A DNA stretch of 64,000 nucleotides from positions 1 through 64,000 of the forward strand of contig NZ_AFNU02000009.1 in NCBI RefSeq assembly GCF_000215935.2, in the 5' to 3' direction. A model generated the notes under the pieces. That model saw nothing but the letters and a program-made list of their open reading frames with translations, ran no database searches and was not told the origin of the DNA. Origin of the DNA: Haloplasma contractile SSD-17B. Its GTDB lineage: Bacteria; Bacillota_I; Bacilli_A; Haloplasmatales; Haloplasmataceae. The position numbers were made by a program, and so were the translations under genes. Shown piece by piece: positions 1 through 64,000 of this stretch (positions are counted from its first letter, which is position 1; every line of letters starts with the position of its first letter).

Positions 1-182
1 CCTGCTTGTCTCATATTTTTTCCTGCTTTTCGCATCGTGTCTCCTGTTTCTTCAGCAAACTCTTCTAGTCCTGTTTTATTCATTGTATTGTTTACATTAC
101 GAGTAGCTCTCTTTCCTGCTTGTCTCATATTTTTCCCTGCTTTTCGCATCGTATCACCTGTTTCTTCAGCGAACTCTTCTAG
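1..182 (-). repeat. In-frame tandem repeat, 114-bp period (38 codons)
   Basis: Bases 1-68 and 115-182 are nearly identical and the spacing is exactly 38 codons. The second visible copy runs off the window edge, so the total copy number is unknown. Confidence 0.85.
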
Positions 183-296
183 TTGTTCACCAGTGGTTTT
201 TTTACCCATTTCATCACGCGTAATTTTGCTAATTAAATCTTCGTTGTTGTTATCAGCAAAATAATTGTTATTATTATTATTGTTTCGCTTATCCAT
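1..296 (-). CDS. Repeat-containing hydrophilic protein, 3' end cut by window edge
   Basis: This minus-strand gene starts at 296 behind a good GGAGG site and stays open to base 1, so its C-terminus is missing. It opens with an Asn-rich stretch (residues 5-10), then LISKITRDEMGKK, then a 38-residue unit that begins LEEFAEETGDTMRKAGKNM. The DNA of the unit recurs with a 114-bp period (copies at 1-68 and 115-182) with only a few differences. It has no signal peptide and no membrane segment; it is rich in Lys, Arg, Glu and Asn and should be helical. I do not recognise the family. The repeated EFAEET motif loosely recalls gamma-type small acid-soluble spore proteins, but the similarity is too weak for a call. 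It lies 28 bp after the next small gene and is probably cotranscribed with it. Confidence 0.75.
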   Translation of the reverse strand, partial: MDKRNNNNNNNYFADNNNEDLISKITRDEMGKKTTGEQLEEFAEETGDTMRKAGKNMRQAGKRATRNVNNTMNKTGLEEFAEETGDTMRKAGKNMRQA

Positions 297-324
297 CTAA
301 TTTCCTCCTTAGATTAATAAAAAT

Positions 325-531
325 TTACTTCTTATCATCTTTTTGTAAGTTGTCTGATTCATTTTTTAATCGATCAAGATCAAGATCTTCTGCGATTTCA
401 ACTTGTTCAGTGTCTTTAATTTCTGTGCCTCTTGGCGGTTCATAAACAGCCTGTTTATTATAAGGTGTTTTTCTGCGACGTGTTGCATGATCGATTGGAA
501 TACTTCGTTTATTATCAAACTGATCCATCAT
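325..531 (-). CDS. Small hydrophilic protein of unknown function (68 aa)
   Basis: A 68-residue charged protein, MMDQFDNKRSIPIDHA at the start and a run of Lys/Asp at the end. The start is placed at 531 because GAGG lies six bases upstream; the longer frame to 558 has no ribosome site. A basic patch (ATRRRKTP) is followed by an acidic C-terminal half. No domain, signal peptide or membrane span is visible and I do not recognise a family. It precedes the repeat protein on the same strand with a 28-bp gap, so the two are likely one transcript and may share a job. Confidence 0.65.
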   Translation of the reverse strand: MMDQFDNKRSIPIDHATRRRKTPYNKQAVYEPPRGTEIKDTEQVEIAEDLDLDRLKNESDNLQKDDKK

Positions 532-613
532 CGTTTTCCTCTTCACATATAGAGTCATTATCTATTTTTCGCAATTAAAAAATAACTATAAGAGATAATA
601 TTTGGTTATTAAC

Positions 614-641
614 AAAAAAAATGCACGAAATTAATCGTACA
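614..641 (-). terminator. Terminator of the HAD phosphatase gene
   Basis: On the minus strand a 7-bp stem (TGTACGA / TCGTGCA with one G-U pair) and a 6-base loop are followed by eight T. Confidence 0.7.
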
Positions 642-705
642 TTCAATGAAATGAATCGTATTTTATAGTTTATGGTTTGCATTACACAATATTAATATCA
701 CTACA

Positions 706-1527
706 TTAACTAATCTCTAGGTTAAAATAATCACTTAGAAAAAGACCAACAGCTGATTCATTATTTGTTTGTTTTAAAACGATATCAGCAACTTCCTTTA
801 CTGATTTATTAGCATTTCCCATCGCAACTCCCGTGCCTGCATTCTTGATCATTTTAAGATCATTCATTTGATCTCCAATGGCAATCGTATGTTCCTGTTT
901 AATTCCATAGTAATCATTTAATAAGTTTATCGCATTGCATTTATCTGTATTCTTAGGGTAAATTTGAATAAATGTATGCTCAAATCTACCATCATGGTTA
1001 AACCAATCACACTGGATTGAATCAATATTATGAATTAATGATGTTATTTCTTGAACCGACTCATTTTTAACAAACATCGAAATTACATTCACGTCTGTGT
1101 TCACTGCATAATCGATTTGTTTAATAATTTTGCATAGCTTATACTGGCTATAGAATTTATTGTCTCCCTTTAAAACATGTACCGCATTTTTATTTTCAAA
1201 ATACAAACTCTTTATTTCGTCGCGTTCATTTAACTTGAAATCTAGAATCTTTTTTAAATCATGCTTAGGAATAAACTGAATATTTTCTTGAAATGTTTGA
1301 TCCTTAGGAGAATGAATATGGTTTGCATTTCGATTAACCAGTATCGTATCAAGTTCTAATTCATCATAAATCATATGTGAACGATAGTGAGCACGACCTG
1401 TCGCGATAACAACAACATGGCCTTGTTTCACTATTTCTTTAATTGCTTTTTTATTGAGTTTACTCACTTTTTTCTCACGGTCAAGTAATGTACCGTCTAA
1501 GTCCATTAAAACTAAATGTTTTTTCAT
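706..1527 (-). CDS. HAD-superfamily (Cof-type) phosphatase
   Basis: A 273-residue cytoplasmic HAD hydrolase of the Cof/YidA class, which removes phosphate from sugar phosphates, flavin or other small metabolites. Motif I is DLDGTLLD (residues 9-16, with both aspartates), motif II is VIATGR near residue 45, and motif IV is GDQMNDLKMI with the following GVAMGNA near residue 240. The cap between them is of the C2b size. Start is taken at 1527, where GAGG lies eight bases upstream; a frame opening at 1545 has no site. It stands alone with its own terminator. The natural substrate cannot be read from sequence. Confidence 0.88.
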   Translation of the reverse strand: MKKHLVLMDLDGTLLDREKKVSKLNKKAIKEIVKQGHVVVIATGRAHYRSHMIYDELELDTILVNRNANHIHSPKDQTFQENIQFIPKHDLKKILDFKLNERDEIKSLYFENKNAVHVLKGDNKFYSQYKLCKIIKQIDYAVNTDVNVISMFVKNESVQEITSLIHNIDSIQCDWFNHDGRFEHTFIQIYPKNTDKCNAINLLNDYYGIKQEHTIAIGDQMNDLKMIKNAGTGVAMGNANKSVKEVADIVLKQTNNESAVGLFLSDYFNLEIS

Positions 1528-1715
1528 TTTATTATCCTCACCCATTTATAATTATAAAGTTATTTTTTGCGTTTGTTAGAAAAATATAATAATCAATTAA
1601 AAATTAAGTATATATTATTATAACATATTATCGATGTTATGACATGCCAAATGTTAAATATTACAAAATTGAATAAAAACCGTCATTTATTTTTCCTATA
1701 AAATATGTTCTGTGG

Positions 1716-1721
1716 TATAAT
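1716..1721 (+). promoter_or_regulatory. Extended -10 promoter for the 1773 gene
   Basis: TGGTATAAT, an extended -10, lies about 50 bases before the start codon. No good -35 is visible (TTTTCC at 1691 is the best). Confidence 0.6.
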
Positions 1722-1772
1722 GGTTTTAATGAATTTTATGCGAGAAAGATCTATACTGGGAGTGAATACTTA

Positions 1773-2477
1773 ATGGATATTAAAAGTTTAGTATTTGGAT
1801 TTGTTTTAGGGATTATCTTTATTTTAATCGTTACTTGGATTGTCATCGTTATTGCTAATCACCGTTTTGTTAAAAAAAGTATAAAGGCTAGCAAAATTAA
1901 TAACGGTGATGTAAAAAAACAAATTAAGAAAAAACAAAATAAAATTATTAAGTCTACGAAACTTGGGGTGACTCACAATGTGGAATTGATGCATACCCTA
2001 ACAAAAGAGTTAATCTTTGAGATTGCAGAATACTATTACCCTAATAGTAAATACCCACACCTTGAAATCTCATTAATTGAAGCACTTGATTTAAATGAAA
2101 AAATTACAGAACGATTGAAGCACTTACTTGAAATTAAGGGTATTGGAATTTTAAAACGAATTCGACTTTCACAAGTCGTGACTATATTAGAAATCAAAAA
2201 GAACATTGAAGACAACACTGTTTATAAATTCTCAAAAAAATATAATTTAGATAAAGTAGTTAAATATGGTTATAGTGCCTTAAATGTTGCAAATCCAGCG
2301 TACTGGGTTCGTAAACTGATCTACACAAGCACTCTAGAGACATCTATTCGTAGTGTTTCCGCAGTTGCCCTTAATATCATTGGTGAAGAAGCAATGGAAC
2401 TGTATAGTAAAAAAGTGATTCCATCAAATGAGATTACAGAGGAAGAACTAGAACGAGTATTAAAGGAAATTGCATAA
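1773..2477 (+). CDS. Single-pass membrane protein of unknown function
   Basis: A 234-residue protein with one strong N-terminal membrane segment (about residues 8-28) followed by a very basic stretch (KKQIKKKQNKII), so the rest should be cytoplasmic by the positive-inside rule. The soluble part is helical, with a hydrophobic amphipathic region near residues 165-215 (YSALNVANPAYWVRKLIY, then a Ser/Ala-rich segment) that could be a second membrane-associated stretch. I recognise no named domain. The start has GGGAG nine bases upstream. It is monocistronic: own promoter, and a shared terminator with the converging VOR operon. Confidence 0.75.
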   Translation: MDIKSLVFGFVLGIIFILIVTWIVIVIANHRFVKKSIKASKINNGDVKKQIKKKQNKIIKSTKLGVTHNVELMHTLTKELIFEIAEYYYPNSKYPHLEISLIEALDLNEKITERLKHLLEIKGIGILKRIRLSQVVTILEIKKNIEDNTVYKFSKKYNLDKVVKYGYSALNVANPAYWVRKLIYTSTLETSIRSVSAVALNIIGEEAMELYSKKVIPSNEITEEELERVLKEIA

Positions 2478-2484
2478 TTAATAA

Positions 2485-2539
2485 TTCACAAAAAGAAACA
2501 CTCACTAATATATACTAGTGAGTGTTTCTTTTTTGTGAA
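2485..2539. terminator. Bidirectional terminator
   Basis: A long stem (core AAAGAAACACTCACTA / TAGTGAGTGTTTCTTT) with A-runs on one side and T-runs on the other sits between the converging 1773 gene and the VOR operon. Confidence 0.85.
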
Positions 2540-2579
2540 AGTTTATTAATTATTCTGTTTTCTTCTGATGTTTAAGCGT

Positions 2580-3128
2580 TTATTTATACTCTGCTATAAA
2601 CGTTCTTCCTTCTTCTAGAGCTTTTTCATTTACCTCAATCAAGTGAGCTTTACGTTCACCAAAAGACTTTCTTAATAAGTTAAGGATTAATTCATTTTCA
2701 AATAGTTCCGTCTTTCCTAAATATGCAGAAAGCATTACCATGTTAGCAACTCTGCTGTTTCCTAATTTCACTGCCATATCATTAACAGGAACGTAGAAAA
2801 CGTCTATATCATCTCGTGATACTTTTTTATCAACAATTGATGAATTAATAAAGAGCTTACCTCCAGGCTTTACTTTATCTTCAAATTTGTCAAGCGATGG
2901 ACCATTCATAACGATAATTGTATCTGCCAAAGAGATGACAGGTGAATTAACCGGTGTATCAGAAATCGTAACAGAGCAGTTAGCTGTCCCACCACGTGTT
3001 TCTGGTCCGTATGAAGGATACCATAACGTATTAAGATCTTGTTCATTTGCTGCATACGCAAGTAATTGCCCCATTAGCATAACACCTTGACCACCAAAAC
3101 CAGCTATAATTACTTTTTCATTAATCAT
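2580..3128 (-). CDS. vorC: 2-oxoacid:ferredoxin oxidoreductase, gamma subunit
   Basis: The 182-residue gamma subunit of a four-subunit 2-oxoacid:ferredoxin oxidoreductase. It opens with KVIIAGFGGQGVMLMGQLL, the hallmark of the family, followed by the conserved YPSYGPETRGGTANC loop near residue 40. The start at 3128 is chosen because GGAGG lies within the end of the beta-subunit gene nine bases upstream; frames that start earlier leave no spacing. The gene is last in the operon (ATPase, ferredoxin, alpha, beta, gamma). Gene letters for VOR subunits vary between genomes, so the symbol is indicative. Confidence 0.88.
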   Translation of the reverse strand: MINEKVIIAGFGGQGVMLMGQLLAYAANEQDLNTLWYPSYGPETRGGTANCSVTISDTPVNSPVISLADTIIVMNGPSLDKFEDKVKPGGKLFINSSIVDKKVSRDDIDVFYVPVNDMAVKLGNSRVANMVMLSAYLGKTELFENELILNLLRKSFGERKAHLIEVNEKALEEGRTFIAEYK

Positions 3129-3129
3129 C

Positions 3130-3879
3130 TTATTCATCCTCCTCTGGCGAGCGATAAACACCTAGTGGATAGTATGGAATCATATTTTTCTCTGCCCAAT
3201 CAAGCGACTCTTGAGGTTTCATACCCCAGTTCACAGGACATGTTGATATAAATTCTACAAGTCCAAATCCTTTACCTTCTAACTGTAATTGGAAAGCTTT
3301 TTTGACAGCTTTCTTTGCTTTTCGAACGTGAGCAGGGTTATGAACTGATACACGTTCGATATAAGTAGCTCCCGGAATTGTTGCTAACATTTCAGACATT
3401 TTCAAAGGCATACCTGTATGTTTTGCATCACGACCGTATGGTGAAGTGGTCGTTTTTTGTCCTACTAATGTTGTAGGTGACATTTGTCCTCCAGTCATTC
3501 CGTAAATTGCATTATTTACAAAAATAACTGAAATATTTTCACTTCTATGTGCAGCATGAATAATTTCAGCTGTCCCAATTGATGCTAAGTCTCCATCTCC
3601 TTGATACGTAAATACAACATTATCAGGTCTAACACGCTTAATTCCAGTTGCGACTGCTGGTGCTCTACCGTGAGCAGCTTGTTGCATATCACAATTAAAG
3701 AATTCATAATTCATAACGGAACATCCAACAGGAGAAATCCCGATTGTTTTGTCAACTATATCTAACTCTTCCATTACTTCTGCAACTAATCGATGAATAA
3801 TACCATGCGTACAACCAGGGCAATAGGTGAATTCTTTTTCAGTTAATCCTTTGGATCTCTTGAATAGTGTTTCTGCCAT
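3130..3879 (-). CDS. vorA: 2-oxoacid:ferredoxin oxidoreductase, beta (TPP-binding) subunit
   Basis: A 249-residue thiamine-diphosphate subunit that decarboxylates a 2-oxoacid (most likely the branched-chain ones, giving acyl-CoA, CO2 and reduced ferredoxin). CPGCTHGIIHR near residue 20 and GISPVGCSVM near 48 hold conserved cysteines. The TPP/Mg motif is GDGDLASIGTAE followed by VNNAIYGMTGGQ (about residues 96-135). The start codon shares one base with the alpha stop (TAATG), a sign of translational coupling. Size and layout match the VOR/KOR family rather than the single-chain pyruvate enzyme. Confidence 0.9.
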   Translation of the reverse strand: MAETLFKRSKGLTEKEFTYCPGCTHGIIHRLVAEVMEELDIVDKTIGISPVGCSVMNYEFFNCDMQQAAHGRAPAVATGIKRVRPDNVVFTYQGDGDLASIGTAEIIHAAHRSENISVIFVNNAIYGMTGGQMSPTTLVGQKTTTSPYGRDAKHTGMPLKMSEMLATIPGATYIERVSVHNPAHVRKAKKAVKKAFQLQLEGKGFGLVEFISTCPVNWGMKPQESLDWAEKNMIPYYPLGVYRSPEEDE

Positions 3880-4943
3880 TAGTTTAACCCCCCTAGCATC
3901 TTTTTAACTGCATTTATGATTTCTTCAGGTTCAGGAACCATTCCTCCAGTTCTACCAAAGAAGTCAACTGGTAGTTTACCGTTATTTACAATTTTTACAT
4001 CATCAAGCATTTGTCCGGTACTCATTTCACAAGTTAAGATTCCCTTCACACTTTCAGGTAACTCATCAAATGCCTTCTCAGGGAATGGCCATATTGAAAT
4101 TGGACGTAATAATCCAACATTAATTCCCTCTTCTTTTAACGTTTCAATCGCACTTCTACACACACGTGACATTGTTCCATATGCAACGATTGCAAGGTCT
4201 GCATCTTGCATGTTTACAAACTCATAACGCTGCTCATTTTTCTTAATCTCATTATACTTTTGTTGTAGTTTAAGTGAGTGATTCTCTAAATCTTGAGGAT
4301 CTAAAAATAGTGAGTTGATATCATTTGGTTTTCTTTCACCATTAGTACCTGTCGTAGCCCATGTTTTTTCATCCAGGTCACGTTTAGGTATATCTACTTC
4401 TACATCAACTGGTTCCATCATTTGACCAATTAATCCATCAACAGCAATCATAACAGGATTTCTGTATTGATCTGCTACATCAAATGACTCCTTTATAATT
4501 TCAACCGTTTCTTGTAAGTTTTCTGGTGCATAGGCAATTACATAATAATCACCATTTCCTCCACCACGAGTAACTTGTTTATAATCTGCCTGTGATGGTT
4601 GAATTCCACCTAGACCAGGACCTCCACGCATTACATTGATGATTACTGCAGGTAGTTCAGCTCCTGCAATATAAGAAATACCTTCTTGTTTTAAAGCAAT
4701 ACCTGGTGAAGATGATGATGTTAATACTCTAGCACCTGCACCTGCTGCACCATAAACCATATTAATTGCTGCAACTTCCGATTCAGCTTGGACAAACACG
4801 CCGTTATATTCATGCATTACTTTCGATAAATATTCAGGAAGCTCATTTTGTGGTGTGATTGGATATCCAAAGAATGCTTTACATCCACCTTTTATGGCAG
4901 CTAATGCCATAGCTTCGTTCCCTTTCATCATTACTTTAGCCAT
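3879..4943 (-). CDS. vorB: 2-oxoacid:ferredoxin oxidoreductase, alpha subunit
   Basis: A 354-residue alpha subunit with the pyrimidine-binding domain of the enzyme. FFGYPITPQNELPEYL (about residues 24-39) and QAESEVAAINMVYGAAGAG (about 52-70) are conserved in VOR/KOR alpha chains. The domain II end carries the STGQMLDDV segment. The closest match by layout is the clostridial 3-methyl-2-oxobutanoate enzyme; the leucine dehydrogenase immediately upstream supports a branched-chain substrate, but 2-oxoglutarate is possible. Start has AGGAGAGA upstream. Confidence 0.9.
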   Translation of the reverse strand: MAKVMMKGNEAMALAAIKGGCKAFFGYPITPQNELPEYLSKVMHEYNGVFVQAESEVAAINMVYGAAGAGARVLTSSSSPGIALKQEGISYIAGAELPAVIINVMRGGPGLGGIQPSQADYKQVTRGGGNGDYYVIAYAPENLQETVEIIKESFDVADQYRNPVMIAVDGLIGQMMEPVDVEVDIPKRDLDEKTWATTGTNGERKPNDINSLFLDPQDLENHSLKLQQKYNEIKKNEQRYEFVNMQDADLAIVAYGTMSRVCRSAIETLKEEGINVGLLRPISIWPFPEKAFDELPESVKGILTCEMSTGQMLDDVKIVNNGKLPVDFFGRTGGMVPEPEEIINAVKKMLGGLN

Positions 4944-4973
4944 AATTCTCTCTCCTTTCTTAACAATAAGTTT

Positions 4974-5195
4974 CTATAATCGTTCTACCGTTATAACAAC
5001 ATCTGGACACATAAGTGCACAATTTGTACATCCTATACATTTTTCTGGAGAATGAATTCTCATTGGTTGATACCCTTTAACATTGATTGTATCCGGATCC
5101 ATTTCTAGTAAATCTAAAGGACATGCATTTAGGCATATACCGCAGCCTTTACAACGATCAATGTCTACTTCTATCCTACCTCTAGCTTTAGCCAT
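4974..5195 (-). CDS. vorD: 2-oxoacid:ferredoxin oxidoreductase, delta (2x[4Fe-4S] ferredoxin) subunit
   Basis: A 73-residue ferredoxin-like subunit. Two cluster motifs are visible: CKGCGICLNACP near residue 15 and CIGCTNCALMCP near residue 53, each with the CxxCxxCxxxCP pattern that ligates a [4Fe-4S] centre. It passes electrons from the TPP subunit to free ferredoxin. Thirty bases separate it from the alpha gene, and 21 from the ATPase gene upstream. Confidence 0.93.
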   Translation of the reverse strand: MAKARGRIEVDIDRCKGCGICLNACPLDLLEMDPDTINVKGYQPMRIHSPEKCIGCTNCALMCPDVVITVERL

Positions 5196-5216
5196 ATTAA
5201 AACCTCCCTAGATTTA

Positions 5217-5888
5217 TTACAACCAATCACTTCTTAGTGATAAGTCTAATATTAGTTTTTGACCACTTATATCATCTGGTAGTTTTTCAATTAATGATTT
5301 CATACCAGTTGTATATTTTACAGGTATATTTGTTAGTTGACTCACTTCTTTTAAGATACGATCGGAGTTTACCAAATCATCTACCGTAGTTTGTCTAAGA
5401 AAGTTACTATTGTTTATGAAAGCAGTAATCTCAAAGCCTGACTCTCTCTCTAGTTCTTCTTTCATATCAATGATTTTTCTAACAGTTCCGGTTTGCGACC
5501 TAAATGTATTGATCACCATATACACTTCATGGTTATGCATTCTGATTTCATCATCAAATTGTTTTAATACACGAACACCCACATCATCTCCACCACAATC
5601 CAAAATTACATCCTTTTCTTTACTTACAATTTGACCTCTAACTGCAGGCGAAAGGAAAGGCATATCTAGACCTTTTGTAGAATTTAATGTATCTGATACA
5701 ACATCAATTCCTTCTTCTATCAAAGATTCTCGTACTTCTCTTGACCTGAAATAAGGATTTACTATATCTAAATCTGCCAAACAAAGTTTTCGATTCGTTG
5801 TTTTTAAAAGTTTTCGTGCAAAATTTATTGAGAACTCAGACTTACCACTCCCGTAGTGTCCGGTTATCACGTATATATTCTTTTCCAT
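5217..5888 (-). CDS. P-loop ATPase linked to the VOR operon
   Basis: A 223-residue soluble NTPase. The Walker A motif GHYGSGKSE is at residues 8-16, followed by LADLDIVNPYF (a MinD/CobQ-like second aspartate) and VILDCGGDDVG (Walker B). It belongs to the SIMIBI/MinD-like group. The start at 5888 begins MEKNIYVITG; a longer frame to 5924 adds residues that are not conserved in such folds. It is the first gene of the VOR operon. Its role is not known to me; assembly or cluster loading of the oxidoreductase, or a general accessory role, are both possible. Confidence 0.75.
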   Translation of the reverse strand: MEKNIYVITGHYGSGKSEFSINFARKLLKTTNRKLCLADLDIVNPYFRSREVRESLIEEGIDVVSDTLNSTKGLDMPFLSPAVRGQIVSKEKDVILDCGGDDVGVRVLKQFDDEIRMHNHEVYMVINTFRSQTGTVRKIIDMKEELERESGFEITAFINNSNFLRQTTVDDLVNSDRILKEVSQLTNIPVKYTTGMKSLIEKLPDDISGQKLILDLSLRSDWL

Positions 5889-5966
5889 TATTGTCACATC
5901 TCTTCTGCAAAAATTTATAAACATCGTTACCGATCGACCATATTAAACTAACAAATCTGTTTTCAT

Positions 5967-6006
5967 AAAGAAACACCCGTCACCAAAAGGATCTAGGTAT
6001 TTCTTT
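5967..6006 (-). terminator. Terminator after leucine dehydrogenase 1
   Basis: On the minus strand an 11-bp stem (AAAGAAATACC / GGTGTTTCTTT with one G-U pair) lies about 28 bases beyond the stop codon. Confidence 0.6.
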
Positions 6007-6033
6007 ATTTTTATGGTTTTTATGGTTAACTCT

Positions 6034-7095
6034 TTATCGTTTAATGTAATTTGATCTTACGTTTTTCATTGTTTGTATGCGGTCTTCAGCCATTTTATTA
6101 GCAGCTTCTACAGTTGTCATGTTATTCTCTTTAGCAATTCTATAGATGTCTAATAAACGATCATAAATTCTCTCAGTCTTTTTCTTCGCTTCATCAGCAT
6201 CATAACCTAGAATTTCTTGATATACATTAATTAATCCACCTGCATTAATTACATAGTCAGGCGCATATAAAATTCCATGTTCTTCTAGTATTTTTCCATG
6301 ACGTTCATCTTTAAGTACATTGTTAGCAGCACCAGCAATCACTTTACACTTGAATCCGTCTATTGTATCGTCATTTACAGTTGCACCTAATGCACAAGGC
6401 GCATAAACATCACAGTCAACAGTATAGATTGCATCTGGGTCAACTACAGTTACATCAAAGTCATTTGTTACTCGGTCGATATTATCTTGCTTAATATCCG
6501 TAATTGTAACAACTGCACCTTCTTCAATTAGGTATTTAACTAAATAGTAACCAACATGCCCTACACCTTGAACAGCTACTTTAATTCCTTCTACCGTATC
6601 CACACCAAGACGCTCTTTACAAGTTGCCTTGATTCCTACAAATACTCCGTATGCAGTATACGGTGATGGATCTCCAGATGTCTTAGCTAATCCTGTGATA
6701 TAATCAGTTTCCATTGCAACGTAATCCATGTCATCAGGAGACGTGTTAACATCTTCAGCAGTAATGTAACGTCCATTTAATGATTGAACGTAACGTCCAA
6801 AAGCACGCCAATATGCTTCAGATTTGACTTTATCCGCATCTCCTATTAGAACAGTTTTACCTCCACCAAGGTTTAAACCAGCCGCTGCTGCTTTATAAGT
6901 CATACCGCGAGCTAGTCTTAGTACATCCACTTCAGCCTCTTCTTCAGTTGCATAATTCCAAAGTCTAGTACCTCCAAGAGCAGGACCTAACGTAGTATCA
7001 TGAATACAAGTAATCCCCTTTAATCCTGTCTCCTTGTCATAGAAATAAACCATTTGTTCATAACCATACTTTGACATGTAATCGAACTTATTCAT
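6034..7095 (-). CDS. bcd: Leucine (branched-chain amino acid) dehydrogenase 1
   Basis: A 353-residue NAD-dependent Glu/Leu/Phe/Val dehydrogenase that deaminates leucine, valine and isoleucine to 2-oxoacids. The substrate motif GGTRLWNY is at 41-48, and the two catalytic-site lysines are K68 (MTYK) and K80 (GGGK), the same positions as in Bacillus leucine dehydrogenase. The Rossmann motif GVGHVG lies near residue 180. The usual family length is about 360. It is transcribed toward the VOR operon that would use its product, but has its own terminator. A cre-like operator overlaps its -35. A second copy lies at 56278. Confidence 0.93.
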   Translation of the reverse strand: MNKFDYMSKYGYEQMVYFYDKETGLKGITCIHDTTLGPALGGTRLWNYATEEEAEVDVLRLARGMTYKAAAAGLNLGGGKTVLIGDADKVKSEAYWRAFGRYVQSLNGRYITAEDVNTSPDDMDYVAMETDYITGLAKTSGDPSPYTAYGVFVGIKATCKERLGVDTVEGIKVAVQGVGHVGYYLVKYLIEEGAVVTITDIKQDNIDRVTNDFDVTVVDPDAIYTVDCDVYAPCALGATVNDDTIDGFKCKVIAGAANNVLKDERHGKILEEHGILYAPDYVINAGGLINVYQEILGYDADEAKKKTERIYDRLLDIYRIAKENNMTTVEAANKMAEDRIQTMKNVRSNYIKR

Positions 7096-7131
7096 AAAAT
7101 AAATCCTCCTAATTAATTTTTTTCCACTATG

Positions 7132-7160
7132 ATTATAACATTATTCTCTCGAAAAGGAAA
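7132..7160 (-). promoter_or_regulatory. Promoter of leucine dehydrogenase 1
   Basis: Extended -10 TGTTATAAT (TATAAT at 7132-7137) with a weak -35 TTTCCT at 7155-7160, 17 bases apart, about 37 bases before the start codon. Confidence 0.7.
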
Positions 7161-7169
7161 GCGCTTACC
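7156..7169 (-). promoter_or_regulatory. Cre-like (CcpA-type) operator
   Basis: GGTAAGCGCTTTCC on the minus strand fits TGWAANCGNTNWCA at 12 of 14 positions. It covers the -35 of leucine dehydrogenase 1, a position suited to repression. Confidence 0.6.
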
Positions 7170-7492
7170 AAGATAAAATGTATTTTTTTCTAAAAAATGT
7201 AAAGACTATAAATTTATATATATTCAAGAGAATAATGCCTCATTGTAAGTATATGTTATTATTTGATAATTATTTCACAAATGTGAGGTCATAAAAAATG
7301 TTTGTTACTTTTTCTTGTTATTCCACTCTATAATTATAAACGACTAAACTCGGATAGTCTATTAAAATCACAATTTCGGATACGTTTTCATTTGAAATTC
7401 AAAGTATAAATCAAGATAAAAAGCAGATTACTTACCGTTCAGTTAAAAGGAAAAAAATGTTATTAATAAACTAAATAATCACAACGTGTATC

Positions 7493-7521
7493 AAAAAAAA
7501 GACTAGCAAATGCTACTCTTT
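7493..7521 (-). terminator. Terminator of the methyltransferase gene
   Basis: Minus-strand stem AAAGA-TAGC / GCTA-TCTTT with one internal mismatch, followed by eight T, starting directly after the stop codon. Confidence 0.65.
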
Positions 7522-8292
7522 TTAAAGTTTTCTTCCCAAATATAATGCATATAGTTGTGTTTTCTCAATATGGCCACCATATAAAGTGATTAAATCTTCA
7601 ATACTATGAAAAATTTTCTCTCTAGTTTTTTCACTAAGTTGTCTATGTTTTGAATGTGTGTTTAGCAATGATACATACTCTTTGCCAGTATACTTAAAAA
7701 CTCGCTTATATTCTTTAACTTGAATATCGTTATAAAATCCAGTGTTTGTTATAGTATACAACTTTTCATCAATGACCTCTTTTGGTGTTGGCATATTACA
7801 ATCATCTAAATGCGGCGCATATTTTTTATATATTTTTCTTATTTCTTTATGTAAATCATCATATTGAGCGACATGAACTGTCCAAAATAATGCAATTGTT
7901 CCGTTAGTGTTCAGTAAATTATAAACTTTTTGATATCCTATTTTAGGATCAATAAAATGAAATGCTGTTGCTGAAAACACTAAATCGTATAATTGATTAC
8001 TCTTCCATTCTTCAAAGCCAGAATTATGTATTTTAATTGTTTCTTCATTTTTATATTTATTCGATGTTAATTCTGCTAATCTTTCTCCCAGCTCAACACA
8101 TGTTATATTTTTGTAATTAAAATCAACGAATCCCTGCGTTGCAATTCCTGTTCCGCAACCAATTTCCAATAATTGATCATTTTTACTTAGTTTCGAATAG
8201 TTAATAATATCTTTGAACAATTCTTCAGGATAACGTGGTCTAAATTTGTCATACTCTTGTGCAACTTCATTAAAAGTATCTTTCCTACGCAT
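7522..8292 (-). CDS. Class I SAM-dependent methyltransferase
   Basis: A 256-residue methyltransferase. Motif I LLEIGCGTGIATQG, near residues 40-53, binds S-adenosylmethionine; the acidic residue of motif II is in CVELGERL, and YDLVFSATAFHFID holds motif IV. This is the general methyltransferase-11/25 type seen in small-molecule enzymes. Start 8292 is preferred because GGGGAG lies nine bases upstream; the frame opening at 8313 is less well spaced. It is monocistronic. The substrate cannot be inferred. Confidence 0.85.
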   Translation of the reverse strand: MRRKDTFNEVAQEYDKFRPRYPEELFKDIINYSKLSKNDQLLEIGCGTGIATQGFVDFNYKNITCVELGERLAELTSNKYKNEETIKIHNSGFEEWKSNQLYDLVFSATAFHFIDPKIGYQKVYNLLNTNGTIALFWTVHVAQYDDLHKEIRKIYKKYAPHLDDCNMPTPKEVIDEKLYTITNTGFYNDIQVKEYKRVFKYTGKEYVSLLNTHSKHRQLSEKTREKIFHSIEDLITLYGGHIEKTQLYALYLGRKL

Positions 8293-8643
8293 AACGATCA
8301 TCTCCCCTTCCAAATCTTTATTTTATAAAATTATACATTAGAACGGTCAACTTTACAATATTTGTTAGAAAACACTATATAAATTTGATTTTCAACTACA
8401 GTAATAATATAACCATATCACTATTGTTTTTTATGCAAATAACCTATTGGTTTAGTCTAGGTTTTATTAGTTTTAATTTTTTTGTGAAATAAGTTATACT
8501 AAGAAATATTATATATAACTAAAAAATTTAGTATTTAAAAACGCATAAATCAACCGTGTGATTGACTATGCGTTTTATCTAACGTTCATTTACCGTTGCA
8601 TTTTTTCTAATGAACTGAAGTAAGATTAATTAAATTATAAACT
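8293..8643. other. Intergenic region
   Basis: About 350 very AT-rich bases between the methyltransferase start and the threonine aldolase stop. It holds the aldolase terminator (8537-8576). No convincing short gene or RNA was found. Confidence 0.5.
8537..8576 (-). terminator. Terminator after threonine aldolase
   Basis: Stem AAAACGCATA / TATGCGTTTT with a second inner stem; on the minus strand it ends in a T-run. Confidence 0.75.
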
Positions 8644-9681
8644 TTAAATTGATTGCTTAGCTTGTAGGATGATTTTCATTGAGTCTACGACATGATCAAT
8701 AGTCTCTTTACTAATTCCGTTATGCGTTACAAAGCGTAGTTCATCGCCTGTGTAGCCACCTATTTTTATATCTTTTTCCAATAATAACTGAGTAAAATCC
8801 TTAGGAACCTGTAAATTCTCATCAAATTGAATAAATACCATATTAATGTCTCGCCTATTTTTTATAATGCGAACACCTTCTATTTCATCTAATTTTTCAG
8901 CTAAGTAATGTGCATTGTCATGATCTTCTTTTAAACGTTTTGACATTTTTTCTAATGCAATAATACCGCTAGAAGCTAATATTCCAACCTGTCTAAGTCC
9001 TCCACCCATTAATTTTCTGTTCTTTCTCGCCTTTTTAATGAATGATTCACTACCCGCAATCATTGACCCGATTGGAGCACATAATCCTTTCGATAAGCAA
9101 AACATGACGGTATCTGTATATTGACAAATATCACTTACCTCTACTCCAAGTGAAGTGGAAGCATTGAATACACGTGCCCCGTCTAAATGAACATTTAAAT
9201 TATTTGATTTGGCTAACTCATAGACTGACTTCATGTAATCAACGTCTAAAACTGTTCCATTTGAAACCGCATTCTCTAAACAAATTAATGTAGTAGATGG
9301 AAAATGGATATCTTCTCCTCTAATGGCACCTTTAATCTGATCTAAATTCATTTTCCCAAGTTCGCCTTCGATTGTATGTAATTGTACGCCTGCTATAACT
9401 GCGCTAGATGCAACTTCATATTTCTTAATATGAGAATTAGCCTCTAATATGACCTCATCTCCACGATTTGTATGGGTAAGCAATGCTAACTGGTTACCAA
9501 ACGTTCCTGATGGTACAAATAAAGCCGCTTCCTTTCCTACCATCTTCGCAGCCAATATTTCTAGTTGTTTTACAGTAGGATCATCTTCGTAAACATCATC
9601 TCCTACAATTGCATTTGCCATTGCCTCGCGCATTTCTTTTGTAGGTTGTGTTACTGTATCACTTCTTAAGTCCATTACCAT
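8644..9681 (-). CDS. ltaE: Low-specificity L-threonine aldolase
   Basis: A 345-residue PLP enzyme of the beta-eliminating lyase family that splits threonine or allo-threonine to glycine and acetaldehyde. DLRSDTVTQPT at the N-terminus, NAIVGDDVYEDDPTV near residue 30 and VHLDGARVFNAS near residue 165 are family hallmarks; the PLP lysine is in CLSKGLCAPIGS near residue 200. Start is at the first ATG behind GAGAG; an ATG two codons later is also possible. It lies 40 bp after the cyclase-family gene and is probably cotranscribed with it. It can feed glycine and acetaldehyde into fermentation. Confidence 0.92.
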   Translation of the reverse strand: MVMDLRSDTVTQPTKEMREAMANAIVGDDVYEDDPTVKQLEILAAKMVGKEAALFVPSGTFGNQLALLTHTNRGDEVILEANSHIKKYEVASSAVIAGVQLHTIEGELGKMNLDQIKGAIRGEDIHFPSTTLICLENAVSNGTVLDVDYMKSVYELAKSNNLNVHLDGARVFNASTSLGVEVSDICQYTDTVMFCLSKGLCAPIGSMIAGSESFIKKARKNRKLMGGGLRQVGILASSGIIALEKMSKRLKEDHDNAHYLAEKLDEIEGVRIIKNRRDINMVFIQFDENLQVPKDFTQLLLEKDIKIGGYTGDELRFVTHNGISKETIDHVVDSMKIILQAKQSI

Positions 9682-9721
9682 TGTACTCTCTCTCCCTTTA
9701 TAATGAATTATGAATCATTTT

Positions 9722-10369
9722 TTACCCACTAATAGTGAGTTTAAATTCTTCTATCTCCCTCGCCACGACTCTAGCAATTGATGCCTCCGCCTTTACTTTT
9801 AGTGGAAATGCAATCACCTCAAATGAGTTAATATCTAACAATTCTTCTAAATTCGTAAGATTTTCTATAATAAAGATTTCTTTTTTAAATAATAGTTTAT
9901 GAATATCAAATGGATAATGATCCGGTGATGGAAGATCTAATCCTAACATCTTAATTTTCTTTTTAACAAAGAACTTTGCGAGTTTCTTGTCAATAGTTGG
10001 GTAGTCGGTATAATAAGACTCATCTCCAAATTTTTTACTGTGTCCTGTAAGTAATAATACAATATCCCCTTTTGAAATCATCTTCTCATATTCGGGTTTA
10101 TACTGTATCTCATTTTCTCCCCTGACATCAAGCAAAACCCCATTTCCTACAAATCGTTCAAGTAAAAACTCATTAATAAATTGATCACTTTTTACAAGGT
10201 GCATGGGTGCATCAATATGTGTACCTGCATGCATACCAATTTCTAATTTAAAATTAACATAATGATCCTCGTCTAAATACTTGTCCTGATAGAGTTTAAC
10301 TTCATCATCATAGGGATGCGTACTCATCGAATGGACTAGATTATGACTTAAATCAATTACCTTTTTCAT
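9722..10369 (-). CDS. Cyclase-family metal hydrolase (kynurenine formamidase-like)
   Basis: A 215-residue protein of the cyclase/KynB family. The signature HAGTHIDAPMH (near residue 50), which binds the catalytic metals, is intact, and VIDLSHNLVHSM at the N-terminus is typical. Family members hydrolyse N-formylkynurenine, isatin or other amides. Nothing here points to tryptophan breakdown, so the substrate is open. The start at 10369 has GGAG nine bases upstream. It precedes ltaE on the same strand. Confidence 0.82.
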   Translation of the reverse strand: MKKVIDLSHNLVHSMSTHPYDDEVKLYQDKYLDEDHYVNFKLEIGMHAGTHIDAPMHLVKSDQFINEFLLERFVGNGVLLDVRGENEIQYKPEYEKMISKGDIVLLLTGHSKKFGDESYYTDYPTIDKKLAKFFVKKKIKMLGLDLPSPDHYPFDIHKLLFKKEIFIIENLTNLEELLDINSFEVIAFPLKVKAEASIARVVAREIEEFKLTISG

Positions 10370-10696
10370 AATAACCATCTCCTATACTAAATAGTCATGT
10401 ATACCTTATCGTTCCTAATTATAGTTCTTATTATTTATGATACCTAAAATAGTCGTTTTTTTCAAAGTATTTTGTAAATCTGTATAAAAAAATGAATAAA
10501 CTAATACAGTAATAGGATTTTTCCCTAAAATCTTTTTATTTTTTGGATGAATATGTATAACTATTTTAAGTTTTTATATTTGAAAGCTAGTACGAGTAAA
10601 AACTTCTATTTTTTCTGTAAATGCATTTTACTACATAAAATAGTAATATAATGCTAAAATTAAGGAAGAATTCGTTTAAATTTGGAGGATCGTTTA
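10370..10696. promoter_or_regulatory. Divergent promoter region
   Basis: Holds a minus-strand TATAAT (10418-10423) for the cyclase-ltaE pair and a plus-strand TATAAT (10647-10652) for the PTS gene. -35 boxes are weak on both sides. No gene was found in the remaining AT-rich bases. Confidence 0.5.
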
Positions 10697-11755
10697 ATGT
10701 TAAAACAATATTCAGTTTCTGGTTTTTTACTTAAAGTTTTAAATGGTATGAGTATGGGAGTAATTGTTACATTAGTGCCACCTGCTCTTATTGGTGAAAT
10801 TGCAAAAGCCTTAGACCTTGTCTGGTTGCAACAAACAGCATCGATTACAACAAACTTATTAACGCTTGTGATTGGACTATGTGTTGCAATGCAATTTAAC
10901 TTATCAGCTATTCAAGCTGGTAGTGTAACGATTGCGACTGCTATAGGCGGTGGGGCAATTAAGTTGGTGAGTCAAGTTGGAGATGTGACGTTACCATCAC
11001 AAATCATCCAAATTATAGGACTTGGAGATGTAATTAATGCAGGTATTACCGCTTCTCTAGCAGTCCTAATTGTATTATTAATCGGTGAGCGATTAAAAAA
11101 CTATACAATATTAGTACTCCCTGTTCTTGTTATCGTTGTTGCAGGTCTTATAGGTCGATTTACATTACCCTATGTGTCTGAGATAACGACTCTAATTGGA
11201 AACGCAGTTAATGTCTTTACCGAGATGCAACCGATTATAATGGGAATCTTTATTGCAATGATTTTCGCTTTCCTAATTACTTCCCCCGTATCATCTGTGG
11301 GAGTAGCAGTTGCGATTGGTTTATTGGGTATAAGTTCAGGTGTAGCAAATATAGGTGCAACAGCAGCGTGCTTTGGTCTTGGTATTGCAGCCTATCGTGT
11401 AAGTGGTTTAGGAACTGCAATAGCACATATTATAGGATCACCAAAACTACAAATGGCTAACTTAGCTTTAAAGCCTAAAATTATGCTTCCCGTCATTGCT
11501 AATGCAGCAATTCTTGGGGCAGTTGCTGGGTTCTTTGAAATTCAGGGAACGACTATCAGCGCTGGTTTTGGTTTTGTCGGCATGATTGGACCGTTAACTC
11601 ACTTGAATCTTGTTGGATGGACGACAACTAATCTATTAATTACACTATTTGTATTTGTAATTTTACCAATCGTACTAGCTCTTTTATTTAACTTTATCTT
11701 TATCGATCGACTAAAGTTAATTTCTGAAGACGATTATAAATTGGATTTCGAATAG
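10697..11755 (+). CDS. PTS_EIIC_2-type membrane transporter, orphan IIC
   Basis: A 352-residue integral membrane protein with about ten hydrophobic segments and the Gly/Ala-rich loops of the PTS_EIIC_2 family (for example VTIATAIGGGAIK near residue 75 and GATAACFGLGIAAYRVSG near 222). Start is at ATG 10697 with GGAGG in front; an earlier in-frame TTG is inside that site. No EIIA, EIIB or sugar enzyme lies nearby, so phosphotransfer partners, if any, are elsewhere, and the protein may work as a plain transporter. Its substrate is unknown. Confidence 0.75.
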   Translation: MLKQYSVSGFLLKVLNGMSMGVIVTLVPPALIGEIAKALDLVWLQQTASITTNLLTLVIGLCVAMQFNLSAIQAGSVTIATAIGGGAIKLVSQVGDVTLPSQIIQIIGLGDVINAGITASLAVLIVLLIGERLKNYTILVLPVLVIVVAGLIGRFTLPYVSEITTLIGNAVNVFTEMQPIIMGIFIAMIFAFLITSPVSSVGVAVAIGLLGISSGVANIGATAACFGLGIAAYRVSGLGTAIAHIIGSPKLQMANLALKPKIMLPVIANAAILGAVAGFFEIQGTTISAGFGFVGMIGPLTHLNLVGWTTTNLLITLFVFVILPIVLALLFNFIFIDRLKLISEDDYKLDFE

Positions 11756-11773
11756 TATTAGAACTACTTAAAT

Positions 11774-11810
11774 AAAAATCACCTAATGAACTTGTCATTA
11801 GGTGATTTTT
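11774..11810. terminator. Bidirectional terminator
   Basis: Perfect 16-bp stem AAAAATCACCTAATGA with a 5-base loop between the converging PTS gene and pncB; its last base touches the pncB stop codon. Confidence 0.9.
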
Positions 11811-13255
11811 TATTGCTTATTTCTAACAATTAATTCTCGTTTTAAATCCCATAGTGATTCTGATAAGTCGACATAATATTTATGAGGTTTTTCAAACCGA
11901 AGTACTTCATCCCATAAAGTACTGACTTGCTCAATACATCTCTTCTTTATTTCTTGTATACTTGGACTTTCATAAACACAAATTCCTTTATTGAACAGTT
12001 GAGTTAATAGTTTCTTTGCCTTGAAATTCGTTACTGTTTTTCGTTTCCATGTATGTACAGGGTCAAATATTTCATATGGTAATGTATCATCGATCACTTC
12101 ATCATGTAATGTTACAACATCAGCAATCGCTTTATCTGTACCTTGTTCATAAAGTCGATAGACTTGTTTAAAACCTGGATTTGTAATTTTTGCAGGGTTT
12201 TCACTTAATTTTATTTTAGGTATGATATCGCCATCTCTTTCAACCGCTGCAAGTTTATAGACACCACCGAAAACCGGTTCTGATCTTGACGTAATGAGCC
12301 GTTCTCCAACTCCAAAAAGATCAATTTCAGCTCCCTGTAGTAAAAAGTCACGAATTTTATATTCATCAAGAGAACTCGAAGCTATGATTTTACAATCTTC
12401 ATATCCTGCTTCATCAAGTAACTTCCTTGCTTTTTTTGATAAATAAGTAATGTCTCCGCTATCAATTCGAACCGCTTTTGGTCTATACCCTCTAGGTGTT
12501 AGCACGTCATCAAAAGTTTTAATCGCGTTAGGAATTCCTGATTTTAGTACATTATACGTATCAACTAAAAGTGTACAACCTTCTGGATATGTCGTTGCAT
12601 AAGCTTTAAACGCTTCTAATTCTGAATCAAATAACTGAACCCAACTATGAGCCATCGTACCTAGTGCAGGGACAGAAAAGTCACGCTCAGCAATTGTACA
12701 CGCAGTACCAGAACATCCCCCTATAAACGCCGCACGAGCACCATACACAGCACCATCATAACCTTGGGCGCGGCGGGAACCAAATTCCATTACCGGACGT
12801 CCATTTGCTGCTCTCGCAATTCGATTTGCCTTTGTCGCAATTAAACTTTGATGATTAACCGTAAGTAGTACCATTGTCTCAATAAATTGAGCTTGTATTG
12901 CAGGACCTCGGACGGTCACAATCGGTTCATAAGGAAATATGGGGGTTCCCTCTTCGACTGCCCAAACATCGCATGAGAATTTAAAATTGCGTAAATAATC
13001 TAGAAACGATTCATTAAATAGTTCTTTTTGTCTTAAAAATTCAAGATCTTCCTCAGTAAACTTAAGTTTCTTCAAGTATTCAATTAATTGTTCAATTCCC
13101 GCCATAATGGCAAAGCCACCCTGATCAGGAATCTTTCTGAAAAACATATCAAAATAAACGATGGTGTCCTTATACCCATGTTCTAAGTATCCATTTGACA
13201 TCGTTATTTCGTAAAAGTCAGTGAGTAGTGTTAAATTCCTTGAGTCAAGTTTCAT
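11810..13255 (-). CDS. pncB: Nicotinate phosphoribosyltransferase
   Basis: A 481-residue enzyme of NAD salvage: nicotinate, PRPP and ATP give nicotinate mononucleotide. LTDFYEITMSNGYL (near residue 11), EFGSRRAQG (near 157), the active-site region ALGTMAHSWVQLF (near 197) and RIDSGDITYLSKKARK (near 270) are all conserved. Length matches the Firmicute form (about 480-490). A TATAAT at 13294-13299 lies upstream. The gene stands alone. Confidence 0.93.
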   Translation of the reverse strand: MKLDSRNLTLLTDFYEITMSNGYLEHGYKDTIVYFDMFFRKIPDQGGFAIMAGIEQLIEYLKKLKFTEEDLEFLRQKELFNESFLDYLRNFKFSCDVWAVEEGTPIFPYEPIVTVRGPAIQAQFIETMVLLTVNHQSLIATKANRIARAANGRPVMEFGSRRAQGYDGAVYGARAAFIGGCSGTACTIAERDFSVPALGTMAHSWVQLFDSELEAFKAYATTYPEGCTLLVDTYNVLKSGIPNAIKTFDDVLTPRGYRPKAVRIDSGDITYLSKKARKLLDEAGYEDCKIIASSSLDEYKIRDFLLQGAEIDLFGVGERLITSRSEPVFGGVYKLAAVERDGDIIPKIKLSENPAKITNPGFKQVYRLYEQGTDKAIADVVTLHDEVIDDTLPYEIFDPVHTWKRKTVTNFKAKKLLTQLFNKGICVYESPSIQEIKKRCIEQVSTLWDEVLRFEKPHKYYVDLSESLWDLKRELIVRNKQ

Positions 13256-13363
13256 ATTAATACCTTCTTACGTTTTATTATTGTGATACATTTATTATAC
13301 TATATTTTTATTCAAATGATGAATGTTATGCAATGCTAGTAATCGCATGTGAAAATTGAACCG

Positions 13364-14185
13364 TTATTCATCATTGTCTTCAGTCATTCTTCTTGATTTT
13401 TCACTACAGGTATTCATTGCACGAATGACTGCTTTTCTAAAACCTTCTTCCTCAAGGGTCGTTACAGCTTCAATCGTTGTACCTCCTGGCGAACAAACTT
13501 GATCCTTTAATTCACCTGGATGTAAACCGGTTTCTAAAACCATCTTAGCTGCTCCTAACACGGCTTGTGATGCAAATTTATATGCTTTTTTGCGTGGCAT
13601 CCCTTGAAGTACGGCTGCATCTGCCATCGCTTCAATAAATTGATAGACATAAGCAGGTGAGGACCCACTAACTGGGATTACAGCGTGTATTAGATCTTCA
13701 CTGATGACTTCAGCTTTACCAAATGATTCAAATATTGCAACTACATCATCAATTTCTTCTTGAATCATCAGTTCATTAGGTGAGATAGATGTCATTCCTT
13801 CTGAAACAAGAGCTGGTGTGTTAGGCATGGTTCTGACGATTTTTAATTTTTTACCAAACATAGCTTCTGTTTGCTTAATCGAAACACCTGCTGCAATGTT
13901 AATAATGATCTGGTGTTTGTTGACTAAATCTTTAATTTCATTTATAACAGTTTTATAGACATAGGGTTTCACCGCTAATACAATTAAATCTGCTTCTTTT
14001 GCAACCATTTTATTATCAGTTGTTGTTCTGATATCATAAAGCTTTTTAACGCTTTCTAAAGCCTCTTCACTTCGATTAGATGCAATGATCCGATCACTAG
14101 AAATTAGTTGTGATTTCACAATGCCACCAATGATCGCCTTGGCCATGTTTCCACATCCAATAAACCCAATAGTTTGTTCTTTCAT
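13364..14185 (-). CDS. proC: Pyrroline-5-carboxylate reductase
   Basis: A 273-residue NAD(P)H enzyme that reduces pyrroline-5-carboxylate to proline. IGFIGCGNMAKAII at the N-terminus is the nucleotide-binding motif; VRTMPNTPALVSEGM (near 118) and PVSGSSPAYVYQFIEAM (near 170) are hallmarks, with the C-terminal DQVCSPGGTTIEAV segment (near 230). No proA/proB or ornithine aminotransferase is in the window. In an ornithine and arginine fermenter it could make proline as electron sink or nutrient. The CPBP protease gene ends 43 bp upstream on the same strand. Confidence 0.94.
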   Translation of the reverse strand: MKEQTIGFIGCGNMAKAIIGGIVKSQLISSDRIIASNRSEEALESVKKLYDIRTTTDNKMVAKEADLIVLAVKPYVYKTVINEIKDLVNKHQIIINIAAGVSIKQTEAMFGKKLKIVRTMPNTPALVSEGMTSISPNELMIQEEIDDVVAIFESFGKAEVISEDLIHAVIPVSGSSPAYVYQFIEAMADAAVLQGMPRKKAYKFASQAVLGAAKMVLETGLHPGELKDQVCSPGGTTIEAVTTLEEEGFRKAVIRAMNTCSEKSRRMTEDNDE

Positions 14186-14228
14186 CTTTCATTCACTCCT
14201 TCTTGTCTTGCTATATGAACAAGACTTC

Positions 14229-15122
14229 TTATTTAGTAATATACGCAGCACGATTTAATTTTAAATTATAGATGATAATCGTTGCTATAATCAAGACAAT
14301 TGTTGTTATTAAACCACCCTCAGGTCCAAAACTACCGCCATTAAGTAATTCGTTACCATTCGCACTAAATTTTAAAATTGAAGCATCCATTTGTTGTCCA
14401 CTTACTTCTAATCCAAATACATTTCCTTGGACAAAATTCCAAGCAGAATGAAGTGCACCAATTCCCCATATGTTACTAAACTTCAAGGCATATACGGAAG
14501 CAAAGACACCAAAAAGAATGATGTTTAAAATGCTAAGCACTGATCCATTTGGATTCAATAAATGAAGAACTCCAAATATCGATGAATTAATAATCGTTGC
14601 GATTACTAAGTTATGACGGGCACCTAATGAATTCATAAGATATCCTCTAAGCATCACTTCTTCTGACATACCCTGTATAATAAACCCTAAGAAAAATAGA
14701 ACTAGCAATAACGTTCCACCACCAAGTAGTCCTTCATAGTTCATACTGTTTGTTATGTAAAGGATGAACATAATAAATGAAAATAATCCTATACCTACTA
14801 AATACCCAATCACATAATCCTTGATAGCATAGCGTTTTGAAAAACCGAGTGATTTTGTACTTCTTCCTTCAATCAATAGTACATATAAAATAAATATAAA
14901 TGAAAACACTCCAAATATAAATAGATTAAAAGGGCCTGTAGACTCAATCTCAGTCGTACCATTGTAAAGCATTTGAATAATTACAAATATTGAGGTAGCT
15001 AGTTGTGAGACTAAAAATAATCCAAAAAAGATCAATACCTGAATAGCACCATGGGGTAGAAATTTAGCTTTTTCCGCCTCTTTAACCATTAATACTTGTT
15101 CTTTTCTTAAATTCACTCTCAT
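14229..15122 (-). CDS. CPBP-family intramembrane metalloprotease
   Basis: A 297-residue membrane protein with about eight segments. The CPBP (CAAX/Abi) signature is present: GMSEEVMLRGYLMN (EExxxR, near residue 150), FGVLHLLN (histidine, near 185) and ALHSAWNF near 223. The family includes prenyl-protein proteases and bacteriocin self-immunity proteins. Nothing nearby suggests a bacteriocin. The start has GGGG four bases upstream. Substrate unknown. Confidence 0.85.
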   Translation of the reverse strand: MRVNLRKEQVLMVKEAEKAKFLPHGAIQVLIFFGLFLVSQLATSIFVIIQMLYNGTTEIESTGPFNLFIFGVFSFIFILYVLLIEGRSTKSLGFSKRYAIKDYVIGYLVGIGLFSFIMFILYITNSMNYEGLLGGGTLLLVLFFLGFIIQGMSEEVMLRGYLMNSLGARHNLVIATIINSSIFGVLHLLNPNGSVLSILNIILFGVFASVYALKFSNIWGIGALHSAWNFVQGNVFGLEVSGQQMDASILKFSANGNELLNGGSFGPEGGLITTIVLIIATIIIYNLKLNRAAYITK

Positions 15123-15569
15123 TCAACCCCTTCACAAATAATAAGTCGTTTTTGTACGTACATTAGATTTGTGGCAAATTATATCAATAAAAATCAGATT
15201 ACTATTCTAAGATCACACATATATAGTTTACCATCATTTAGTGAATTATTTCAATGACTCTATAGGATCAAAGGTTGAAATTCTGAATAAATCTTAATTT
15301 ATTAAAAGAACGCATATAATCATTTAGGTTCTGTATATAAAAATGTTGTTTATTACTAATATATAAAATAAAGGTAGTAATAAATTTTAAGAGGGTGCTA
15401 ACTTAGGTCAAAAAAAAAGAGGAAAATCAAATTGATTCAACCCTCTTTATATATTTTATGATGGTTTATTAATGTCCTTCTTGATCATCCCAAATTATAC
15501 AATTTACTTGCCATATTTTGGGTAAATAAAGTTCAAGAAATTTTTCTAAAGCATTACTTTTTATCGTAG
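15123..15569. other. Intergenic region
   Basis: About 450 AT-rich bases upstream of the CPBP gene. It contains the terminator of the YwaF-like gene (15411-15448). I see no gene, riboswitch or T-box in the rest. Confidence 0.5.
15411..15448 (-). terminator. Terminator of the YwaF-like gene
   Basis: Minus-strand stem AAAGAGG / CCTCTTT with an inner TCA/TGA pair, followed by a run of T. It lies about 120 bases beyond the stop codon. Confidence 0.65.
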
Positions 15570-16367
15570 TTACTTGCTAAAAAAACTCTCTTTTTTCTTA
15601 TTCATATAATGTGACTGAATGGGAATACTTTGCCTATTATTTTCACTAATTAATACAAGATACTTGATAACACCTAGCAAAATAAATATAGAGCTTATTG
15701 CAATCAGTTCGTAAGAAATAAGATAAAAAGGCCATCCTCCAAAAATAGTCGCGATGCTATTTTCTTGATTACCACTTACTAATGACATATATTCAGTATC
15801 AAAAATATAATTGAATATAAAGATAACTACCCCGATGATCTGTAAGGTGATAATTGCTTTTATTGTATCCTTAAAAGTAGGCACATACTCATAAACGATT
15901 AAATAATATAGAGGAATAAGTGCCGTTATACCATAAATTATCATACTATTATAATACTTAAAGTACTGGTATGAATAGCCCGGTGTATTAAAAATTAAAG
16001 TAACAATAGAACCAATTACTGCTGAATAGATCAAAAATGAAAAAATCTTCTTACTACCCGTAAACGACAAAATAATTGCAAGAATACTATTAATAGCCAT
16101 CAAAGACAGTGGCAGTTGTTCAATCATTACATCATTTTGAATTATTAACAAAACGTAATGGACCGTAAAGAGGAGCCCTAATGTCCCTCCTAAACTAAAA
16201 CTAATGACCGTTTTAAGTCTAGAATCAGATATATTTCTCCTATAAATAATGATGAGCATGACAACCATATAAAAGATTGATAATGGTATAATCCACTCTA
16301 AAAAGGTTAGTTTATGAAATAATACGTCATTCTCTGTTAACTTTTCATATTTAAAAAAATCGTACAT
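15570..16367 (-). CDS. YwaF-like integral membrane protein
   Basis: A 265-residue protein with about seven membrane segments and no soluble domain. The layout and the QLPLSLMAINSILAIIL, FNTPGY and YYNSMIIYG segments resemble the TIGR02206/YwaF (TMEM164-like) family, whose role is unknown. Start is set at 16367, where GGGGGA lies eight bases upstream, rather than at 16391. It follows the GGDEF/HD-GYP gene by about 100 bp on the same strand. Confidence 0.65.
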   Translation of the reverse strand: MYDFFKYEKLTENDVLFHKLTFLEWIIPLSIFYMVVMLIIIYRRNISDSRLKTVISFSLGGTLGLLFTVHYVLLIIQNDVMIEQLPLSLMAINSILAIILSFTGSKKIFSFLIYSAVIGSIVTLIFNTPGYSYQYFKYYNSMIIYGITALIPLYYLIVYEYVPTFKDTIKAIITLQIIGVVIFIFNYIFDTEYMSLVSGNQENSIATIFGGWPFYLISYELIAISSIFILLGVIKYLVLISENNRQSIPIQSHYMNKKKESFFSK

Positions 16368-16471
16368 AATTAATTCCCCCATTTTTAACATTTAGCATAT
16401 TTTATTAAATTCATTTAGCTATCCTAATATAATCCATATGAACATTTGAATAAATAAAATAAATTGAGATT

Positions 16472-18001
16472 TTAGTTATTTAATTCATTTTCTTTTATTT
16501 CACTCGTATTAAATGACATAATAAATGCCTGAACCACTTCTTCATCAAACTGTTTACCAGAACAATTTTTTAGTTCTTCTATCGCTTGATTATAGTCTAG
16601 TGGTTCTTTATAAGGTCTACTAGATAACATTGCATCAAATGAATCAGCGACGGTTAATATTCGTGATTCTAATGGTATCTCATCACCTGCTAATTGACTC
16701 GGATATCCACGACCATCTATTCGTTCATGGTGATGTTTGATAATTTTATATAATTCACCTAGTCCAGCTAGAGGTTCTACTATATCTGCACTATAAACTG
16801 GGTGTTGCCGAATCATCTCAAACTCTTCTTCTGTAAGCTTACCCTTTTTGTTTAATACTTGTTGAGGAATTTCAACCTTACCTATATCATGTAATAGTGC
16901 TGCTATTTTAAGAATCTTAATACGATTTTGATCCAGATTCATTTGTTTACCTATTTTAATGACATAATCCATTACACGTTCAGAGTGACCGAGTGTATAT
17001 CGATCCTTAGCAGAAACAGTACCTAAAAGTGTTCTAAGACTTGTCATTAATTCTCGTTCTGTAGAACTTAAAATAGTTCTTATATCATTAAAAACATCTC
17101 TGTATATTTTAATGTTACTACGACCGGTTTGTTTTGCATGATGTAATGCATACTCAGACTGTGAGATTAATTCATTTCGATTGCTTGCCACTTCCGGGTA
17201 AATGGTAAATCCCATTGAAAGAGATACATTAATATCTTTAATATTATTGAATTGATGTTCTTTTAAAATCGATTGATTAAAGTTAGTAAGTATTTGTTCA
17301 GACAGTTGTAATAATTGATTTTTTTTAATGTCTGGTAGAATAACAATAAATTCATCAGCACCATAACGACAGACAATATCAATAAGTCTAAGTTCTGATT
17401 TTATGACATCACTTGTAAATTTTAAAAGATGATCGCCAACACGGTGTGAAAATGTTTCATTAAATTTACTAAAGTTATCGATATCAATCATAATCGTTCC
17501 AAGTGTACTATCGTTACGATTGATGCGTAAAAGTTCTAAATCAAGACGCTCTTGAAAATAACGATGGTTGAATGCTTCTGTTATACTATCTATATATCCA
17601 TTATCCTCAATTGACTTTTGATACTTTTTCTGTTTAGAAGCTAGCATAACAACTAAGGCTGATAATAGTATAGTAATAAATCGATATGACATAATCTGTA
17701 CATATAATGGATTATCTGAACTGCTGTATTTATAATAAATATGTATTATATTTACAAAACTAAAAAATAAAGCGGTTATAAAACCTTTACTTAAATATTT
17801 ATATGAAACAAACAATAACGTAATGATTTGGATATTTGATAATATAATAATCCAGTGTAAAGGTAGCCTATATAATACTTGTGTAATTTCTAGTGTTGTA
17901 TTTAAAATTATAACAAAAATGAAATTAATGGTTGCTAATAAATGAATTGAATAATTAGCACTTTTTAATTTGTTAAAATTTAATGTATTTTTGTAAATCA
18001 T
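16472..18001 (-). CDS. Membrane GGDEF/HD-GYP protein (cyclic di-nucleotide signalling)
   Basis: A 509-residue sensor-type protein. About four membrane segments fill residues 20-125, then a GGDEF domain and an HD-GYP phosphodiesterase domain. The GGDEF motif reads GADEF (214-218), a deviation at the second glycine, while the product-binding I-site RLID sits exactly five residues before it. The HD-GYP half looks active: LLHDIGK (HD) and HHERIDGRGYP are intact. It may therefore bind cyclic di-GMP through the first domain and break it down with the second. Start 18001 has GGGG six bases upstream. No flagellar or exopolysaccharide genes are nearby. Confidence 0.9.
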   Translation of the reverse strand: MIYKNTLNFNKLKSANYSIHLLATINFIFVIILNTTLEITQVLYRLPLHWIIILSNIQIITLLFVSYKYLSKGFITALFFSFVNIIHIYYKYSSSDNPLYVQIMSYRFITILLSALVVMLASKQKKYQKSIEDNGYIDSITEAFNHRYFQERLDLELLRINRNDSTLGTIMIDIDNFSKFNETFSHRVGDHLLKFTSDVIKSELRLIDIVCRYGADEFIVILPDIKKNQLLQLSEQILTNFNQSILKEHQFNNIKDINVSLSMGFTIYPEVASNRNELISQSEYALHHAKQTGRSNIKIYRDVFNDIRTILSSTERELMTSLRTLLGTVSAKDRYTLGHSERVMDYVIKIGKQMNLDQNRIKILKIAALLHDIGKVEIPQQVLNKKGKLTEEEFEMIRQHPVYSADIVEPLAGLGELYKIIKHHHERIDGRGYPSQLAGDEIPLESRILTVADSFDAMLSSRPYKEPLDYNQAIEELKNCSGKQFDEEVVQAFIMSFNTSEIKENELNN

Positions 18002-18016
18002 AATATCCCCTTTCAT

Positions 18017-18428
18017 AAACTACCAAAATAGTATTTTCAATTAATAATCCCTACTGATATTATACAATCTTTTCCCCTCAATTGAAAGTAGTTTAATGTC
18101 AAGATTTGGTATTTCATTTAAAAAAATGCCACATTATGGATGATAATCTCGATTATTGTTTTTTAATTTGAAATAAATAATGTTTTATTGAATAGGAACA
18201 TAAACTATTCTTTAATTCAACCATATAAAATAGTTTAAGCCTACATATTACTAGACTTATTTAGAAAATCACCTTGTCCTAATTTTAAATTACCTACAAT
18301 AATACAGCGAGTGATTAATTATAAATTATATTTTTTCATAAAATTGTTTGAGTAATATATCGTTAAAATACAATCCACTAACAATAAAAGAGGAAATCTT
18401 TCGATTCCCTCTTTATTTTATATGGATT
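18017..18428. other. Intergenic region with promoter and terminator
   Basis: Contains a minus-strand TATAAT (18059-18064) with TTTCAA 17 bases upstream, likely for the GGDEF gene, and the tldE terminator at the far end. No gene was found in between. Confidence 0.5.
18383..18420 (-). terminator. Terminator after tldE
   Basis: Minus-strand stem AAAGAGGGAATC / GATTTCCTCTTT (one G-U pair) with a 4-base loop, then TTTATTG. Confidence 0.8.
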
Positions 18429-19760
18429 TTATTCACCTGATATCGCTAATTCCTTAATTTTAATAGATGGAGAACCAATTTGGTTATAACTAAATTCCAA
18501 GTCGCTACCTATAGTCTCAACATCATTTAACATTTGTAAGAAGTTACCCGCTACAACGATCAAAGTGACAGGTTTTGTGATCTCACCATTTTCAATTAAG
18601 TATCCAGATGATTGTAAACTAAAGTCTCCAGAAACGGTATCTACACCAGCATGAATACCTGCAACAGATGTAATTACTAGTCCTTCAGTAGTATTCCTAA
18701 TTAAATCATTATAAGATGTTTCACCCGGTTCAATGTACATATTGCTACTACTTACACTAATAGGTGAACTGACTGAAGCCTTGAATCCATTACCAGTTGA
18801 TTGCGTGTTGAATTTTTTAGCTGTTTTTAAGTTATGAAGTAATGTAGTGAGTACACCACTAGATATAACTTCTTTACGATTACATGCAACACCCTCATCA
18901 TCAAATGCATTGGTAAAGAAAGACTTCTTTGTAAGGGGGTCATCAATTAGTGTTACTCTTTCACTTGCAATTTTTTCTCCAACCTTGTCTTTAAGTTTAG
19001 TTAAATTCTTAAGTGCAGTTTCACCTGAGAACATAGGTTCAAACGCTTTAATTAAACTCGTCATAACCTTATTTTCAAAGATAACCGGATACTTTTTAGA
19101 CTTAACTGGTTTCGCATTTAATTGACTAATCGTTCGTTTCACAATGCGTTCTGCTAATTCATCAACATCAATAGTATTAAAATCACTCGTAATTACATAA
19201 TCAAAGTGTGATTTAACATCTTCACCTTCTTTAGCAACAGCTTGAGCAAAAATAAATGCATAACTATCTACTTTAGATAGATTTAAACCCTTTGAATTCT
19301 GAATTGTTGTTTCAACTTTACTTTCTTGATAACTACAATTTGCAATTTTAACAATTCTAGAGTCTAAAGCCTTTATTTTTTGTTCTAATTGCTTTAGCAG
19401 ATTTATTTTTTCTTGAGGATCGACTGTTGTGAAATCAAAAATCTTTTTATCTAATTCTGGGTAAGACTCAGACCCTTCAAAAATAAAGTTTTCTTCTTTA
19501 GTTGTTATTGTTGATGCATTATCGATTAACTTCTTGATGATAAAATCAATATTATCATCGCTTGCATTTTCAACACTCACGTATCCCATTTGACCATTGT
19601 AAAGTCCTCGAATCGCAAGACCTGTTACGTCGCTCATATTATATTTATCAATCTCTTGCTCAAACAGGTCAATTTTCAACCCTTCATTGTGTTGAGCATA
19701 GATTTCGATATCCGTAATGTTCTTTTCTTTTGCTTTATTAATTAATAATTCGTAGTTCAT
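18429..19760 (-). CDS. tldE: TldE/PmbA-like subunit of TldD-TldE protease
   Basis: A 443-residue partner of TldD. In the family TldE lacks the metal site and pairs with TldD to form a heterodimeric metalloprotease that opens and degrades extended peptides. Typical features are the early EIYAQHNEGLKIDLFEQEIDKY-type strand (split here: acidic and coiled), GLAIRGLYNGQMGY (about residue 46) and the C-terminal GVDTVSGDFSLQSSGYLIE. It starts one base inside the tldD stop (TAATG), so translation is coupled. Confidence 0.88.
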   Translation of the reverse strand: MNYELLINKAKEKNITDIEIYAQHNEGLKIDLFEQEIDKYNMSDVTGLAIRGLYNGQMGYVSVENASDDNIDFIIKKLIDNASTITTKEENFIFEGSESYPELDKKIFDFTTVDPQEKINLLKQLEQKIKALDSRIVKIANCSYQESKVETTIQNSKGLNLSKVDSYAFIFAQAVAKEGEDVKSHFDYVITSDFNTIDVDELAERIVKRTISQLNAKPVKSKKYPVIFENKVMTSLIKAFEPMFSGETALKNLTKLKDKVGEKIASERVTLIDDPLTKKSFFTNAFDDEGVACNRKEVISSGVLTTLLHNLKTAKKFNTQSTGNGFKASVSSPISVSSSNMYIEPGETSYNDLIRNTTEGLVITSVAGIHAGVDTVSGDFSLQSSGYLIENGEITKPVTLIVVAGNFLQMLNDVETIGSDLEFSYNQIGSPSIKIKELAISGE

Positions 19761-21154
19761 TAGTTCTTACCTCCTCTACCACCGACTGTAATTCCTGATA
19801 CTCGTATGGTTGGTTGACCGACATCAGTTGGAATAGACCCACTAATTGATCCACACATACCATGACCATATGTTAAGTTATTTCCAATCATATCGACTTT
19901 CTTAAGTACCTCTGCACCACTACCGATTAATGTAGCTCCCTTAATCGGACGAGTGATTTTTCCATTTTCAATCATATACGCTTCACTGACTGCAAAGTTG
20001 AATTCACCTGTAGCAGGGTTAACAGATCCTCCACCCATCTTCTTAGCAAAAAGTCCGTATTCGGTACTTTCAATGATTTCTTCAAATGTAGAGTCTCCAT
20101 TTGTAAAGAATGTATTTGTCATACGTGATGTCGGGGAAAAACGATATGATTGACGACGACCTGACCCTGTTATAGGATGTCCGTCCATCTTTCTAGCATT
20201 TCGTTTATCCACTAAATAACTTTTTAAAATTCCATTTTCTATTAAGACATTGCGTTGTGTTTTAGTACCCTCATCATCTACATTTAATGATCCCCATGAA
20301 TTTTCAAGTGTCCCATCGTCAACTGCAGTTACAATATCACTTGCAATCTTTTCTCCTAATTTGTTAGAGAAAACGGAAACCCCTTTTGCAACAGATGTTG
20401 CTTCTAATGAGTGAACGCATGCTTCATGAAGGATTACACCTCCGAATGCATTATGTATAACAACCGGCATTACCTGTCCTTCTATTTCATCAGCAGATAG
20501 CATTGTGATTGCACTCTTTGCAACTTCCTTAGCAAATGCCTGAAGATCGCTTTCATCAAAGACTTCTAGCCCCTGATTACGCCCTAGTGAGTCACGACCT
20601 ACTTGCATATCACCATCTTTACTTGCTACGACCTGTAACCCAAGTCGGACATTACATCTTGTGTCATGTACCATTTTACCTTCTGTATTAATGATTAACA
20701 CTTTTTGAGTAGTATCAACAAGTGAAGCAATAACTTGGCTTACGTGCTCATGATAGTCCTTCGCTACTTCATACACTTCATTTAGATACTTTACCTTTTC
20801 CTCATTTGGTGTAATACTAGGGTCAATTTTAATGGTATGCTTATTTTTAATTACTTCTTCCTTTACCTTAACCTTAGCTTTGATTGGTTCAAAATCGAAT
20901 GATTTTGCCAGTGATTTAGCTAACTTTGTCAATCCCTCTAAACTCGTATCATTAGTATAACCATATACCTCCTGAGTCCCTCTAAGAATTCGAATACCTG
21001 CCCCATAAATATTACTTGTGTTTGTCTTACTAATTTCTCCACCACTCAACTCCAACTGGTTCTTAATGGTATCTTCTGCAAATATTTCTGCAAAATCACC
21101 ACCAGTTATCAAACATGTTTTTAAAACTTTTTTAGCATGTTTCTTACTGATCAT
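19760..21154 (-). CDS. tldD: TldD-like metalloprotease subunit
   Basis: A 464-residue zinc protease subunit. The metal site HEACVH (H243, E244, H248) is present; the residues after it (SLEATS) differ from the common GHGLEGD form but keep the Glu. GAGIRILRG (about 51) and the C-terminal GATLIGSGAEVLKKVDMIGN are family marks. With TldE it forms a cytoplasmic peptidase linked in other bacteria to microcin maturation and toxin-antitoxin turnover. In this organism it may serve peptide catabolism. A TATAAT lies at 21210-21215. Confidence 0.9.
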   Translation of the reverse strand: MISKKHAKKVLKTCLITGGDFAEIFAEDTIKNQLELSGGEISKTNTSNIYGAGIRILRGTQEVYGYTNDTSLEGLTKLAKSLAKSFDFEPIKAKVKVKEEVIKNKHTIKIDPSITPNEEKVKYLNEVYEVAKDYHEHVSQVIASLVDTTQKVLIINTEGKMVHDTRCNVRLGLQVVASKDGDMQVGRDSLGRNQGLEVFDESDLQAFAKEVAKSAITMLSADEIEGQVMPVVIHNAFGGVILHEACVHSLEATSVAKGVSVFSNKLGEKIASDIVTAVDDGTLENSWGSLNVDDEGTKTQRNVLIENGILKSYLVDKRNARKMDGHPITGSGRRQSYRFSPTSRMTNTFFTNGDSTFEEIIESTEYGLFAKKMGGGSVNPATGEFNFAVSEAYMIENGKITRPIKGATLIGSGAEVLKKVDMIGNNLTYGHGMCGSISGSIPTDVGQPTIRVSGITVGGRGGKN

Positions 21155-21257
21155 CGTGACACTCCCTTTCTTACTTTTCCAAAATAATCTAAATATGGAT
21201 ATGTTTTCTATTATACTATAAATGATACAAAATTTAAACTGAATTAATAAACAAAAA

Positions 21258-21271
21258 GGTAAACGTTTTCA
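21258..21271. promoter_or_regulatory. Cre-like operator upstream of tldD
   Basis: GGTAAACGTTTTCA fits the CcpA consensus at 13 of 14 positions. It lies about 20 bases upstream of the putative tldD -35, a place from which CcpA more often activates than represses. Confidence 0.45.
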
Positions 21272-21751
21272 ACTTTATTCAGTTAGATTAAGAGTCTTGT
21301 TATGGAAATAATTATTTGTTCTTATACATGACTTTAAATGATCGTTCTGTTAGTGAAACGAGTTGTTAGTATAAATCTTATAGACAAAGCGCCTATACCT
21401 AATAGTTAGGGCATTATTAATTAGTTAAGCATTTATCACAAATTTTTTCACTTTAGATTTGAAAATGGTTTAGCATGATATGTTAAAGTTTGAGAGTAAA
21501 TGTGTCCTATAGCCTAGAAATACTAATTTTTATAAATAGTAACAAATTAATTCTATTAAAATAAATACAGTTAGGATTTTTTTTAACAAATTTCTAGCTA
21601 TATTCTTTTATTTAATGTGTTGACATTATATAGCTGGTCTATAGCAACAATGTCCGCTTACAGAGTCTATATTTTAATTTTAATTGATAAAAATACCATC
21701 CCCGGGTAATATAAGATTTTTTGTTTAAGATAAACAATTGCATTCAAATCA

Positions 21752-21786
21752 AAAAAACCAAAAGTATAATTAACTTTTGGTTTTTT
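21752..21786 (-). terminator. Terminator of the beta-glucan operon
   Basis: Perfect 14-bp stem AAAAAACCAAAAGT / ACTTTTGGTTTTTT with a 7-base loop, 16 bases past the GH30 stop. Confidence 0.9.
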
Positions 21787-21801
21787 GTTCGTACGATCTT
21801 A

Positions 21802-23136
21802 TTAAATTATAAATGTCGTAATTGAATGTTCTTTAAGCTCCACATCAGTACCTAGTCCTTTATGTGTAAGAGCAAATCGCACAACTTCATCACTTTCGTT
21901 TTGAACGACCACTGCAATCGTACCATCAGTATTTTTAAAGGCTGTTGCATAAACCAACCCATCCGTATTTAGACTTAAACCAATGCGTACCGCTCCAGGT
22001 CTTATATATCTTGAAAATTGTCCTATATAGTAATATGAACTATTATAAATTAATTCTTTTGTGTTACGATCCGCTAGTATAGGCGCGTCACATAAGTTCT
22101 GTACGTGATTTGGACCACCCGTTTCGTTTAACACGAGATTCCAGTCAATCCATCCTTCAGACCAGTTATTAAAGTCACCAATTATATTACGACCATAACG
22201 TTCACCAGTGAACCATTCACCTGGTTTAGGACCTCCTTCTTGACATCCTTCAGTGAAGATTATGTGTTTATCAGGGAACATATTATGTATAACCGATAAA
22301 TTCTCAAATGCTTCACTTCCATACCAGTGGTTTCCTACTCCCCATACATATTTGTTTGCTTCATCATCAAGCAACACCGTAGAAGCACGGTCTATTAATA
22401 TGTCACGGTTATGGTCCCAAATTACAATCCCTATGTCACTTAGCCCTTCTTTTTCAAGTGTTGGACCTAAATAATTCTTAACAAAATCACGCTCTTCTTC
22501 TGCAGAGTATATACAAGAATCCCAGGTTTGAACTGCAGCTGGCTCATTTTGAACACTAACTGTAAAGATATCGATTCCACGCTCTCTCATTCCACGGATA
22601 TACTTAACATAATAGTTTGCCCATGACTGGTAATATTCAGGTAATAATTGCCCTCCATGGTTCATTTCCTTATTTGTCTTCATAAACGCAGGTGGACTCC
22701 ATGGTGAAGCTAATAATTTGATCTCCCCACCCTTTACATTCATTGCATCTTTAATCATAGGGATCACCCATTGATCCTCATGAGACATATCAAATGTTTC
22801 TAGGTCTTTGTCACCTTCTGAAACATATGTGTAATTCCCTAATGCAAAGTCGCATGAATGGATATGAGTACGACCAATCGTATAACCTAATCCATTCGTT
22901 TCATCAAAATACGCTTTAATTGCTTCTGTACGCTTTTCTTCAGGCATCTCACTTAGAGTATATGCTGAAGCCTCAGTGAATGCACCACCAAAACCGACAT
23001 GCGTTTGAAATGTTTCTGTATCATTAATCGCAATCATATTACCTGTAGTTGTAAATTTCTTACTTAATACTAGTGGTTCTTTTTCAGTAAGTCGATCTCC
23101 TGAGTTTTGTGCGGTTCGTATTACTTTTACATTCAT
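21802..23136 (-). CDS. Glycoside hydrolase family 30 enzyme, intracellular
   Basis: A 444-residue GH30 protein with no signal peptide. The acid/base glutamate is E198 (SVQNEPAAV) and the nucleophile E296 (IFTEGCQEG); GFGGAFTEASA near residue 48, SPWSPPAFMKTN near 144 and WGVGNHWYG near 265 are conserved. GH30 members are glucosylceramidases, beta-1,6-glucanases, xylanases or beta-glucosidases. With two GH16 enzymes nearby, cleavage of beta-1,6 links (side branches of laminarin) after uptake is the best inference. A small C-terminal beta-sandwich completes the fold. It is last in the operon. Confidence 0.88.
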   Translation of the reverse strand: MNVKVIRTAQNSGDRLTEKEPLVLSKKFTTTGNMIAINDTETFQTHVGFGGAFTEASAYTLSEMPEEKRTEAIKAYFDETNGLGYTIGRTHIHSCDFALGNYTYVSEGDKDLETFDMSHEDQWVIPMIKDAMNVKGGEIKLLASPWSPPAFMKTNKEMNHGGQLLPEYYQSWANYYVKYIRGMRERGIDIFTVSVQNEPAAVQTWDSCIYSAEEERDFVKNYLGPTLEKEGLSDIGIVIWDHNRDILIDRASTVLLDDEANKYVWGVGNHWYGSEAFENLSVIHNMFPDKHIIFTEGCQEGGPKPGEWFTGERYGRNIIGDFNNWSEGWIDWNLVLNETGGPNHVQNLCDAPILADRNTKELIYNSSYYYIGQFSRYIRPGAVRIGLSLNTDGLVYATAFKNTDGTIAVVVQNESDEVVRFALTHKGLGTDVELKEHSITTFII

Positions 23137-23206
23137 AAATAAATCCTCCCTTTAATTCACATAATCTTTATTCTTTTAAATAGTTTCACTATACGATGTA
23201 ATAAAC

Positions 23207-23233
23207 AGATTGTTCTAAAAAGGAGAACAATCT
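23207..23233. other. Hairpin between GH16 lipoprotein and GH30 genes
   Basis: Perfect 10-bp stem AGATTGTTCT / AGAACAATCT with a 7-base loop. It could be a partial terminator or mRNA processing site within the operon; the T-rich side is on the plus strand. Confidence 0.55.
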
Positions 23234-23394
23234 ATTTTGTTTTTGGCTCTGTTAGCAACACTTTTAGTTAGTATTGAAGGAATTTATTGTCCCAAAATAA
23301 TAAAGGTAAAAATGAAGTTCATCACGAAACTTCTAATGAAATGACTAATGACTAACAATACGAGTTACTAGCAAAGCACTGTATAAAAATATTA

Positions 23395-24339
23395 TTAATT
23401 ATTTCTTATATCATCAAGTGATGTAATCTCATTTGATTGGTAAACACGGATATAGTCGATTTCCATTGTCTGAGGGAAAATAGTATCATCTACACCATTA
23501 TCGCCATCAATCTTACGTGCACCGCCCCAGTTTCCACCAATAGCTATATTTAGAATTAAATAAAACTCTTGATCAAACGGCCAGCGACCAGAATCTGGAC
23601 ATGAAAAGTATTTAGTTGGAGTAAATTCATAATATTTTTCATCATCTACAAAGAATTTGATTTTGTCAGGAAGCCACTCGATCGAATACTTATGGAACGT
23701 TGTATCGACATTTTCAACTTCTATACTTCCACCTTTTTGAGTCCCTTTCATATGATTGTAATCACCTGTATGGACGGTTCCATGTATTTCATTCATATCA
23801 TAACCAACATGTTCCATTATATCGATTTCACCAGAGTCAGGCCATCCACCGTACTGCCAGTCCTTAGGTAACATCCAGATTGCAGGCCACGTTCCTCGAC
23901 CAGCTGGGATTTTAGCCATGACATCGATTTTCGCATATTTAAAGCTTTTGCTCTCCTCAGTTGTAATTTTAGATGATGTATAATGACGTGATACATAATC
24001 TTCTTTTCGAGTTTCTATGATTAATTTACCATCTAGAACTGAGAGATTCTCACCTTCAGTATAATATTGAAGTTCATTATTTCCGAAACCATAACCACCT
24101 GTGGCATAGCTCCATTTCGTCTCATCTAGTTCATTTCCATCAAACTCATCCGACCAAATTAAATCATATGTTAAGTTGTCTTCCTCATAAGTATAATCTT
24201 TGGCTTTACAAACTTTTGCTTCTTCTGTAGCTTCAGTAGTTGTTGTAGTCGTGATTATATCCTGGTCTGTGTTGCAGGCACTAAGTATAAATAGTCCCAA
24301 TATAGGAATAATCATTTTTATCATTTTTAATTGATCCAT
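23395..24339 (-). CDS. GH16 beta-glucanase lipoprotein (laminarinase type)
   Basis: A 314-residue enzyme. Start is 24339, where GGAGG lies nine bases upstream; the much longer open frame overlaps the permease gene and is not coding. The signal peptide ends in a lipobox FILSAC, so Cys22 is lipidated and the enzyme is held on the outer face. A short Thr-rich linker (30-37) follows. The GH16 catalytic motif GEIDIMEHVG has E171, D173 and E176, and WPAIWMLP precedes it. This is the beta-1,3(4)-glucanase type. It would cut beta-glucan outside the cell for the adjacent ABC importer. Confidence 0.9.
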   Translation of the reverse strand: MDQLKMIKMIIPILGLFILSACNTDQDIITTTTTTEATEEAKVCKAKDYTYEEDNLTYDLIWSDEFDGNELDETKWSYATGGYGFGNNELQYYTEGENLSVLDGKLIIETRKEDYVSRHYTSSKITTEESKSFKYAKIDVMAKIPAGRGTWPAIWMLPKDWQYGGWPDSGEIDIMEHVGYDMNEIHGTVHTGDYNHMKGTQKGGSIEVENVDTTFHKYSIEWLPDKIKFFVDDEKYYEFTPTKYFSCPDSGRWPFDQEFYLILNIAIGGNWGGARKIDGDNGVDDTIFPQTMEIDYIRVYQSNEITSLDDIRNN

Positions 24340-24358
24340 GCTTTTTACCTCCATAATA

Positions 24359-25342
24359 CTATTCACCAGTAATACCAGTATTTTCAATACCTTCAATAAA
24401 TTGTTTCTGAGCAAACAGATAAATGATAAATAGTGGTAGGATTGCAATAATCGTAGCGGCCATTTTATACGTTTCATTAATTTTTGCCTCAGTTGAAGTA
24501 CTTGGTAATCTCGAACCAAAGTTACTATCAAAAGTAGATAACTGTTGTGGTAATAATTGTAGACCATCGCCTATAAATATCCCAGTTTGATGACTCTCAT
24601 TCCAATTCCATACAAATGAGAATAAGAATACAGTTGTAATGATTGGTATTGACATCTTAATAAAGATATGCCAGAACACTTCAACAGAAGTCGCACCATC
24701 CATTCTAGCAGCTTCATCGAGTGAAGCAGGAATCATCTTAAAGAAGCTATAGAAAATTAGTATTAAGATTGCTGAATTAATTCCTTGACCTCCTAGATTA
24801 AACATTAACTGAGGGATAAATGATCCAAATAAGGTAGTACCTAATGTATCTCCTATCGATTCAATCATCATAATTCGTGGAATGATGACAACAGGAACTG
24901 GTAAAATAAATGAAACTAAAATCATAACAAACCAGAATTTTTTAAATTTAAAATTATACCTAGCAAGCGCAAAACCAGCAAGTGCCGTTATAAAAGTTTG
25001 TGTGATTGCTAGCAATAATGAGAACCAAATCGAGTTAAATAAGGATTTTCCTAAATCTAATACAGATGCTGCAATACCAAAGTTCTTAAATGAAAATGAC
25101 GTTGGAATCCAATCTACCTCAGGATTAACAAGATCTTGCTTTGACATAAATGCCATTGAAATCATTTGTAACAACGGATATAAGAAAACATAACTAATAC
25201 CAATTAATAATATGTAAATACCGAGTTGAGAAATAATTTTTTTTGTCTTATGAGAAACTAATAACTTCTGATTAAGTATTTCGGGGGTTAGATTGCGGTT
25301 TAATTTTAAGTCACTAAGTTTATTCAATAGTCTTTTCTTCAT
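24359..25342 (-). CDS. Sugar ABC transporter permease (MalG type)
   Basis: A 327-residue permease with six membrane segments and the cytoplasmic EAA loop EAARMDGATSVEVFWHIFI near residue 225. Start is at 25342, an ATG eight bases after GGGGG; an earlier in-frame GTG lies inside that site. It overlaps the upstream permease gene by 23 bases. With its partner it forms the membrane channel of one of two importers in this locus. No ATPase gene is here. Confidence 0.88.
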   Translation of the reverse strand: MKKRLLNKLSDLKLNRNLTPEILNQKLLVSHKTKKIISQLGIYILLIGISYVFLYPLLQMISMAFMSKQDLVNPEVDWIPTSFSFKNFGIAASVLDLGKSLFNSIWFSLLLAITQTFITALAGFALARYNFKFKKFWFVMILVSFILPVPVVIIPRIMMIESIGDTLGTTLFGSFIPQLMFNLGGQGINSAILILIFYSFFKMIPASLDEAARMDGATSVEVFWHIFIKMSIPIITTVFLFSFVWNWNESHQTGIFIGDGLQLLPQQLSTFDSNFGSRLPSTSTEAKINETYKMAATIIAILPLFIIYLFAQKQFIEGIENTGITGE

Positions 25343-26366
25343 TAGTTTCGCCCCCTTCACTTTCCTTTTTAACTTTTATGTTCTTTCCTGTATTGATTAA
25401 TGTTTTAAATATTTTTTTAAATGTAATAGTTTGTCTCATTTGATTACGACGTTGAATTTTTCGTAATTTCTTAGCTTGTTTCTCTCTAATATCCTCTTTA
25501 CGAAGAACTTTTTCACGCTCACCAAGGATAAAAAATACGATTCCAATTAATAGTAAGACCACTAATGTGAACACCCAAGAATAGGTAGCAGCGAAACCAT
25601 ATTGATTATTACGTAAACTTTCACTTATAACACCATAAACGGGATTAATATTATATAAACCAAGTTGAACAATTGTATAAATTGAAGCAACTAAAGCGGT
25701 TGATTTAATCATTGGAATTGTAATTTTCCATAAAGTTTGCCATGCATTTGCTCCATCAATTTGTGCGGCTTCATAAAGTGAACGATTAATTTTTTGCAAG
25801 CCGTTTATATAAAGAACGATTGGTATACCGGTAAACCATAAGATTATTGAAAATTCATTAAACAAAAATCCAATTCCTTCTGCAATGATTGGTGAATAAT
25901 TTGAAATGATTCGGAACACAAATATATCGGTTATTTGTTCTATCTCGGTCGTTCCTGCATCCATTAGTTGTTGCATAACAGAACCTGAAAGAATGATAAC
26001 AGGAAGGAAATAGATCATCCTGAATCCAGCGCGAAATTTAATCTTTTGATTTAACAATACTGCTAAAATAAAGGAAATGATAATAATCGTTGGAACATAG
26101 ACGACTTCTTTAATCACAAAATCTAATAACGCTGTTGGAAAATTGGTGTTTACAAGAAATGAATCTAGATAATTATCCATACCTACCCATGTCATATTCC
26201 ATCCACGAACTGTCTTATCTACTACAGTGAAACTTAAGTAAATTGTATACAAAAACGGAAGTGCAGTAAATAGGATGAATCCAAGAAGCCATGGAGCCAT
26301 AAATGAATAACCAGCTATATTGTGTTTTCTGTTTATTGAATATTTTTTCTTCTGTTTAGCTTTCAT
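25320..26366 (-). CDS. Sugar ABC transporter permease (MalF type)
   Basis: A 348-residue permease with six membrane segments. The EAA loop EAAQIDGANAWQTLWKITIP is near residue 195, and a long basic C-terminal tail (after LGEREK) is unusual. Start at 26366 has GGGAG eight bases upstream. It is placed 17 bp after the DUF5696-like gene and is part of the second permease pair of the operon. Confidence 0.87.
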   Translation of the reverse strand: MKAKQKKKYSINRKHNIAGYSFMAPWLLGFILFTALPFLYTIYLSFTVVDKTVRGWNMTWVGMDNYLDSFLVNTNFPTALLDFVIKEVVYVPTIIIISFILAVLLNQKIKFRAGFRMIYFLPVIILSGSVMQQLMDAGTTEIEQITDIFVFRIISNYSPIIAEGIGFLFNEFSIILWFTGIPIVLYINGLQKINRSLYEAAQIDGANAWQTLWKITIPMIKSTALVASIYTIVQLGLYNINPVYGVISESLRNNQYGFAATYSWVFTLVVLLLIGIVFFILGEREKVLRKEDIREKQAKKLRKIQRRNQMRQTITFKKIFKTLINTGKNIKVKKESEGGETNEEKTIE

Positions 26367-26382
26367 AGAATTCGCTCCCTTA

Positions 26383-28866
26383 CTAAAGTACTCTAGCAGA
26401 TAATGGATTTATTGTTTGGTTGTTATAAGTTACTGTAGTATCAGTATAATTTATAACAACTTGTTTTCCATTACTGTAGGTATTAATAATAACACCGTTT
26501 TGATAGACTTCTCGGTCAATCCATTCACTATTAATAACATCTTTTAGACTTCCATTAACCTCATTATAGACTTCATCAATTAATTTTTGATACTGAGTAA
26601 ATTCAGTAGAATAAAACTCTGATGAGTTCGTAGAGTTCAAGTTATATGAAGGCTTTTCTGTCAACATGAAAGATGGATAAACATTATAATCAATCATTCG
26701 TAATTGATCCTTCACAGTGTAGAATGAAAAGTTAGAATACGGTGCATATACTTCCATCGTACCATTTAAAACAAGTTGTAAAAATGGAACTGTATCTGTT
26801 TCATATAAATATTGCGTTGGATAAACAGGTGCATCAAGGTAACGATCAACATAGTCCCAAGTATATAGGTTTGGATCTTTTGCGTTAATCATATGTGACT
26901 TGTTTGCTTCTTTAAATCCTTTGCGATATAGCTCTATTGAATCGGTAACTGAGCGTTCCTTATCATCGTAGTCACTATAGAGATTATTTGAAATCCCTTC
27001 AATTGTAGTTGAATTAGTATTTAAATCCTCAATTTCATCTAAGTGAATTCCCAACCAGTCAATACTTTTATCAGGACGTGCGTAGTTAATTTCTGTAACT
27101 GGTGCATCGATTATATTTAAATATTTTGTAATATAGTAATTATTTATATGACGAGCAGCATTCTGTCTAATTGACATCTGTTCTTCATTAATATGCGTGT
27201 AGTCCTGAGCTAACGATAAATCAACTCCAGTCTCTCTCATCGAGTCAATTACATCTTGAAAATCTCGCTTCCTACCAACTTCATTATTCCAGTCAGTCTC
27301 CCAAGGTCTTGATAATGTGATTCCACCTTGTTGCCAACCGTATAAACCACTATTTATATTTGTTATTCCCGTGTTCATGACTTCACTAAGAATAGATTCT
27401 ACATCGTCAATATCAGTTAGTACGACATCTTTATATCCTAAAATATTCTTCTTAACATCAGACATAATAAAATCGAGTCGAATTGGGATTTCATTATACG
27501 CTTGCTCTTCAATGGATAACGTATTTGTCTCAATTAAGTACTTCTTGTATTGTTTTGCCATCCCAACATAGTCAGCTGGTAGTTCATCATGACTCCCATC
27601 ACCAGCTAAAAAATCATAAGTCATTTTAATATCAAATTTGTTATGTTCTTCTAATCGTTCCATATTACCAGATGTTCGACTGTAGGGTTGGTAATATCTT
27701 TTATTTAATTCAAATCTTGGATACGCCCATGTATAGTGAGTCATATTCTCTTCAGGGCTTACTATAATTTGCATAAACTCTGAAGCACTTTCAGCATAGC
27801 CAACAAAAGCATTTTGTCTGTTACCATGAGCAACACCATAAACAGGCATAACTGGATTATTGAATGGCACGTAGTTTGGCTCATAGAACTCTGCTCTAGT
27901 ACTATGACCATAATCTTTACCATATACATCCCCTGTATAGTTCTTTAAGGACGTTTCATAATCTTTAAATCGAATCAGTGCACCAGAACCGTCTGGTACT
28001 AACACGTAACCTGGCATCATCTCATTTGGTATCACAATATCATAATCTTTTTCATCATCATCATCATTTGGATTGGGATCACCATAGTATACTTTTTGAC
28101 CACCAGATGCCCCAAAGAATGGATTAAAGATAATGGCTGCTAATGAGTTTAAACTCTCACCAGATAGTTCTTCATGTTTCACTTCATAAGACATACCATC
28201 TTCATTAAAGTAAATGTGAACATCAACACTTAAATCAAATAGGACCTCATACTTATAATTTTCTTCATAAAAGTCAACATTTAAAATATAGTGATTGTCA
28301 GTTCCACTAACACGTTTTAGGTCAGATGTCACATTTTCATATCCAGCACTTGAAAGCCGATTAATACTATCAGTTACATCATAATACTCGATCGATAACA
28401 ATGAATTTGCAAGACCTGTATACGTTGTGTTTAAGCGGTCTTCATAAGGTTCACATAATTCTTCTTTCTGATCTTCAGGTGCGTCATCGCATATATCTTT
28501 TGCATCTTTTCTAAATGGTACATCAAGTCCCGTCTTCCATAAATAGTTTTGATTATTACGTGTATCATGAATAGCAATTACATCTCGTTCATCTTTAAAA
28601 TAATAAGCGATACCCTCAGATAGATCTGGATTTACAGTATCAGGTGTTACTGTTTCTGAATTCGAAAGATCTGATGGCATGTATCCTTCTGTTGCATATA
28701 ATAATTCAAATGCTGTGGTATCTGAAATTGCATTCTCTAAATCAAACGACTTCGGAGGCAATGATGTATCCCTATTACTAGGCACATAATTAGCAGATAC
28801 TGTGAGAGAAACCACAGTAATAATTAATAAAAATATACCTAAAACTCCTTTTTTATTTCGCAACAT
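26383..28866 (-). CDS. Large exported DUF5696-like protein
   Basis: An 827-residue protein with a signal peptide or membrane anchor at residues 8-27. I match it to the DUF5696 group, which occurs beside sugar ABC genes in Paenibacillus-like bacteria; this is from memory of gene neighbourhoods, not a search. A Tyr- and Asp-rich beta part (with an acidic stretch DDDDEKDYD near 265) is followed by a region near 510-600 that looks like a TIM barrel (GLYGWQQGGITLSRPWET, then a HINEEQM helix). It may be a glycan-binding or degrading surface protein. No catalytic residues can be named. Start 28866 has AGGAGG upstream; the frame from 28896 overlaps the previous gene. Confidence 0.72.
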   Translation of the reverse strand: MLRNKKGVLGIFLLIITVVSLTVSANYVPSNRDTSLPPKSFDLENAISDTTAFELLYATEGYMPSDLSNSETVTPDTVNPDLSEGIAYYFKDERDVIAIHDTRNNQNYLWKTGLDVPFRKDAKDICDDAPEDQKEELCEPYEDRLNTTYTGLANSLLSIEYYDVTDSINRLSSAGYENVTSDLKRVSGTDNHYILNVDFYEENYKYEVLFDLSVDVHIYFNEDGMSYEVKHEELSGESLNSLAAIIFNPFFGASGGQKVYYGDPNPNDDDDEKDYDIVIPNEMMPGYVLVPDGSGALIRFKDYETSLKNYTGDVYGKDYGHSTRAEFYEPNYVPFNNPVMPVYGVAHGNRQNAFVGYAESASEFMQIIVSPEENMTHYTWAYPRFELNKRYYQPYSRTSGNMERLEEHNKFDIKMTYDFLAGDGSHDELPADYVGMAKQYKKYLIETNTLSIEEQAYNEIPIRLDFIMSDVKKNILGYKDVVLTDIDDVESILSEVMNTGITNINSGLYGWQQGGITLSRPWETDWNNEVGRKRDFQDVIDSMRETGVDLSLAQDYTHINEEQMSIRQNAARHINNYYITKYLNIIDAPVTEINYARPDKSIDWLGIHLDEIEDLNTNSTTIEGISNNLYSDYDDKERSVTDSIELYRKGFKEANKSHMINAKDPNLYTWDYVDRYLDAPVYPTQYLYETDTVPFLQLVLNGTMEVYAPYSNFSFYTVKDQLRMIDYNVYPSFMLTEKPSYNLNSTNSSEFYSTEFTQYQKLIDEVYNEVNGSLKDVINSEWIDREVYQNGVIINTYSNGKQVVINYTDTTVTYNNQTINPLSARVL

Positions 28867-30919
28867 TTCGAATCGCCTCCTTGATAATCGTTTCAATGAA
28901 TGTATATAATTGATCCCACATAATTGTGATAATTAGAAGCACGACTGCAAGGATCACCATAAATGTAATTGTTAATGCAATACTTTTAAATGTAGTTCGA
29001 ATTTGATAATTATGTGTTTCTTGTATACCGAGTTGAAGGTTAATAAATGTCCAAACTTGACCGATAAGTAATGCAATACTTAAAAAGAATGTTTCATTGT
29101 AGGTCATAATGTGTGACATTAGAGTAATAAACGTCATTGCAAGCATTATAGGTGCTAGTGAATACATAAACATGATATAAATTTGTTTTAATCCACCTTC
29201 TCCATCATTGATCGATGTAACAAGATAATTACAGACTATGAATAGGAAGATTAGTGAGAAGAACCCTAGTACAATAGAATTAAAGTCCATGTCTTCAACT
29301 TGTGTAAATTGATAAATAAAGCCTTTACCAATTGTATACCACATGAATATTACAAAGAATACAATTAAGATTAGAGTAGCGGCAAGGGTCGAACCTTTTC
29401 TTCCTTTTTTAAGTTCATAATAAGAATCGATTGGATGTCTCATCACTCTAAACATATAAAGAAAATCTTTAATTACTTTAACATGATAGACTTTTCTAAA
29501 GACAGATTTAGGAACATCTAAAATCTGGTACTTCTTATCAAAGATTTGTAGAAGTTTTAATACAATTGCAATTACTACTGTTAGAATAATAATTATTTTT
29601 AAATTGTTTTGAAGCCATATATTTCGAACTTCCCAATAGGCTTCTGAGTAGAACGGACGATTTCCTGCAATTTCAAAGTGTTCCATTGCTTGTTCATACT
29701 CTTGTTGATATAAATAGTTTTTACCAATATTGTTATGCGCTAATACTGACATTTGGTTGAGTCTCAATACGCCATCCCAAATTTCAACCGCTTCTTCATA
29801 ACGTCCATCTTTGTAAATACGTAATGCCTCATATATTCGATTTGCATATTCAGTAGGCTTATACGACTGGAGAAATGATTGATCATCATCAGCCGTCCAA
29901 ATACGACCTTGTGAATCGACAGCAATCGTAGCTAGTGAACTATATAGACCAGAAACATCCTCCCGATTCATACCAAAACCAGGATCAAGATTATTAGCAC
30001 CAAAGCTATATATATAATCCCCCTCAGATGAATACACAAAAATTGTTCCTGTCTTCATTGCTGCATATATAATTCCATCTTCATCCACATAAATATCTAT
30101 TGCATCATCTTGTGAGAAAAGAGGATGTGAAAAAATGTTACTCCCAGCAATATTATGTTTCTTTACACCATTAAACTGTGTTCCCATTGTGGTCGAGTAA
30201 ACAATCCCCTCTTGGTCAACAAAGATATTCGTTAATGTTAAAGGAACTTTATCATCTAAACTTTCCTTTTGTTCTTCAGTAAAAATTTGTTCTTGTAACC
30301 GTTCTACAAGCGATAATGTTACCTTATTTTGTGTAAAGTATCCTAGAAACTCACCCGAGTTAGATAATTGGATGACTCCATCATAAACACCTTGACCTAT
30401 AATAAACATATTTCCGCGGTTATCAACAGCAACACGCATTGGTTCATACGCAGTGTCTCCAAATGATGGTGCAGTAGGTCGACCAAACGATTCTATTAAT
30501 TCACCATCTGAAGTAAATCGAAAGATCGTTTTTGCTCCTGAATCTGCCACATAGATATCATTAGATTCAGTTACAAATAGTCCACGCGGCTTGTCAAACT
30601 GTTCATGGGAAAGTTCTAAAATGACTTCATCTTGATTAATATCATATTTTAAAACACGTTTATTTCCTGTATCAGCAATATATAAAATATCCTGATCATC
30701 GATAAATATGTCTTCTGGTTCTTTTAATCGTAATTCCATTACCGTTCGATGAGGTAAATATGCATCCTGGGTTCTGACTGGTTGCCCTTTTGAGTTCAGA
30801 GTCACTGTATAAGTAGTTGCAGGGGATGCATTAGCTGTTAGTGTAAACATAGGTAAAACTACAGCTATAAAAACCAGTAGTGTCTTAACTAAATTTTTAA
30901 TTCTTCTATTTTTTAGCAT
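28853..30919 (-). CDS. NHL beta-propeller / TPR / Yip1-like membrane protein
   Basis: A 688-residue protein with four parts. A signal peptide (1-31, ending ANA) leads to NHL repeats (about 45-355, for example PEDIFIDDQDILYIADTGN and PRGLFVTESNDIYVADSG). A TPR pair (about 360-435) follows, then a membrane segment (about 445-465). The C-terminal third has five hydrophobic segments of Yip1 type. The propeller should be outside. Such proteins accompany DUF5696 and sugar ABC genes elsewhere; a role as an importer-associated receptor or scaffold is inference. Its stop overlaps the next start. Confidence 0.8.
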   Translation of the reverse strand: MLKNRRIKNLVKTLLVFIAVVLPMFTLTANASPATTYTVTLNSKGQPVRTQDAYLPHRTVMELRLKEPEDIFIDDQDILYIADTGNKRVLKYDINQDEVILELSHEQFDKPRGLFVTESNDIYVADSGAKTIFRFTSDGELIESFGRPTAPSFGDTAYEPMRVAVDNRGNMFIIGQGVYDGVIQLSNSGEFLGYFTQNKVTLSLVERLQEQIFTEEQKESLDDKVPLTLTNIFVDQEGIVYSTTMGTQFNGVKKHNIAGSNIFSHPLFSQDDAIDIYVDEDGIIYAAMKTGTIFVYSSEGDYIYSFGANNLDPGFGMNREDVSGLYSSLATIAVDSQGRIWTADDDQSFLQSYKPTEYANRIYEALRIYKDGRYEEAVEIWDGVLRLNQMSVLAHNNIGKNYLYQQEYEQAMEHFEIAGNRPFYSEAYWEVRNIWLQNNLKIIIILTVVIAIVLKLLQIFDKKYQILDVPKSVFRKVYHVKVIKDFLYMFRVMRHPIDSYYELKKGRKGSTLAATLILIVFFVIFMWYTIGKGFIYQFTQVEDMDFNSIVLGFFSLIFLFIVCNYLVTSINDGEGGLKQIYIMFMYSLAPIMLAMTFITLMSHIMTYNETFFLSIALLIGQVWTFINLQLGIQETHNYQIRTTFKSIALTITFMVILAVVLLIITIMWDQLYTFIETIIKEAIRNVAK

Positions 30920-30936
30920 AATTGTAGTCCTCCCTG

Positions 30937-31809
30937 TTACTTAATTCCTGAATGACTCATTGTATTCATAATTCGAGACTGCATAAAGATAAACATAATT
31001 AAATTTGGTAAAAACAAAATTAATCCGGCAGCCGCTGCCATCCCTGCCCCAGCAGTTATATTTTGTTGTTGATTCGTTAATGTCAAAATATAGAATGAGA
31101 ATGATTTTAATGTCTCATCTTGAATATACCAGTTTGATGGTTCAGGGTTCCCCCATGTAAACTGGAAGGTTAACATCGCAACAGTTGCAAGTGCTGGCTT
31201 TGTTAAAGGAATAATAATTTTAAATATTATATGTAAATCATTTGCACCATCTAATTTAGCTGCTTCTATAATCGAATCTGGAATTTGATCGATAAACTGT
31301 TTAACTAAAAAGACATAAACAGGGGTTGCTAAATAAGGAATGATGTGTGCCCAGAATGTATTTAATAATCCTAAACGTGCCACTATTAAGTATCGTGGTA
31401 TAACAACAGCTGTTATTACAAACATTAACGCCATTTGGTTAATACTAAACAATTTTTGCTTTGCTTTAAATTGTTTCTTAGATAATACATATCCACCCAT
31501 TGTAGAAATAATGATCGTTATTGAAATCATTACCACTGCCACTGTAATTGAGTTGAATAGATATCGTGTCATCGGCACTCCAGTTGTAGATGACGTTCTA
31601 AATAAATCTTGAAAGTTTTTAAGCGTTGGTTTTTGCACTAGAAACCTTGGAGGGAACATAAATAGTTCATCTAATGGTTTAAATGCTGTACTGAAAATGT
31701 ACACAACAGGAAGTAACATGACAAGCGCTAATGGTATTAATATAAGATACCATTTTAGTTGTGATCGATGAAAATTCTTTGGATTTATTTTTGTACCTTG
31801 TAAACTCAT
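30937..31809 (-). CDS. Sugar ABC transporter permease (MalG type)
   Basis: A 290-residue permease with six membrane segments; the EAA loop EAAKLDGANDLHIIFKIIIP is near residue 190. Start at 31809 is the ATG after GGAGG; an earlier in-frame TTG overlaps that site. It follows its MalF-type partner by 15 bases and precedes the NHL/Yip1 gene. Confidence 0.88.
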   Translation of the reverse strand: MSLQGTKINPKNFHRSQLKWYLILIPLALVMLLPVVYIFSTAFKPLDELFMFPPRFLVQKPTLKNFQDLFRTSSTTGVPMTRYLFNSITVAVVMISITIIISTMGGYVLSKKQFKAKQKLFSINQMALMFVITAVVIPRYLIVARLGLLNTFWAHIIPYLATPVYVFLVKQFIDQIPDSIIEAAKLDGANDLHIIFKIIIPLTKPALATVAMLTFQFTWGNPEPSNWYIQDETLKSFSFYILTLTNQQQNITAGAGMAAAAGLILFLPNLIMFIFMQSRIMNTMSHSGIK

Positions 31810-31824
31810 ATGAAACACCTCCAA

Positions 31825-32766
31825 TTAATCTTTTTCGCCAAATAAAATATACGCGGTTTTTGAGAATCCCCAGATAATTAAGAGTAATACAACTGATAAT
31901 GCTGCAGCATAACCCATTTCATATCGAATCATACCAAAATCTTCAATATGGTTAATAATCAACTGTCCTGAATATTGTGGAGTTGGGTTCTGACCCGATA
32001 ATGCAACACCAATGTATCCGTTATTAAAACTCTGTACAATCGCCATAACGGCACCGAATAACATCTGCGGTTTCATTGACGGAATCGTAATATGAATAAC
32101 TTCTTGGAATTTGTTTTTTATACCATCAATGTAAGCGGCTTCGTATAATTCTTCGTTTCCATTTAATACTCCAGCTAACATCGCCAAGAACCCTATCCCC
32201 ATTGCACTATATAGAGATACAATGATCATAATGTCCATTAACCAAGCTGGATCTTGTAAAAATTGAATCGGTTTTGAGATGAAATCATTTGATAGTAAAA
32301 CAGAGTTTAACCATCCGTTCTCATCACCGTTAAATAATACCCTAAATATTACTTGCATTAAAATTGGTCCTAACATAGAAGGAGTATATATAGCAAGTGC
32401 TATAATTGTTCGAGGTATACGTTGAATCTGAGCTAGCATCCATGCAAGAATGAATGCTAGCATATATCCACCAGGACCTGTAATTAAAGCATACTTAAAT
32501 GTGTTTGGTAATACATATTTTAAGAAAACGGGATCCTTTGTAAGGACTGTAATATAATTCATTAAGCCCCTATATTCAGGTGCTTCTATTAAGTTAAAAC
32601 TTGTAAGTGATAATCCTACTGCTATTGCCACAGGGATTGCAATAAATAACGAGAATAATAGAGCATATGGTAGCAGTAAGAAAAATACAGAGAGTGCGTC
32701 GGAAAGTTTTCCTGTTTTAAAGTCATGTTGAACACGCTGTTTTAATTGTTTATATTTCTGTTTCAT
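31825..32766 (-). CDS. Sugar ABC transporter permease (MalF type)
   Basis: A 313-residue permease with six membrane segments; the EAA loop EAAYIDGIKNKFQEVIHITI is near residue 205. GGAG lies eight bases before the start. With the next gene it forms the first permease pair, directly after the 995-residue binding protein, which is probably its receptor. Confidence 0.88.
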   Translation of the reverse strand: MKQKYKQLKQRVQHDFKTGKLSDALSVFFLLLPYALLFSLFIAIPVAIAVGLSLTSFNLIEAPEYRGLMNYITVLTKDPVFLKYVLPNTFKYALITGPGGYMLAFILAWMLAQIQRIPRTIIALAIYTPSMLGPILMQVIFRVLFNGDENGWLNSVLLSNDFISKPIQFLQDPAWLMDIMIIVSLYSAMGIGFLAMLAGVLNGNEELYEAAYIDGIKNKFQEVIHITIPSMKPQMLFGAVMAIVQSFNNGYIGVALSGQNPTPQYSGQLIINHIEDFGMIRYEMGYAAALSVVLLLIIWGFSKTAYILFGEKD

Positions 32767-32777
32767 AATTGCATCTC

Positions 32778-35765
32778 CTATCCTCTATTATCTTTAGCTG
32801 CCTCTATTTGCTCTTCAATCCAAAATACATCCCTAATTGTATATGGCTTAATTGGGTTCCCTTTTTGGTCTAAATAGCCAAATTCGATCATCTTACGTTC
32901 TATTTCTCGATTTATAACAATTGTTTCTTTGTCAATTGCTATTCGAGCCGGTTCTCCCTCGAACACAGCACTATTCCAGATATTAGATATTCCACGTTCT
33001 AGCATATATTGTCCCGGTGTTCTCGGAACATCACGTAACCATTTTACTTGCTCTAAAATTACGTCTTTATCTTTCTTTTCTATTGGCGAGTTTCTCACTG
33101 CGTTGACATTCCCTGACAACCATACGTATTCAGGACCATAGGTCGCTTGAAGTGTGTATGCAAATTCTGTTTGTGTCTCAGTACTCATCCACCACTTTAA
33201 GAATTCCCAACTCGCATCAGGTTTATCAGTAGATTCCATAATGACATTACCGAAGCCGTTCGCTATATACCAACGACTAATTGAACCATCGTCTTGTTCT
33301 GTACCAGGATATGGTGCTAATTCCCACTGTCCAACAAGCTCTGGTGCAGCATTTTTTAATTGAATATAAGTGTTGAAGTCAATAATACCAATTGGCAATT
33401 CATTATATCTAAATGAGTTATAAAATATTTGAACCTGTTCTGGTAAAGAATACTTAGTAAATAATTCTGATAAATAATTCAAACCTTTTACTGAATTAGG
33501 GTCATTAATTGCAGTTGTAATACCGTCTGAATCATAGTGTTCTACATTATACAGTTTTCCGTTATTCTGATAAATAAACGGAGATGTCTGATAGAACCAT
33601 TTTTGTGAGCCACCACCTGCAATAGGATGATAGAAATTCATTCCATAACGTTGTAATTCAGGTAATAAGTCCGTTACATCATTCCATGTATCAGGAACAT
33701 CTAGATTTAAAGCTCTAAACGTATCTTTACGATATACTACCGCATGGAAATCAAGTGTCTCAGGAAGTGCATATACGCGTTCATTTAACACGTATGGAAC
33801 AAACGCACCCGGTGCAAAGTCTCCTGCTACTTGCCAGAAATCTTCAAATGAAGTCAGGTCGTAAGCAGCCCCCCTGATTGCAAGGTCATAAGGCATATAA
33901 GATAATAGACCTAACGCTAAATCAGGATCTTGATTACCAGCTGTAGCCATTAATAATTTATTTGGATCTGGCATAACGGAAATTTTTACTTTAATGCCTG
34001 TTCTCTCTGTGAAATCTGAGTCCGCCATTTTCTGCATAATATCAACATAAGTCATTGGATGATTTACCCATATTTCAAGTACTTCAGGGTCTGTCTCTAG
34101 CTTATACTTATCTGATGTAAATGTAGACCAGAACGACCTTATTCCTGCGCCCATACGTTTCACGACACCTGCATTAGGCTTCGGTAATTTCTTATCATTA
34201 TATAAGTAAATCCCATCTAAGTACAAGGGTTGAGTACTAAATCTGTCCATTGAATCACCAAGTAGCTGAGCGACTGACCCAGATCCACCTGACAAGTCTT
34301 CTAGGTATAATGGTAATTCATCTGGTTTTTCTCTCATCTCTTGTATTTTATAAATCGCTTTTTGCAAATAAGATAATGTTGCAGAGTTATAACTATTCGG
34401 TGCATACTCATCTAAGTCTTGAACCATATCTTTTATTATTACTTCGTAAGCTTCTAAATAAGCATCTGTTTCAGGGATATAGCGTGTAAGTCTCCATGTT
34501 CTATTTTCATCGACTTCTTTCCCTGTAATTTTCTTTATTTCTAATGAGAATTCATTAACATGATCAATAATTAATTGAATATTTCTGATTGCTTCTGATG
34601 CTGGTTGTCGCTCTGCTCTAAGTGTGATTGTGTGCGTTCCTTTTGTTAAATAGAACTCATAAGGATCACCATTATTATCAGATAACGTTTCATTTTCCCA
34701 ATTTCCTGATTTTGTTGTTTTGAATTCATATGCTTTCATTTCTTCAAAAGGAATTTTTCCATTGATTTTAATTGTTCTAAACACACTAAAATCACTCTTA
34801 TCATTCATATAATGGAATGCTAATTTGTATAAACCGTCTTCTTTAGCCTTTAATTGATAGGTTAATTCATGTCCTGCTGTATCCCAAGAAAGTCCATCAA
34901 TTACGTTAAGTTTCTTATCAACAGCATCAAATGGCTTTACAGATGGAACTTTTAATGCGTTCATACGAACAAAAGATGAATTCTTATTGATATAAGACGT
35001 TGCATTTATATACTCTAATGATTTTACTGGTTGTCCTTTATGTAATGCCTTATAGTCATCATATGTTTTGATTTCAGTAGGTGAAACCACATTTAGTTCT
35101 CCTACATATAAAAGATTGGATGTCACATTTTCAATGCGAATTGTGTTTTGTCCTTCTTCTAAATAGAACAATAACGGTAGAACCGTATCATAAGTATTAT
35201 TATAAAGTTCAGTTGTTTGCCAATCAGTAATTAAATTCTGAGGTGGTAACGATTCATCACCATATGTATCTGTGCTAAAGATTTTAGTGGAATCTTCCCA
35301 CAACAAAGGGATATCGATTGTTTCTGTATCACTATATTGATGTTTATTATTTATTTTAATAGAAAGGGTTAAGTTATTAAGTGAATTGGTAGCCGTTTTA
35401 TAATCTAGTTGAATATGATAATAGCCTGCTTCTGACACATTAACCTCATAGTTCGCTGCCTCGTTACGAGTTAATGCAACCACATCCTGCTCATATTCTT
35501 GATCAAAAATTAAGTCTGTATTAGTTAGATTGGCTTTCGCGGGTTCTAATGAGTAATCTAATGTAATTTCTTTCATAAAGTCTAAATATGTAAACCTAGG
35601 ATTTTCTAGTGATTGATTCAAAAAATTGGTTGCGTTTGTCACCATTTCTTCGGTGATTTCACCTTTAGGTTTATACGTTGCATTTTTTTTATTGTTAATT
35701 GAGTTACCAACAAATAGAGCGATTATTAAACTAACTATTGTGATTAATACAATTAATTTCTTCAA
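32778..35765 (-). CDS. Giant solute-binding protein fused to carbohydrate-binding-like domains
   Basis: A 995-residue exported protein, about twice the normal size for a binding protein. The N-terminal hydrophobic segment (4-24) has no Cys, so the protein is likely anchored or released rather than lipidated. Two beta-sandwich units follow (about 100-240, with NEAANYEVNVSEAGYYHIQL; and about 290-415, with KEDGLYKLAFHYMNDKSD), then a helical linker (420-540). An extracellular solute-binding domain fills about 555-970 (LEIWVNHPMTYVDIMQKM, DFTERTGIKVKISVMPDP, then the Trp-rich C-terminus). The sandwiches resemble carbohydrate-binding modules and may hold glucan chains. It sits before the first permease pair. 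Confidence 0.82.
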   Translation of the reverse strand: MKKLIVLITIVSLIIALFVGNSINNKKNATYKPKGEITEEMVTNATNFLNQSLENPRFTYLDFMKEITLDYSLEPAKANLTNTDLIFDQEYEQDVVALTRNEAANYEVNVSEAGYYHIQLDYKTATNSLNNLTLSIKINNKHQYSDTETIDIPLLWEDSTKIFSTDTYGDESLPPQNLITDWQTTELYNNTYDTVLPLLFYLEEGQNTIRIENVTSNLLYVGELNVVSPTEIKTYDDYKALHKGQPVKSLEYINATSYINKNSSFVRMNALKVPSVKPFDAVDKKLNVIDGLSWDTAGHELTYQLKAKEDGLYKLAFHYMNDKSDFSVFRTIKINGKIPFEEMKAYEFKTTKSGNWENETLSDNNGDPYEFYLTKGTHTITLRAERQPASEAIRNIQLIIDHVNEFSLEIKKITGKEVDENRTWRLTRYIPETDAYLEAYEVIIKDMVQDLDEYAPNSYNSATLSYLQKAIYKIQEMREKPDELPLYLEDLSGGSGSVAQLLGDSMDRFSTQPLYLDGIYLYNDKKLPKPNAGVVKRMGAGIRSFWSTFTSDKYKLETDPEVLEIWVNHPMTYVDIMQKMADSDFTERTGIKVKISVMPDPNKLLMATAGNQDPDLALGLLSYMPYDLAIRGAAYDLTSFEDFWQVAGDFAPGAFVPYVLNERVYALPETLDFHAVVYRKDTFRALNLDVPDTWNDVTDLLPELQRYGMNFYHPIAGGGSQKWFYQTSPFIYQNNGKLYNVEHYDSDGITTAINDPNSVKGLNYLSELFTKYSLPEQVQIFYNSFRYNELPIGIIDFNTYIQLKNAAPELVGQWELAPYPGTEQDDGSISRWYIANGFGNVIMESTDKPDASWEFLKWWMSTETQTEFAYTLQATYGPEYVWLSGNVNAVRNSPIEKKDKDVILEQVKWLRDVPRTPGQYMLERGISNIWNSAVFEGEPARIAIDKETIVINREIERKMIEFGYLDQKGNPIKPYTIRDVFWIEEQIEAAKDNRG

Positions 35766-35805
35766 AGTAACTCCTCCTTACCTCACATAAATGTTCTAAC
35801 AAATG

Positions 35806-35842
35806 ATATAGCACTAAATCATTAACTGATTCAGTGCTATAT
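35806..35842 (-). other. Hairpin between the two binding-protein genes
   Basis: A 16-bp stem ATATAGCACTGAATCA / TGATTTAGTGCTATAT with a 5-base loop and no T-run after it. Placed after the first binding protein, it could be a partial terminator or a 3' stabiliser that raises the level of the binding protein over the rest of the operon. Confidence 0.65.
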
Positions 35843-35859
35843 TTTCAAAGATATAAAGC

Positions 35860-37494
35860 TTACTCAAAGTCCTCATCAGTGTAGTTATAGAATTCTTTTA
35901 ATCCGTCAACTATTTCTTGTTCAGAGTCTTCAAAATGCCCGTTGATCTCCGTGTTCCAGCCTGGTAATTTCGCTTTAACATTATCTAACCAGTTCGCATC
36001 AGTTCGAGCTGCTCCTGCAAGTTCAGGATTCCACATATTTAACCAATTATATAAATTTTCAACTCGAGCTTCTTCTTCTGTATGCCAATATGGATATGTT
36101 TTATCTGAAACATCCCAGAATTGTCCTTCTTTCCATAATTCTAACACTTTATGGAATCCAGGCATGCGATTTGGATCTCTGTATAAAGCATGCGTTTCTG
36201 TTGTATACCAGATGTCCATTTGCTCGTCGAACTCGTCACCAGTTACTAATGGTAATGAATCATTCATTGCTGTCTTATAGTTATCTCCGTCTTTAAATAG
36301 TTGGTCTGCTCTAGCTTGCCAAGCAGCTGTATCTCCAACCCAGAACGAAGCAAATGTATATGCAACTTGAACTTTTTGCTCTTCTTCAGGTGTACATTCA
36401 TTATTTCCATCTTCTTGACAGTAATTATAAACTGATAATGGATCTAATACAACCCCAACAGTATTTGGTAAATAATCAGTTGCAGGACGTGGGTAGATAT
36501 CCCAATCAGCTGCTAATACTTTACCCCAATGTGAATCAGCAGGATGAGCAGCATCTCCCATCATCCATGGATCTCCACCAAGAGTTAACAGTCTGTTATT
36601 TTTGAAGAAGTTATAAGACCAGTAACCATTTTCTTCCATAACTTCTGTAGGGATTTTACCAATTTCGTTTTGTGGATACACTGCATACTTCGACCACTCA
36701 GGAACGTAATCTAATAAGTCACGTACTTCATCTGAATTGACATTAATATGGTCTCCAGTACCATCATATTCGTTTAATTGTTTTGCCATCGTGTTTGAAC
36801 CTGTCATAAAGAATGACATCTCTACATCCATAGCTCCATAGAAATTTTCCATATCCGCTTGAGAAATAAAATCTGTATAGTCATCAAGATCCCAATCTGG
36901 CTCTGGAACATCTAAGTTATTTTGTTCAGCTAACGATTTATTTACGAATACTCCCCAAGGTAATAAATATTGAGGAAGACCTGCTTGAACACCATAATAG
37001 TTCATCATATCCATTACTGACTCGTTAAACGATTGGTATAATGGATCATCTTCAAACATTGATAAGTCTGCTACTAAACCTTTTGATAAATCTCCAGGTA
37101 AGTCAGTTGAAGCCCAGATACCTGGGTAGTGTCCATGTTGTGATTTGAAGTTATCGCGGTGTTGTTCCCACGTTGTCACTATGACACCATCTTCATAAGT
37201 ATCAGGTCCATCTTTCTTCGCATAAACGTTAATTTTTACATTAGGATATTCCTCATTAAACGCTTTAGCTACTGCATATATAGTCGCTTGGTTTTGTCCT
37301 GTTAAGTCATCGGCACTTAAATCTTGATGTCCGATATTCTCATAATACTGACCATCACCAGACCAAAGCATAATTGTTACCTCACCTGCTACGTCTTTAC
37401 CGATCCCTTCGTACGTAGGTTCATCTTCTCCGAAGCATCCAGTAAGAGTAACGGCTACCATTACTAATAATGAAAACAAGAAAATCTTTTTCAT
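35860..37494 (-). CDS. Extracellular solute-binding lipoprotein (sugar ABC)
   Basis: A 544-residue lipoprotein. The signal peptide ends in LTGC (Cys20), so it is lipid-anchored. The mature part is a two-lobed binding protein (EVTIMLWSGDGQYYENIG start, PNVKINVYAKKDG strand, FASFWVGDTAAWQARA and a Trp-rich C-terminal region). It is longer than typical MalE-like proteins (about 420), as for oligosaccharide receptors. It is the first gene of the glucan import operon and has its own cre-like site. It could serve either permease pair. Confidence 0.88.
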   Translation of the reverse strand: MKKIFLFSLLVMVAVTLTGCFGEDEPTYEGIGKDVAGEVTIMLWSGDGQYYENIGHQDLSADDLTGQNQATIYAVAKAFNEEYPNVKINVYAKKDGPDTYEDGVIVTTWEQHRDNFKSQHGHYPGIWASTDLPGDLSKGLVADLSMFEDDPLYQSFNESVMDMMNYYGVQAGLPQYLLPWGVFVNKSLAEQNNLDVPEPDWDLDDYTDFISQADMENFYGAMDVEMSFFMTGSNTMAKQLNEYDGTGDHINVNSDEVRDLLDYVPEWSKYAVYPQNEIGKIPTEVMEENGYWSYNFFKNNRLLTLGGDPWMMGDAAHPADSHWGKVLAADWDIYPRPATDYLPNTVGVVLDPLSVYNYCQEDGNNECTPEEEQKVQVAYTFASFWVGDTAAWQARADQLFKDGDNYKTAMNDSLPLVTGDEFDEQMDIWYTTETHALYRDPNRMPGFHKVLELWKEGQFWDVSDKTYPYWHTEEEARVENLYNWLNMWNPELAGAARTDANWLDNVKAKLPGWNTEINGHFEDSEQEIVDGLKEFYNYTDEDFE

Positions 37495-37542
37495 CTCTTT
37501 CCCTCCTAATATTCTTTCACTTGACTTTATTTTATCATCTCT

Positions 37543-37556
37543 TGTAAGCGATTACC
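37543..37556. promoter_or_regulatory. Cre-like (CcpA-type) operator upstream of the glucan operon
   Basis: TGTAAGCGATTACC fits TGWAANCGNTNWCA at 13 of 14 positions, about 50 bases before the start of the first binding-protein gene. A TAAAAT at about 37530 is a possible -10. Confidence 0.6.
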
Positions 37557-37646
37557 ATATGTAATACTAACCATTCACAGGAGATTCTAAACTTATGTAA
37601 AACATCTAATGTATTTAAGCAATTTCAATAATTCCTCTTCATTAAA

Positions 37647-37660
37647 CGAAACCGCTTTCG
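37647..37660. promoter_or_regulatory. LacI-type operator, copy 1
   Basis: CGAAACCGCTTTCG, a near-palindrome with a central CG. Confidence 0.6.
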
Positions 37661-37679
37661 AAATGATTATATCACTTTA

Positions 37680-37693
37680 CGAAAACGATTTCA
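37680..37693. promoter_or_regulatory. LacI-type operator, copy 2
   Basis: CGAAAACGATTTCA, the weakest of the four, 33 bases from copy 1. Confidence 0.55.
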
Positions 37694-37701
37694 ATAGTTT
37701 T

Positions 37702-37715
37702 CGAAATCGTTTTCG
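37702..37715. promoter_or_regulatory. LacI-type operator, copy 3
   Basis: CGAAATCGTTTTCG, identical to copy 4 and 22 bases from copy 2. Confidence 0.65.
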
Positions 37716-37754
37716 TATTTTTCTTAAAAAAAAGTATTTTACCGTTCTTTATTA

Positions 37755-38504
37755 CTACTCATCATTTTTTTGATATATACGAACATAGTCCACTTCCAAC
37801 TTCTGGGGAAATATTGCATCATCAATTCTTCCACCCAAGAACCCTCCTAATGCAATATTAAGAATAAGATAGAATGGTTGATCAAATGGCCAGCAAACTT
37901 CATCTGTATCATTATTACAATTGTTTTCTGCTTTATAAAACGTCTTATAGGGAGTATTGTCTACGAGGAAGCGAATATACTCAGGTGTCCATTCAACTGT
38001 ATATATTTTAAATGTTTCACTAACACCTTCTATATGATGAAAGTCAGTCAGTTGCGTTTTTTTGTTATGATTGTATTTTTCACTATGTAAGCTAAAATGA
38101 ATCTTGTCCTGATCCCTACCTACATGTTCCATGATATCAATTTCTCCACATAATGGCCATCTTCTGCCTCCTTTAAACGCATCGGATAACATCCAAATAG
38201 CAGGCCAGGTTCCTTGACCTTTCGGTAATTTTGCTTTGATCTCAAATCGACCATATTGCCATGAGTCAATTCCGTTTGTGCTTAATTTAGCGGACGTATA
38301 GTTATTATTCTTATAATCTTCTTTCTTTGCCACAATCGTTAATTTACCTTCTTTAACATATGCATTTTCAATACAATCGGTATAATACTGCTTCTCAGCA
38401 TTTCCAAATCCATGACCTCCTGTTTCAAGGTGCCACTTATTAGGATCTGGTTTGCCTTCATAATCGAACTGATCCTCCCATACTAAACTATATGAACCTT
38501 CCAT
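37755..38504 (-). CDS. GH16 beta-glucanase, no signal peptide
   Basis: A 249-residue GH16 enzyme. The catalytic motif GEIDIMEHVG has E121, D123 and E126, and WPAIWMLSDAF precedes it. The protein starts directly with the catalytic fold (MEGSYSLVWEDQFDYEG) and has no signal peptide or lipobox, so it should act inside the cell on imported oligosaccharides. Start 38504 is eight bases after GAGGAG; a GTG-type start at 38522 is not needed. It has its own promoter with a LacI-type operator and is separate from the import operon. It is about 45% identical by eye to the lipoprotein GH16 around the active site. Confidence 0.88.
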   Translation of the reverse strand: MEGSYSLVWEDQFDYEGKPDPNKWHLETGGHGFGNAEKQYYTDCIENAYVKEGKLTIVAKKEDYKNNNYTSAKLSTNGIDSWQYGRFEIKAKLPKGQGTWPAIWMLSDAFKGGRRWPLCGEIDIMEHVGRDQDKIHFSLHSEKYNHNKKTQLTDFHHIEGVSETFKIYTVEWTPEYIRFLVDNTPYKTFYKAENNCNNDTDEVCWPFDQPFYLILNIALGGFLGGRIDDAIFPQKLEVDYVRIYQKNDE

Positions 38505-38584
38505 AAGATATACTCCTCTCACGAATTACAATTTAATCTTTTTTACAGACTATTTTATATTTAATTAATCGTGTTAACAGTTTA

Positions 38585-38598
38585 CGAAATCGTTTTCG
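38585..38598. promoter_or_regulatory. LacI-type operator, copy 4
   Basis: CGAAATCGTTTTCG, six bases downstream of the -10 of the intracellular GH16 gene, where a bound repressor would block initiation. Confidence 0.7.
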
Positions 38599-38604
38599 TT
38601 ATTT

Positions 38605-38632
38605 ATTATATCATTGTTTTTCTGATTGTAAA
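38605..38632 (-). promoter_or_regulatory. Promoter of the intracellular GH16 gene
   Basis: TTTACA (38627-38632), 16 bases, TATAAT (38605-38610). Best promoter in the window. Confidence 0.8.
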
Positions 38633-38747
38633 CCCTTGCAATGAAAAAAATTACAAAAATCGACACTGTGTGAATGTAGACCATGTATCAATTTTACGTT
38701 TTCACTAGAGTTAAGTTATATCATCGTATACATCTTAACATTAAGAA

Positions 38748-38787
38748 AATCCCTTCTTAAAGGTATTACTACCTATCAGAAGGGATT
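38748..38787 (-). terminator. Terminator of the M3 peptidase gene
   Basis: Stem AATCCCTTCT / AGAAGGGATT with an inner AGGTA/TACCT stem and a TTTTCTT tail on the minus strand. Confidence 0.8.
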
Positions 38788-38802
38788 ATAATTCGATCTA
38801 GT

Positions 38803-40332
38803 TTATTCCTCATCACTTAATAAATATGCTAATGAAAAATCATTCCCACTTATTCGCTTGAACAAATCGTTATATCGATATAACCCTGTTGGTTCTATAA
38901 CCTCAGCTTTTAAGAAGTCAGAGAATTCCTTAGGATTCTCTGTGCATTTAGTACCAGAACGTTCTTCAAATACTTTAAATAACATTTCACAGGTCACATC
39001 GCCCATAAAGTAATTATGTAAATAAATTGGATGTGTTGTATGATGAATTAGAAAGGCCCATGGTGGATTAGTGACCGGCGATTCTTCACAAAGCACTTCT
39101 TTATGTACACGGTGATATAAAGCATAGACATCGTCAAGCGTCTCAATATCACTTCGATACAATTCATGGTCAAAGAAAATTCGATTAATCGAGCGTAATG
39201 CATTTAATTTTTTATATGCTTTTAGCTTTGAAAATTCCTCTTCTACTTCCTTTTGATCATCAAAGAATGCCCCATAGAATAAGTTGCTATATAGAAAACT
39301 TTGAAATAAATTAGCAATACCTTCACTAATAATTCCGCTAACACCTCTATTTAAAAGTCCATTCTCAGGTTTTAAGAGGAATGAATGAACCGCATGTCCT
39401 GTTTCATGCAATAGAACACCGTATTCATAAAATTTATTTTTTACATTTGCTATAATCCGTGAATCTTTTGCTGTTTCAACCGGAAAATTATATCCCCACT
39501 CTGATTTATTAGCACGCGGGAAAATATCATAGGTAATATTAAATTCACTGATATCTATTCCAAAGACATGAAATAAGCTTTGAATTTGCTCATAATAATC
39601 ACTCATATCAACTTGTTTATTTAATGATGGTGCAATTTGAGAACTAATGTAAGCTTCGTCCCAAGGTCTTATAACATCATCATCTAAATATTCTTTTGCA
39701 TACATGGTTCTAGTCTCGTTCATTTTAGGAAGCAAGTCATGTAACTGCTTTAACCAATCATCAAATAAATCTTGGTCGAGTTCATTTTCCTCTAATTTAT
39801 AAGCTACAAAATCGTTAGCTCCGTACTTGTTTGCAAACTTCTTTCGTAACTTTAGTAAATCTATAAAACCTGCTTCAATCATAGGCTCATTTATTTGGTT
39901 CATAGTAAGGTATGCTTCTTTACGACGTTCACGACTCGAGTCTGAACTCATTACTTGTTTTAAAAAAACGGAAGATACTTTCTTGCCTTCGAATGTATAG
40001 CGAAACGTATTAAGTACTTTCGATAATTCATTCACCTTCTTTTGAATCTTTAGGTTCAAATCATTGAGCTCATCCGATAAATGATAGTTTTTAAACATAT
40101 TATAGATAATTTCAATTTTTCGTTTGTCTACTCCATTAAGCGGTTGATTTCTTAAGTCTCTTATAGTAACAAAATAATCCTTGTTCTTAAGTACTTCATT
40201 AATTCTTTGAAAAGCCTCTGTACACCCGAAATCATACCCCGTCGTATATAAAGTCCAATTTAATTTACTATAGTTCACTGACAATTCATGTAACTCATCA
40301 TAAATTTTTTCTACTTGATTTATAGTATTCAT
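38803..40332 (-). CDS. M3-family oligoendopeptidase
   Basis: A 509-residue cytoplasmic zinc peptidase. LLHETGHAVHSF near residue 310 is the HExxH metal site, and a further Glu lies in GIISEGIANLFQSF about 25 residues on. The family (thimet oligopeptidase / PepF) cuts peptides of about 5-20 residues. It would feed amino acids to the fermentation genes next door. Start 40332 is at the ATG after GGAGG; an earlier TTG is in that site. It has its own terminator. Confidence 0.88.
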   Translation of the reverse strand: MNTINQVEKIYDELHELSVNYSKLNWTLYTTGYDFGCTEAFQRINEVLKNKDYFVTIRDLRNQPLNGVDKRKIEIIYNMFKNYHLSDELNDLNLKIQKKVNELSKVLNTFRYTFEGKKVSSVFLKQVMSSDSSRERRKEAYLTMNQINEPMIEAGFIDLLKLRKKFANKYGANDFVAYKLEENELDQDLFDDWLKQLHDLLPKMNETRTMYAKEYLDDDVIRPWDEAYISSQIAPSLNKQVDMSDYYEQIQSLFHVFGIDISEFNITYDIFPRANKSEWGYNFPVETAKDSRIIANVKNKFYEYGVLLHETGHAVHSFLLKPENGLLNRGVSGIISEGIANLFQSFLYSNLFYGAFFDDQKEVEEEFSKLKAYKKLNALRSINRIFFDHELYRSDIETLDDVYALYHRVHKEVLCEESPVTNPPWAFLIHHTTHPIYLHNYFMGDVTCEMLFKVFEERSGTKCTENPKEFSDFLKAEVIEPTGLYRYNDLFKRISGNDFSLAYLLSDEE

Positions 40333-40467
40333 TGTATCTCCTCCCAATCTAAATTATACCATTTTATGGTATACATTAATAGGTAGGAACAAACTAAATT
40401 ATAAGTTAATGTGTCATATATTTATTACCTGGTAGACAATGAGAAACATACGATATTAACTAAAACA

Positions 40468-40488
40468 TTAGGGAACGTAATTCCCTAA
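40468..40488. other. Perfect hairpin downstream of orr
   Basis: TTAGGGAA / TTCCCTAA with a 5-base loop, beyond the operon terminator and about 135 bases upstream of the M3 peptidase start. May be a second terminator or an operator. Confidence 0.5.
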
Positions 40489-40508
40489 ATTCATAGGAAT
40501 ATACAATA

Positions 40509-40537
40509 CAAAAAACCCTGCTTAAAATCAACAGGGT
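40509..40537 (-). terminator. Terminator of the ornithine operon
   Basis: Stem ACCCTG / CAGGGT followed by TTTTTTG on the minus strand, 20 bases past the orr stop. Confidence 0.85.
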
Positions 40538-40556
40538 CATAGAATAGATACCTATA

Positions 40557-41615
40557 TTATACATGAACTTTTTTGACATAAGGTGATGTCATAACCTGTA
40601 ATAAACCACCATAATCAACATTAAAAGTAACAATACCGCCTAAATTAAGGTCCGTTCTGGTAACATCAAGTATTAAGTGATCACTACTTGAACCTAGGAT
40701 TTCTATTGATTCATTTTGGGGTTTAATGTGGTCAGGATCGACATCCTGTTTACCAAGTGCTACAATCGCACGTTTAATCGTTCCTTTATCCGTAAAAATT
40801 GGTTTTTTACCAAAAGCATCAACCCCAATTTCACCAATAGGGACAGATGGTTTCTCTTTCAACTCTATTATCTGTGCTTTTAATTCAAACACATCTTGAT
40901 GCAAATCAGCTAAATCTTCTAAATATGCTGTTTCACGACCCAACACTATTCCCTCACCAAGTCGTAAGTTATTTATTCCACACGGCATTTTATCAATAAG
41001 TACCAAATGTAAACTTGATGTGTTACCTCCGGATATAATATCTAGCGTTATATTAAACGTATCTTCAATTTTATGTTTAAATTCAACCAACTGCTCTAGC
41101 GTTTCAGTTGTAGGAATTATTCCGCCGTAACAAGTTAAATTTGTACCAATTCCTTTTAATTTAATGTGATTTAAATTTATTATTTGTTCAATGGTGTCCA
41201 TATTAAAGTCTTTAAACCAAATCCCTTCTCTTAAATCACCTAAGTCAATCATCAATATCACTTCGTGTACGCTATTTTGACGCTTCGCCGAAGTATTTAA
41301 ACAGTTAATTGTACTTAGTTCTGAGTTTAATGAAAGGTTGGCATATTTAACCACTTCATCTGCTTCATTTTGCATCGGTAAACGCAGCAATACTTTTGGC
41401 ATACTATAATCTTTAAACTTAGCTAGATTTTCAATCCGTGAATCAGCAATATGTGTGATCCCTGAATTTACCATGGTATCCACTGATTCCATATCGCCAG
41501 CTAGTACTTTCGTAACACCAAATATTGTATTAATACCTTTTTGTTTACAGCGGTTCGTTAGTATTTTAGTATTAAACGCTAATTTGTTCAAATCAATACG
41601 AATATGTGGATACAT
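40557..41615 (-). CDS. orr: Ornithine racemase
   Basis: A 352-residue PLP enzyme with the alanine-racemase-like N-terminal barrel. The PLP lysine is K36 in IFGVTKVLAG, and the conserved segment GGNTSSLHLV near residue 195 and LRLGEGIVLG near 217 match ornithine racemase. It makes D-ornithine from L-ornithine, the substrate of OraSE. It is the last gene of the ornithine operon, 19 bases after glmL, with AAAGGAG before the start. Confidence 0.85.
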   Translation of the reverse strand: MYPHIRIDLNKLAFNTKILTNRCKQKGINTIFGVTKVLAGDMESVDTMVNSGITHIADSRIENLAKFKDYSMPKVLLRLPMQNEADEVVKYANLSLNSELSTINCLNTSAKRQNSVHEVILMIDLGDLREGIWFKDFNMDTIEQIINLNHIKLKGIGTNLTCYGGIIPTTETLEQLVEFKHKIEDTFNITLDIISGGNTSSLHLVLIDKMPCGINNLRLGEGIVLGRETAYLEDLADLHQDVFELKAQIIELKEKPSVPIGEIGVDAFGKKPIFTDKGTIKRAIVALGKQDVDPDHIKPQNESIEILGSSSDHLILDVTRTDLNLGGIVTFNVDYGGLLQVMTSPYVKKVHV

Positions 41616-41634
41616 AATACCGCTCCTTTATATC

Positions 41635-43014
41635 CTATAAACCTAGACTATTTTTAAGCAATTCAAGTGCTTTCTCAGGATATTTTAATGAAAGAACACC
41701 TAGTGATGCCATAATATAATCCTGATCAATTAAAATTTTAGTATTTTTAGATGGAATTAGTTTGGTGTCATCTTGTATTCTAAGTAACGTATTAAGCATC
41801 CCAATTCGGTTAGGTAACCTTGTTAAAGCTCCACCTGTACCAATCACATAGTCCACATTAGTGAGGTCTTTTCCTTCTGCTACTTTCATTCTCCCTGATG
41901 AACCATAAAGACTTCTAAATACGCCAGAGTGGCGATTAAGAGCAATCGATAATGCTTCTTTTGTCAAACGTTCAACCATTCTTTTTTCTAATTCGGTTTC
42001 TGGGATTGGTTTAAAATTTTTTAATAAGGATTCAAGTTGTTCCTCCGTGATTTCTAAATCACGAGTAATTGCATCCTTACCAATCATGTCAATAATATTG
42101 TGCCTGTTTATATAAACGCCAAGATCACCTTCTACCGTTCGTTTGGCTTTTGGTTCAGGGTTCACTAAAATTTTATTAATTTCTTCAGATCCAGTTGTAA
42201 CCGAGTGTAGATCGGTAGTTGCTCCACCTACATCAAACACAATTAGATCTCCGATTTCTTCTTCTAACAACTTGGCGGCAACCATGACTGAGCCTGGAGT
42301 TGGAATAATATTTTGATCAACCGTTTCCTTAACCTTATTCATACCTGGTGCATGTATGATATGCTGTTCAAATACATCTTGTATTATTTGTCTTGTAGGT
42401 TCTACGTTAAGCGTATCAATCTTAGGATACACATTTTCTGTAATATGTAGATAATTAGATTGACCACATTCTTCAAAGATTTCTTTGACTGCATCATGAT
42501 TGACACAGTTACCGGCATAGATTACGGGGATGTTCAACCTTAATTCCGCAATTTCATAGGCGTTATTTAGGGCAGTATTCTTTTCCCCGTAGTCTACTCC
42601 ACCTGCAATCAGTATAATATTCGGTTTCACTTTGTTTACTTTCTTTAAATCAAATCGAGTTAGATTACCTGCAGTCACTAAATGAATATTAGCACCTGCA
42701 CCTAGTGCAGCTTCTCTCGCTGCTTTCACGGTCATGTCATAAACTAGACCGTGAACCGTCATTTTAAGTCCGCCTGCAGCACTGCTTGTTGCAAAAACCT
42801 CAGATTCTTTTAAATTTTGTCTCCCAATTTGTGCCTCTATTGTCTCAATTGCTTGATTTAAACCAATACCGACATCACCTTCATCAACTGACGTTGGTGC
42901 CTGACCTTGAGCCACAAATATCGGAGTTATTCCGTCCTCATGAATTCCTGAAAATGCGTTCACTACAGTCGTTGTACTCCCTATTTCAGCTACAAGAACA
43001 TCTATTTTAGTCAT
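41635..43014 (-). CDS. glmL: GlmL/MutL-type accessory ATPase for the aminomutase
   Basis: A 459-residue protein of the MutL/GlmL family with an ASKHA ATPase fold. VAEIGSTTTVVNAF (phosphate 1 motif) lies at the N-terminus, and VFDVGGATTDLHSV (phosphate 2) is near residue 262. In clostridia this family sits beside B12 mutases; a role in reactivating the cobalamin enzyme is the common view but not proven for OraE. The start overlaps the last eight bases of oraE. The next gene is orr. Confidence 0.85.
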   Translation of the reverse strand: MTKIDVLVAEIGSTTTVVNAFSGIHEDGITPIFVAQGQAPTSVDEGDVGIGLNQAIETIEAQIGRQNLKESEVFATSSAAGGLKMTVHGLVYDMTVKAAREAALGAGANIHLVTAGNLTRFDLKKVNKVKPNIILIAGGVDYGEKNTALNNAYEIAELRLNIPVIYAGNCVNHDAVKEIFEECGQSNYLHITENVYPKIDTLNVEPTRQIIQDVFEQHIIHAPGMNKVKETVDQNIIPTPGSVMVAAKLLEEEIGDLIVFDVGGATTDLHSVTTGSEEINKILVNPEPKAKRTVEGDLGVYINRHNIIDMIGKDAITRDLEITEEQLESLLKNFKPIPETELEKRMVERLTKEALSIALNRHSGVFRSLYGSSGRMKVAEGKDLTNVDYVIGTGGALTRLPNRIGMLNTLLRIQDDTKLIPSKNTKILIDQDYIMASLGVLSLKYPEKALELLKNSLGL

Positions 43015-45217
43015 TATTTTTTAATTCCTGTTTTCTTTTTACCATGAAGGTTGCAACATGACTTCCTTTCGTACCACGACCAAATCCAGCGTCTGCACCA
43101 TTTTTAACTGCCAGTTCAGGCGACACTTGAGTTCCACCACAAATGATCATTAGCTTGTCTCTAACACCTTTTTCAGTTGCATATTCATGAATTTTTCGCA
43201 TGTTCTTATAGTGAATTTCATCATGAGATATGATTGTTGATGCTAAAATTGCATCCGCATTAACCTCAATTGCAGCATCTACTAACTTTTCGATTGGAAC
43301 TGATGTTCCTAAATATTCACACTCAATTCCATACTTCTCTATCCCACCATGTTTAATATCAATAATCTCACGCATTCCAACTGAGTGCTCATCTTCCCCA
43401 ACTGTTCCTGCTACTATTTTTAATGATTCTTCTTCTACAAGTTGACGTATTTCATCGTCTGATATCTCTTCAGGTTCAGGTGGAATTACTAAACTATCTA
43501 GGTCAATTTCAAAGTTTACTTTTCCTTTCAGTTGAATACGTGTCCCTTCACTTTGATGAAGGACTTCCTTATGAATAACCTCGACATCTTTTAAGTTCAT
43601 TTTCTTTCCAAATTCAATTGCTGCAAACTCAGCATAACGCTTGCTTGTCGGTAACATTAAGTCAACTTGTACCGTACCATCACCTAGCCACTCAACCTCT
43701 GGCTTTACAAGTGATGTATTTCTATAGCGCTCCGTTTCATCTAAGCGAACATTGACGTTATCATGCTCATCTAATTCATCAATAAAGATAATCTTTTCAG
43801 GCTTTTCTAAGGTAGAACCATCGATTAATTTAGATGGATCATCTTTACTAGTTAGGTCATATTGCCCCACATTATTATATCCATAGTGAGCCGTAACTGG
43901 TGCTAGATAATCCTCATCACGTTCATAAACTGTGTTTTTACCTACTCCACCTTCTATTTTACGAGCAATTCCATCTCCATTACGTTCTGGATAAATACCT
44001 GAATCAACAAAGAATCCTTCTTCAACCGATTCAAAGTATCCACCGGTCTCTAGTATTTCCTCTAGATATAAAACAGCACGCTCTTTAATTTCACGAGATT
44101 GTTCACGTAAGTATCCCTCATCTTTAAGTTCAACCATATCCATCAAGCCGTCCATACCAATTAATGCTTGTTTAGCCGTATCAGTTGCTTCTATATTATA
44201 CATATGCCAAGGAACATTACGACCTTCATCAGGCGTAATTGTTGATTGAATATCGGCACTAGTTAATTTGGAAATTAATAAATTTAATACGTGGGTAACA
44301 GTCGCCTCACGTGTTGATGATTCCATATATTTGGTATTCATCTGTGCTCTCATTTTATAGTCAGAGAAAAATTCTCTTAAAGCTACGGCATACGGTAAAT
44401 TAATTTTCAAGTCCGGTGCGGGAGCAGCAGTTGGAGGTACTGTTGACAATGCAATATTTTCTTTTTTAATTCCTACCTTCACTGAGAAAATACTATTAAT
44501 TGCATGTTGAACAAGTAGTTCAGGCATTACCTTCCATGCATCACGAGCGGTAGCATTCGCATTATGAGCGCCATCAATTTGAAGCATATTTGACCAAGCC
44601 ATCACTTTTTTAGACTCAGCAGCATCAACAAATGAGCGAACCATATTAATGTTACGATATAGTACATTATATTGTGGATCTTGATGCGCTCCGTTTACAC
44701 CTTCTTCAGCAAACATAACGGCTATATCAGGGCCTGCTACCCCTGATACATAAGAATGATAATTTATCGGGCGACCTACTTCTTCTTCGATAAGGTCAAT
44801 TGCCTTGCGCTGTAGTCTAACCTGTTTACGAGTAATCGGAATACCACCTACACCTTGTGGCGTTCCTTCAATTAAACCATCAAAATGAGATTGACCTGCA
44901 GTACGGATTACCATGATATGATCAGCACCATGCCAAGCTGCCATTCTCATTCGTCTAATATCATCTTCAAATCGCCCTGATGCAATTTCTGTTGTAATAA
45001 CTGGTAGTGGCTGAGGATCGATGTTATTAAAATATTTTGCTGCAGGAAGTGGAACACCCTGTTTTAAAGGAGTTGACACTTCACTGTATTTATAACCGTT
45101 CATTTCTATATCTTTTTCATGCTTGCGCCATACCCATTCACGACGTTTTGGTGTATAGTTCTCAATATCTTTTAATAATTCTCTAATGTCTAGTTTTTTA
45201 TTTGGTTTTAGTTTCAT
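43007..45217 (-). CDS. oraE: D-ornithine 4,5-aminomutase, large subunit
   Basis: A 736-residue subunit that binds adenosylcobalamin and PLP and, with OraS, moves the 5-amino group of D-ornithine to C4, giving (2R,4S)-2,4-diaminopentanoate. The B12 domain near the C-terminus shows DEHSVG (the DxHxxG motif, about residue 622) and the downstream CGGTQVS loop near 700. The N-terminal two-thirds is the TIM barrel and PLP region. Length matches the known enzyme (about 730). Its start codon shares bases with the oraS stop (TAATG), so coupling is expected. Confidence 0.93.
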   Translation of the reverse strand: MKLKPNKKLDIRELLKDIENYTPKRREWVWRKHEKDIEMNGYKYSEVSTPLKQGVPLPAAKYFNNIDPQPLPVITTEIASGRFEDDIRRMRMAAWHGADHIMVIRTAGQSHFDGLIEGTPQGVGGIPITRKQVRLQRKAIDLIEEEVGRPINYHSYVSGVAGPDIAVMFAEEGVNGAHQDPQYNVLYRNINMVRSFVDAAESKKVMAWSNMLQIDGAHNANATARDAWKVMPELLVQHAINSIFSVKVGIKKENIALSTVPPTAAPAPDLKINLPYAVALREFFSDYKMRAQMNTKYMESSTREATVTHVLNLLISKLTSADIQSTITPDEGRNVPWHMYNIEATDTAKQALIGMDGLMDMVELKDEGYLREQSREIKERAVLYLEEILETGGYFESVEEGFFVDSGIYPERNGDGIARKIEGGVGKNTVYERDEDYLAPVTAHYGYNNVGQYDLTSKDDPSKLIDGSTLEKPEKIIFIDELDEHDNVNVRLDETERYRNTSLVKPEVEWLGDGTVQVDLMLPTSKRYAEFAAIEFGKKMNLKDVEVIHKEVLHQSEGTRIQLKGKVNFEIDLDSLVIPPEPEEISDDEIRQLVEEESLKIVAGTVGEDEHSVGMREIIDIKHGGIEKYGIECEYLGTSVPIEKLVDAAIEVNADAILASTIISHDEIHYKNMRKIHEYATEKGVRDKLMIICGGTQVSPELAVKNGADAGFGRGTKGSHVATFMVKRKQELKNND

Positions 45218-45579
45218 TATTTGCTCACCCCAAAACTATAAAGGACATCATCCCAGTGATCGCCCTCAATTAACTTAAGCCCTGCTTCTCTTATCGGTGT
45301 CTTCTTTAACGAAGCTGCTCTATAGACAACGTGGCCTGCGCCTTTTCCTATTAATCCATGATCAATTACTTTTTCTACAATTGCCTTTGCTTCTAAACTT
45401 GAGAATCCCATACGAAGTAAAACCGAACGTTCGATTGCAGGACTCGTGTAGTTCTTTGCAAGTTTAAGTAAGGGTTCAACAACCTGCTCTGATAATTGCC
45501 AGAAACGTTGTTTTAGTTCTTCATCTGATAAGTTTTTTAGATGTACTCTTCTTTTTTCAAAGTCATCTTGACGTGTCAT
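45217..45579 (-). CDS. oraS: D-ornithine 4,5-aminomutase, small subunit
   Basis: A 120-residue partner of OraE. The sequence DDFEKRRVHLKNLSDEEL near the start and the SPAIERSVLLRMGFSS segment are typical. The start is set at the ATG at 45579, giving the usual family length; an in-frame TTG at 45603 would add eight residues that other members lack. Ribosome site here is weak (GGAA). It is 43 bases after ortB and overlaps oraE. Confidence 0.88.
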   Translation of the reverse strand: MTRQDDFEKRRVHLKNLSDEELKQRFWQLSEQVVEPLLKLAKNYTSPAIERSVLLRMGFSSLEAKAIVEKVIDHGLIGKGAGHVVYRAASLKKTPIREAGLKLIEGDHWDDVLYSFGVSK

Positions 45580-45622
45580 TCTTTTTTCCAACGTATTCAC
45601 CAACCTTTATATGATATAAGTA

Positions 45623-47047
45623 TTATTTTTTATATTTAACCGATAATACATCGAGTGTATTTTCTACAAACTCTTTGCTTTCCCTTGTTTCTTCCATTAA
45701 AAATTTAATATCCTGTTCCGTCACTTCGGTTACTTGATTGTTTTTAATATGATTTTTAATGCACGATTGTTTGACCTTAGCTAAACTCAAATCTTTAGCT
45801 TTAATAAGACGTGGATGTTCCGGTAAAATAATCGATTGCCCTGGTATTTCCTCTTCAGGATTTCCGAATCTTACATCAATTCCATTCTTTTTAGCAAACG
45901 AAAGTTGAGCTTGATGATGCTTACCTGCTCCTGTATATTCTGTTTCCTGAACAACAATAATCTGGTTTTCATCTAATTCCTGTGCAAGCGTAACAGCTGC
46001 AGCTAGTGATGTGTTTCCTGCTGGCCCTCGTTCAATACCTTCTAATTTAGTGAGAGCCTCCGTCATAAAAAATACCTCACCTTGATTTACCGTAACATAA
46101 CGATCCATGTATCGAAGTGGTCTTCCTGCGGACCTAGGGACATCTGAACGATCAGGATAGGTAGAGAATGGAATGCCAAAGCCGGTATGTCCTGTAGTAA
46201 ATGACTTTCGGTTAAATTGTTTGTCACTGGCCATATGCAGTCCCTTTAGATTAACACTTGATGCAACGATTTCTATATCTTTATCAGTGATCCGTTTAAT
46301 CCCTCTTGCTGTTCCAGTTAAATTTCCTCCACCGGCATTTGTTACCACAACCATATCAGGTTCTTTACCAATCTGTTTTTTACATTGTTCTACTAATTCA
46401 TACCCTAGCGTTTCGACACCTGCAATTCCAAACGGTGTGTAGAGAGATGCATTAAAATATCCCGTTTCCTCAAGTAATTTTAAAAATGTATAAAACAGTT
46501 CCGGTCCGACCGTTAACTGAACAACCTCAGCTCCTAACGCTTCACACTTTCTAGCTTTTTCAATGATTTCAGGTTGTCCTTTTCCTTCTGAATCGTAACA
46601 CTCTTGAACAATTATACATTTTAATCCGTACTTTGCCGCCTGAGACGCAACTGCAGCACCATAGTTACCGCTTGTTGCCGCGATTACACCTTTGTAACCA
46701 AGTTCTTTAGCATGGTAACATGACATTGAAGCTCTTCTAGCTTTATAGCTACCCGAATCATTTAACGATTCATCTTTTATAAAGATTCTTGCACCCTTTC
46801 CAACTGGCGCTAGTTTACGGACAAATTTTGTTATATTACGAAGTTCTTTTAATGGTGTATTTCCTACTCCATTCTCTGACTGAACTTCTTTTATCTTCTC
46901 AAATGAATAGCCTGCATCTTCCATCATTTTTTCATAATTAAAACCAATTCCTTCATTTTCATACTTACTATAATCAATGCCTACAGACTTTTTCATGATT
47001 TCATTTCGCCTAGCCATTAATCCCTCGTATGATAAATCCTTAGCCAT
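45623..47047 (-). CDS. ortB: 2-amino-4-ketopentanoate thiolase, beta subunit
   Basis: A 474-residue PLP fold-type II protein that, with OrtA, splits 2-amino-4-oxopentanoate with CoA to acetyl-CoA and D-alanine. KDESLNDSGSYKARRAS near residue 100 carries the PLP lysine; ATSGNYGAAVASQAA and the GGGNLTG phosphate loop (near 245) follow. Start 47047 is set by AGGAG eight bases upstream and overlaps the ortA stop by eight bases; the longer frame to 47089 runs over ortA and is not coding. Confidence 0.92.
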   Translation of the reverse strand: MAKDLSYEGLMARRNEIMKKSVGIDYSKYENEGIGFNYEKMMEDAGYSFEKIKEVQSENGVGNTPLKELRNITKFVRKLAPVGKGARIFIKDESLNDSGSYKARRASMSCYHAKELGYKGVIAATSGNYGAAVASQAAKYGLKCIIVQECYDSEGKGQPEIIEKARKCEALGAEVVQLTVGPELFYTFLKLLEETGYFNASLYTPFGIAGVETLGYELVEQCKKQIGKEPDMVVVTNAGGGNLTGTARGIKRITDKDIEIVASSVNLKGLHMASDKQFNRKSFTTGHTGFGIPFSTYPDRSDVPRSAGRPLRYMDRYVTVNQGEVFFMTEALTKLEGIERGPAGNTSLAAAVTLAQELDENQIIVVQETEYTGAGKHHQAQLSFAKKNGIDVRFGNPEEEIPGQSIILPEHPRLIKAKDLSLAKVKQSCIKNHIKNNQVTEVTEQDIKFLMEETRESKEFVENTLDVLSVKYKK

Positions 47048-47348
47048 TTGTATCATCTCCTGATAGAAAACTATTAATAATTTGACCAATCTCTAGGATT
47101 TCTGGCACAAAATCACCATAGTTATGTTTGAAAGTAGGAGATGCTTTAATTAAGATTCCGTCTTCAATACGGCCAACAAGAGTTTTAATTTTAACCTGTT
47201 CACCTATTTCTGAATCCTCTTCTAAGAAGCCTTTTACCCACATTTCAAGTGGAACTTCTAATGTATCCTCTGGTACAGAAGGAGCACGCTCTCCCTTATC
47301 TAGGACGATTTTATGGATTTGCACCCACGAACCTTTTTTTACCATCAT
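47040..47348 (-). CDS. ortA: 2-amino-4-ketopentanoate thiolase, alpha subunit
   Basis: A 102-residue beta-rich subunit of the Ort thiolase. It starts MMVKKGSWVQIHKIVLDKGER, and RAPSVPEDT and PTFKHNYGDFVPEI are typical of OrtA. The partner is OrtB. GGAGG lies before the double ATG. It is 99 bases downstream of ord and 8 bases overlap ortB. Confidence 0.88.
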   Translation of the reverse strand: MMVKKGSWVQIHKIVLDKGERAPSVPEDTLEVPLEMWVKGFLEEDSEIGEQVKIKTLVGRIEDGILIKASPTFKHNYGDFVPEILEIGQIINSFLSGDDTNG

Positions 47349-47447
47349 GTAAGTCCTCCTTTTTTTATTGAATTAGGGACACTTATTATAAGACTTCTGT
47401 CTGTATAAGGTCCCTATTATATTTAAGAATTTGTATCGAACAACAAA

Positions 47448-48497
47448 TTAATCAATCATATCACGAACGTCGCCCATAATTGCTCTTGGTACTGGTAAGT
47501 CAATCATCGTCTTAAGGCCAGAATTTGCATTTATTACATGTGGAATCATATTGACACACATCGCAATTGTACCAATTCCTCCATCAATTTCAGGGTTAAT
47601 AGCCATGTTTACATTTGGCGTACCTTTTAGAGTTATGTAATCTCCTGTATCCGATCCAACTTGTTCCGGTTCAATTTGCTGCGGATGGTCCATGTTTATT
47701 TTAAGTTCTCCATCCACATAACCTTGAGCCGTCATATTAACCCCTGCTACATTACCAGCTTTAGCAAATCCATAAGGTGATTTGCGGTCTACATCCGTTA
47801 TGATTGGTTTCATTTGTTGTTCAAATTTATCAACTTTCCACTTTAACGCGTCTGCTATCATATTAATTGATTCAGAAAAACCAACATGACCTGCTAGTGT
47901 ACCGTCTTTTACACCTTGATCGAACTCTTCCTTAGTAATGCCAACACCTTGCTCTTCCATAACCGCAGGTCCAAATGGTGATAAACTATTGACACGTTTT
48001 ACGGCTACATGGTCGACTGTTTCCATGACACCACTTAAACATACAACTAATAAATCCATCATCATACCGGGATTAATCCCAGTACCAATTACAGTAACAC
48101 CATTTTCTTTAGCAATTTTATGCATATCTTCAGTTAATCCAGGTTCATTTGCCTTTGGATATGCCATCTCTTCTGCAGTTGAAATGACATTAACCTTTTT
48201 TTCTAGCAATACTTTGATTTTAGGAAATGCTTTTTTAGTAAATGAATCCGTTGCGAGTAAGGCAAGATCGCAAGATTTTTCAGGAATTGCTTTATCAATA
48301 TCACTACTAATGATCACATCAGGGTGGTCACCTTGCTCCAATCCTAAAATATCAAACATATTTCTCCCAATATAGTTAGGGTTCAAATCACAAACACCTG
48401 TAATCTGGAATCCCTTTTTCTTTAAAATCATTTTTGCCATACCACTTCCCATGGCACCAAATCCCCATATTGCTACTTTCACGTTTTCTTTTTGCAC
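47448..48497 (-). CDS. ord: 2,4-diaminopentanoate dehydrogenase
   Basis: A 349-residue NAD(P) oxidoreductase that oxidises 2,4-diaminopentanoate to 2-amino-4-oxopentanoate. VAIWGFGAMGSGMA near residue 9 is the Rossmann motif; NVISTAEEMAYP (near 117) and GTGINPGMMMDLLV (near 147) are Ord hallmarks. The family resembles dihydrodipicolinate reductase N-domains. I prefer the GTG at 48497, where GGAG lies eight bases upstream, to the ATG at 48539, which would add 14 residues with no ribosome site. Confidence 0.9.
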   Translation of the reverse strand: MQKENVKVAIWGFGAMGSGMAKMILKKKGFQITGVCDLNPNYIGRNMFDILGLEQGDHPDVIISSDIDKAIPEKSCDLALLATDSFTKKAFPKIKVLLEKKVNVISTAEEMAYPKANEPGLTEDMHKIAKENGVTVIGTGINPGMMMDLLVVCLSGVMETVDHVAVKRVNSLSPFGPAVMEEQGVGITKEEFDQGVKDGTLAGHVGFSESINMIADALKWKVDKFEQQMKPIITDVDRKSPYGFAKAGNVAGVNMTAQGYVDGELKINMDHPQQIEPEQVGSDTGDYITLKGTPNVNMAINPEIDGGIGTIAMCVNMIPHVINANSGLKTMIDLPVPRAIMGDVRDMID

Positions 48498-48576
48498 ATT
48501 AACCACTCCATACGTTATTTTTTTATAACTTTTTATCATGTTTATTTGATCTTCACCACTGAACTAAAAATTAATT

Positions 48577-48595
48577 AGTTATATTAACTATAACT
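48577..48595. promoter_or_regulatory. Perfect dyad upstream of ord
   Basis: AGTTATA / TATAACT with a 5-base spacer between arcC and ord. May be an operator or a hairpin; function unknown. Confidence 0.35.
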
Positions 48596-48663
48596 CGAAA
48601 CAGTGATTATTATATAATCTTAAATCCTTACCCATCTTCAACTAAGTTGTTACTTAGTAATCT

Positions 48664-49596
48664 TTATAATGTTATTGTCGTTCCACTGTTCCCTTCTAAC
48701 GCATCTTTTGCTTTTTCTAATGATGCAATCACTGCTACGCGTCCTGCTTTTGATTTAGCGAACTTAATTGCAGCTTCAACCTTTGGTAACATACTTCCCT
48801 CTGCAAAATGTCCTTCTTTTATATGCGCTTCTATCTGATTTACTGAAATCCGTTCTAAGTCAATCTGTTCTGGGGTATTGAAGTGAATCGATACATGATC
48901 TACTGCTGTTAGAATAAATAAATAATCTGCTTCAATTAATTCAGCAATTTTTGAACTTGCAAAATCTTTATCAATTACTGCAGGCACACCTATCAGTTTA
49001 TTACCATCTTTTATTACAGGAATTCCCCCACCACCAACTGTGATTGGAACATGTCCTGCTTCTATTAATGTTTGAACGATATCTTTCTCTACAACATCGA
49101 TTGGTTTAGGACTTGGAACAACACGTCTAAATCCTCTACCAGAATCCTCTTTTACTGAATACCCTTTTTCTTTAACTAATGTCTTTGCCTCTTCTTCCGA
49201 ATAAAACGATCCGATTGGTTTCGTTGGATTTTGAAAAGCCTCATCATCTCGATCAACAACAACCTGCGTGACTACAGTAGCAACATGTTTATCAATCTGT
49301 TGATTTTTCAACTCTTCACCAATTGCGTTTTGAAGATGAAAACCAATGTATCCCTGACTCATGGCACCACATTCTGGAAATGGCATTTCTGGCGTATTTG
49401 CTTCACTCGTTGCTGCAGTTTGCATCGCTAAGTTAATCATTCCCACTTGAGGACCATTTCCATGGGCTATTATCACTTCGTTTCCTTTAGCTATCAAATC
49501 AACAAGTGATTTTGCTGTATTTTGTACTAGTTTTAATTGTTCTACAGGTGTCTTACCTAATGCATTTCCACCTAATGCTACTACTATTCGACTCAT
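48664..49596 (-). CDS. arcC: Carbamate kinase
   Basis: A 310-residue kinase that makes ATP from carbamoyl phosphate and ADP. The N-terminal VVALGGNALGK, the conserved AHGNGPQVGMINLA (near 45) and the GRGFRRVVPSPKP (near 150) and DKDFASSKIAELI (near 213) segments are all present. Length matches ArcC. It is cotranscribed in order with ord downstream and arcB upstream, though gaps of 166 and 307 bases suggest internal promoters. Confidence 0.95.
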   Translation of the reverse strand: MSRIVVALGGNALGKTPVEQLKLVQNTAKSLVDLIAKGNEVIIAHGNGPQVGMINLAMQTAATSEANTPEMPFPECGAMSQGYIGFHLQNAIGEELKNQQIDKHVATVVTQVVVDRDDEAFQNPTKPIGSFYSEEEAKTLVKEKGYSVKEDSGRGFRRVVPSPKPIDVVEKDIVQTLIEAGHVPITVGGGGIPVIKDGNKLIGVPAVIDKDFASSKIAELIEADYLFILTAVDHVSIHFNTPEQIDLERISVNQIEAHIKEGHFAEGSMLPKVEAAIKFAKSKAGRVAVIASLEKAKDALEGNSGTTITL

Positions 49597-49903
49597 ACTA
49601 TACCTCCACGTTGTCTAAATTCTATAGTTATTCTTAAACTGTACATCTGAACATATAACTAAATTTCAGCATAATTGTTAAGACACACCATCTAATAGTA
49701 GAAGGTGTGTCGCGATTATATTAACTGTGTTAGTGAACCTGTTGTTATTTAAGACTTAAATTCTCGTGTTTCATTAAGTCAACTTTATTTGATTATACAT
49801 CTATGTCTTAAGTTTCAAGGTACAGTTTCTATTTTATAGTTCTAAATTACAACACAGTTTTCTAACAGAGCATTATTTTAAATAATTCTTATTTACTTAC
49901 TAT
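49597..49903. other. Intergenic region between arcB and arcC
   Basis: About 300 AT-rich bases. It contains an 8-bp perfect hairpin (49682-49711) and the arcC promoter region. No gene was found. Confidence 0.5.
49682..49711 (-). other. Hairpin between arcB and arcC
   Basis: GACACACC / GGTGTGTC with a 14-base loop. No T-run follows, so it may be a regulatory or processing hairpin rather than a terminator. Confidence 0.55.
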
Positions 49904-50896
49904 TTATTGACCAATCGTAGCAAACATAACTGCCTTAATTGTATGCAGACGATTTTCAGCTTCATCAAAAACTACTGAATGCTTTGACTCAAATACATCA
50001 TCTGTAACTTCCATTGATTCAATTCCAAACTGATCATAAATTTCTTGACCGATTTTCGTCTTTGTATTATGGAACGCAGGTAAACAGTGCATAAAGATTG
50101 CATAATCATCTGCATTTTTAATCATGTCCATGTTCACTTGATATGGTTTTAGTAAATTGATCCGTTTTTCCCATACTTCTGGCTCTTCTCCCATTGATAC
50201 CCATACATCCGTATAGATGACATCAACATCTTTAGTACCTTCCATTACATCTTCAGTTAATGTTATAGTGGCATGTGTTTCTTTTGCTATTTCTTGACAT
50301 TGCTTTACTAATTCTTCATCTGGCCATAGTTCTTTAGGTGCAACAGCTCTAAAGTCTAGACCCATTTTAGCAGCACCTATTAGCAATGAATTTCCCATAT
50401 TATTTCGAGCATCACCTACATAAGCAAATTTTATACCTTTTAAACGTCCTTTATGTTCAAAAATAGTCATAAAGTCAGCTAAGATTTGGGTTGGATGATA
50501 CTTATCAGTTAAACCATTCCAGACCGGCACACCTGAATACTTTGCTAATTCTTCAACAGTCTCTTGTTTATATCCACGGTATTCAATTCCATCATACATT
50601 CTTCCTAGTACTCTTGCAGTATCTGCAATACTTTCTTTCTTCCCCATTTGTGAACCTGTTGGACCTAAGTATGTAACATTCATTCCTTGATCATAAGCTC
50701 CAACTTCAAAGGCACAACGTGTGCGCGTTGAGTCCTTTTCAAATAGACACACAATATTTTTATCTTTTAATCGTTTTGTTTCATATCCTGACATCTTTGC
50801 ACGCTTTAACTCCATTGATAAGTCAATTAAGTACTTAATCTCCTGCGGCGTATAATCAAGTAGTGTAATAAAACTTCGACCTCTAATGTTTAACAT
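49904..50896 (-). CDS. arcB: Ornithine carbamoyltransferase (catabolic context)
   Basis: A 330-residue transferase that in the deiminase pathway splits citrulline with phosphate to ornithine and carbamoyl phosphate. The carbamoyl-phosphate site STRTR is at residues 56-60, [11 protein letters not shown] near 133 and [10 protein letters not shown] near 270 is the ornithine/active-site loop. Position between arcA and arcC supports the catabolic direction, but no anabolic arg genes are here for comparison. Gene symbol argF would be equally valid by homology. Confidence 0.95.
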
Positions 50897-51053
50897 AAAT
50901 AATTCCTCCTATAATTGTTCATACTTTTTATTTTAAGCCGTTTTGCAATCATTAAACCAATTCTTTTAAAATATATAATTGTAATATAGAATTGTATAAT
51001 GTTCCAACCCTCTTTGGCTTAATAACGTTAGAATGTAGAATGACATTAATGTA

Positions 51054-52280
51054 TTATTTTAAATCTTCTCGAATAAGGGGCATACTCATGCATCTCGGCC
51101 CACCTCGACCTCTAGATAGCTCACTAGATGGAATCGTGTGAATCTTAATTCCGTGGTCAGTTAATATCTTGTTTGTCACATGATTTCTTGAGTATACTAT
51201 AACTTCTCCTGGTGCTAGCGCGAGTGTGTTTGCGCCATCATTCCATTGCTCACGGAAAGAGATAATCTGGTCTCCGCCACCACATGGAATTAACATAACA
51301 GGGTGGTTTAAATAATGCTCGAGTATCTGATCTAATGTTTTTACGATTTGAGTAACCTTTACTTCCCCCTGCTTACTCGGGTGTTTCGTCAGTTCATACA
51401 CTTTAAAAGGTTGATCTATACTATTATGGAGCGTAAATTTATCATAATCTATTTGTGTAAAAACTGTATCTAAATGCATGAAAGCACGGCTTTTTGGAAT
51501 ATCAAAGGCTAAGATGGTCTCAAAACTGGTCCCATACTTATAAAACACATTCATAGCTAAAGTTTCGATAGCAGCAGGGTGCGTTCTTTGACTAACACCT
51601 ATTGCAAGTATTGTTTCATTGAGAACTAATATATCTCCACCCTCGATCGACATCAAATCATCGCGATTATAGTAACGCTTTTTATCTTTATATTCATTAT
51701 GATGTTTAAAGATAATATCTGAGTATAGCGTTTCGCGTCGTCTCGTTTCAGTAAACATTTTATTCATTGAAATCCCATTTCCTATAGTACTAAATGGATC
51801 TCGTGTGAAATATAGATTTGGCATTGGATCCGTAGCAAACGGATAATCATCTATATAATCGGTTAAGGTTAATTTTTCAAATGATGGGAGTTCATTCTTT
51901 CGTATCCCTGACATTGTTTTTAGAACCATCTCTTTTGTATCATTGAAACCATTTAGATAGTCTGAAAGTCTATATTTTAAAGCATCATTCACAACATGTG
52001 ATTCATTTATAAATTGATTTATAAACTGTTGCTTAAGCGTATCACTTTGTTTAAGTGTATCACTCACCAAATCCTCTAGATAAACGACATCTACACCATT
52101 ATCTCTGAACACATTACTAAATGCATCATGTTCTTTCTGTGCAAGTTCTAACCACGGAATATCATCAAACAATAAACGTTCTAACAACTGTGGTGTTAAA
52201 TTCTCGAGTTCCTTCCCTGGTCTATGCAGAAGTACTTTCTTTAACCTACCGATTTCCGACTTCACATGTAACGATTTCAT
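51054..52280 (-). CDS. arcA: Arginine deiminase
   Basis: A 408-residue enzyme that turns arginine into citrulline and ammonia. [10 protein letters not shown] (near 157), [12 protein letters not shown] (near 210) and [14 protein letters not shown] with the catalytic Cys397 at the C-terminus are present. Length is typical (about 410). It is 17 bases after alr and so probably in the same transcript. Confidence 0.95.
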
Positions 52281-52297
52281 GTACTATCTCCCCTCTG

Positions 52298-53458
52298 TCA
52301 ATTAAGTGATAACTCCGATTTATCTTGAGTATATAAAAGTCTTTTATTCACTGTCTTTATAAGTTTCCCATCTTGTATATAAAGCCTTGGTAGGCGATCC
52401 GATAGTAGGCATACTACCTGATAATTGATAGTATTCAGTCGTTTTGCTAACTCATCCACATGAATATGAGGACCAATTAACTCTACTATAGTACCTTCAG
52501 GATAATATTTGGGTAGTTTAATCATGGTTTGGTCCATACAAATTCGACCAACTACTTTTACATGATTGTTGTCAATATACGCTTCTCCCTCCTGCATGCG
52601 ACGATCAAAGCCATCTGCATAACCGATGGCGAGTGTACCAATCCATTCATCAGTTTTAGTCTCATAAATGCCATTATAACTAATCTTTGACCCCTTTGGT
52701 AATTGTTTAACGTGGATTAATTTCGCATATAAACTAATCGCTTGTTTCAGTCTAAAGTCAAGTTGCAAATCAGGTTTTGGTGATAATCCGTAAATCATAA
52801 TTCCTGCTCGGACAGCATTTGTAAAATCATCTTGAAATCGGATTGTTGCCCCACTGTTTGCAAGATGTATGATTAGGCCTTCCGTATCAATTGTGGATAG
52901 TAAATATTTAAATTTATTACGCTGCTGTTTAAAGTAACTCATATCTTCCTCATCTGATGTAGCCATATGAGTATAAATCCCTGTTAAATTTACAACATCA
53001 CTTCGATCAAGTAACTGTTTAGCAACTCTCAGTTCTTGTTCATTTAAAAGACCAATTCGATGCATTCCTGTATCAACTTTTAAGTGAACGTGAACTTGCC
53101 TACCTTTGTAAGACTCAATTAAGTGAGTAAGCCATTTTAAGTTATGGGCTGTTAGTGTTATATTATAGAATGCTGCTAGCTCTGTATCCGTAATTCTGGT
53201 GTTCCCTAACACAAGAATCGGAGCGTCTATATTTAAATTTCTTAATTCGATGGCCTCATCTAATGTAGCAACTGCAAGACATTCTGCTCCTGCTTCTATC
53301 GCTGTTTTAGCCACCAGATATGCGCCATGTCCATATCCATCTGCTTTAACAACAGCAAATAGCTTATGATTTTTTGCATATAACTGTTTTATATGCTTAA
53401 CGTTTTGATAGATGGCATCCAAATTAATTTCAATCCATGTATCACGATAATAGTGCAT
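52298..53458 (-). CDS. alr: Alanine racemase
   Basis: A 386-residue PLP racemase. The PLP lysine is K38 in FAVVKADGYGHG, and the catalytic tyrosine lies in RAGIMIYGLSP (near 265). It is the first gene of the arginine/ornithine transcript and uses a TGA stop, the only one I saw. In the cell it makes D-alanine for wall synthesis, but here it can also convert the D-alanine released by OrtAB to L-alanine. A cre-like site lies in its promoter. Confidence 0.95.
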   Translation of the reverse strand: MHYYRDTWIEINLDAIYQNVKHIKQLYAKNHKLFAVVKADGYGHGAYLVAKTAIEAGAECLAVATLDEAIELRNLNIDAPILVLGNTRITDTELAAFYNITLTAHNLKWLTHLIESYKGRQVHVHLKVDTGMHRIGLLNEQELRVAKQLLDRSDVVNLTGIYTHMATSDEEDMSYFKQQRNKFKYLLSTIDTEGLIIHLANSGATIRFQDDFTNAVRAGIMIYGLSPKPDLQLDFRLKQAISLYAKLIHVKQLPKGSKISYNGIYETKTDEWIGTLAIGYADGFDRRMQEGEAYIDNNHVKVVGRICMDQTMIKLPKYYPEGTIVELIGPHIHVDELAKRLNTINYQVVCLLSDRLPRLYIQDGKLIKTVNKRLLYTQDKSELSLN

Positions 53459-53564
53459 GCTCTCCCCCCCAGGTCACACGACATCTAATCTAAAATCAAT
53501 CAATATATAGGATAAAAATCTTTAAGTTAAAACATAAATTTATTCTTATTCATTTGCTATCTAA

Positions 53565-53593
53565 ATTCTACCATAAAACGCTTACATAAACAA
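53565..53593 (-). promoter_or_regulatory. Promoter of alr
   Basis: TTGTTT (53588-53593), 17 bases, TAGAAT (53565-53570). The start codon is about 105 bases downstream. Confidence 0.7.
53573..53586. promoter_or_regulatory. Cre-like operator in the alr promoter
   Basis: ATAAAACGCTTACA fits the CcpA consensus at 12 of 14 positions and lies in the -10/-35 spacer. Confidence 0.5.
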
Positions 53594-53818
53594 ACTAGAT
53601 TTGTAATTTTTTACAGTTTTTTTACTATTAATGTTTATTTGATAAAGGATCATATTATGCAAAAAAAATGATTCCTTATTTAAAGATTACTAATCACTGA
53701 CATTATTCATTATGTACGGTATAAAATACGATTTTTCTGAATATTCGACGTATTACTTTTATTTTCAAAATAAATATAAAATTCCAAGATTTTTTAAGTT
53801 TTTTTAACATTTTTATTG

Positions 53819-53824
53819 TATAAT
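53819..53824 (+). promoter_or_regulatory. -10 box for nfnA
   Basis: TATAAT about 40 bases before the start codon; -35 unclear. Confidence 0.55.
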
Positions 53825-53863
53825 GGGATTATGCAACATAATTTAGCAAAAGGAGATCAGAGT

Positions 53864-54709
53864 ATGTACAAGATATTAAACAAACAGAATTTAAATCAGT
53901 ATATTACCTTGCTTGAAGTATATGCTCCATTCATAGCAAAAAAAGCGAAACCAGGACAATTTATTATTTTTAGAGTAGATGAAAAGGGAGAAAGAGTTCC
54001 CTTGACGATAGCAGACTTTGACCGTGAAAAAGGATCAATAACGATTATTTTTCAAGTAGTCGGTCGTTCTACGGAACTGTTAGCTAATCTCGATGTAGGA
54101 GATTATATTCTAGATTTTGTTGGACCACTCGGTATTCCTACTCACTTAGACGGTGTAAAGAAGGTTGCTGTTGTCGGCGGTGGAGTTGGTTGTGCGATTG
54201 CATATCCTCAGGCAAAGGCACTTTTCAATAGCGGTGCATCTGTTGATGTGATTGCAGGTTTTAGGAACAAGGATATTGTAATATTGGAAGAAGAATTTAA
54301 TGCGGTTTCTAGCCGATTGTTTATTTGTACCGATGATGGGAGTTATAAGGAAAAGGGATTGGTTACGGATGTATTGAAACGACTCATTGATGAAGGAAAT
54401 GACTATGATCTCGTTATTGCTATAGGGCCTATTCCAATGATGAAATATGTATCACTTACAACTAAGCCCTACGGAATCAAGACAATTGTGAGCCTTAATC
54501 CAATTATGATAGATGGTACAGGAATGTGCGGCGGATGTCGTGTTAAAGTAGATCAAGAGACGAAATTTGCTTGTGTTGATGGTCCAGACTTTGATGGTCA
54601 TGTAGTTGATTTCGATGAGTTAATGATGCGAAATTCTACTTATAAAAAACAAGAAATGCTTGATAAAAAACATAATTGTCGATTAGTAGGAGGAATTCAG
54701 AATGCCTAA
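53864..54709 (+). CDS. nfnA: NADH-dependent ferredoxin:NADP oxidoreductase, small subunit
   Basis: A 281-residue flavoprotein subunit of NfnAB. KKAKPGQFIIFRV near residue 25 and the VPLTIADFD FAD motif follow; VAVVGGGVGCAIAYPQAK near 105 binds NAD; a [2Fe-2S] site MCGGCRVKV...FACVDGPDFDGH is near 225-245. Start 53864 is placed at the ATG after AAAGGAG; an upstream frame from 53816 lies inside the -10 box. It overlaps nfnB by eight bases. Confidence 0.9.
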   Translation: MYKILNKQNLNQYITLLEVYAPFIAKKAKPGQFIIFRVDEKGERVPLTIADFDREKGSITIIFQVVGRSTELLANLDVGDYILDFVGPLGIPTHLDGVKKVAVVGGGVGCAIAYPQAKALFNSGASVDVIAGFRNKDIVILEEEFNAVSSRLFICTDDGSYKEKGLVTDVLKRLIDEGNDYDLVIAIGPIPMMKYVSLTTKPYGIKTIVSLNPIMIDGTGMCGGCRVKVDQETKFACVDGPDFDGHVVDFDELMMRNSTYKKQEMLDKKHNCRLVGGIQNA

Positions 54710-56111
54710 CATATCATTAAAAAAAGTGAAAATGCCGGAGCTTGTATCTACAACTAGAAATACAAATTATGAGGAAGTATCTCTAGGGTATTCTCCTGAA
54801 ATGGCTATGGAAGAAGCACTTCGTTGTTTAAACTGTAAACATAAACCTTGCGTTTCAGGTTGCCCTGTAGGGGTAAATATTCCAGAATTTATACAGCAAG
54901 TTGCGAGTGGTGACTTCTTAGATGCATATGATACAATAACTGGCACTAATGCTTTACCTGCTGTTTGTGGACGTGTGTGTCCTCAGGAATCACAATGCGA
55001 GGAAGTATGTGTACGTGCTATTAAGGGTGAATCGGTAGGAATTGGACGTCTAGAACGCTTTGTAGCAGACTATAAAATGAATACTGACCAAGATTATGAA
55101 ATTAAAAATAAAAGTAAAAATGGTCATAAGGTGGCTATTGTCGGATCAGGGCCGTCCGGATTATCATGCGCTGGTGATTTAGCACGCCTTGGTTATGATG
55201 TAACCATATTCGAGGCCTTTCATACTCCAGGTGGTGTATTAGTATACGGAATCCCTGAGTTTAGACTTCCTAAACAAATTGTTGCAGATGAAATTGAACG
55301 TCTAAAAGAGCTTGGAGTCGAAATTAAAACAAACATGGTCATTGGTAGAGTGTTATCCATTGATGAATTAATTGAGATGGGTTATGAGTCAATTTATGTT
55401 GGTACTGGTGCTGGTCTTCCTCGCTTTATGGGTATTGAAGGTGAAGAATTAGTTGGAGTTTATTCCGCCAATGAGTATTTAACACGTATTAATCTTATGA
55501 AAGCATACATCGAATATTATGACACTCCGATAAGAAAAAGTAAATCAGTAGCAGTAATCGGTGGAGGAAACGTTGCCATGGATGCTGCTAGAAGTGCTAA
55601 GCGCTTAGGTGCAGAACACGTATTTATCATTTATCGTCGTAACAGGGAACAAATGCCTGCTCGTTTAGAAGAAATACATCATGCTGAAGAGGAAGGTATT
55701 ACGTTTAAAGTGCTAAATAATCCCGTTAAAATATTGGGAGACGAAAATGGTCAAGTTAGAGCACTTGAGTGCATTAAGATGGAGTTAGGAGAAGTAGATG
55801 CATCAGGGCGACCACGACCAAGAGCGATTGAAGAATCAAACTTTGAGATTGAAGTGGATACAGTAATTGTTTCAATTGGCTCATCACCTAACCCATTAAT
55901 TAAATCAACAACTGACGGACTTGAAACGAACAATAGAGGATGTTTAATTGTAGACGAGAAAATGGCAACTACTAAAGAAGGTGTTTATGCAGGGGGAGAT
56001 GCGGTAACGGGTGCTGCAACTGTCATTAATGCAATGGGAGCTGGAAAAGTAGCTGCAAAAGCGATTGATGAATATATTATGTCTACAATAGTAAATAAAA
56101 AGGCTATATAA
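54702..56111 (+). CDS. nfnB: NADH-dependent ferredoxin:NADP oxidoreductase, large subunit
   Basis: A 469-residue GltA-like flavoprotein. The N-terminus has two cysteine groups (CLNCKHKPCVSGCPVG near 38 and CGRVCPQESQCEEVC near 89) for [4Fe-4S] clusters; VAIVGSGPSGLSCAGDLA (near 145) binds FAD and VAVIGGGNVAMDAARSAKR (near 285) binds NADP(H). NfnAB catalyses reversible electron bifurcation: reduced ferredoxin plus NADH reduce two NADP+. Length and order match clostridial NfnB. Confidence 0.92.
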   Translation: MPNISLKKVKMPELVSTTRNTNYEEVSLGYSPEMAMEEALRCLNCKHKPCVSGCPVGVNIPEFIQQVASGDFLDAYDTITGTNALPAVCGRVCPQESQCEEVCVRAIKGESVGIGRLERFVADYKMNTDQDYEIKNKSKNGHKVAIVGSGPSGLSCAGDLARLGYDVTIFEAFHTPGGVLVYGIPEFRLPKQIVADEIERLKELGVEIKTNMVIGRVLSIDELIEMGYESIYVGTGAGLPRFMGIEGEELVGVYSANEYLTRINLMKAYIEYYDTPIRKSKSVAVIGGGNVAMDAARSAKRLGAEHVFIIYRRNREQMPARLEEIHHAEEEGITFKVLNNPVKILGDENGQVRALECIKMELGEVDASGRPRPRAIEESNFEIEVDTVIVSIGSSPNPLIKSTTDGLETNNRGCLIVDEKMATTKEGVYAGGDAVTGAATVINAMGAGKVAAKAIDEYIMSTIVNKKAI

Positions 56112-56145
56112 GAGTAGATTAACACTTAATGTCTGATAAAATAAC

Positions 56146-56183
56146 AAAAAGATCAATCTCAGAATTTGAGACTGATCTTTTTT
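56146..56183 (+). terminator. Terminator of nfnAB
   Basis: Stem AAAAAGATCA(a)TCTCA / TGAGA(c)TGATCTTTTT with a T-run on the plus strand. Confidence 0.9.
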
Positions 56184-56214
56184 ATTAATATACCTCTCTA
56201 TTTGAAAACTGTTT

Positions 56215-56258
56215 AAAAAAATCAGTCATGGACAAATACGTCCACGACTGATTTTTTT
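56215..56258 (-). terminator. Terminator of ptb-buk-leucine dehydrogenase 2
   Basis: Stem AAAAAAATCAGTC / GACTGATTTTTTT with an inner TGGAC/GTCCA stem; lies 20 bases past the stop on the minus strand. Confidence 0.9.
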
Positions 56259-56277
56259 AGTTTCTATTTATATTTAA

Positions 56278-57357
56278 TTATAAACTCTTTGCATTTGGAA
56301 TGTAGTTTGATCGAACATTTTTAAGTGTTTCAATTCGATTCTTCGCTAATTCCGTCGCTGCATCTTGAGTATTTAAGTTCTTCTCTTTAGCATACTTAAA
56401 GATATTTAGTAAACGGTTATAGATTTTTTTGACTTCTTTTAGTGCATTTTCTCGATTATATGGGGGAAAGAATTCTTGATACACATTAACAAGTCCTCCA
56501 CCATTAATAACAAAGTCAGGAGCATATAAAATACCTTTCTTAGTTAACATAGTCCCATGTTTCTCTTCTTCTAAAAGTACATTATTAGCTGCACCTGCCA
56601 CAATTTCACAGGTTAGCTGTGGAATCGTTTGATCATTTAAGATTGCACCAATTGAGTTAGGTGAAAAGATGTCACATTCTACGCCATAGATATCATTGAT
56701 TGCTACACCTTTTGCATCAAATTCATTCACTGCCTGTTCAATGCGATTTTCATTGATATCTGTAACGATTAATTTAGCGCCTTCTTTGTATAGATAATCA
56801 CACAATGTGTAACCTACCGCTCCCAATCCTTGAACTGCAATCGTTTTCCCTTTTAAACAATCATTTCCCCACTTTTCCTTAGCACTGGCCTTTACTCCCC
56901 AATAAACACCATATGCTGTAACAGGAGATGGGTTCCCAGACATATCAGCTCTACCATTTAAGCAATCAGATTCCATCATCATATAATCAACATCATATTC
57001 GCTAATATTCATGTCTTCTCCGGTATAGAAACGACCATTTAATGATTGCACGTAGCGACCGTATGCACGTAGGTATGCTTCATTTTTAACTTCATTAGGG
57101 TTCCCAATTAAAACCGATTTTCCTCCACCTGTGTTACATTCAGCAGCTGCACATTTGTAAGTCATACCACGTGATAATCTTACAACATCAAACAGTGCCT
57201 CATCCTCGCTTTGGTAGTCGTAGAGTCGAGTTCCACCAATTGCAGGACCTAGAGTTGTGTCATGGATTGCTGTAATACCTTTTAATCCTGTTTCTTTATC
57301 ATGAAAAAAAGAAATTTGTTCATGCCCGTATTTCTCCATATATTCAAAAACCTTCAT
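56278..57357 (-). CDS. bcd: Leucine (branched-chain amino acid) dehydrogenase 2
   Basis: A 359-residue paralogue of the enzyme at 6034. Substrate and catalytic residues are kept: GGTRLYDY (41-48), K68 (MTYK) and K80 (GGGK). The loop between differs: AAAECNTGGGK instead of AAAGLNLGGGK, so its substrate preference may not be the same. The Rossmann motif is GLGAVG near 180. It closes the ptb-buk-bcd operon. 121 bases separate it from buk. Confidence 0.9.
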   Translation of the reverse strand: MKVFEYMEKYGHEQISFFHDKETGLKGITAIHDTTLGPAIGGTRLYDYQSEDEALFDVVRLSRGMTYKCAAAECNTGGGKSVLIGNPNEVKNEAYLRAYGRYVQSLNGRFYTGEDMNISEYDVDYMMMESDCLNGRADMSGNPSPVTAYGVYWGVKASAKEKWGNDCLKGKTIAVQGLGAVGYTLCDYLYKEGAKLIVTDINENRIEQAVNEFDAKGVAINDIYGVECDIFSPNSIGAILNDQTIPQLTCEIVAGAANNVLLEEEKHGTMLTKKGILYAPDFVINGGGLVNVYQEFFPPYNRENALKEVKKIYNRLLNIFKYAKEKNLNTQDAATELAKNRIETLKNVRSNYIPNAKSL

Positions 57358-57478
57358 ATCTATCCCTCCAAATATTTTTTATTCTCCTTTATTCTCCTAT
57401 GTTAAAATATTTTGCAACGAGACCTAGTTAATAATTAAATCTGTTACAAAAAACAAAACCTGATTACCGAACGAATGT

Positions 57479-58546
57479 TTAATATGTTTTAGGTTCTTCT
57501 TCCCCTTTTAGTACACGTAATGCTCCTTGAGCAAGAGATAATAATTCATTCTCTCCTGGGTAAACAAGCACTTCAGAAATGAATTCGATTCTCTCTTTAA
57601 TTCTTGAAACTAAGTACTTCTCATGTGCAAGTCCTCCGGTTAACACAATACAGTCTAACTTCCCCTTTAGAACTGTTGCATAGGCACCGATTTCCTTGGC
57701 AATTTGATAAGCCATGGCATCATAATAAAGCTTTGCTTTTTCATCACCATTTTCGATCCGCTCAACAATTTCTCGCGCATCATTTGTACCTAAGTAAGCG
57801 ACTAATCCACCTTTACCATAGTTCATCTTTTTAATTTCATCTAATGTATAATCTCCAGAAAAAGCCATTTTATAAAGTGGTCCCATCGGAACGGTACCAC
57901 TGCGTTCAGGAGACATAGGTCCTTCTCCATCAAGCGCATTGTTAACGTCAACAACTCGACCAAAATGATGGGCAGCGACACTAATTCCACCACCAAGGTG
58001 TGCCATTACCATATTTAAGTTTTCATATTTAACATTTTTATCTTTAGCTACTTCACGTGCGATTGCCTTTTGATTTAAAGCATGAAATAGACTCGGACGT
58101 TCAATTAAAGGCATCCCTGATATTCTAGCGATATCATGCATCTCATCAACAGCTACCGGATCTACAATATACGCTGGTATATTAAGATCATCTGCAAGGT
58201 CACGAGCAATAATTCCACCTAAATTCGATGCATGCTCGCCTCGTTCTGCTAAAGTTAAGTCTTTAATCATTTCATCATTTACGATATACGTTCCACCTTC
58301 TATTGGTTTAAGAAGGCCACCTCGACCACAAACCGCATCTAACCGATTAAGATCAAACCCATTTTCTTTTACCGCTTCGATTATTAAATTTTTGCGGAAT
58401 TCAAATTGAGAGGCAACATCTCTAAATACATGAATTTCTTCCGTACTATGACTGATTTTATTTTCAAAAACAACTGATTCTTCTTCAAATAATGCAATTT
58501 TAGTTGATGTTGAACCAGGATTTATAACTAATATATATTTCGCCAT
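57479..58546 (-). CDS. buk: Butyrate / branched-chain fatty acid kinase
   Basis: A 355-residue acetokinase-family kinase that makes ATP from acyl phosphate and [20 protein letters not shown] at the N-terminus, [12 protein letters not shown] (near 195) and [15 protein letters not shown] (near 216) are family signatures. It is 12 bases after ptb, so the pair is one unit for Ptb-Buk substrate-level phosphorylation. Substrate can be butyryl, isobutyryl or isovaleryl phosphate; adjacent bcd favours the last. Confidence 0.94.
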
Positions 58547-58558
58547 TTAAATCACTCC

Positions 58559-59461
58559 TTATTGATCCATTAGTACACTTAATGCGATTGAATATACTTT
58601 TGATTCTTTACTATCAGCACGTGATGTTAATACGATAGGAGCTTTGGCACCCATAATAATTCCAGCACTCTTTACATGTTCACATCCAAACATCCATCCC
58701 TTATACAAAGCATTTCCAACTTCTATATAAGGAACAATTAAAACATCTGCATTACCTGCAACAGGATGATTAATATTCTTAACAGCAGCCGCTTCCTCAT
58801 CTAATGCAAGGTCTATAGCAAGTGGACCACATACGTCACAATTTACAATTTCACCATTTTCATTCATCTCTTGAAGCTTACGCCCTATTTCAGAAGATGG
58901 CATCTTTTGATTGACCTTCTCAATTGCACTTATACATGCTACTTTCGGACGTGTAATTTGCAATGATCTTGCAAGTGTAACAGTACTTGTTGTAATTTGC
59001 TTTAACTGTTCAACAGTAGGGGTGATATTCATTGCCCCATCACTTAAGAATAGTAGACGATTGAATTTTGGTAAATCAATGATCATAACATGACTTAGTA
59101 CATTTCCAGTACGAAGTCCAAATTCCCTATCAAGTACTTTCTTAAGAATTACAGATGTATCAACTAAACCTTTCATTAAAACATCTGCATCACCAGATGA
59201 GACAGCCTTTACAGCTTTCATACATGCATCTTCTTTTGTATCACAGTGTATGACTTTATAGGCACCAAGCTTAAACCCTTCTACCTCATCTGCTACCAGT
59301 TTTATTTCATTTTGATCTCCAAACAAGATAAAGTTACACAAGTCTAAGTTACTTGCCTCGCTAATTGCCTCTAATACCTCATGGTCCTCAGGACAGGCAA
59401 TTGCAACCGTTTTATTCGGTCTCGTCCCGGCTAATTTTTTTACCTCTTCTAGTGTTTTCAT
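58559..59461 (-). CDS. ptb: Phosphate butyryltransferase
   Basis: A 300-residue acyl-CoA:phosphate transferase. TVAIACPEDHEVLEAI near the start, DVLMKGLVDTSVILKKVL near 93 and DGAMNITPTVEQ (near 140) match Ptb. It converts branched-chain or butyryl-CoA to acyl phosphate for Buk. It is the first gene of the operon, with a -10 TATAAT and a cre-like site upstream. Confidence 0.93.
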   Translation of the reverse strand: MKTLEEVKKLAGTRPNKTVAIACPEDHEVLEAISEASNLDLCNFILFGDQNEIKLVADEVEGFKLGAYKVIHCDTKEDACMKAVKAVSSGDADVLMKGLVDTSVILKKVLDREFGLRTGNVLSHVMIIDLPKFNRLLFLSDGAMNITPTVEQLKQITTSTVTLARSLQITRPKVACISAIEKVNQKMPSSEIGRKLQEMNENGEIVNCDVCGPLAIDLALDEEAAAVKNINHPVAGNADVLIVPYIEVGNALYKGWMFGCEHVKSAGIIMGAKAPIVLTSRADSKESKVYSIALSVLMDQ

Positions 59462-59478
59462 AAAATCCTCCTTCCGAT

Positions 59479-59492
59479 AGAAAACGCTTCCA
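59479..59492. promoter_or_regulatory. Cre-like operator at the ptb start site
   Basis: AGAAAACGCTTCCA fits the CcpA consensus at 12 of 14 positions and overlaps the expected +1, just downstream of the -10. Confidence 0.55.
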
Positions 59493-59497
59493 AGACT

Positions 59498-59503
59498 ATT
59501 ATA
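59498..59503 (-). promoter_or_regulatory. -10 box for ptb
   Basis: TATAAT on the minus strand, about 37 bases before the start codon; no clear -35. Confidence 0.6.
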
Positions 59504-59572
59504 CTATATTTTGTAAATAAATAAACACCTGTGAAAAAATTAATGTGAAAATTAGGATCAGAACCTAATAAA

Positions 59573-59595
59573 GGAACAACCATTTATGTTGTTCC
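59573..59595 (-). terminator. Terminator after the ATP-grasp gene
   Basis: Perfect 8-bp stem GGAACAAC / GTTGTTCC with a 7-base loop, and TTTATT after it on the minus strand. Confidence 0.75.
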
Positions 59596-59604
59596 AATTA
59601 TTTT

Positions 59605-60930
59605 TTAATCTTCAACTAATAGGTTTGATACCGTGTAGTAACTGTGAAGTCCTGATATTATATTTCCTTTTCCAACACGCGTATAAAGACCTGCTAATTT
59701 CTCATTATACATAAATAGGCCGATAATATGTCTAAATTCATTCACCTCAAAGTTAGCGTCGTCTTTAAATTCGACGAACTTTCTAGTATATGGAACAACG
59801 AATTCCTGATAGAGATACTCGTTACCAAAGCATTCTTCTAACTGTGTCTTCCAGGCATCTTTAGTAAAGTCACGTCCTACATATACACCCTTAGATGCGT
59901 ATAAATCTTTAGGTTTGATGATGTAATGGTCTTTATTTTCGAGGACTTCATTAAATACTTCTTTATTACCCTTAAATTCCTGCGTAAATGGAATATGGTT
60001 TTTAATATAACGTTGTTCATCTTGACTTAAATACTGAAGAGTATCCTCGTCGTGTAAGATCTTAAAAATAATCTTATTATGCATGATTTGAGATTTAAGA
60101 GGGCCTATTACACAAACAGATTGATCAATGTATGCTTGAATAAAATCCTTTATTTCATCATGTCGCTCAATTAATTCACGTGTTACGATCCGTCTATACA
60201 CTAGATCGATTTTTAAATCATTATAATAGAGATTATCGCCATCATAGCTTAGTTCCCTTGGATCTGCAATGACTGCATTATAACCATGCTTCTCATAAGC
60301 TTTTTTAAACTGCTTAAATTCTACTGGAGTACCGCTCCCCTTAAAGTCAACTATGGCAACATTAGGTTTTTTAACAACCTTATTAAACTGGTTATAAATA
60401 GTTATGCTTTCTGTTACCCACTGTTCTATCAATTCAAAATAATGAATACTAAATCGATCCTTAAGTTCTAACATTGGTTTTGTTTCAAGTAGAATACGTG
60501 AGATTGCATTATCTTCATTCATCGCAGAGGAACCATCTGTATTTAACTCACAAAATTTAAAATGTTCTAAGTCCTTATAAAATATATCGAAACGACCGAT
60601 TGGGACGTTAGCTTGATAGCCATGGTCAGCTAAGATTAATTTTTCTAGTAGTTCAGAATATCCAAACTTTTTTCTAAACGTTGAATCAGTTAAGTAGCGT
60701 TTTACAATTTTATTTGTGATCGACATTAACGTTTGACCTATGTGTTTAAAATTGTTCAAGTCTTCATTCGTATAGAACATTGGTTGATATAGAAATGGGA
60801 CAGGCTTTCCTTTATAAACTGCACTTGAGCGTTTAACGTTTTCTAATGTTTTTAGATAATCCTCATAATAAGTCTTTGGATTTTTTTTAATGACACTGAC
60901 ATACTCTTCTGTTATTTGTTCTGCATTCAT
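59605..60930 (-). CDS. ATP-grasp ligase, glutathionylspermidine synthase-like
   Basis: A 441-residue protein with the features of the glutathionylspermidine synthetase/ATP-grasp group: KFCELNTDGSSAMNED (near residue 127), then the ATP site DHYIIKPKDLYASKGVYVG near 335 and the FVVPYTRKF segment near 375. It follows the gamma-glutamylcysteine ligase gene with a 44-base overlap. A role as the second step, joining glycine or a related amine to gamma-glutamylcysteine, is inference; there is no normal gshB or gshF here. Start 60930 has GAGG eight bases upstream. Confidence 0.8.
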   Translation of the reverse strand: MNAEQITEEYVSVIKKNPKTYYEDYLKTLENVKRSSAVYKGKPVPFLYQPMFYTNEDLNNFKHIGQTLMSITNKIVKRYLTDSTFRKKFGYSELLEKLILADHGYQANVPIGRFDIFYKDLEHFKFCELNTDGSSAMNEDNAISRILLETKPMLELKDRFSIHYFELIEQWVTESITIYNQFNKVVKKPNVAIVDFKGSGTPVEFKQFKKAYEKHGYNAVIADPRELSYDGDNLYYNDLKIDLVYRRIVTRELIERHDEIKDFIQAYIDQSVCVIGPLKSQIMHNKIIFKILHDEDTLQYLSQDEQRYIKNHIPFTQEFKGNKEVFNEVLENKDHYIIKPKDLYASKGVYVGRDFTKDAWKTQLEECFGNEYLYQEFVVPYTRKFVEFKDDANFEVNEFRHIIGLFMYNEKLAGLYTRVGKGNIISGLHSYYTVSNLLVED

Positions 60931-62245
60931 TACGTTCACCTCTAGTTTGATTCGTATTAGTCACTATACAAAAACTTAGTGCATCAATTTTGTTCATCCC
61001 CATTTGAAGACGTTCTTTAGTTATAGTTGATGGTGTTTTACATTGCATTAATATATCTTGCAAAGGCATTAGATACCCTACCTCATCTGATTCTAGACCA
61101 TCTAAAGCCAACTTTAATAACCAGTTTGCAATCTCAATGATTGGTTTACCATGATATCGCGTATGAATTCCATGATCGATAATTTCTTGTTTAGCATCCG
61201 TTATAGCATCAGTAGTAATTCCCTGAATAAAGTCATACACCTTATTCAGATTCGTCTTATTATAAATTATCCCTTTTAATAATGCTAATGCTGAAAAGTT
61301 CAATGGGTAAGGAAGGGAATCAATCATACGTATTTCGATGAACTTTTTAGTTCTCACATCTGGAAAACTCATTGTCAAGATGTGCTCAAGATCTTCGGTA
61401 TTGTACTGGTTTGGATTAAATAAATCACGATAGGTTGAATCTTTTACATCCTGAATGATGTCCCCTTTTGGAATGAAAATAGGAGAACGTGTCAAAATGT
61501 ACTGTGAGTATGAATCATAGTTAAATTCAGCGCTTAATGCCCCATCCACGATCCCACAGCGGTCTAAATCACAATTACTCCAAATATTGGTTCTTAAACT
61601 ATGTTTTTGATATACTTCGCCTTCAAATATTGGAGAATTATCAAATATTGCGTATAAAACAGGCGATAATGCATTAGAAACCTTGAATTTTTTTATATAA
61701 TCCTTTTCAGACTCATAGTCAAACGAATATTGAACCGATGCCGTTCCCTTCATCATATTATGCGCTAAAGAGCCACAGGATTTAAAATATTCAAACATAT
61801 AATCATAACGTTTTTTAGGAATCATTTTAATATCAGAAATTGTACTTTGAGGCTGATAGCCACAAGCAATTAACGCTTGATTATTTTGTTCTAATAAAGG
61901 AATTAGGTCATCTAAGAACGAAAGATACTGTGCTTCAATCTCTTTAATTTCCGGTAAAGGACCAATACTGATTTCAAACTGACACCCGGGCTCTAGTGTC
62001 ACACAAATATAGTCTTTAATAAGTCCTAGTATATGTTCCCCTTCATAGCTACCTTTATATCCTTTAAGTGTGAGTTTTTTCAACGTGTCATGAACTCCAT
62101 TTTTACCATAATAACTGATCGTTTTTAAAGTGTTTTTATCAATAATGAAATACTCAAACTCAACACCAATTTTCACATTATTATGTTTTTTTTCATTCTG
62201 TCTAAAATAATTTGATATCTCATTAATCTGCTCTGTATAGTTCAT
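60887..62245 (-). CDS. gshA: Glutamate-cysteine ligase (GCS2 family)
   Basis: A 452-residue ligase of the GCS2 (plant/proteobacterial) class. KIGVEFEYFIID near residue 26 and the LEPGCQFEISIGP motif near 85 identify it. It joins glutamate and cysteine to gamma-glutamylcysteine. The end of the gene (TNQTRGERNECRTNN) runs into the next gene by 44 bases; its C-terminus looks unusual, so a small shift or the true stop should be checked. Upstream TATAAT lies at 62358-62363 with an extended TGn. Confidence 0.87.
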   Translation of the reverse strand: MNYTEQINEISNYFRQNEKKHNNVKIGVEFEYFIIDKNTLKTISYYGKNGVHDTLKKLTLKGYKGSYEGEHILGLIKDYICVTLEPGCQFEISIGPLPEIKEIEAQYLSFLDDLIPLLEQNNQALIACGYQPQSTISDIKMIPKKRYDYMFEYFKSCGSLAHNMMKGTASVQYSFDYESEKDYIKKFKVSNALSPVLYAIFDNSPIFEGEVYQKHSLRTNIWSNCDLDRCGIVDGALSAEFNYDSYSQYILTRSPIFIPKGDIIQDVKDSTYRDLFNPNQYNTEDLEHILTMSFPDVRTKKFIEIRMIDSLPYPLNFSALALLKGIIYNKTNLNKVYDFIQGITTDAITDAKQEIIDHGIHTRYHGKPIIEIANWLLKLALDGLESDEVGYLMPLQDILMQCKTPSTITKERLQMGMNKIDALSFCIVTNTNQTRGERNECRTNNRRVCQCH

Positions 62246-62357
62246 AAGGCCCCTTTCTTGACCATATTGTTTAAAATGATCGTTTTACTTATTAAGGTTA
62301 TTATTTATTTACAAGAATTACCGAACACTCTAATTATTCCCATAAAATTATAAACGT

Positions 62358-62363
62358 ATTATA
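62358..62363 (-). promoter_or_regulatory. Extended -10 promoter of gshA
   Basis: TGTTATAAT with TTGTTT at 62382-62387, spacer 18. The leader is about 110 bases. Confidence 0.6.
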
Positions 62364-62465
62364 ACATAGTAAAGTGTATGAAAACAAATAATAGGACTTT
62401 TATTAACTAAAAAAAATTGAGTCAATCTTTCATAATCGTGAATAATTATGTACTAATGATACCCT

Positions 62466-62972
62466 TTATTCTTTTGAACTATAAAAAATATGTTCTAACT
62501 CAAAAGTTCCTTCGTTAATTGTCATTTTTCCAAATGAAAATTTTTCTTGACGTCTTTTATCAGTTGCAGAACCTGGGTTAAACATAACAATAGTGTCTAC
62601 TTTTTTTACAACAGGTATGTGTGAATGACCATATATAATCACATCTACTTGATCAACATCAAACAGTTCTAGTGCCCGTTTCTGAGTTGTTTTCGTTTTA
62701 CCATGACCATGTGTGAGTCCAATACGCACACCCTCTATTTCAAAAATCGTCCTTAAAGGCAACTCCTGTCTTAATTGCTCTTCATCGACATTTCCATATA
62801 CCGCGTAAACCCCTGCATATTGTTTAAATTTATTATGCATCTCCTTTGTTTGAATATCACCTGCATGAATAATTAAATCCACACCCTCTAGTAGTACTTT
62901 TTCTAACTTGGATGGTATGTTTTTAGCCCGTTTTGGCATGTGGGTATCTGCTATGATTAAGAGCGTCTTCAT
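62466..62972 (-). CDS. YfcE/MJ0936-family metallophosphoesterase
   Basis: A 168-residue phosphodiesterase. Metal ligands appear in order: IIADTH, HAGD, YGNVD, THGH and YGHSH. This is the single-domain MJ0936/YfcE type, which hydrolyses phosphodiesters of unknown identity in the cell. Start is the ATG at 62972; a TTG one codon before it is not needed. Usual family length is about 160-180. Confidence 0.9.
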   Translation of the reverse strand: MKTLLIIADTHMPKRAKNIPSKLEKVLLEGVDLIIHAGDIQTKEMHNKFKQYAGVYAVYGNVDEEQLRQELPLRTIFEIEGVRIGLTHGHGKTKTTQKRALELFDVDQVDVIIYGHSHIPVVKKVDTIVMFNPGSATDKRRQEKFSFGKMTINEGTFELEHIFYSSKE

Positions 62973-62995
62973 CAAATGACATTCCTTTCTTTATA

Positions 62996-63025
62996 GGTAG
63001 TGATTGGTAGTGATTGGTAGTGATT
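62996..63025. repeat. Three tandem 10-bp repeats
   Basis: GGTAGTGATT occurs three times in a row, 24 bases upstream of the phosphoesterase start. Origin unknown; a slippage product is likely. Confidence 0.8.
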
Positions 63026-63170
63026 CAAATGTCTATTAGTTTTGTCTAAATTAGTTTATGTTAAATTAAACTATTCAATGATAAATTAATAAATCATTGA
63101 TAAAGAATTTGGCAATATATTGATCTTATTAAATCTTATTAAATATAGTAGTAGTAAAGCAAGTAAAAAG

Positions 63171-63213
63171 AAAAGACTAACCAAACGGAACTCCGAAATG
63201 TGGTTAGTCTTTT
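63171..63213 (-). terminator. Terminator of the 63225 gene
   Basis: Stem AAAAGACTAACCA / TGGTTAGTCTTTT, with a small inner CGGA/TCCG hairpin and T-rich tail on the minus strand. Confidence 0.85.
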
Positions 63214-63224
63214 GTATTCTATGT

Positions 63225-63500
63225 CTAATTTCGTTTTCGGTTTACAGCCTTTGTTCCTCCAACTCCACCACTTGTAATTCCGATGAAGAATCCTAAATCA
63301 AAAAGCCAGCCCGAAATTCCAGAAAAGGAGTTATAATAAAAGTTAACTTTTCCAAATATTAATTGGAGAAACAAAGTAAATGGTGCAACTAGTCCATGGA
63401 ACCATCCATAGTAAAATCCTTTAGCTATATCCCAGTATAAAATGCTGAGAATGACTATTGCAACTGCTAATAGAAAACCAAAACAACCTAGTTTTTTCAT
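63225..63500 (-). CDS. Small membrane protein of unknown function
   Basis: A 91-residue protein with an N-terminal membrane segment (about 4-24) and two more hydrophobic stretches (about 36-50 and 65-80). A Gly-rich end (ITSGGVGGTK) and a basic tail follow. I recognise no family. It has its own strong terminator, so it is transcribed. It follows the amidase gene with about 65 bp between. Confidence 0.7.
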   Translation of the reverse strand: MKKLGCFGFLLAVAIVILSILYWDIAKGFYYGWFHGLVAPFTLFLQLIFGKVNFYYNSFSGISGWLFDLGFFIGITSGGVGGTKAVNRKRN

Positions 63501-63565
63501 TTAATCACCTCTTAATTATTTTATTTAGAATAAGACAATTGCTATTCTTTTGTCCTTTTATTTAT

Positions 63566-64000
63566 TTAAAATTGTGGTGCTCTACGACATTTAGTCGCTT
63601 GTTCAAATGTATAAGCAACATAAATTAATAGGGGTTCGCTGTATGCTGAACCAGTAAACGTAATTCCCACTGGTTCCCCTGCTTTTGTATACCCACATGG
63701 TACGGTAATTGAAGGATATCCTGCTTTTGCAGGGAGCATGGCACCATAATTGTTTGGAGAGACTATTATGTCTAAGTTTTCATCTTTAAACAATTGGTCG
63801 ATACCAGCAGCCTTAGAGAAATAAATGTCTTGTTCTAATGAGTTTAAGTATTCAGAGTCTGTTAATCGTCCACTTGTCTTTTCTGAATCAATTAATAATG
63901 ATTGTCCATACTTTAAGGTCCGGTCTTCATGCATCCAGTTAAAATCAATTACATCTTTTAAAGTACGCACCTCAACTTGAGAATCTAAATTTGATAGATA
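63566..64000 (-). CDS. Amidase-signature family protein, C-terminal part only
   Basis: The frame stays open through base 64000, so this is the C-terminal 144 residues of a larger gene whose 5' end is outside the window; the GTG at 63970 is an internal valine codon and not a start. LDIIVSPNNYGAMLPAKAGYPSITVPCGY and EPVGITFTGSAYSEPLLI are typical of the end of amidase-signature enzymes (GatA and related). The catalytic Ser-cisSer-Lys lies upstream and cannot be seen. Confidence 0.82.
   Translation of the reverse strand, partial: YLSNLDSQVEVRTLKDVIDFNWMHEDRTLKYGQSLLIDSEKTSGRLTDSEYLNSLEQDIYFSKAAGIDQLFKDENLDIIVSPNNYGAMLPAKAGYPSITVPCGYTKAGEPVGITFTGSAYSEPLLIYVAYTFEQATKCRRAPQF

Follow-up and report, generated by a model that had tools for sequence, protein, structure and literature searches.

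Glycan uptake by Gram-positive bacteria is usually pictured as the work of a lipoprotein together with permeases. A lipoprotein anchor is usual for Gram-positive CUT1 receptors but does not strictly define them. The receptor studied here belongs to a known kind, the receptors of CUT1 ABC importers, and the locus of one of its relatives has already been described. According to main-text passages of that description, the xylan degradation locus (XDL) of Caldicellulosiruptor bescii encodes two CUT1 transporters, is arranged as xloEFG-X-GH129-axoFGE followed by xylan enzymes, and is expressed more highly on xylan (PMC8579813). The same passages report that oligosaccharide and polysaccharide use in C. 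bescii needs the shared ATPase MsmK (PMC8579813). For Athe_0174, the first gene of the xylan-induced XDL of Anaerocellum (Caldicellulosiruptor) bescii, passages of a second paper give a 28-base XynR/XDL operator oligonucleotide (PMC12285236).

This oligonucleotide has one exact match in a 19.9-kb stretch of a genome (G200), 147 bp upstream of the start of a solute-binding protein (SBP) gene. The G200 locus encodes a 954-residue SBP, two permeases, an NHL/Yip1 protein, a DUF5696 protein, two more permeases, a second SBP, and GH43-CBM6, GH10, GH39 and GH10 enzymes. The 954-residue SBP carries both of the N-terminal beta-sandwiches described below. The operator match, the gene order and the two sandwiches together place XloE (Athe_0174) in the long receptor family. 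The main-text passages searched on the XDL contain no mention of N-terminal domains in XloE.

The window analysed here is a 64,000-nucleotide stretch of the Haloplasma contractile SSD-17B genome (contig NZ_AFNU02000009.1, positions 1 to 64,000). The following genes were annotated around the receptor:

37755..38522, minus strand: GH16 without a signal peptide, probably cytoplasmic (Glyco_hydro_16, E 4.6e-24; sequence)
35860..37494, minus strand: second, conventional lipoprotein SBP, 544 aa, lipobox LTGC (SBP_bac_1, E 5.2e-7; lipobox)
32778..35765, minus strand: long SBP, 995 aa, XloE-type, receptor of a CUT1-type ABC importer (translation; SBP_bac_1; 80 related loci)
31825..32766, minus strand: permease A (BPD_transp_1, E 1.8e-11)
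30937..31824, minus strand: permease B (BPD_transp_1, E 1.5e-11)
28853..30919, minus strand: NHL propeller/TPR/Yip1 membrane protein, 688 aa (Pfam NHL, TPR_2, Yip1; hydrophobic segments)
26383..28896, minus strand: DUF5696 protein, 837 aa, exported, GH129-like fold (PF18952, E 1.1e-149; model)
25320..26366, minus strand: permease C (BPD_transp_1, E 9e-7)
24359..25360, minus strand: permease D (BPD_transp_1, E 6.6e-15)
23395..24324, minus strand: GH16 lipoprotein, lipobox LSAC (Glyco_hydro_16, E 4e-23; sequence)
21802..23136, minus strand: GH30 without a signal peptide, resembling endo-beta-1,6-glucanase (Glyco_hydro_30; NCBIfam)

The receptor and permease A genes are separated by 11 bases, and permeases A and B by 0 bases. 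Permeases A and C are distant paralogues, as are B and D, indicating that the cassette contains two permease pairs. The NHL/TPR/Yip1 protein combines an extracytoplasmic-looking propeller and TPR part with a membrane domain that follows it. No ATPase gene was found within the cassette; two OB_MalK-type ATPases are encoded elsewhere in the H. contractile genome. The mechanically called open reading frame of the downstream GH16 (23395-24567) overlaps permease D, and the start at 24324, which gives the lipobox, is more likely. The GH30 protein scored 291 bits against the NCBIfam endo-1,6-beta-glucanase model, under the 700-bit cut-off. Elsewhere in the window, genes for D-ornithine 4,5-aminomutase (OAM alpha and the large subunit) are grouped at 41635-47089 with those for a PLP enzyme and a MutL-family protein; this cluster probably serves the fermentation of ornithine. 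Two neighbouring genes of the TldD/PmbA metallopeptidase family lie at 18429-21154.

The 995-residue ABC receptor recognized at 32778-35765 by the first-pass annotation, which gave no strand, was confirmed on the minus strand by its translation and by the SBP_bac_1 match; its TTG start codon is preceded by AAGGAGG. The protein is divided as follows:

35694..35765, minus strand: N-terminal hydrophobic segment, aa 1-24, without a lipobox (sequence)
35085..35540, minus strand: beta-sandwich 1, about aa 76-227, CBM35-like, with a conserved insertion at about aa 141-199 (model; profile)
34611..35021, minus strand: beta-sandwich 2, about aa 249-385, CBM35-like (model; profile; duplicate of sandwich 1)
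34116..34607, minus strand: helical bundle, about aa 387-550, connecting the sandwiches to the receptor domain (model secondary structure)
32886..34088, minus strand: solute-binding domain, about aa 560-960 (SBP_bac_1 at aa 575-865; conservation)

SBP_bac_1 (PF01547) matches aa 575-865 with an E value of 1.2e-19 (71.9 bits against a cut-off of 26), and 9xf5 and 5ci5 are solved relatives of this domain. Ordinary CUT1 oligosaccharide-binding proteins of this kind (SBP_bac_1; 9xf5, 5ci5) match only the C-terminal 400 residues of the receptor; those listed are chains of 375-460 aa and lack its N-terminal 560 residues. The solute-binding domain is also the best-conserved part, with a mean column identity of 0.46 versus 0.23-0.35 in the other folded domains. 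No lipobox was found in the 995-aa receptor, in agreement with the first-pass annotation, and aa 1-24 probably form an uncleaved membrane anchor or a Sec signal. Among 78 long relatives, a loose lipobox pattern occurs in six, mostly within apparent cleavable signals; none of the 78 carries a clear lipoprotein signal, and one (L046) is ambiguous.

The N-terminal half (aa 28-566) was modelled with AlphaFold2 on an alignment of 64 relatives, giving a mean pLDDT of 93.0 and a pTM of 0.89. In the model, a beta-sandwich at about aa 76-227 is followed by a second one at about aa 249-385 and by a helical bundle at about aa 387-550, the arrangement that had been read from the sequence ahead of the receptor domain. 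A Foldseek search of the PDB returned mainly carbohydrate-binding modules or enzymes containing such modules, dominated by CBM35, CBM22 and CBM6. Isolated CBM35 modules reached TM-scores by target of 0.54-0.68 (2w1w_A, 0.68); as each match spans one domain only, TM-scores by query are expected to be low. Separate profiles of the two sandwiches agree with the fold matches and with the earlier description of the sandwiches as carbohydrate-binding-like, and over both kinds of search CBM35 is the best match. A structure lacking sandwiches, or likeness to non-glycan folds alone, would have spoken against that description, and neither was observed. Sandwich 1 matched the CBM35 modules of CITase and exo-glucosaminidase and CtCBM35 at E values of 2e-4 to 2e-3, and sandwich 2 matched the CITase CBM35 (5x7g) at 4.6e-10. 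Compared with each other, the sandwiches align with an hhalign probability of 99.5 and, judged from their profiles, are tandem duplicates. Designed coiled coils among the profile matches were set aside as due to the helical bundle, and insecticidal Cry proteins among the fold matches as having only a generic beta-sandwich in common.

In a Pfam search of aa 28-566, no family scored above threshold; the only match was Golvesin_C (E 0.011), and CBM_35 was not matched. Among the 64 relatives, at E values up to 0.01, Golvesin_C was found in 28 and CBM_35, weakly, in 19. Since these Pfam matches are weak, we call the sandwiches CBM35-like and do not assign them to CBM35. They share the beta-sandwich fold and profile similarity with the CBM35 modules of CITase (5x7g, 3wnk) and CtCBM35 (2w1w, 2w47). 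Unlike those modules, which are joined to an enzyme, the sandwiches are joined to an ABC receptor through the helical bundle, sandwich 1 has a long conserved insertion, and the receptor falls below the Pfam CBM_35 threshold.

GTDB species genomes were scanned for relatives of the receptor; 113 encoding stretches were obtained and 80 were kept. These approximately 80 relatives have the same architecture and occur in Bacillota, including Acholeplasma, Izemoplasma, Lederbergia, Paenibacillus and Lachnospiraceae, and in Chloroflexota. Gene order was scored in those 65 loci where 8.5 kb or more of sequence follows the receptor gene downstream. In 62 of them the long SBP, permease A, permease B, NHL/TPR/Yip1, DUF5696, permease C and permease D genes follow each other in this order on one strand, and 14 shorter loci agree over their available length. 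An NHL/TPR/Yip1 protein is encoded in nearly every cassette, as two separate genes in Lachnospiraceae-type loci. The three exceptions to the order are Paenibacillus loci (L053, L054 and L056) in which other genes follow permease B, among them GH95 and apiosidase-like genes in L053. They were considered as reduced cassettes holding only the SBP and permeases A and B; this was rejected, as a search of the whole genomes located a DUF5696 gene on the same strand, some 30 kb further downstream, so that the cassettes are split. The H. contractile genome itself has two further complete copies (L084 and L085, on contigs C2 and C8), of which one adjoins a GH13 alpha-amylase and a protein that has pullulanase-associated domains, and the second a SpoIID-domain protein.

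Receptors with CBM-like sandwiches thus make up a widespread, little-studied family in which this form is standard and which is nearly always found with the same set of partners. A unique fusion or an assembly artefact was rejected, given that some 80 loci, and two further paralogues in H. contractile itself, show the same architecture. The first-pass annotation had implied a singular fusion, a view that gives way to the normal architecture of a family that occurs in a seven-gene cassette and counts XloE among its members. The length that it had singled out is indeed unusual beside ordinary SBPs; within the family, where members are 940-1073 aa long, it is the rule.

The profile of the DUF5696 protein matches the GH129 enzyme NagBb (5wzq) at an E value of 4.8e-7, and its model (pLDDT 91.9) has GH129 enzymes as best structural matches (ZgGH129, 8rzk, E 5.8e-30 by Foldseek). 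The overall fold is shared with NagBb and ZgGH129 (TM-score by target about 0.7), whereas the predicted barrel has no acidic residue (D/E) that is strictly conserved among DUF5696 proteins, so that catalysis is not assured. The missing invariant acid would allow for binding rather than cutting, and DUF5696 is possibly a non-catalytic, glycan-binding relative of the hydrolases. DUF5696 is named in no paper of the searched library, and the present analysis supplies it with a fold and a context.

The partnership was further examined in 195 sampled genomes of the phylum. The N-terminal module was found in 30 of these genomes and DUF5696 in 31, with equal counts of the two in 27 of the 31. Out of 83 DUF5696 genes, 77 lie 5.5-7.8 kb downstream of an N-terminal module on the same strand, and the exceptions are mostly on other contigs of fragmented assemblies. 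This near one-to-one co-occurrence, and the retention of DUF5696 even in the three split Paenibacillus cassettes, would also be expected if the sandwiches were protein-docking modules. They would then attach the non-lipidated receptor to either DUF5696 or the NHL/TPR/Yip1 protein in one surface complex, with glycan specificity confined to the SBP and the GH129-like protein. The receptor has no lipid anchor while its conventional partner SBP (544 aa) has one, which also favours docking. However, the nearest solved relatives of the sandwiches are glycan-binding modules, and the permeases and the NHL protein travel in the same cassettes, so that the tie belongs to the whole cassette and does not single out the sandwiches. 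We regard docking as a real possibility, though short of an even chance.

Conservation within the sandwiches bears on the same question. Residues Y235, N287, G311, Y313, R330 and G376 are nearly invariant and are kept across cassettes with unrelated substrates, a pattern that may also suit a structural or protein-contact role of the sandwiches. These residues and the tie to DUF5696 fit docking as well as they fit glycan holding, which makes docking a serious rival. Conservation speaks differently on a third proposal, that the N-terminal part is a spacer or stabilizing scaffold which brings the receptor domain into position at the permeases without any specific binding of its own. The apparent uncleaved N-terminal anchor and the lower conservation of the sandwiches and bundle relative to the receptor domain agree with a scaffold, but the tandem duplication and the nearly invariant residues, kept in two phyla, make it unlikely.

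Wall binding is one role of CBM-like folds in other proteins, and the sandwiches could in principle retain the receptor by binding the bacterium's own cell wall. Penicillin-binding-protein transpeptidases are present in the H. contractile genome, which would agree with such a role. Acholeplasma oculi, A. equifetale and Paracholeplasma vituli, however, belong to a wall-less group, and the same architecture occurs in them, in genomes without a PF00905 transpeptidase. As a general role wall binding is therefore strongly disfavoured, and we consider it extremely improbable.

The hydrolases near the cassettes differ from locus to locus: GH16 and GH30 in the window, and elsewhere GH3, PF10091, GH94, GH95 and apiosidase-like proteins, GH13, or GH10, GH39 and GH43. 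This variation indicates that the module is reused for many glycans. From its enzyme families, the likely substrate of the window cassette is a beta-1,3/1,6-glucan. Signal peptides are missing from the GH30 and from the GH16 that is not a lipoprotein, which suggests that the imported pieces are long enough to require cutting inside. The proposal of the first-pass annotation, that the N-terminal part holds a long glucan near the cell while the receptor captures its ends, plausibly fits the presence of these two enzymes beside the receptor.

The present analysis establishes the architecture of the receptor, its CBM35-like fold and duplication, the cassette and the fixed partnership. On this basis, the protein may act outside the cytoplasm as the receptor of a CUT1-type glycan importer made up of several components. 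An oligosaccharide would be captured by its solute-binding domain and handed over to the adjoining permease pair, with a shared ATPase of the MalK/MsmK type, encoded elsewhere, supplying the power. The CBM35-like sandwiches, linked through the helical bundle, would bind glycans of the same class, holding long chains close to the transporter or orienting them there, presumably in cooperation with the NHL/TPR/Yip1 protein and the GH129-like DUF5696. In H. contractile, beta-1,3/1,6-glucan would enter as fairly long pieces to be cut inside by GH16 and GH30. That the sandwiches, in concert with DUF5696 and the NHL/TPR protein, hold or orient chains while the receptor domain takes their ends is the most likely reading, to which we give about an even chance.

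Neither the CBM-like architecture of the receptor nor its spread nor the fixed partnership with a GH129-like protein was found in the searched literature, most subscription papers being outside it. The same literature yielded nothing direct on fused SBPs or on Yip1/NHL transporters. The receptor, DUF5696 and NHL/TPR/Yip1 proteins remain together across two phyla, wall-less Mollicutes included, which suggests that these bacteria present long glycans to their ABC importers by a conserved mechanism involving several proteins. As A. bescii has a relative of the receptor and a working gene deletion system, the idea is directly testable there.

Compared with the XDL, the window locus has a long SBP with both sandwiches, as XloE does, and its cassette follows the same order of SBP, two permeases, NHL/Yip1 ('X'), DUF5696 ('GH129') and two permeases. 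In the XDL the shared ATPase is encoded outside the locus, and the same probably holds for the window locus. The second SBP comes last in the XDL cassette but lies upstream of the cassette in the window, and the xylan enzymes of the XDL (GH10, GH39, GH43) contrast with GH16 and GH30 in the window. Having these enzymes and none directed at xylan, the window locus represents the same kind of transporter but not a xylan locus. We further propose, as a speculation that is rather doubtful as a whole, that the cassette could form a single surface machine for long-glycan uptake without an outer membrane, comparable to the SusCD system of Bacteroidetes. It would consist of a receptor that holds glycan with an arm of its own, a GH129-like glycan holder that is probably non-catalytic, an NHL/TPR/Yip1 membrane scaffold and one or two permease pairs, and would be adapted to different glycans by swapping the adjoining hydrolases.
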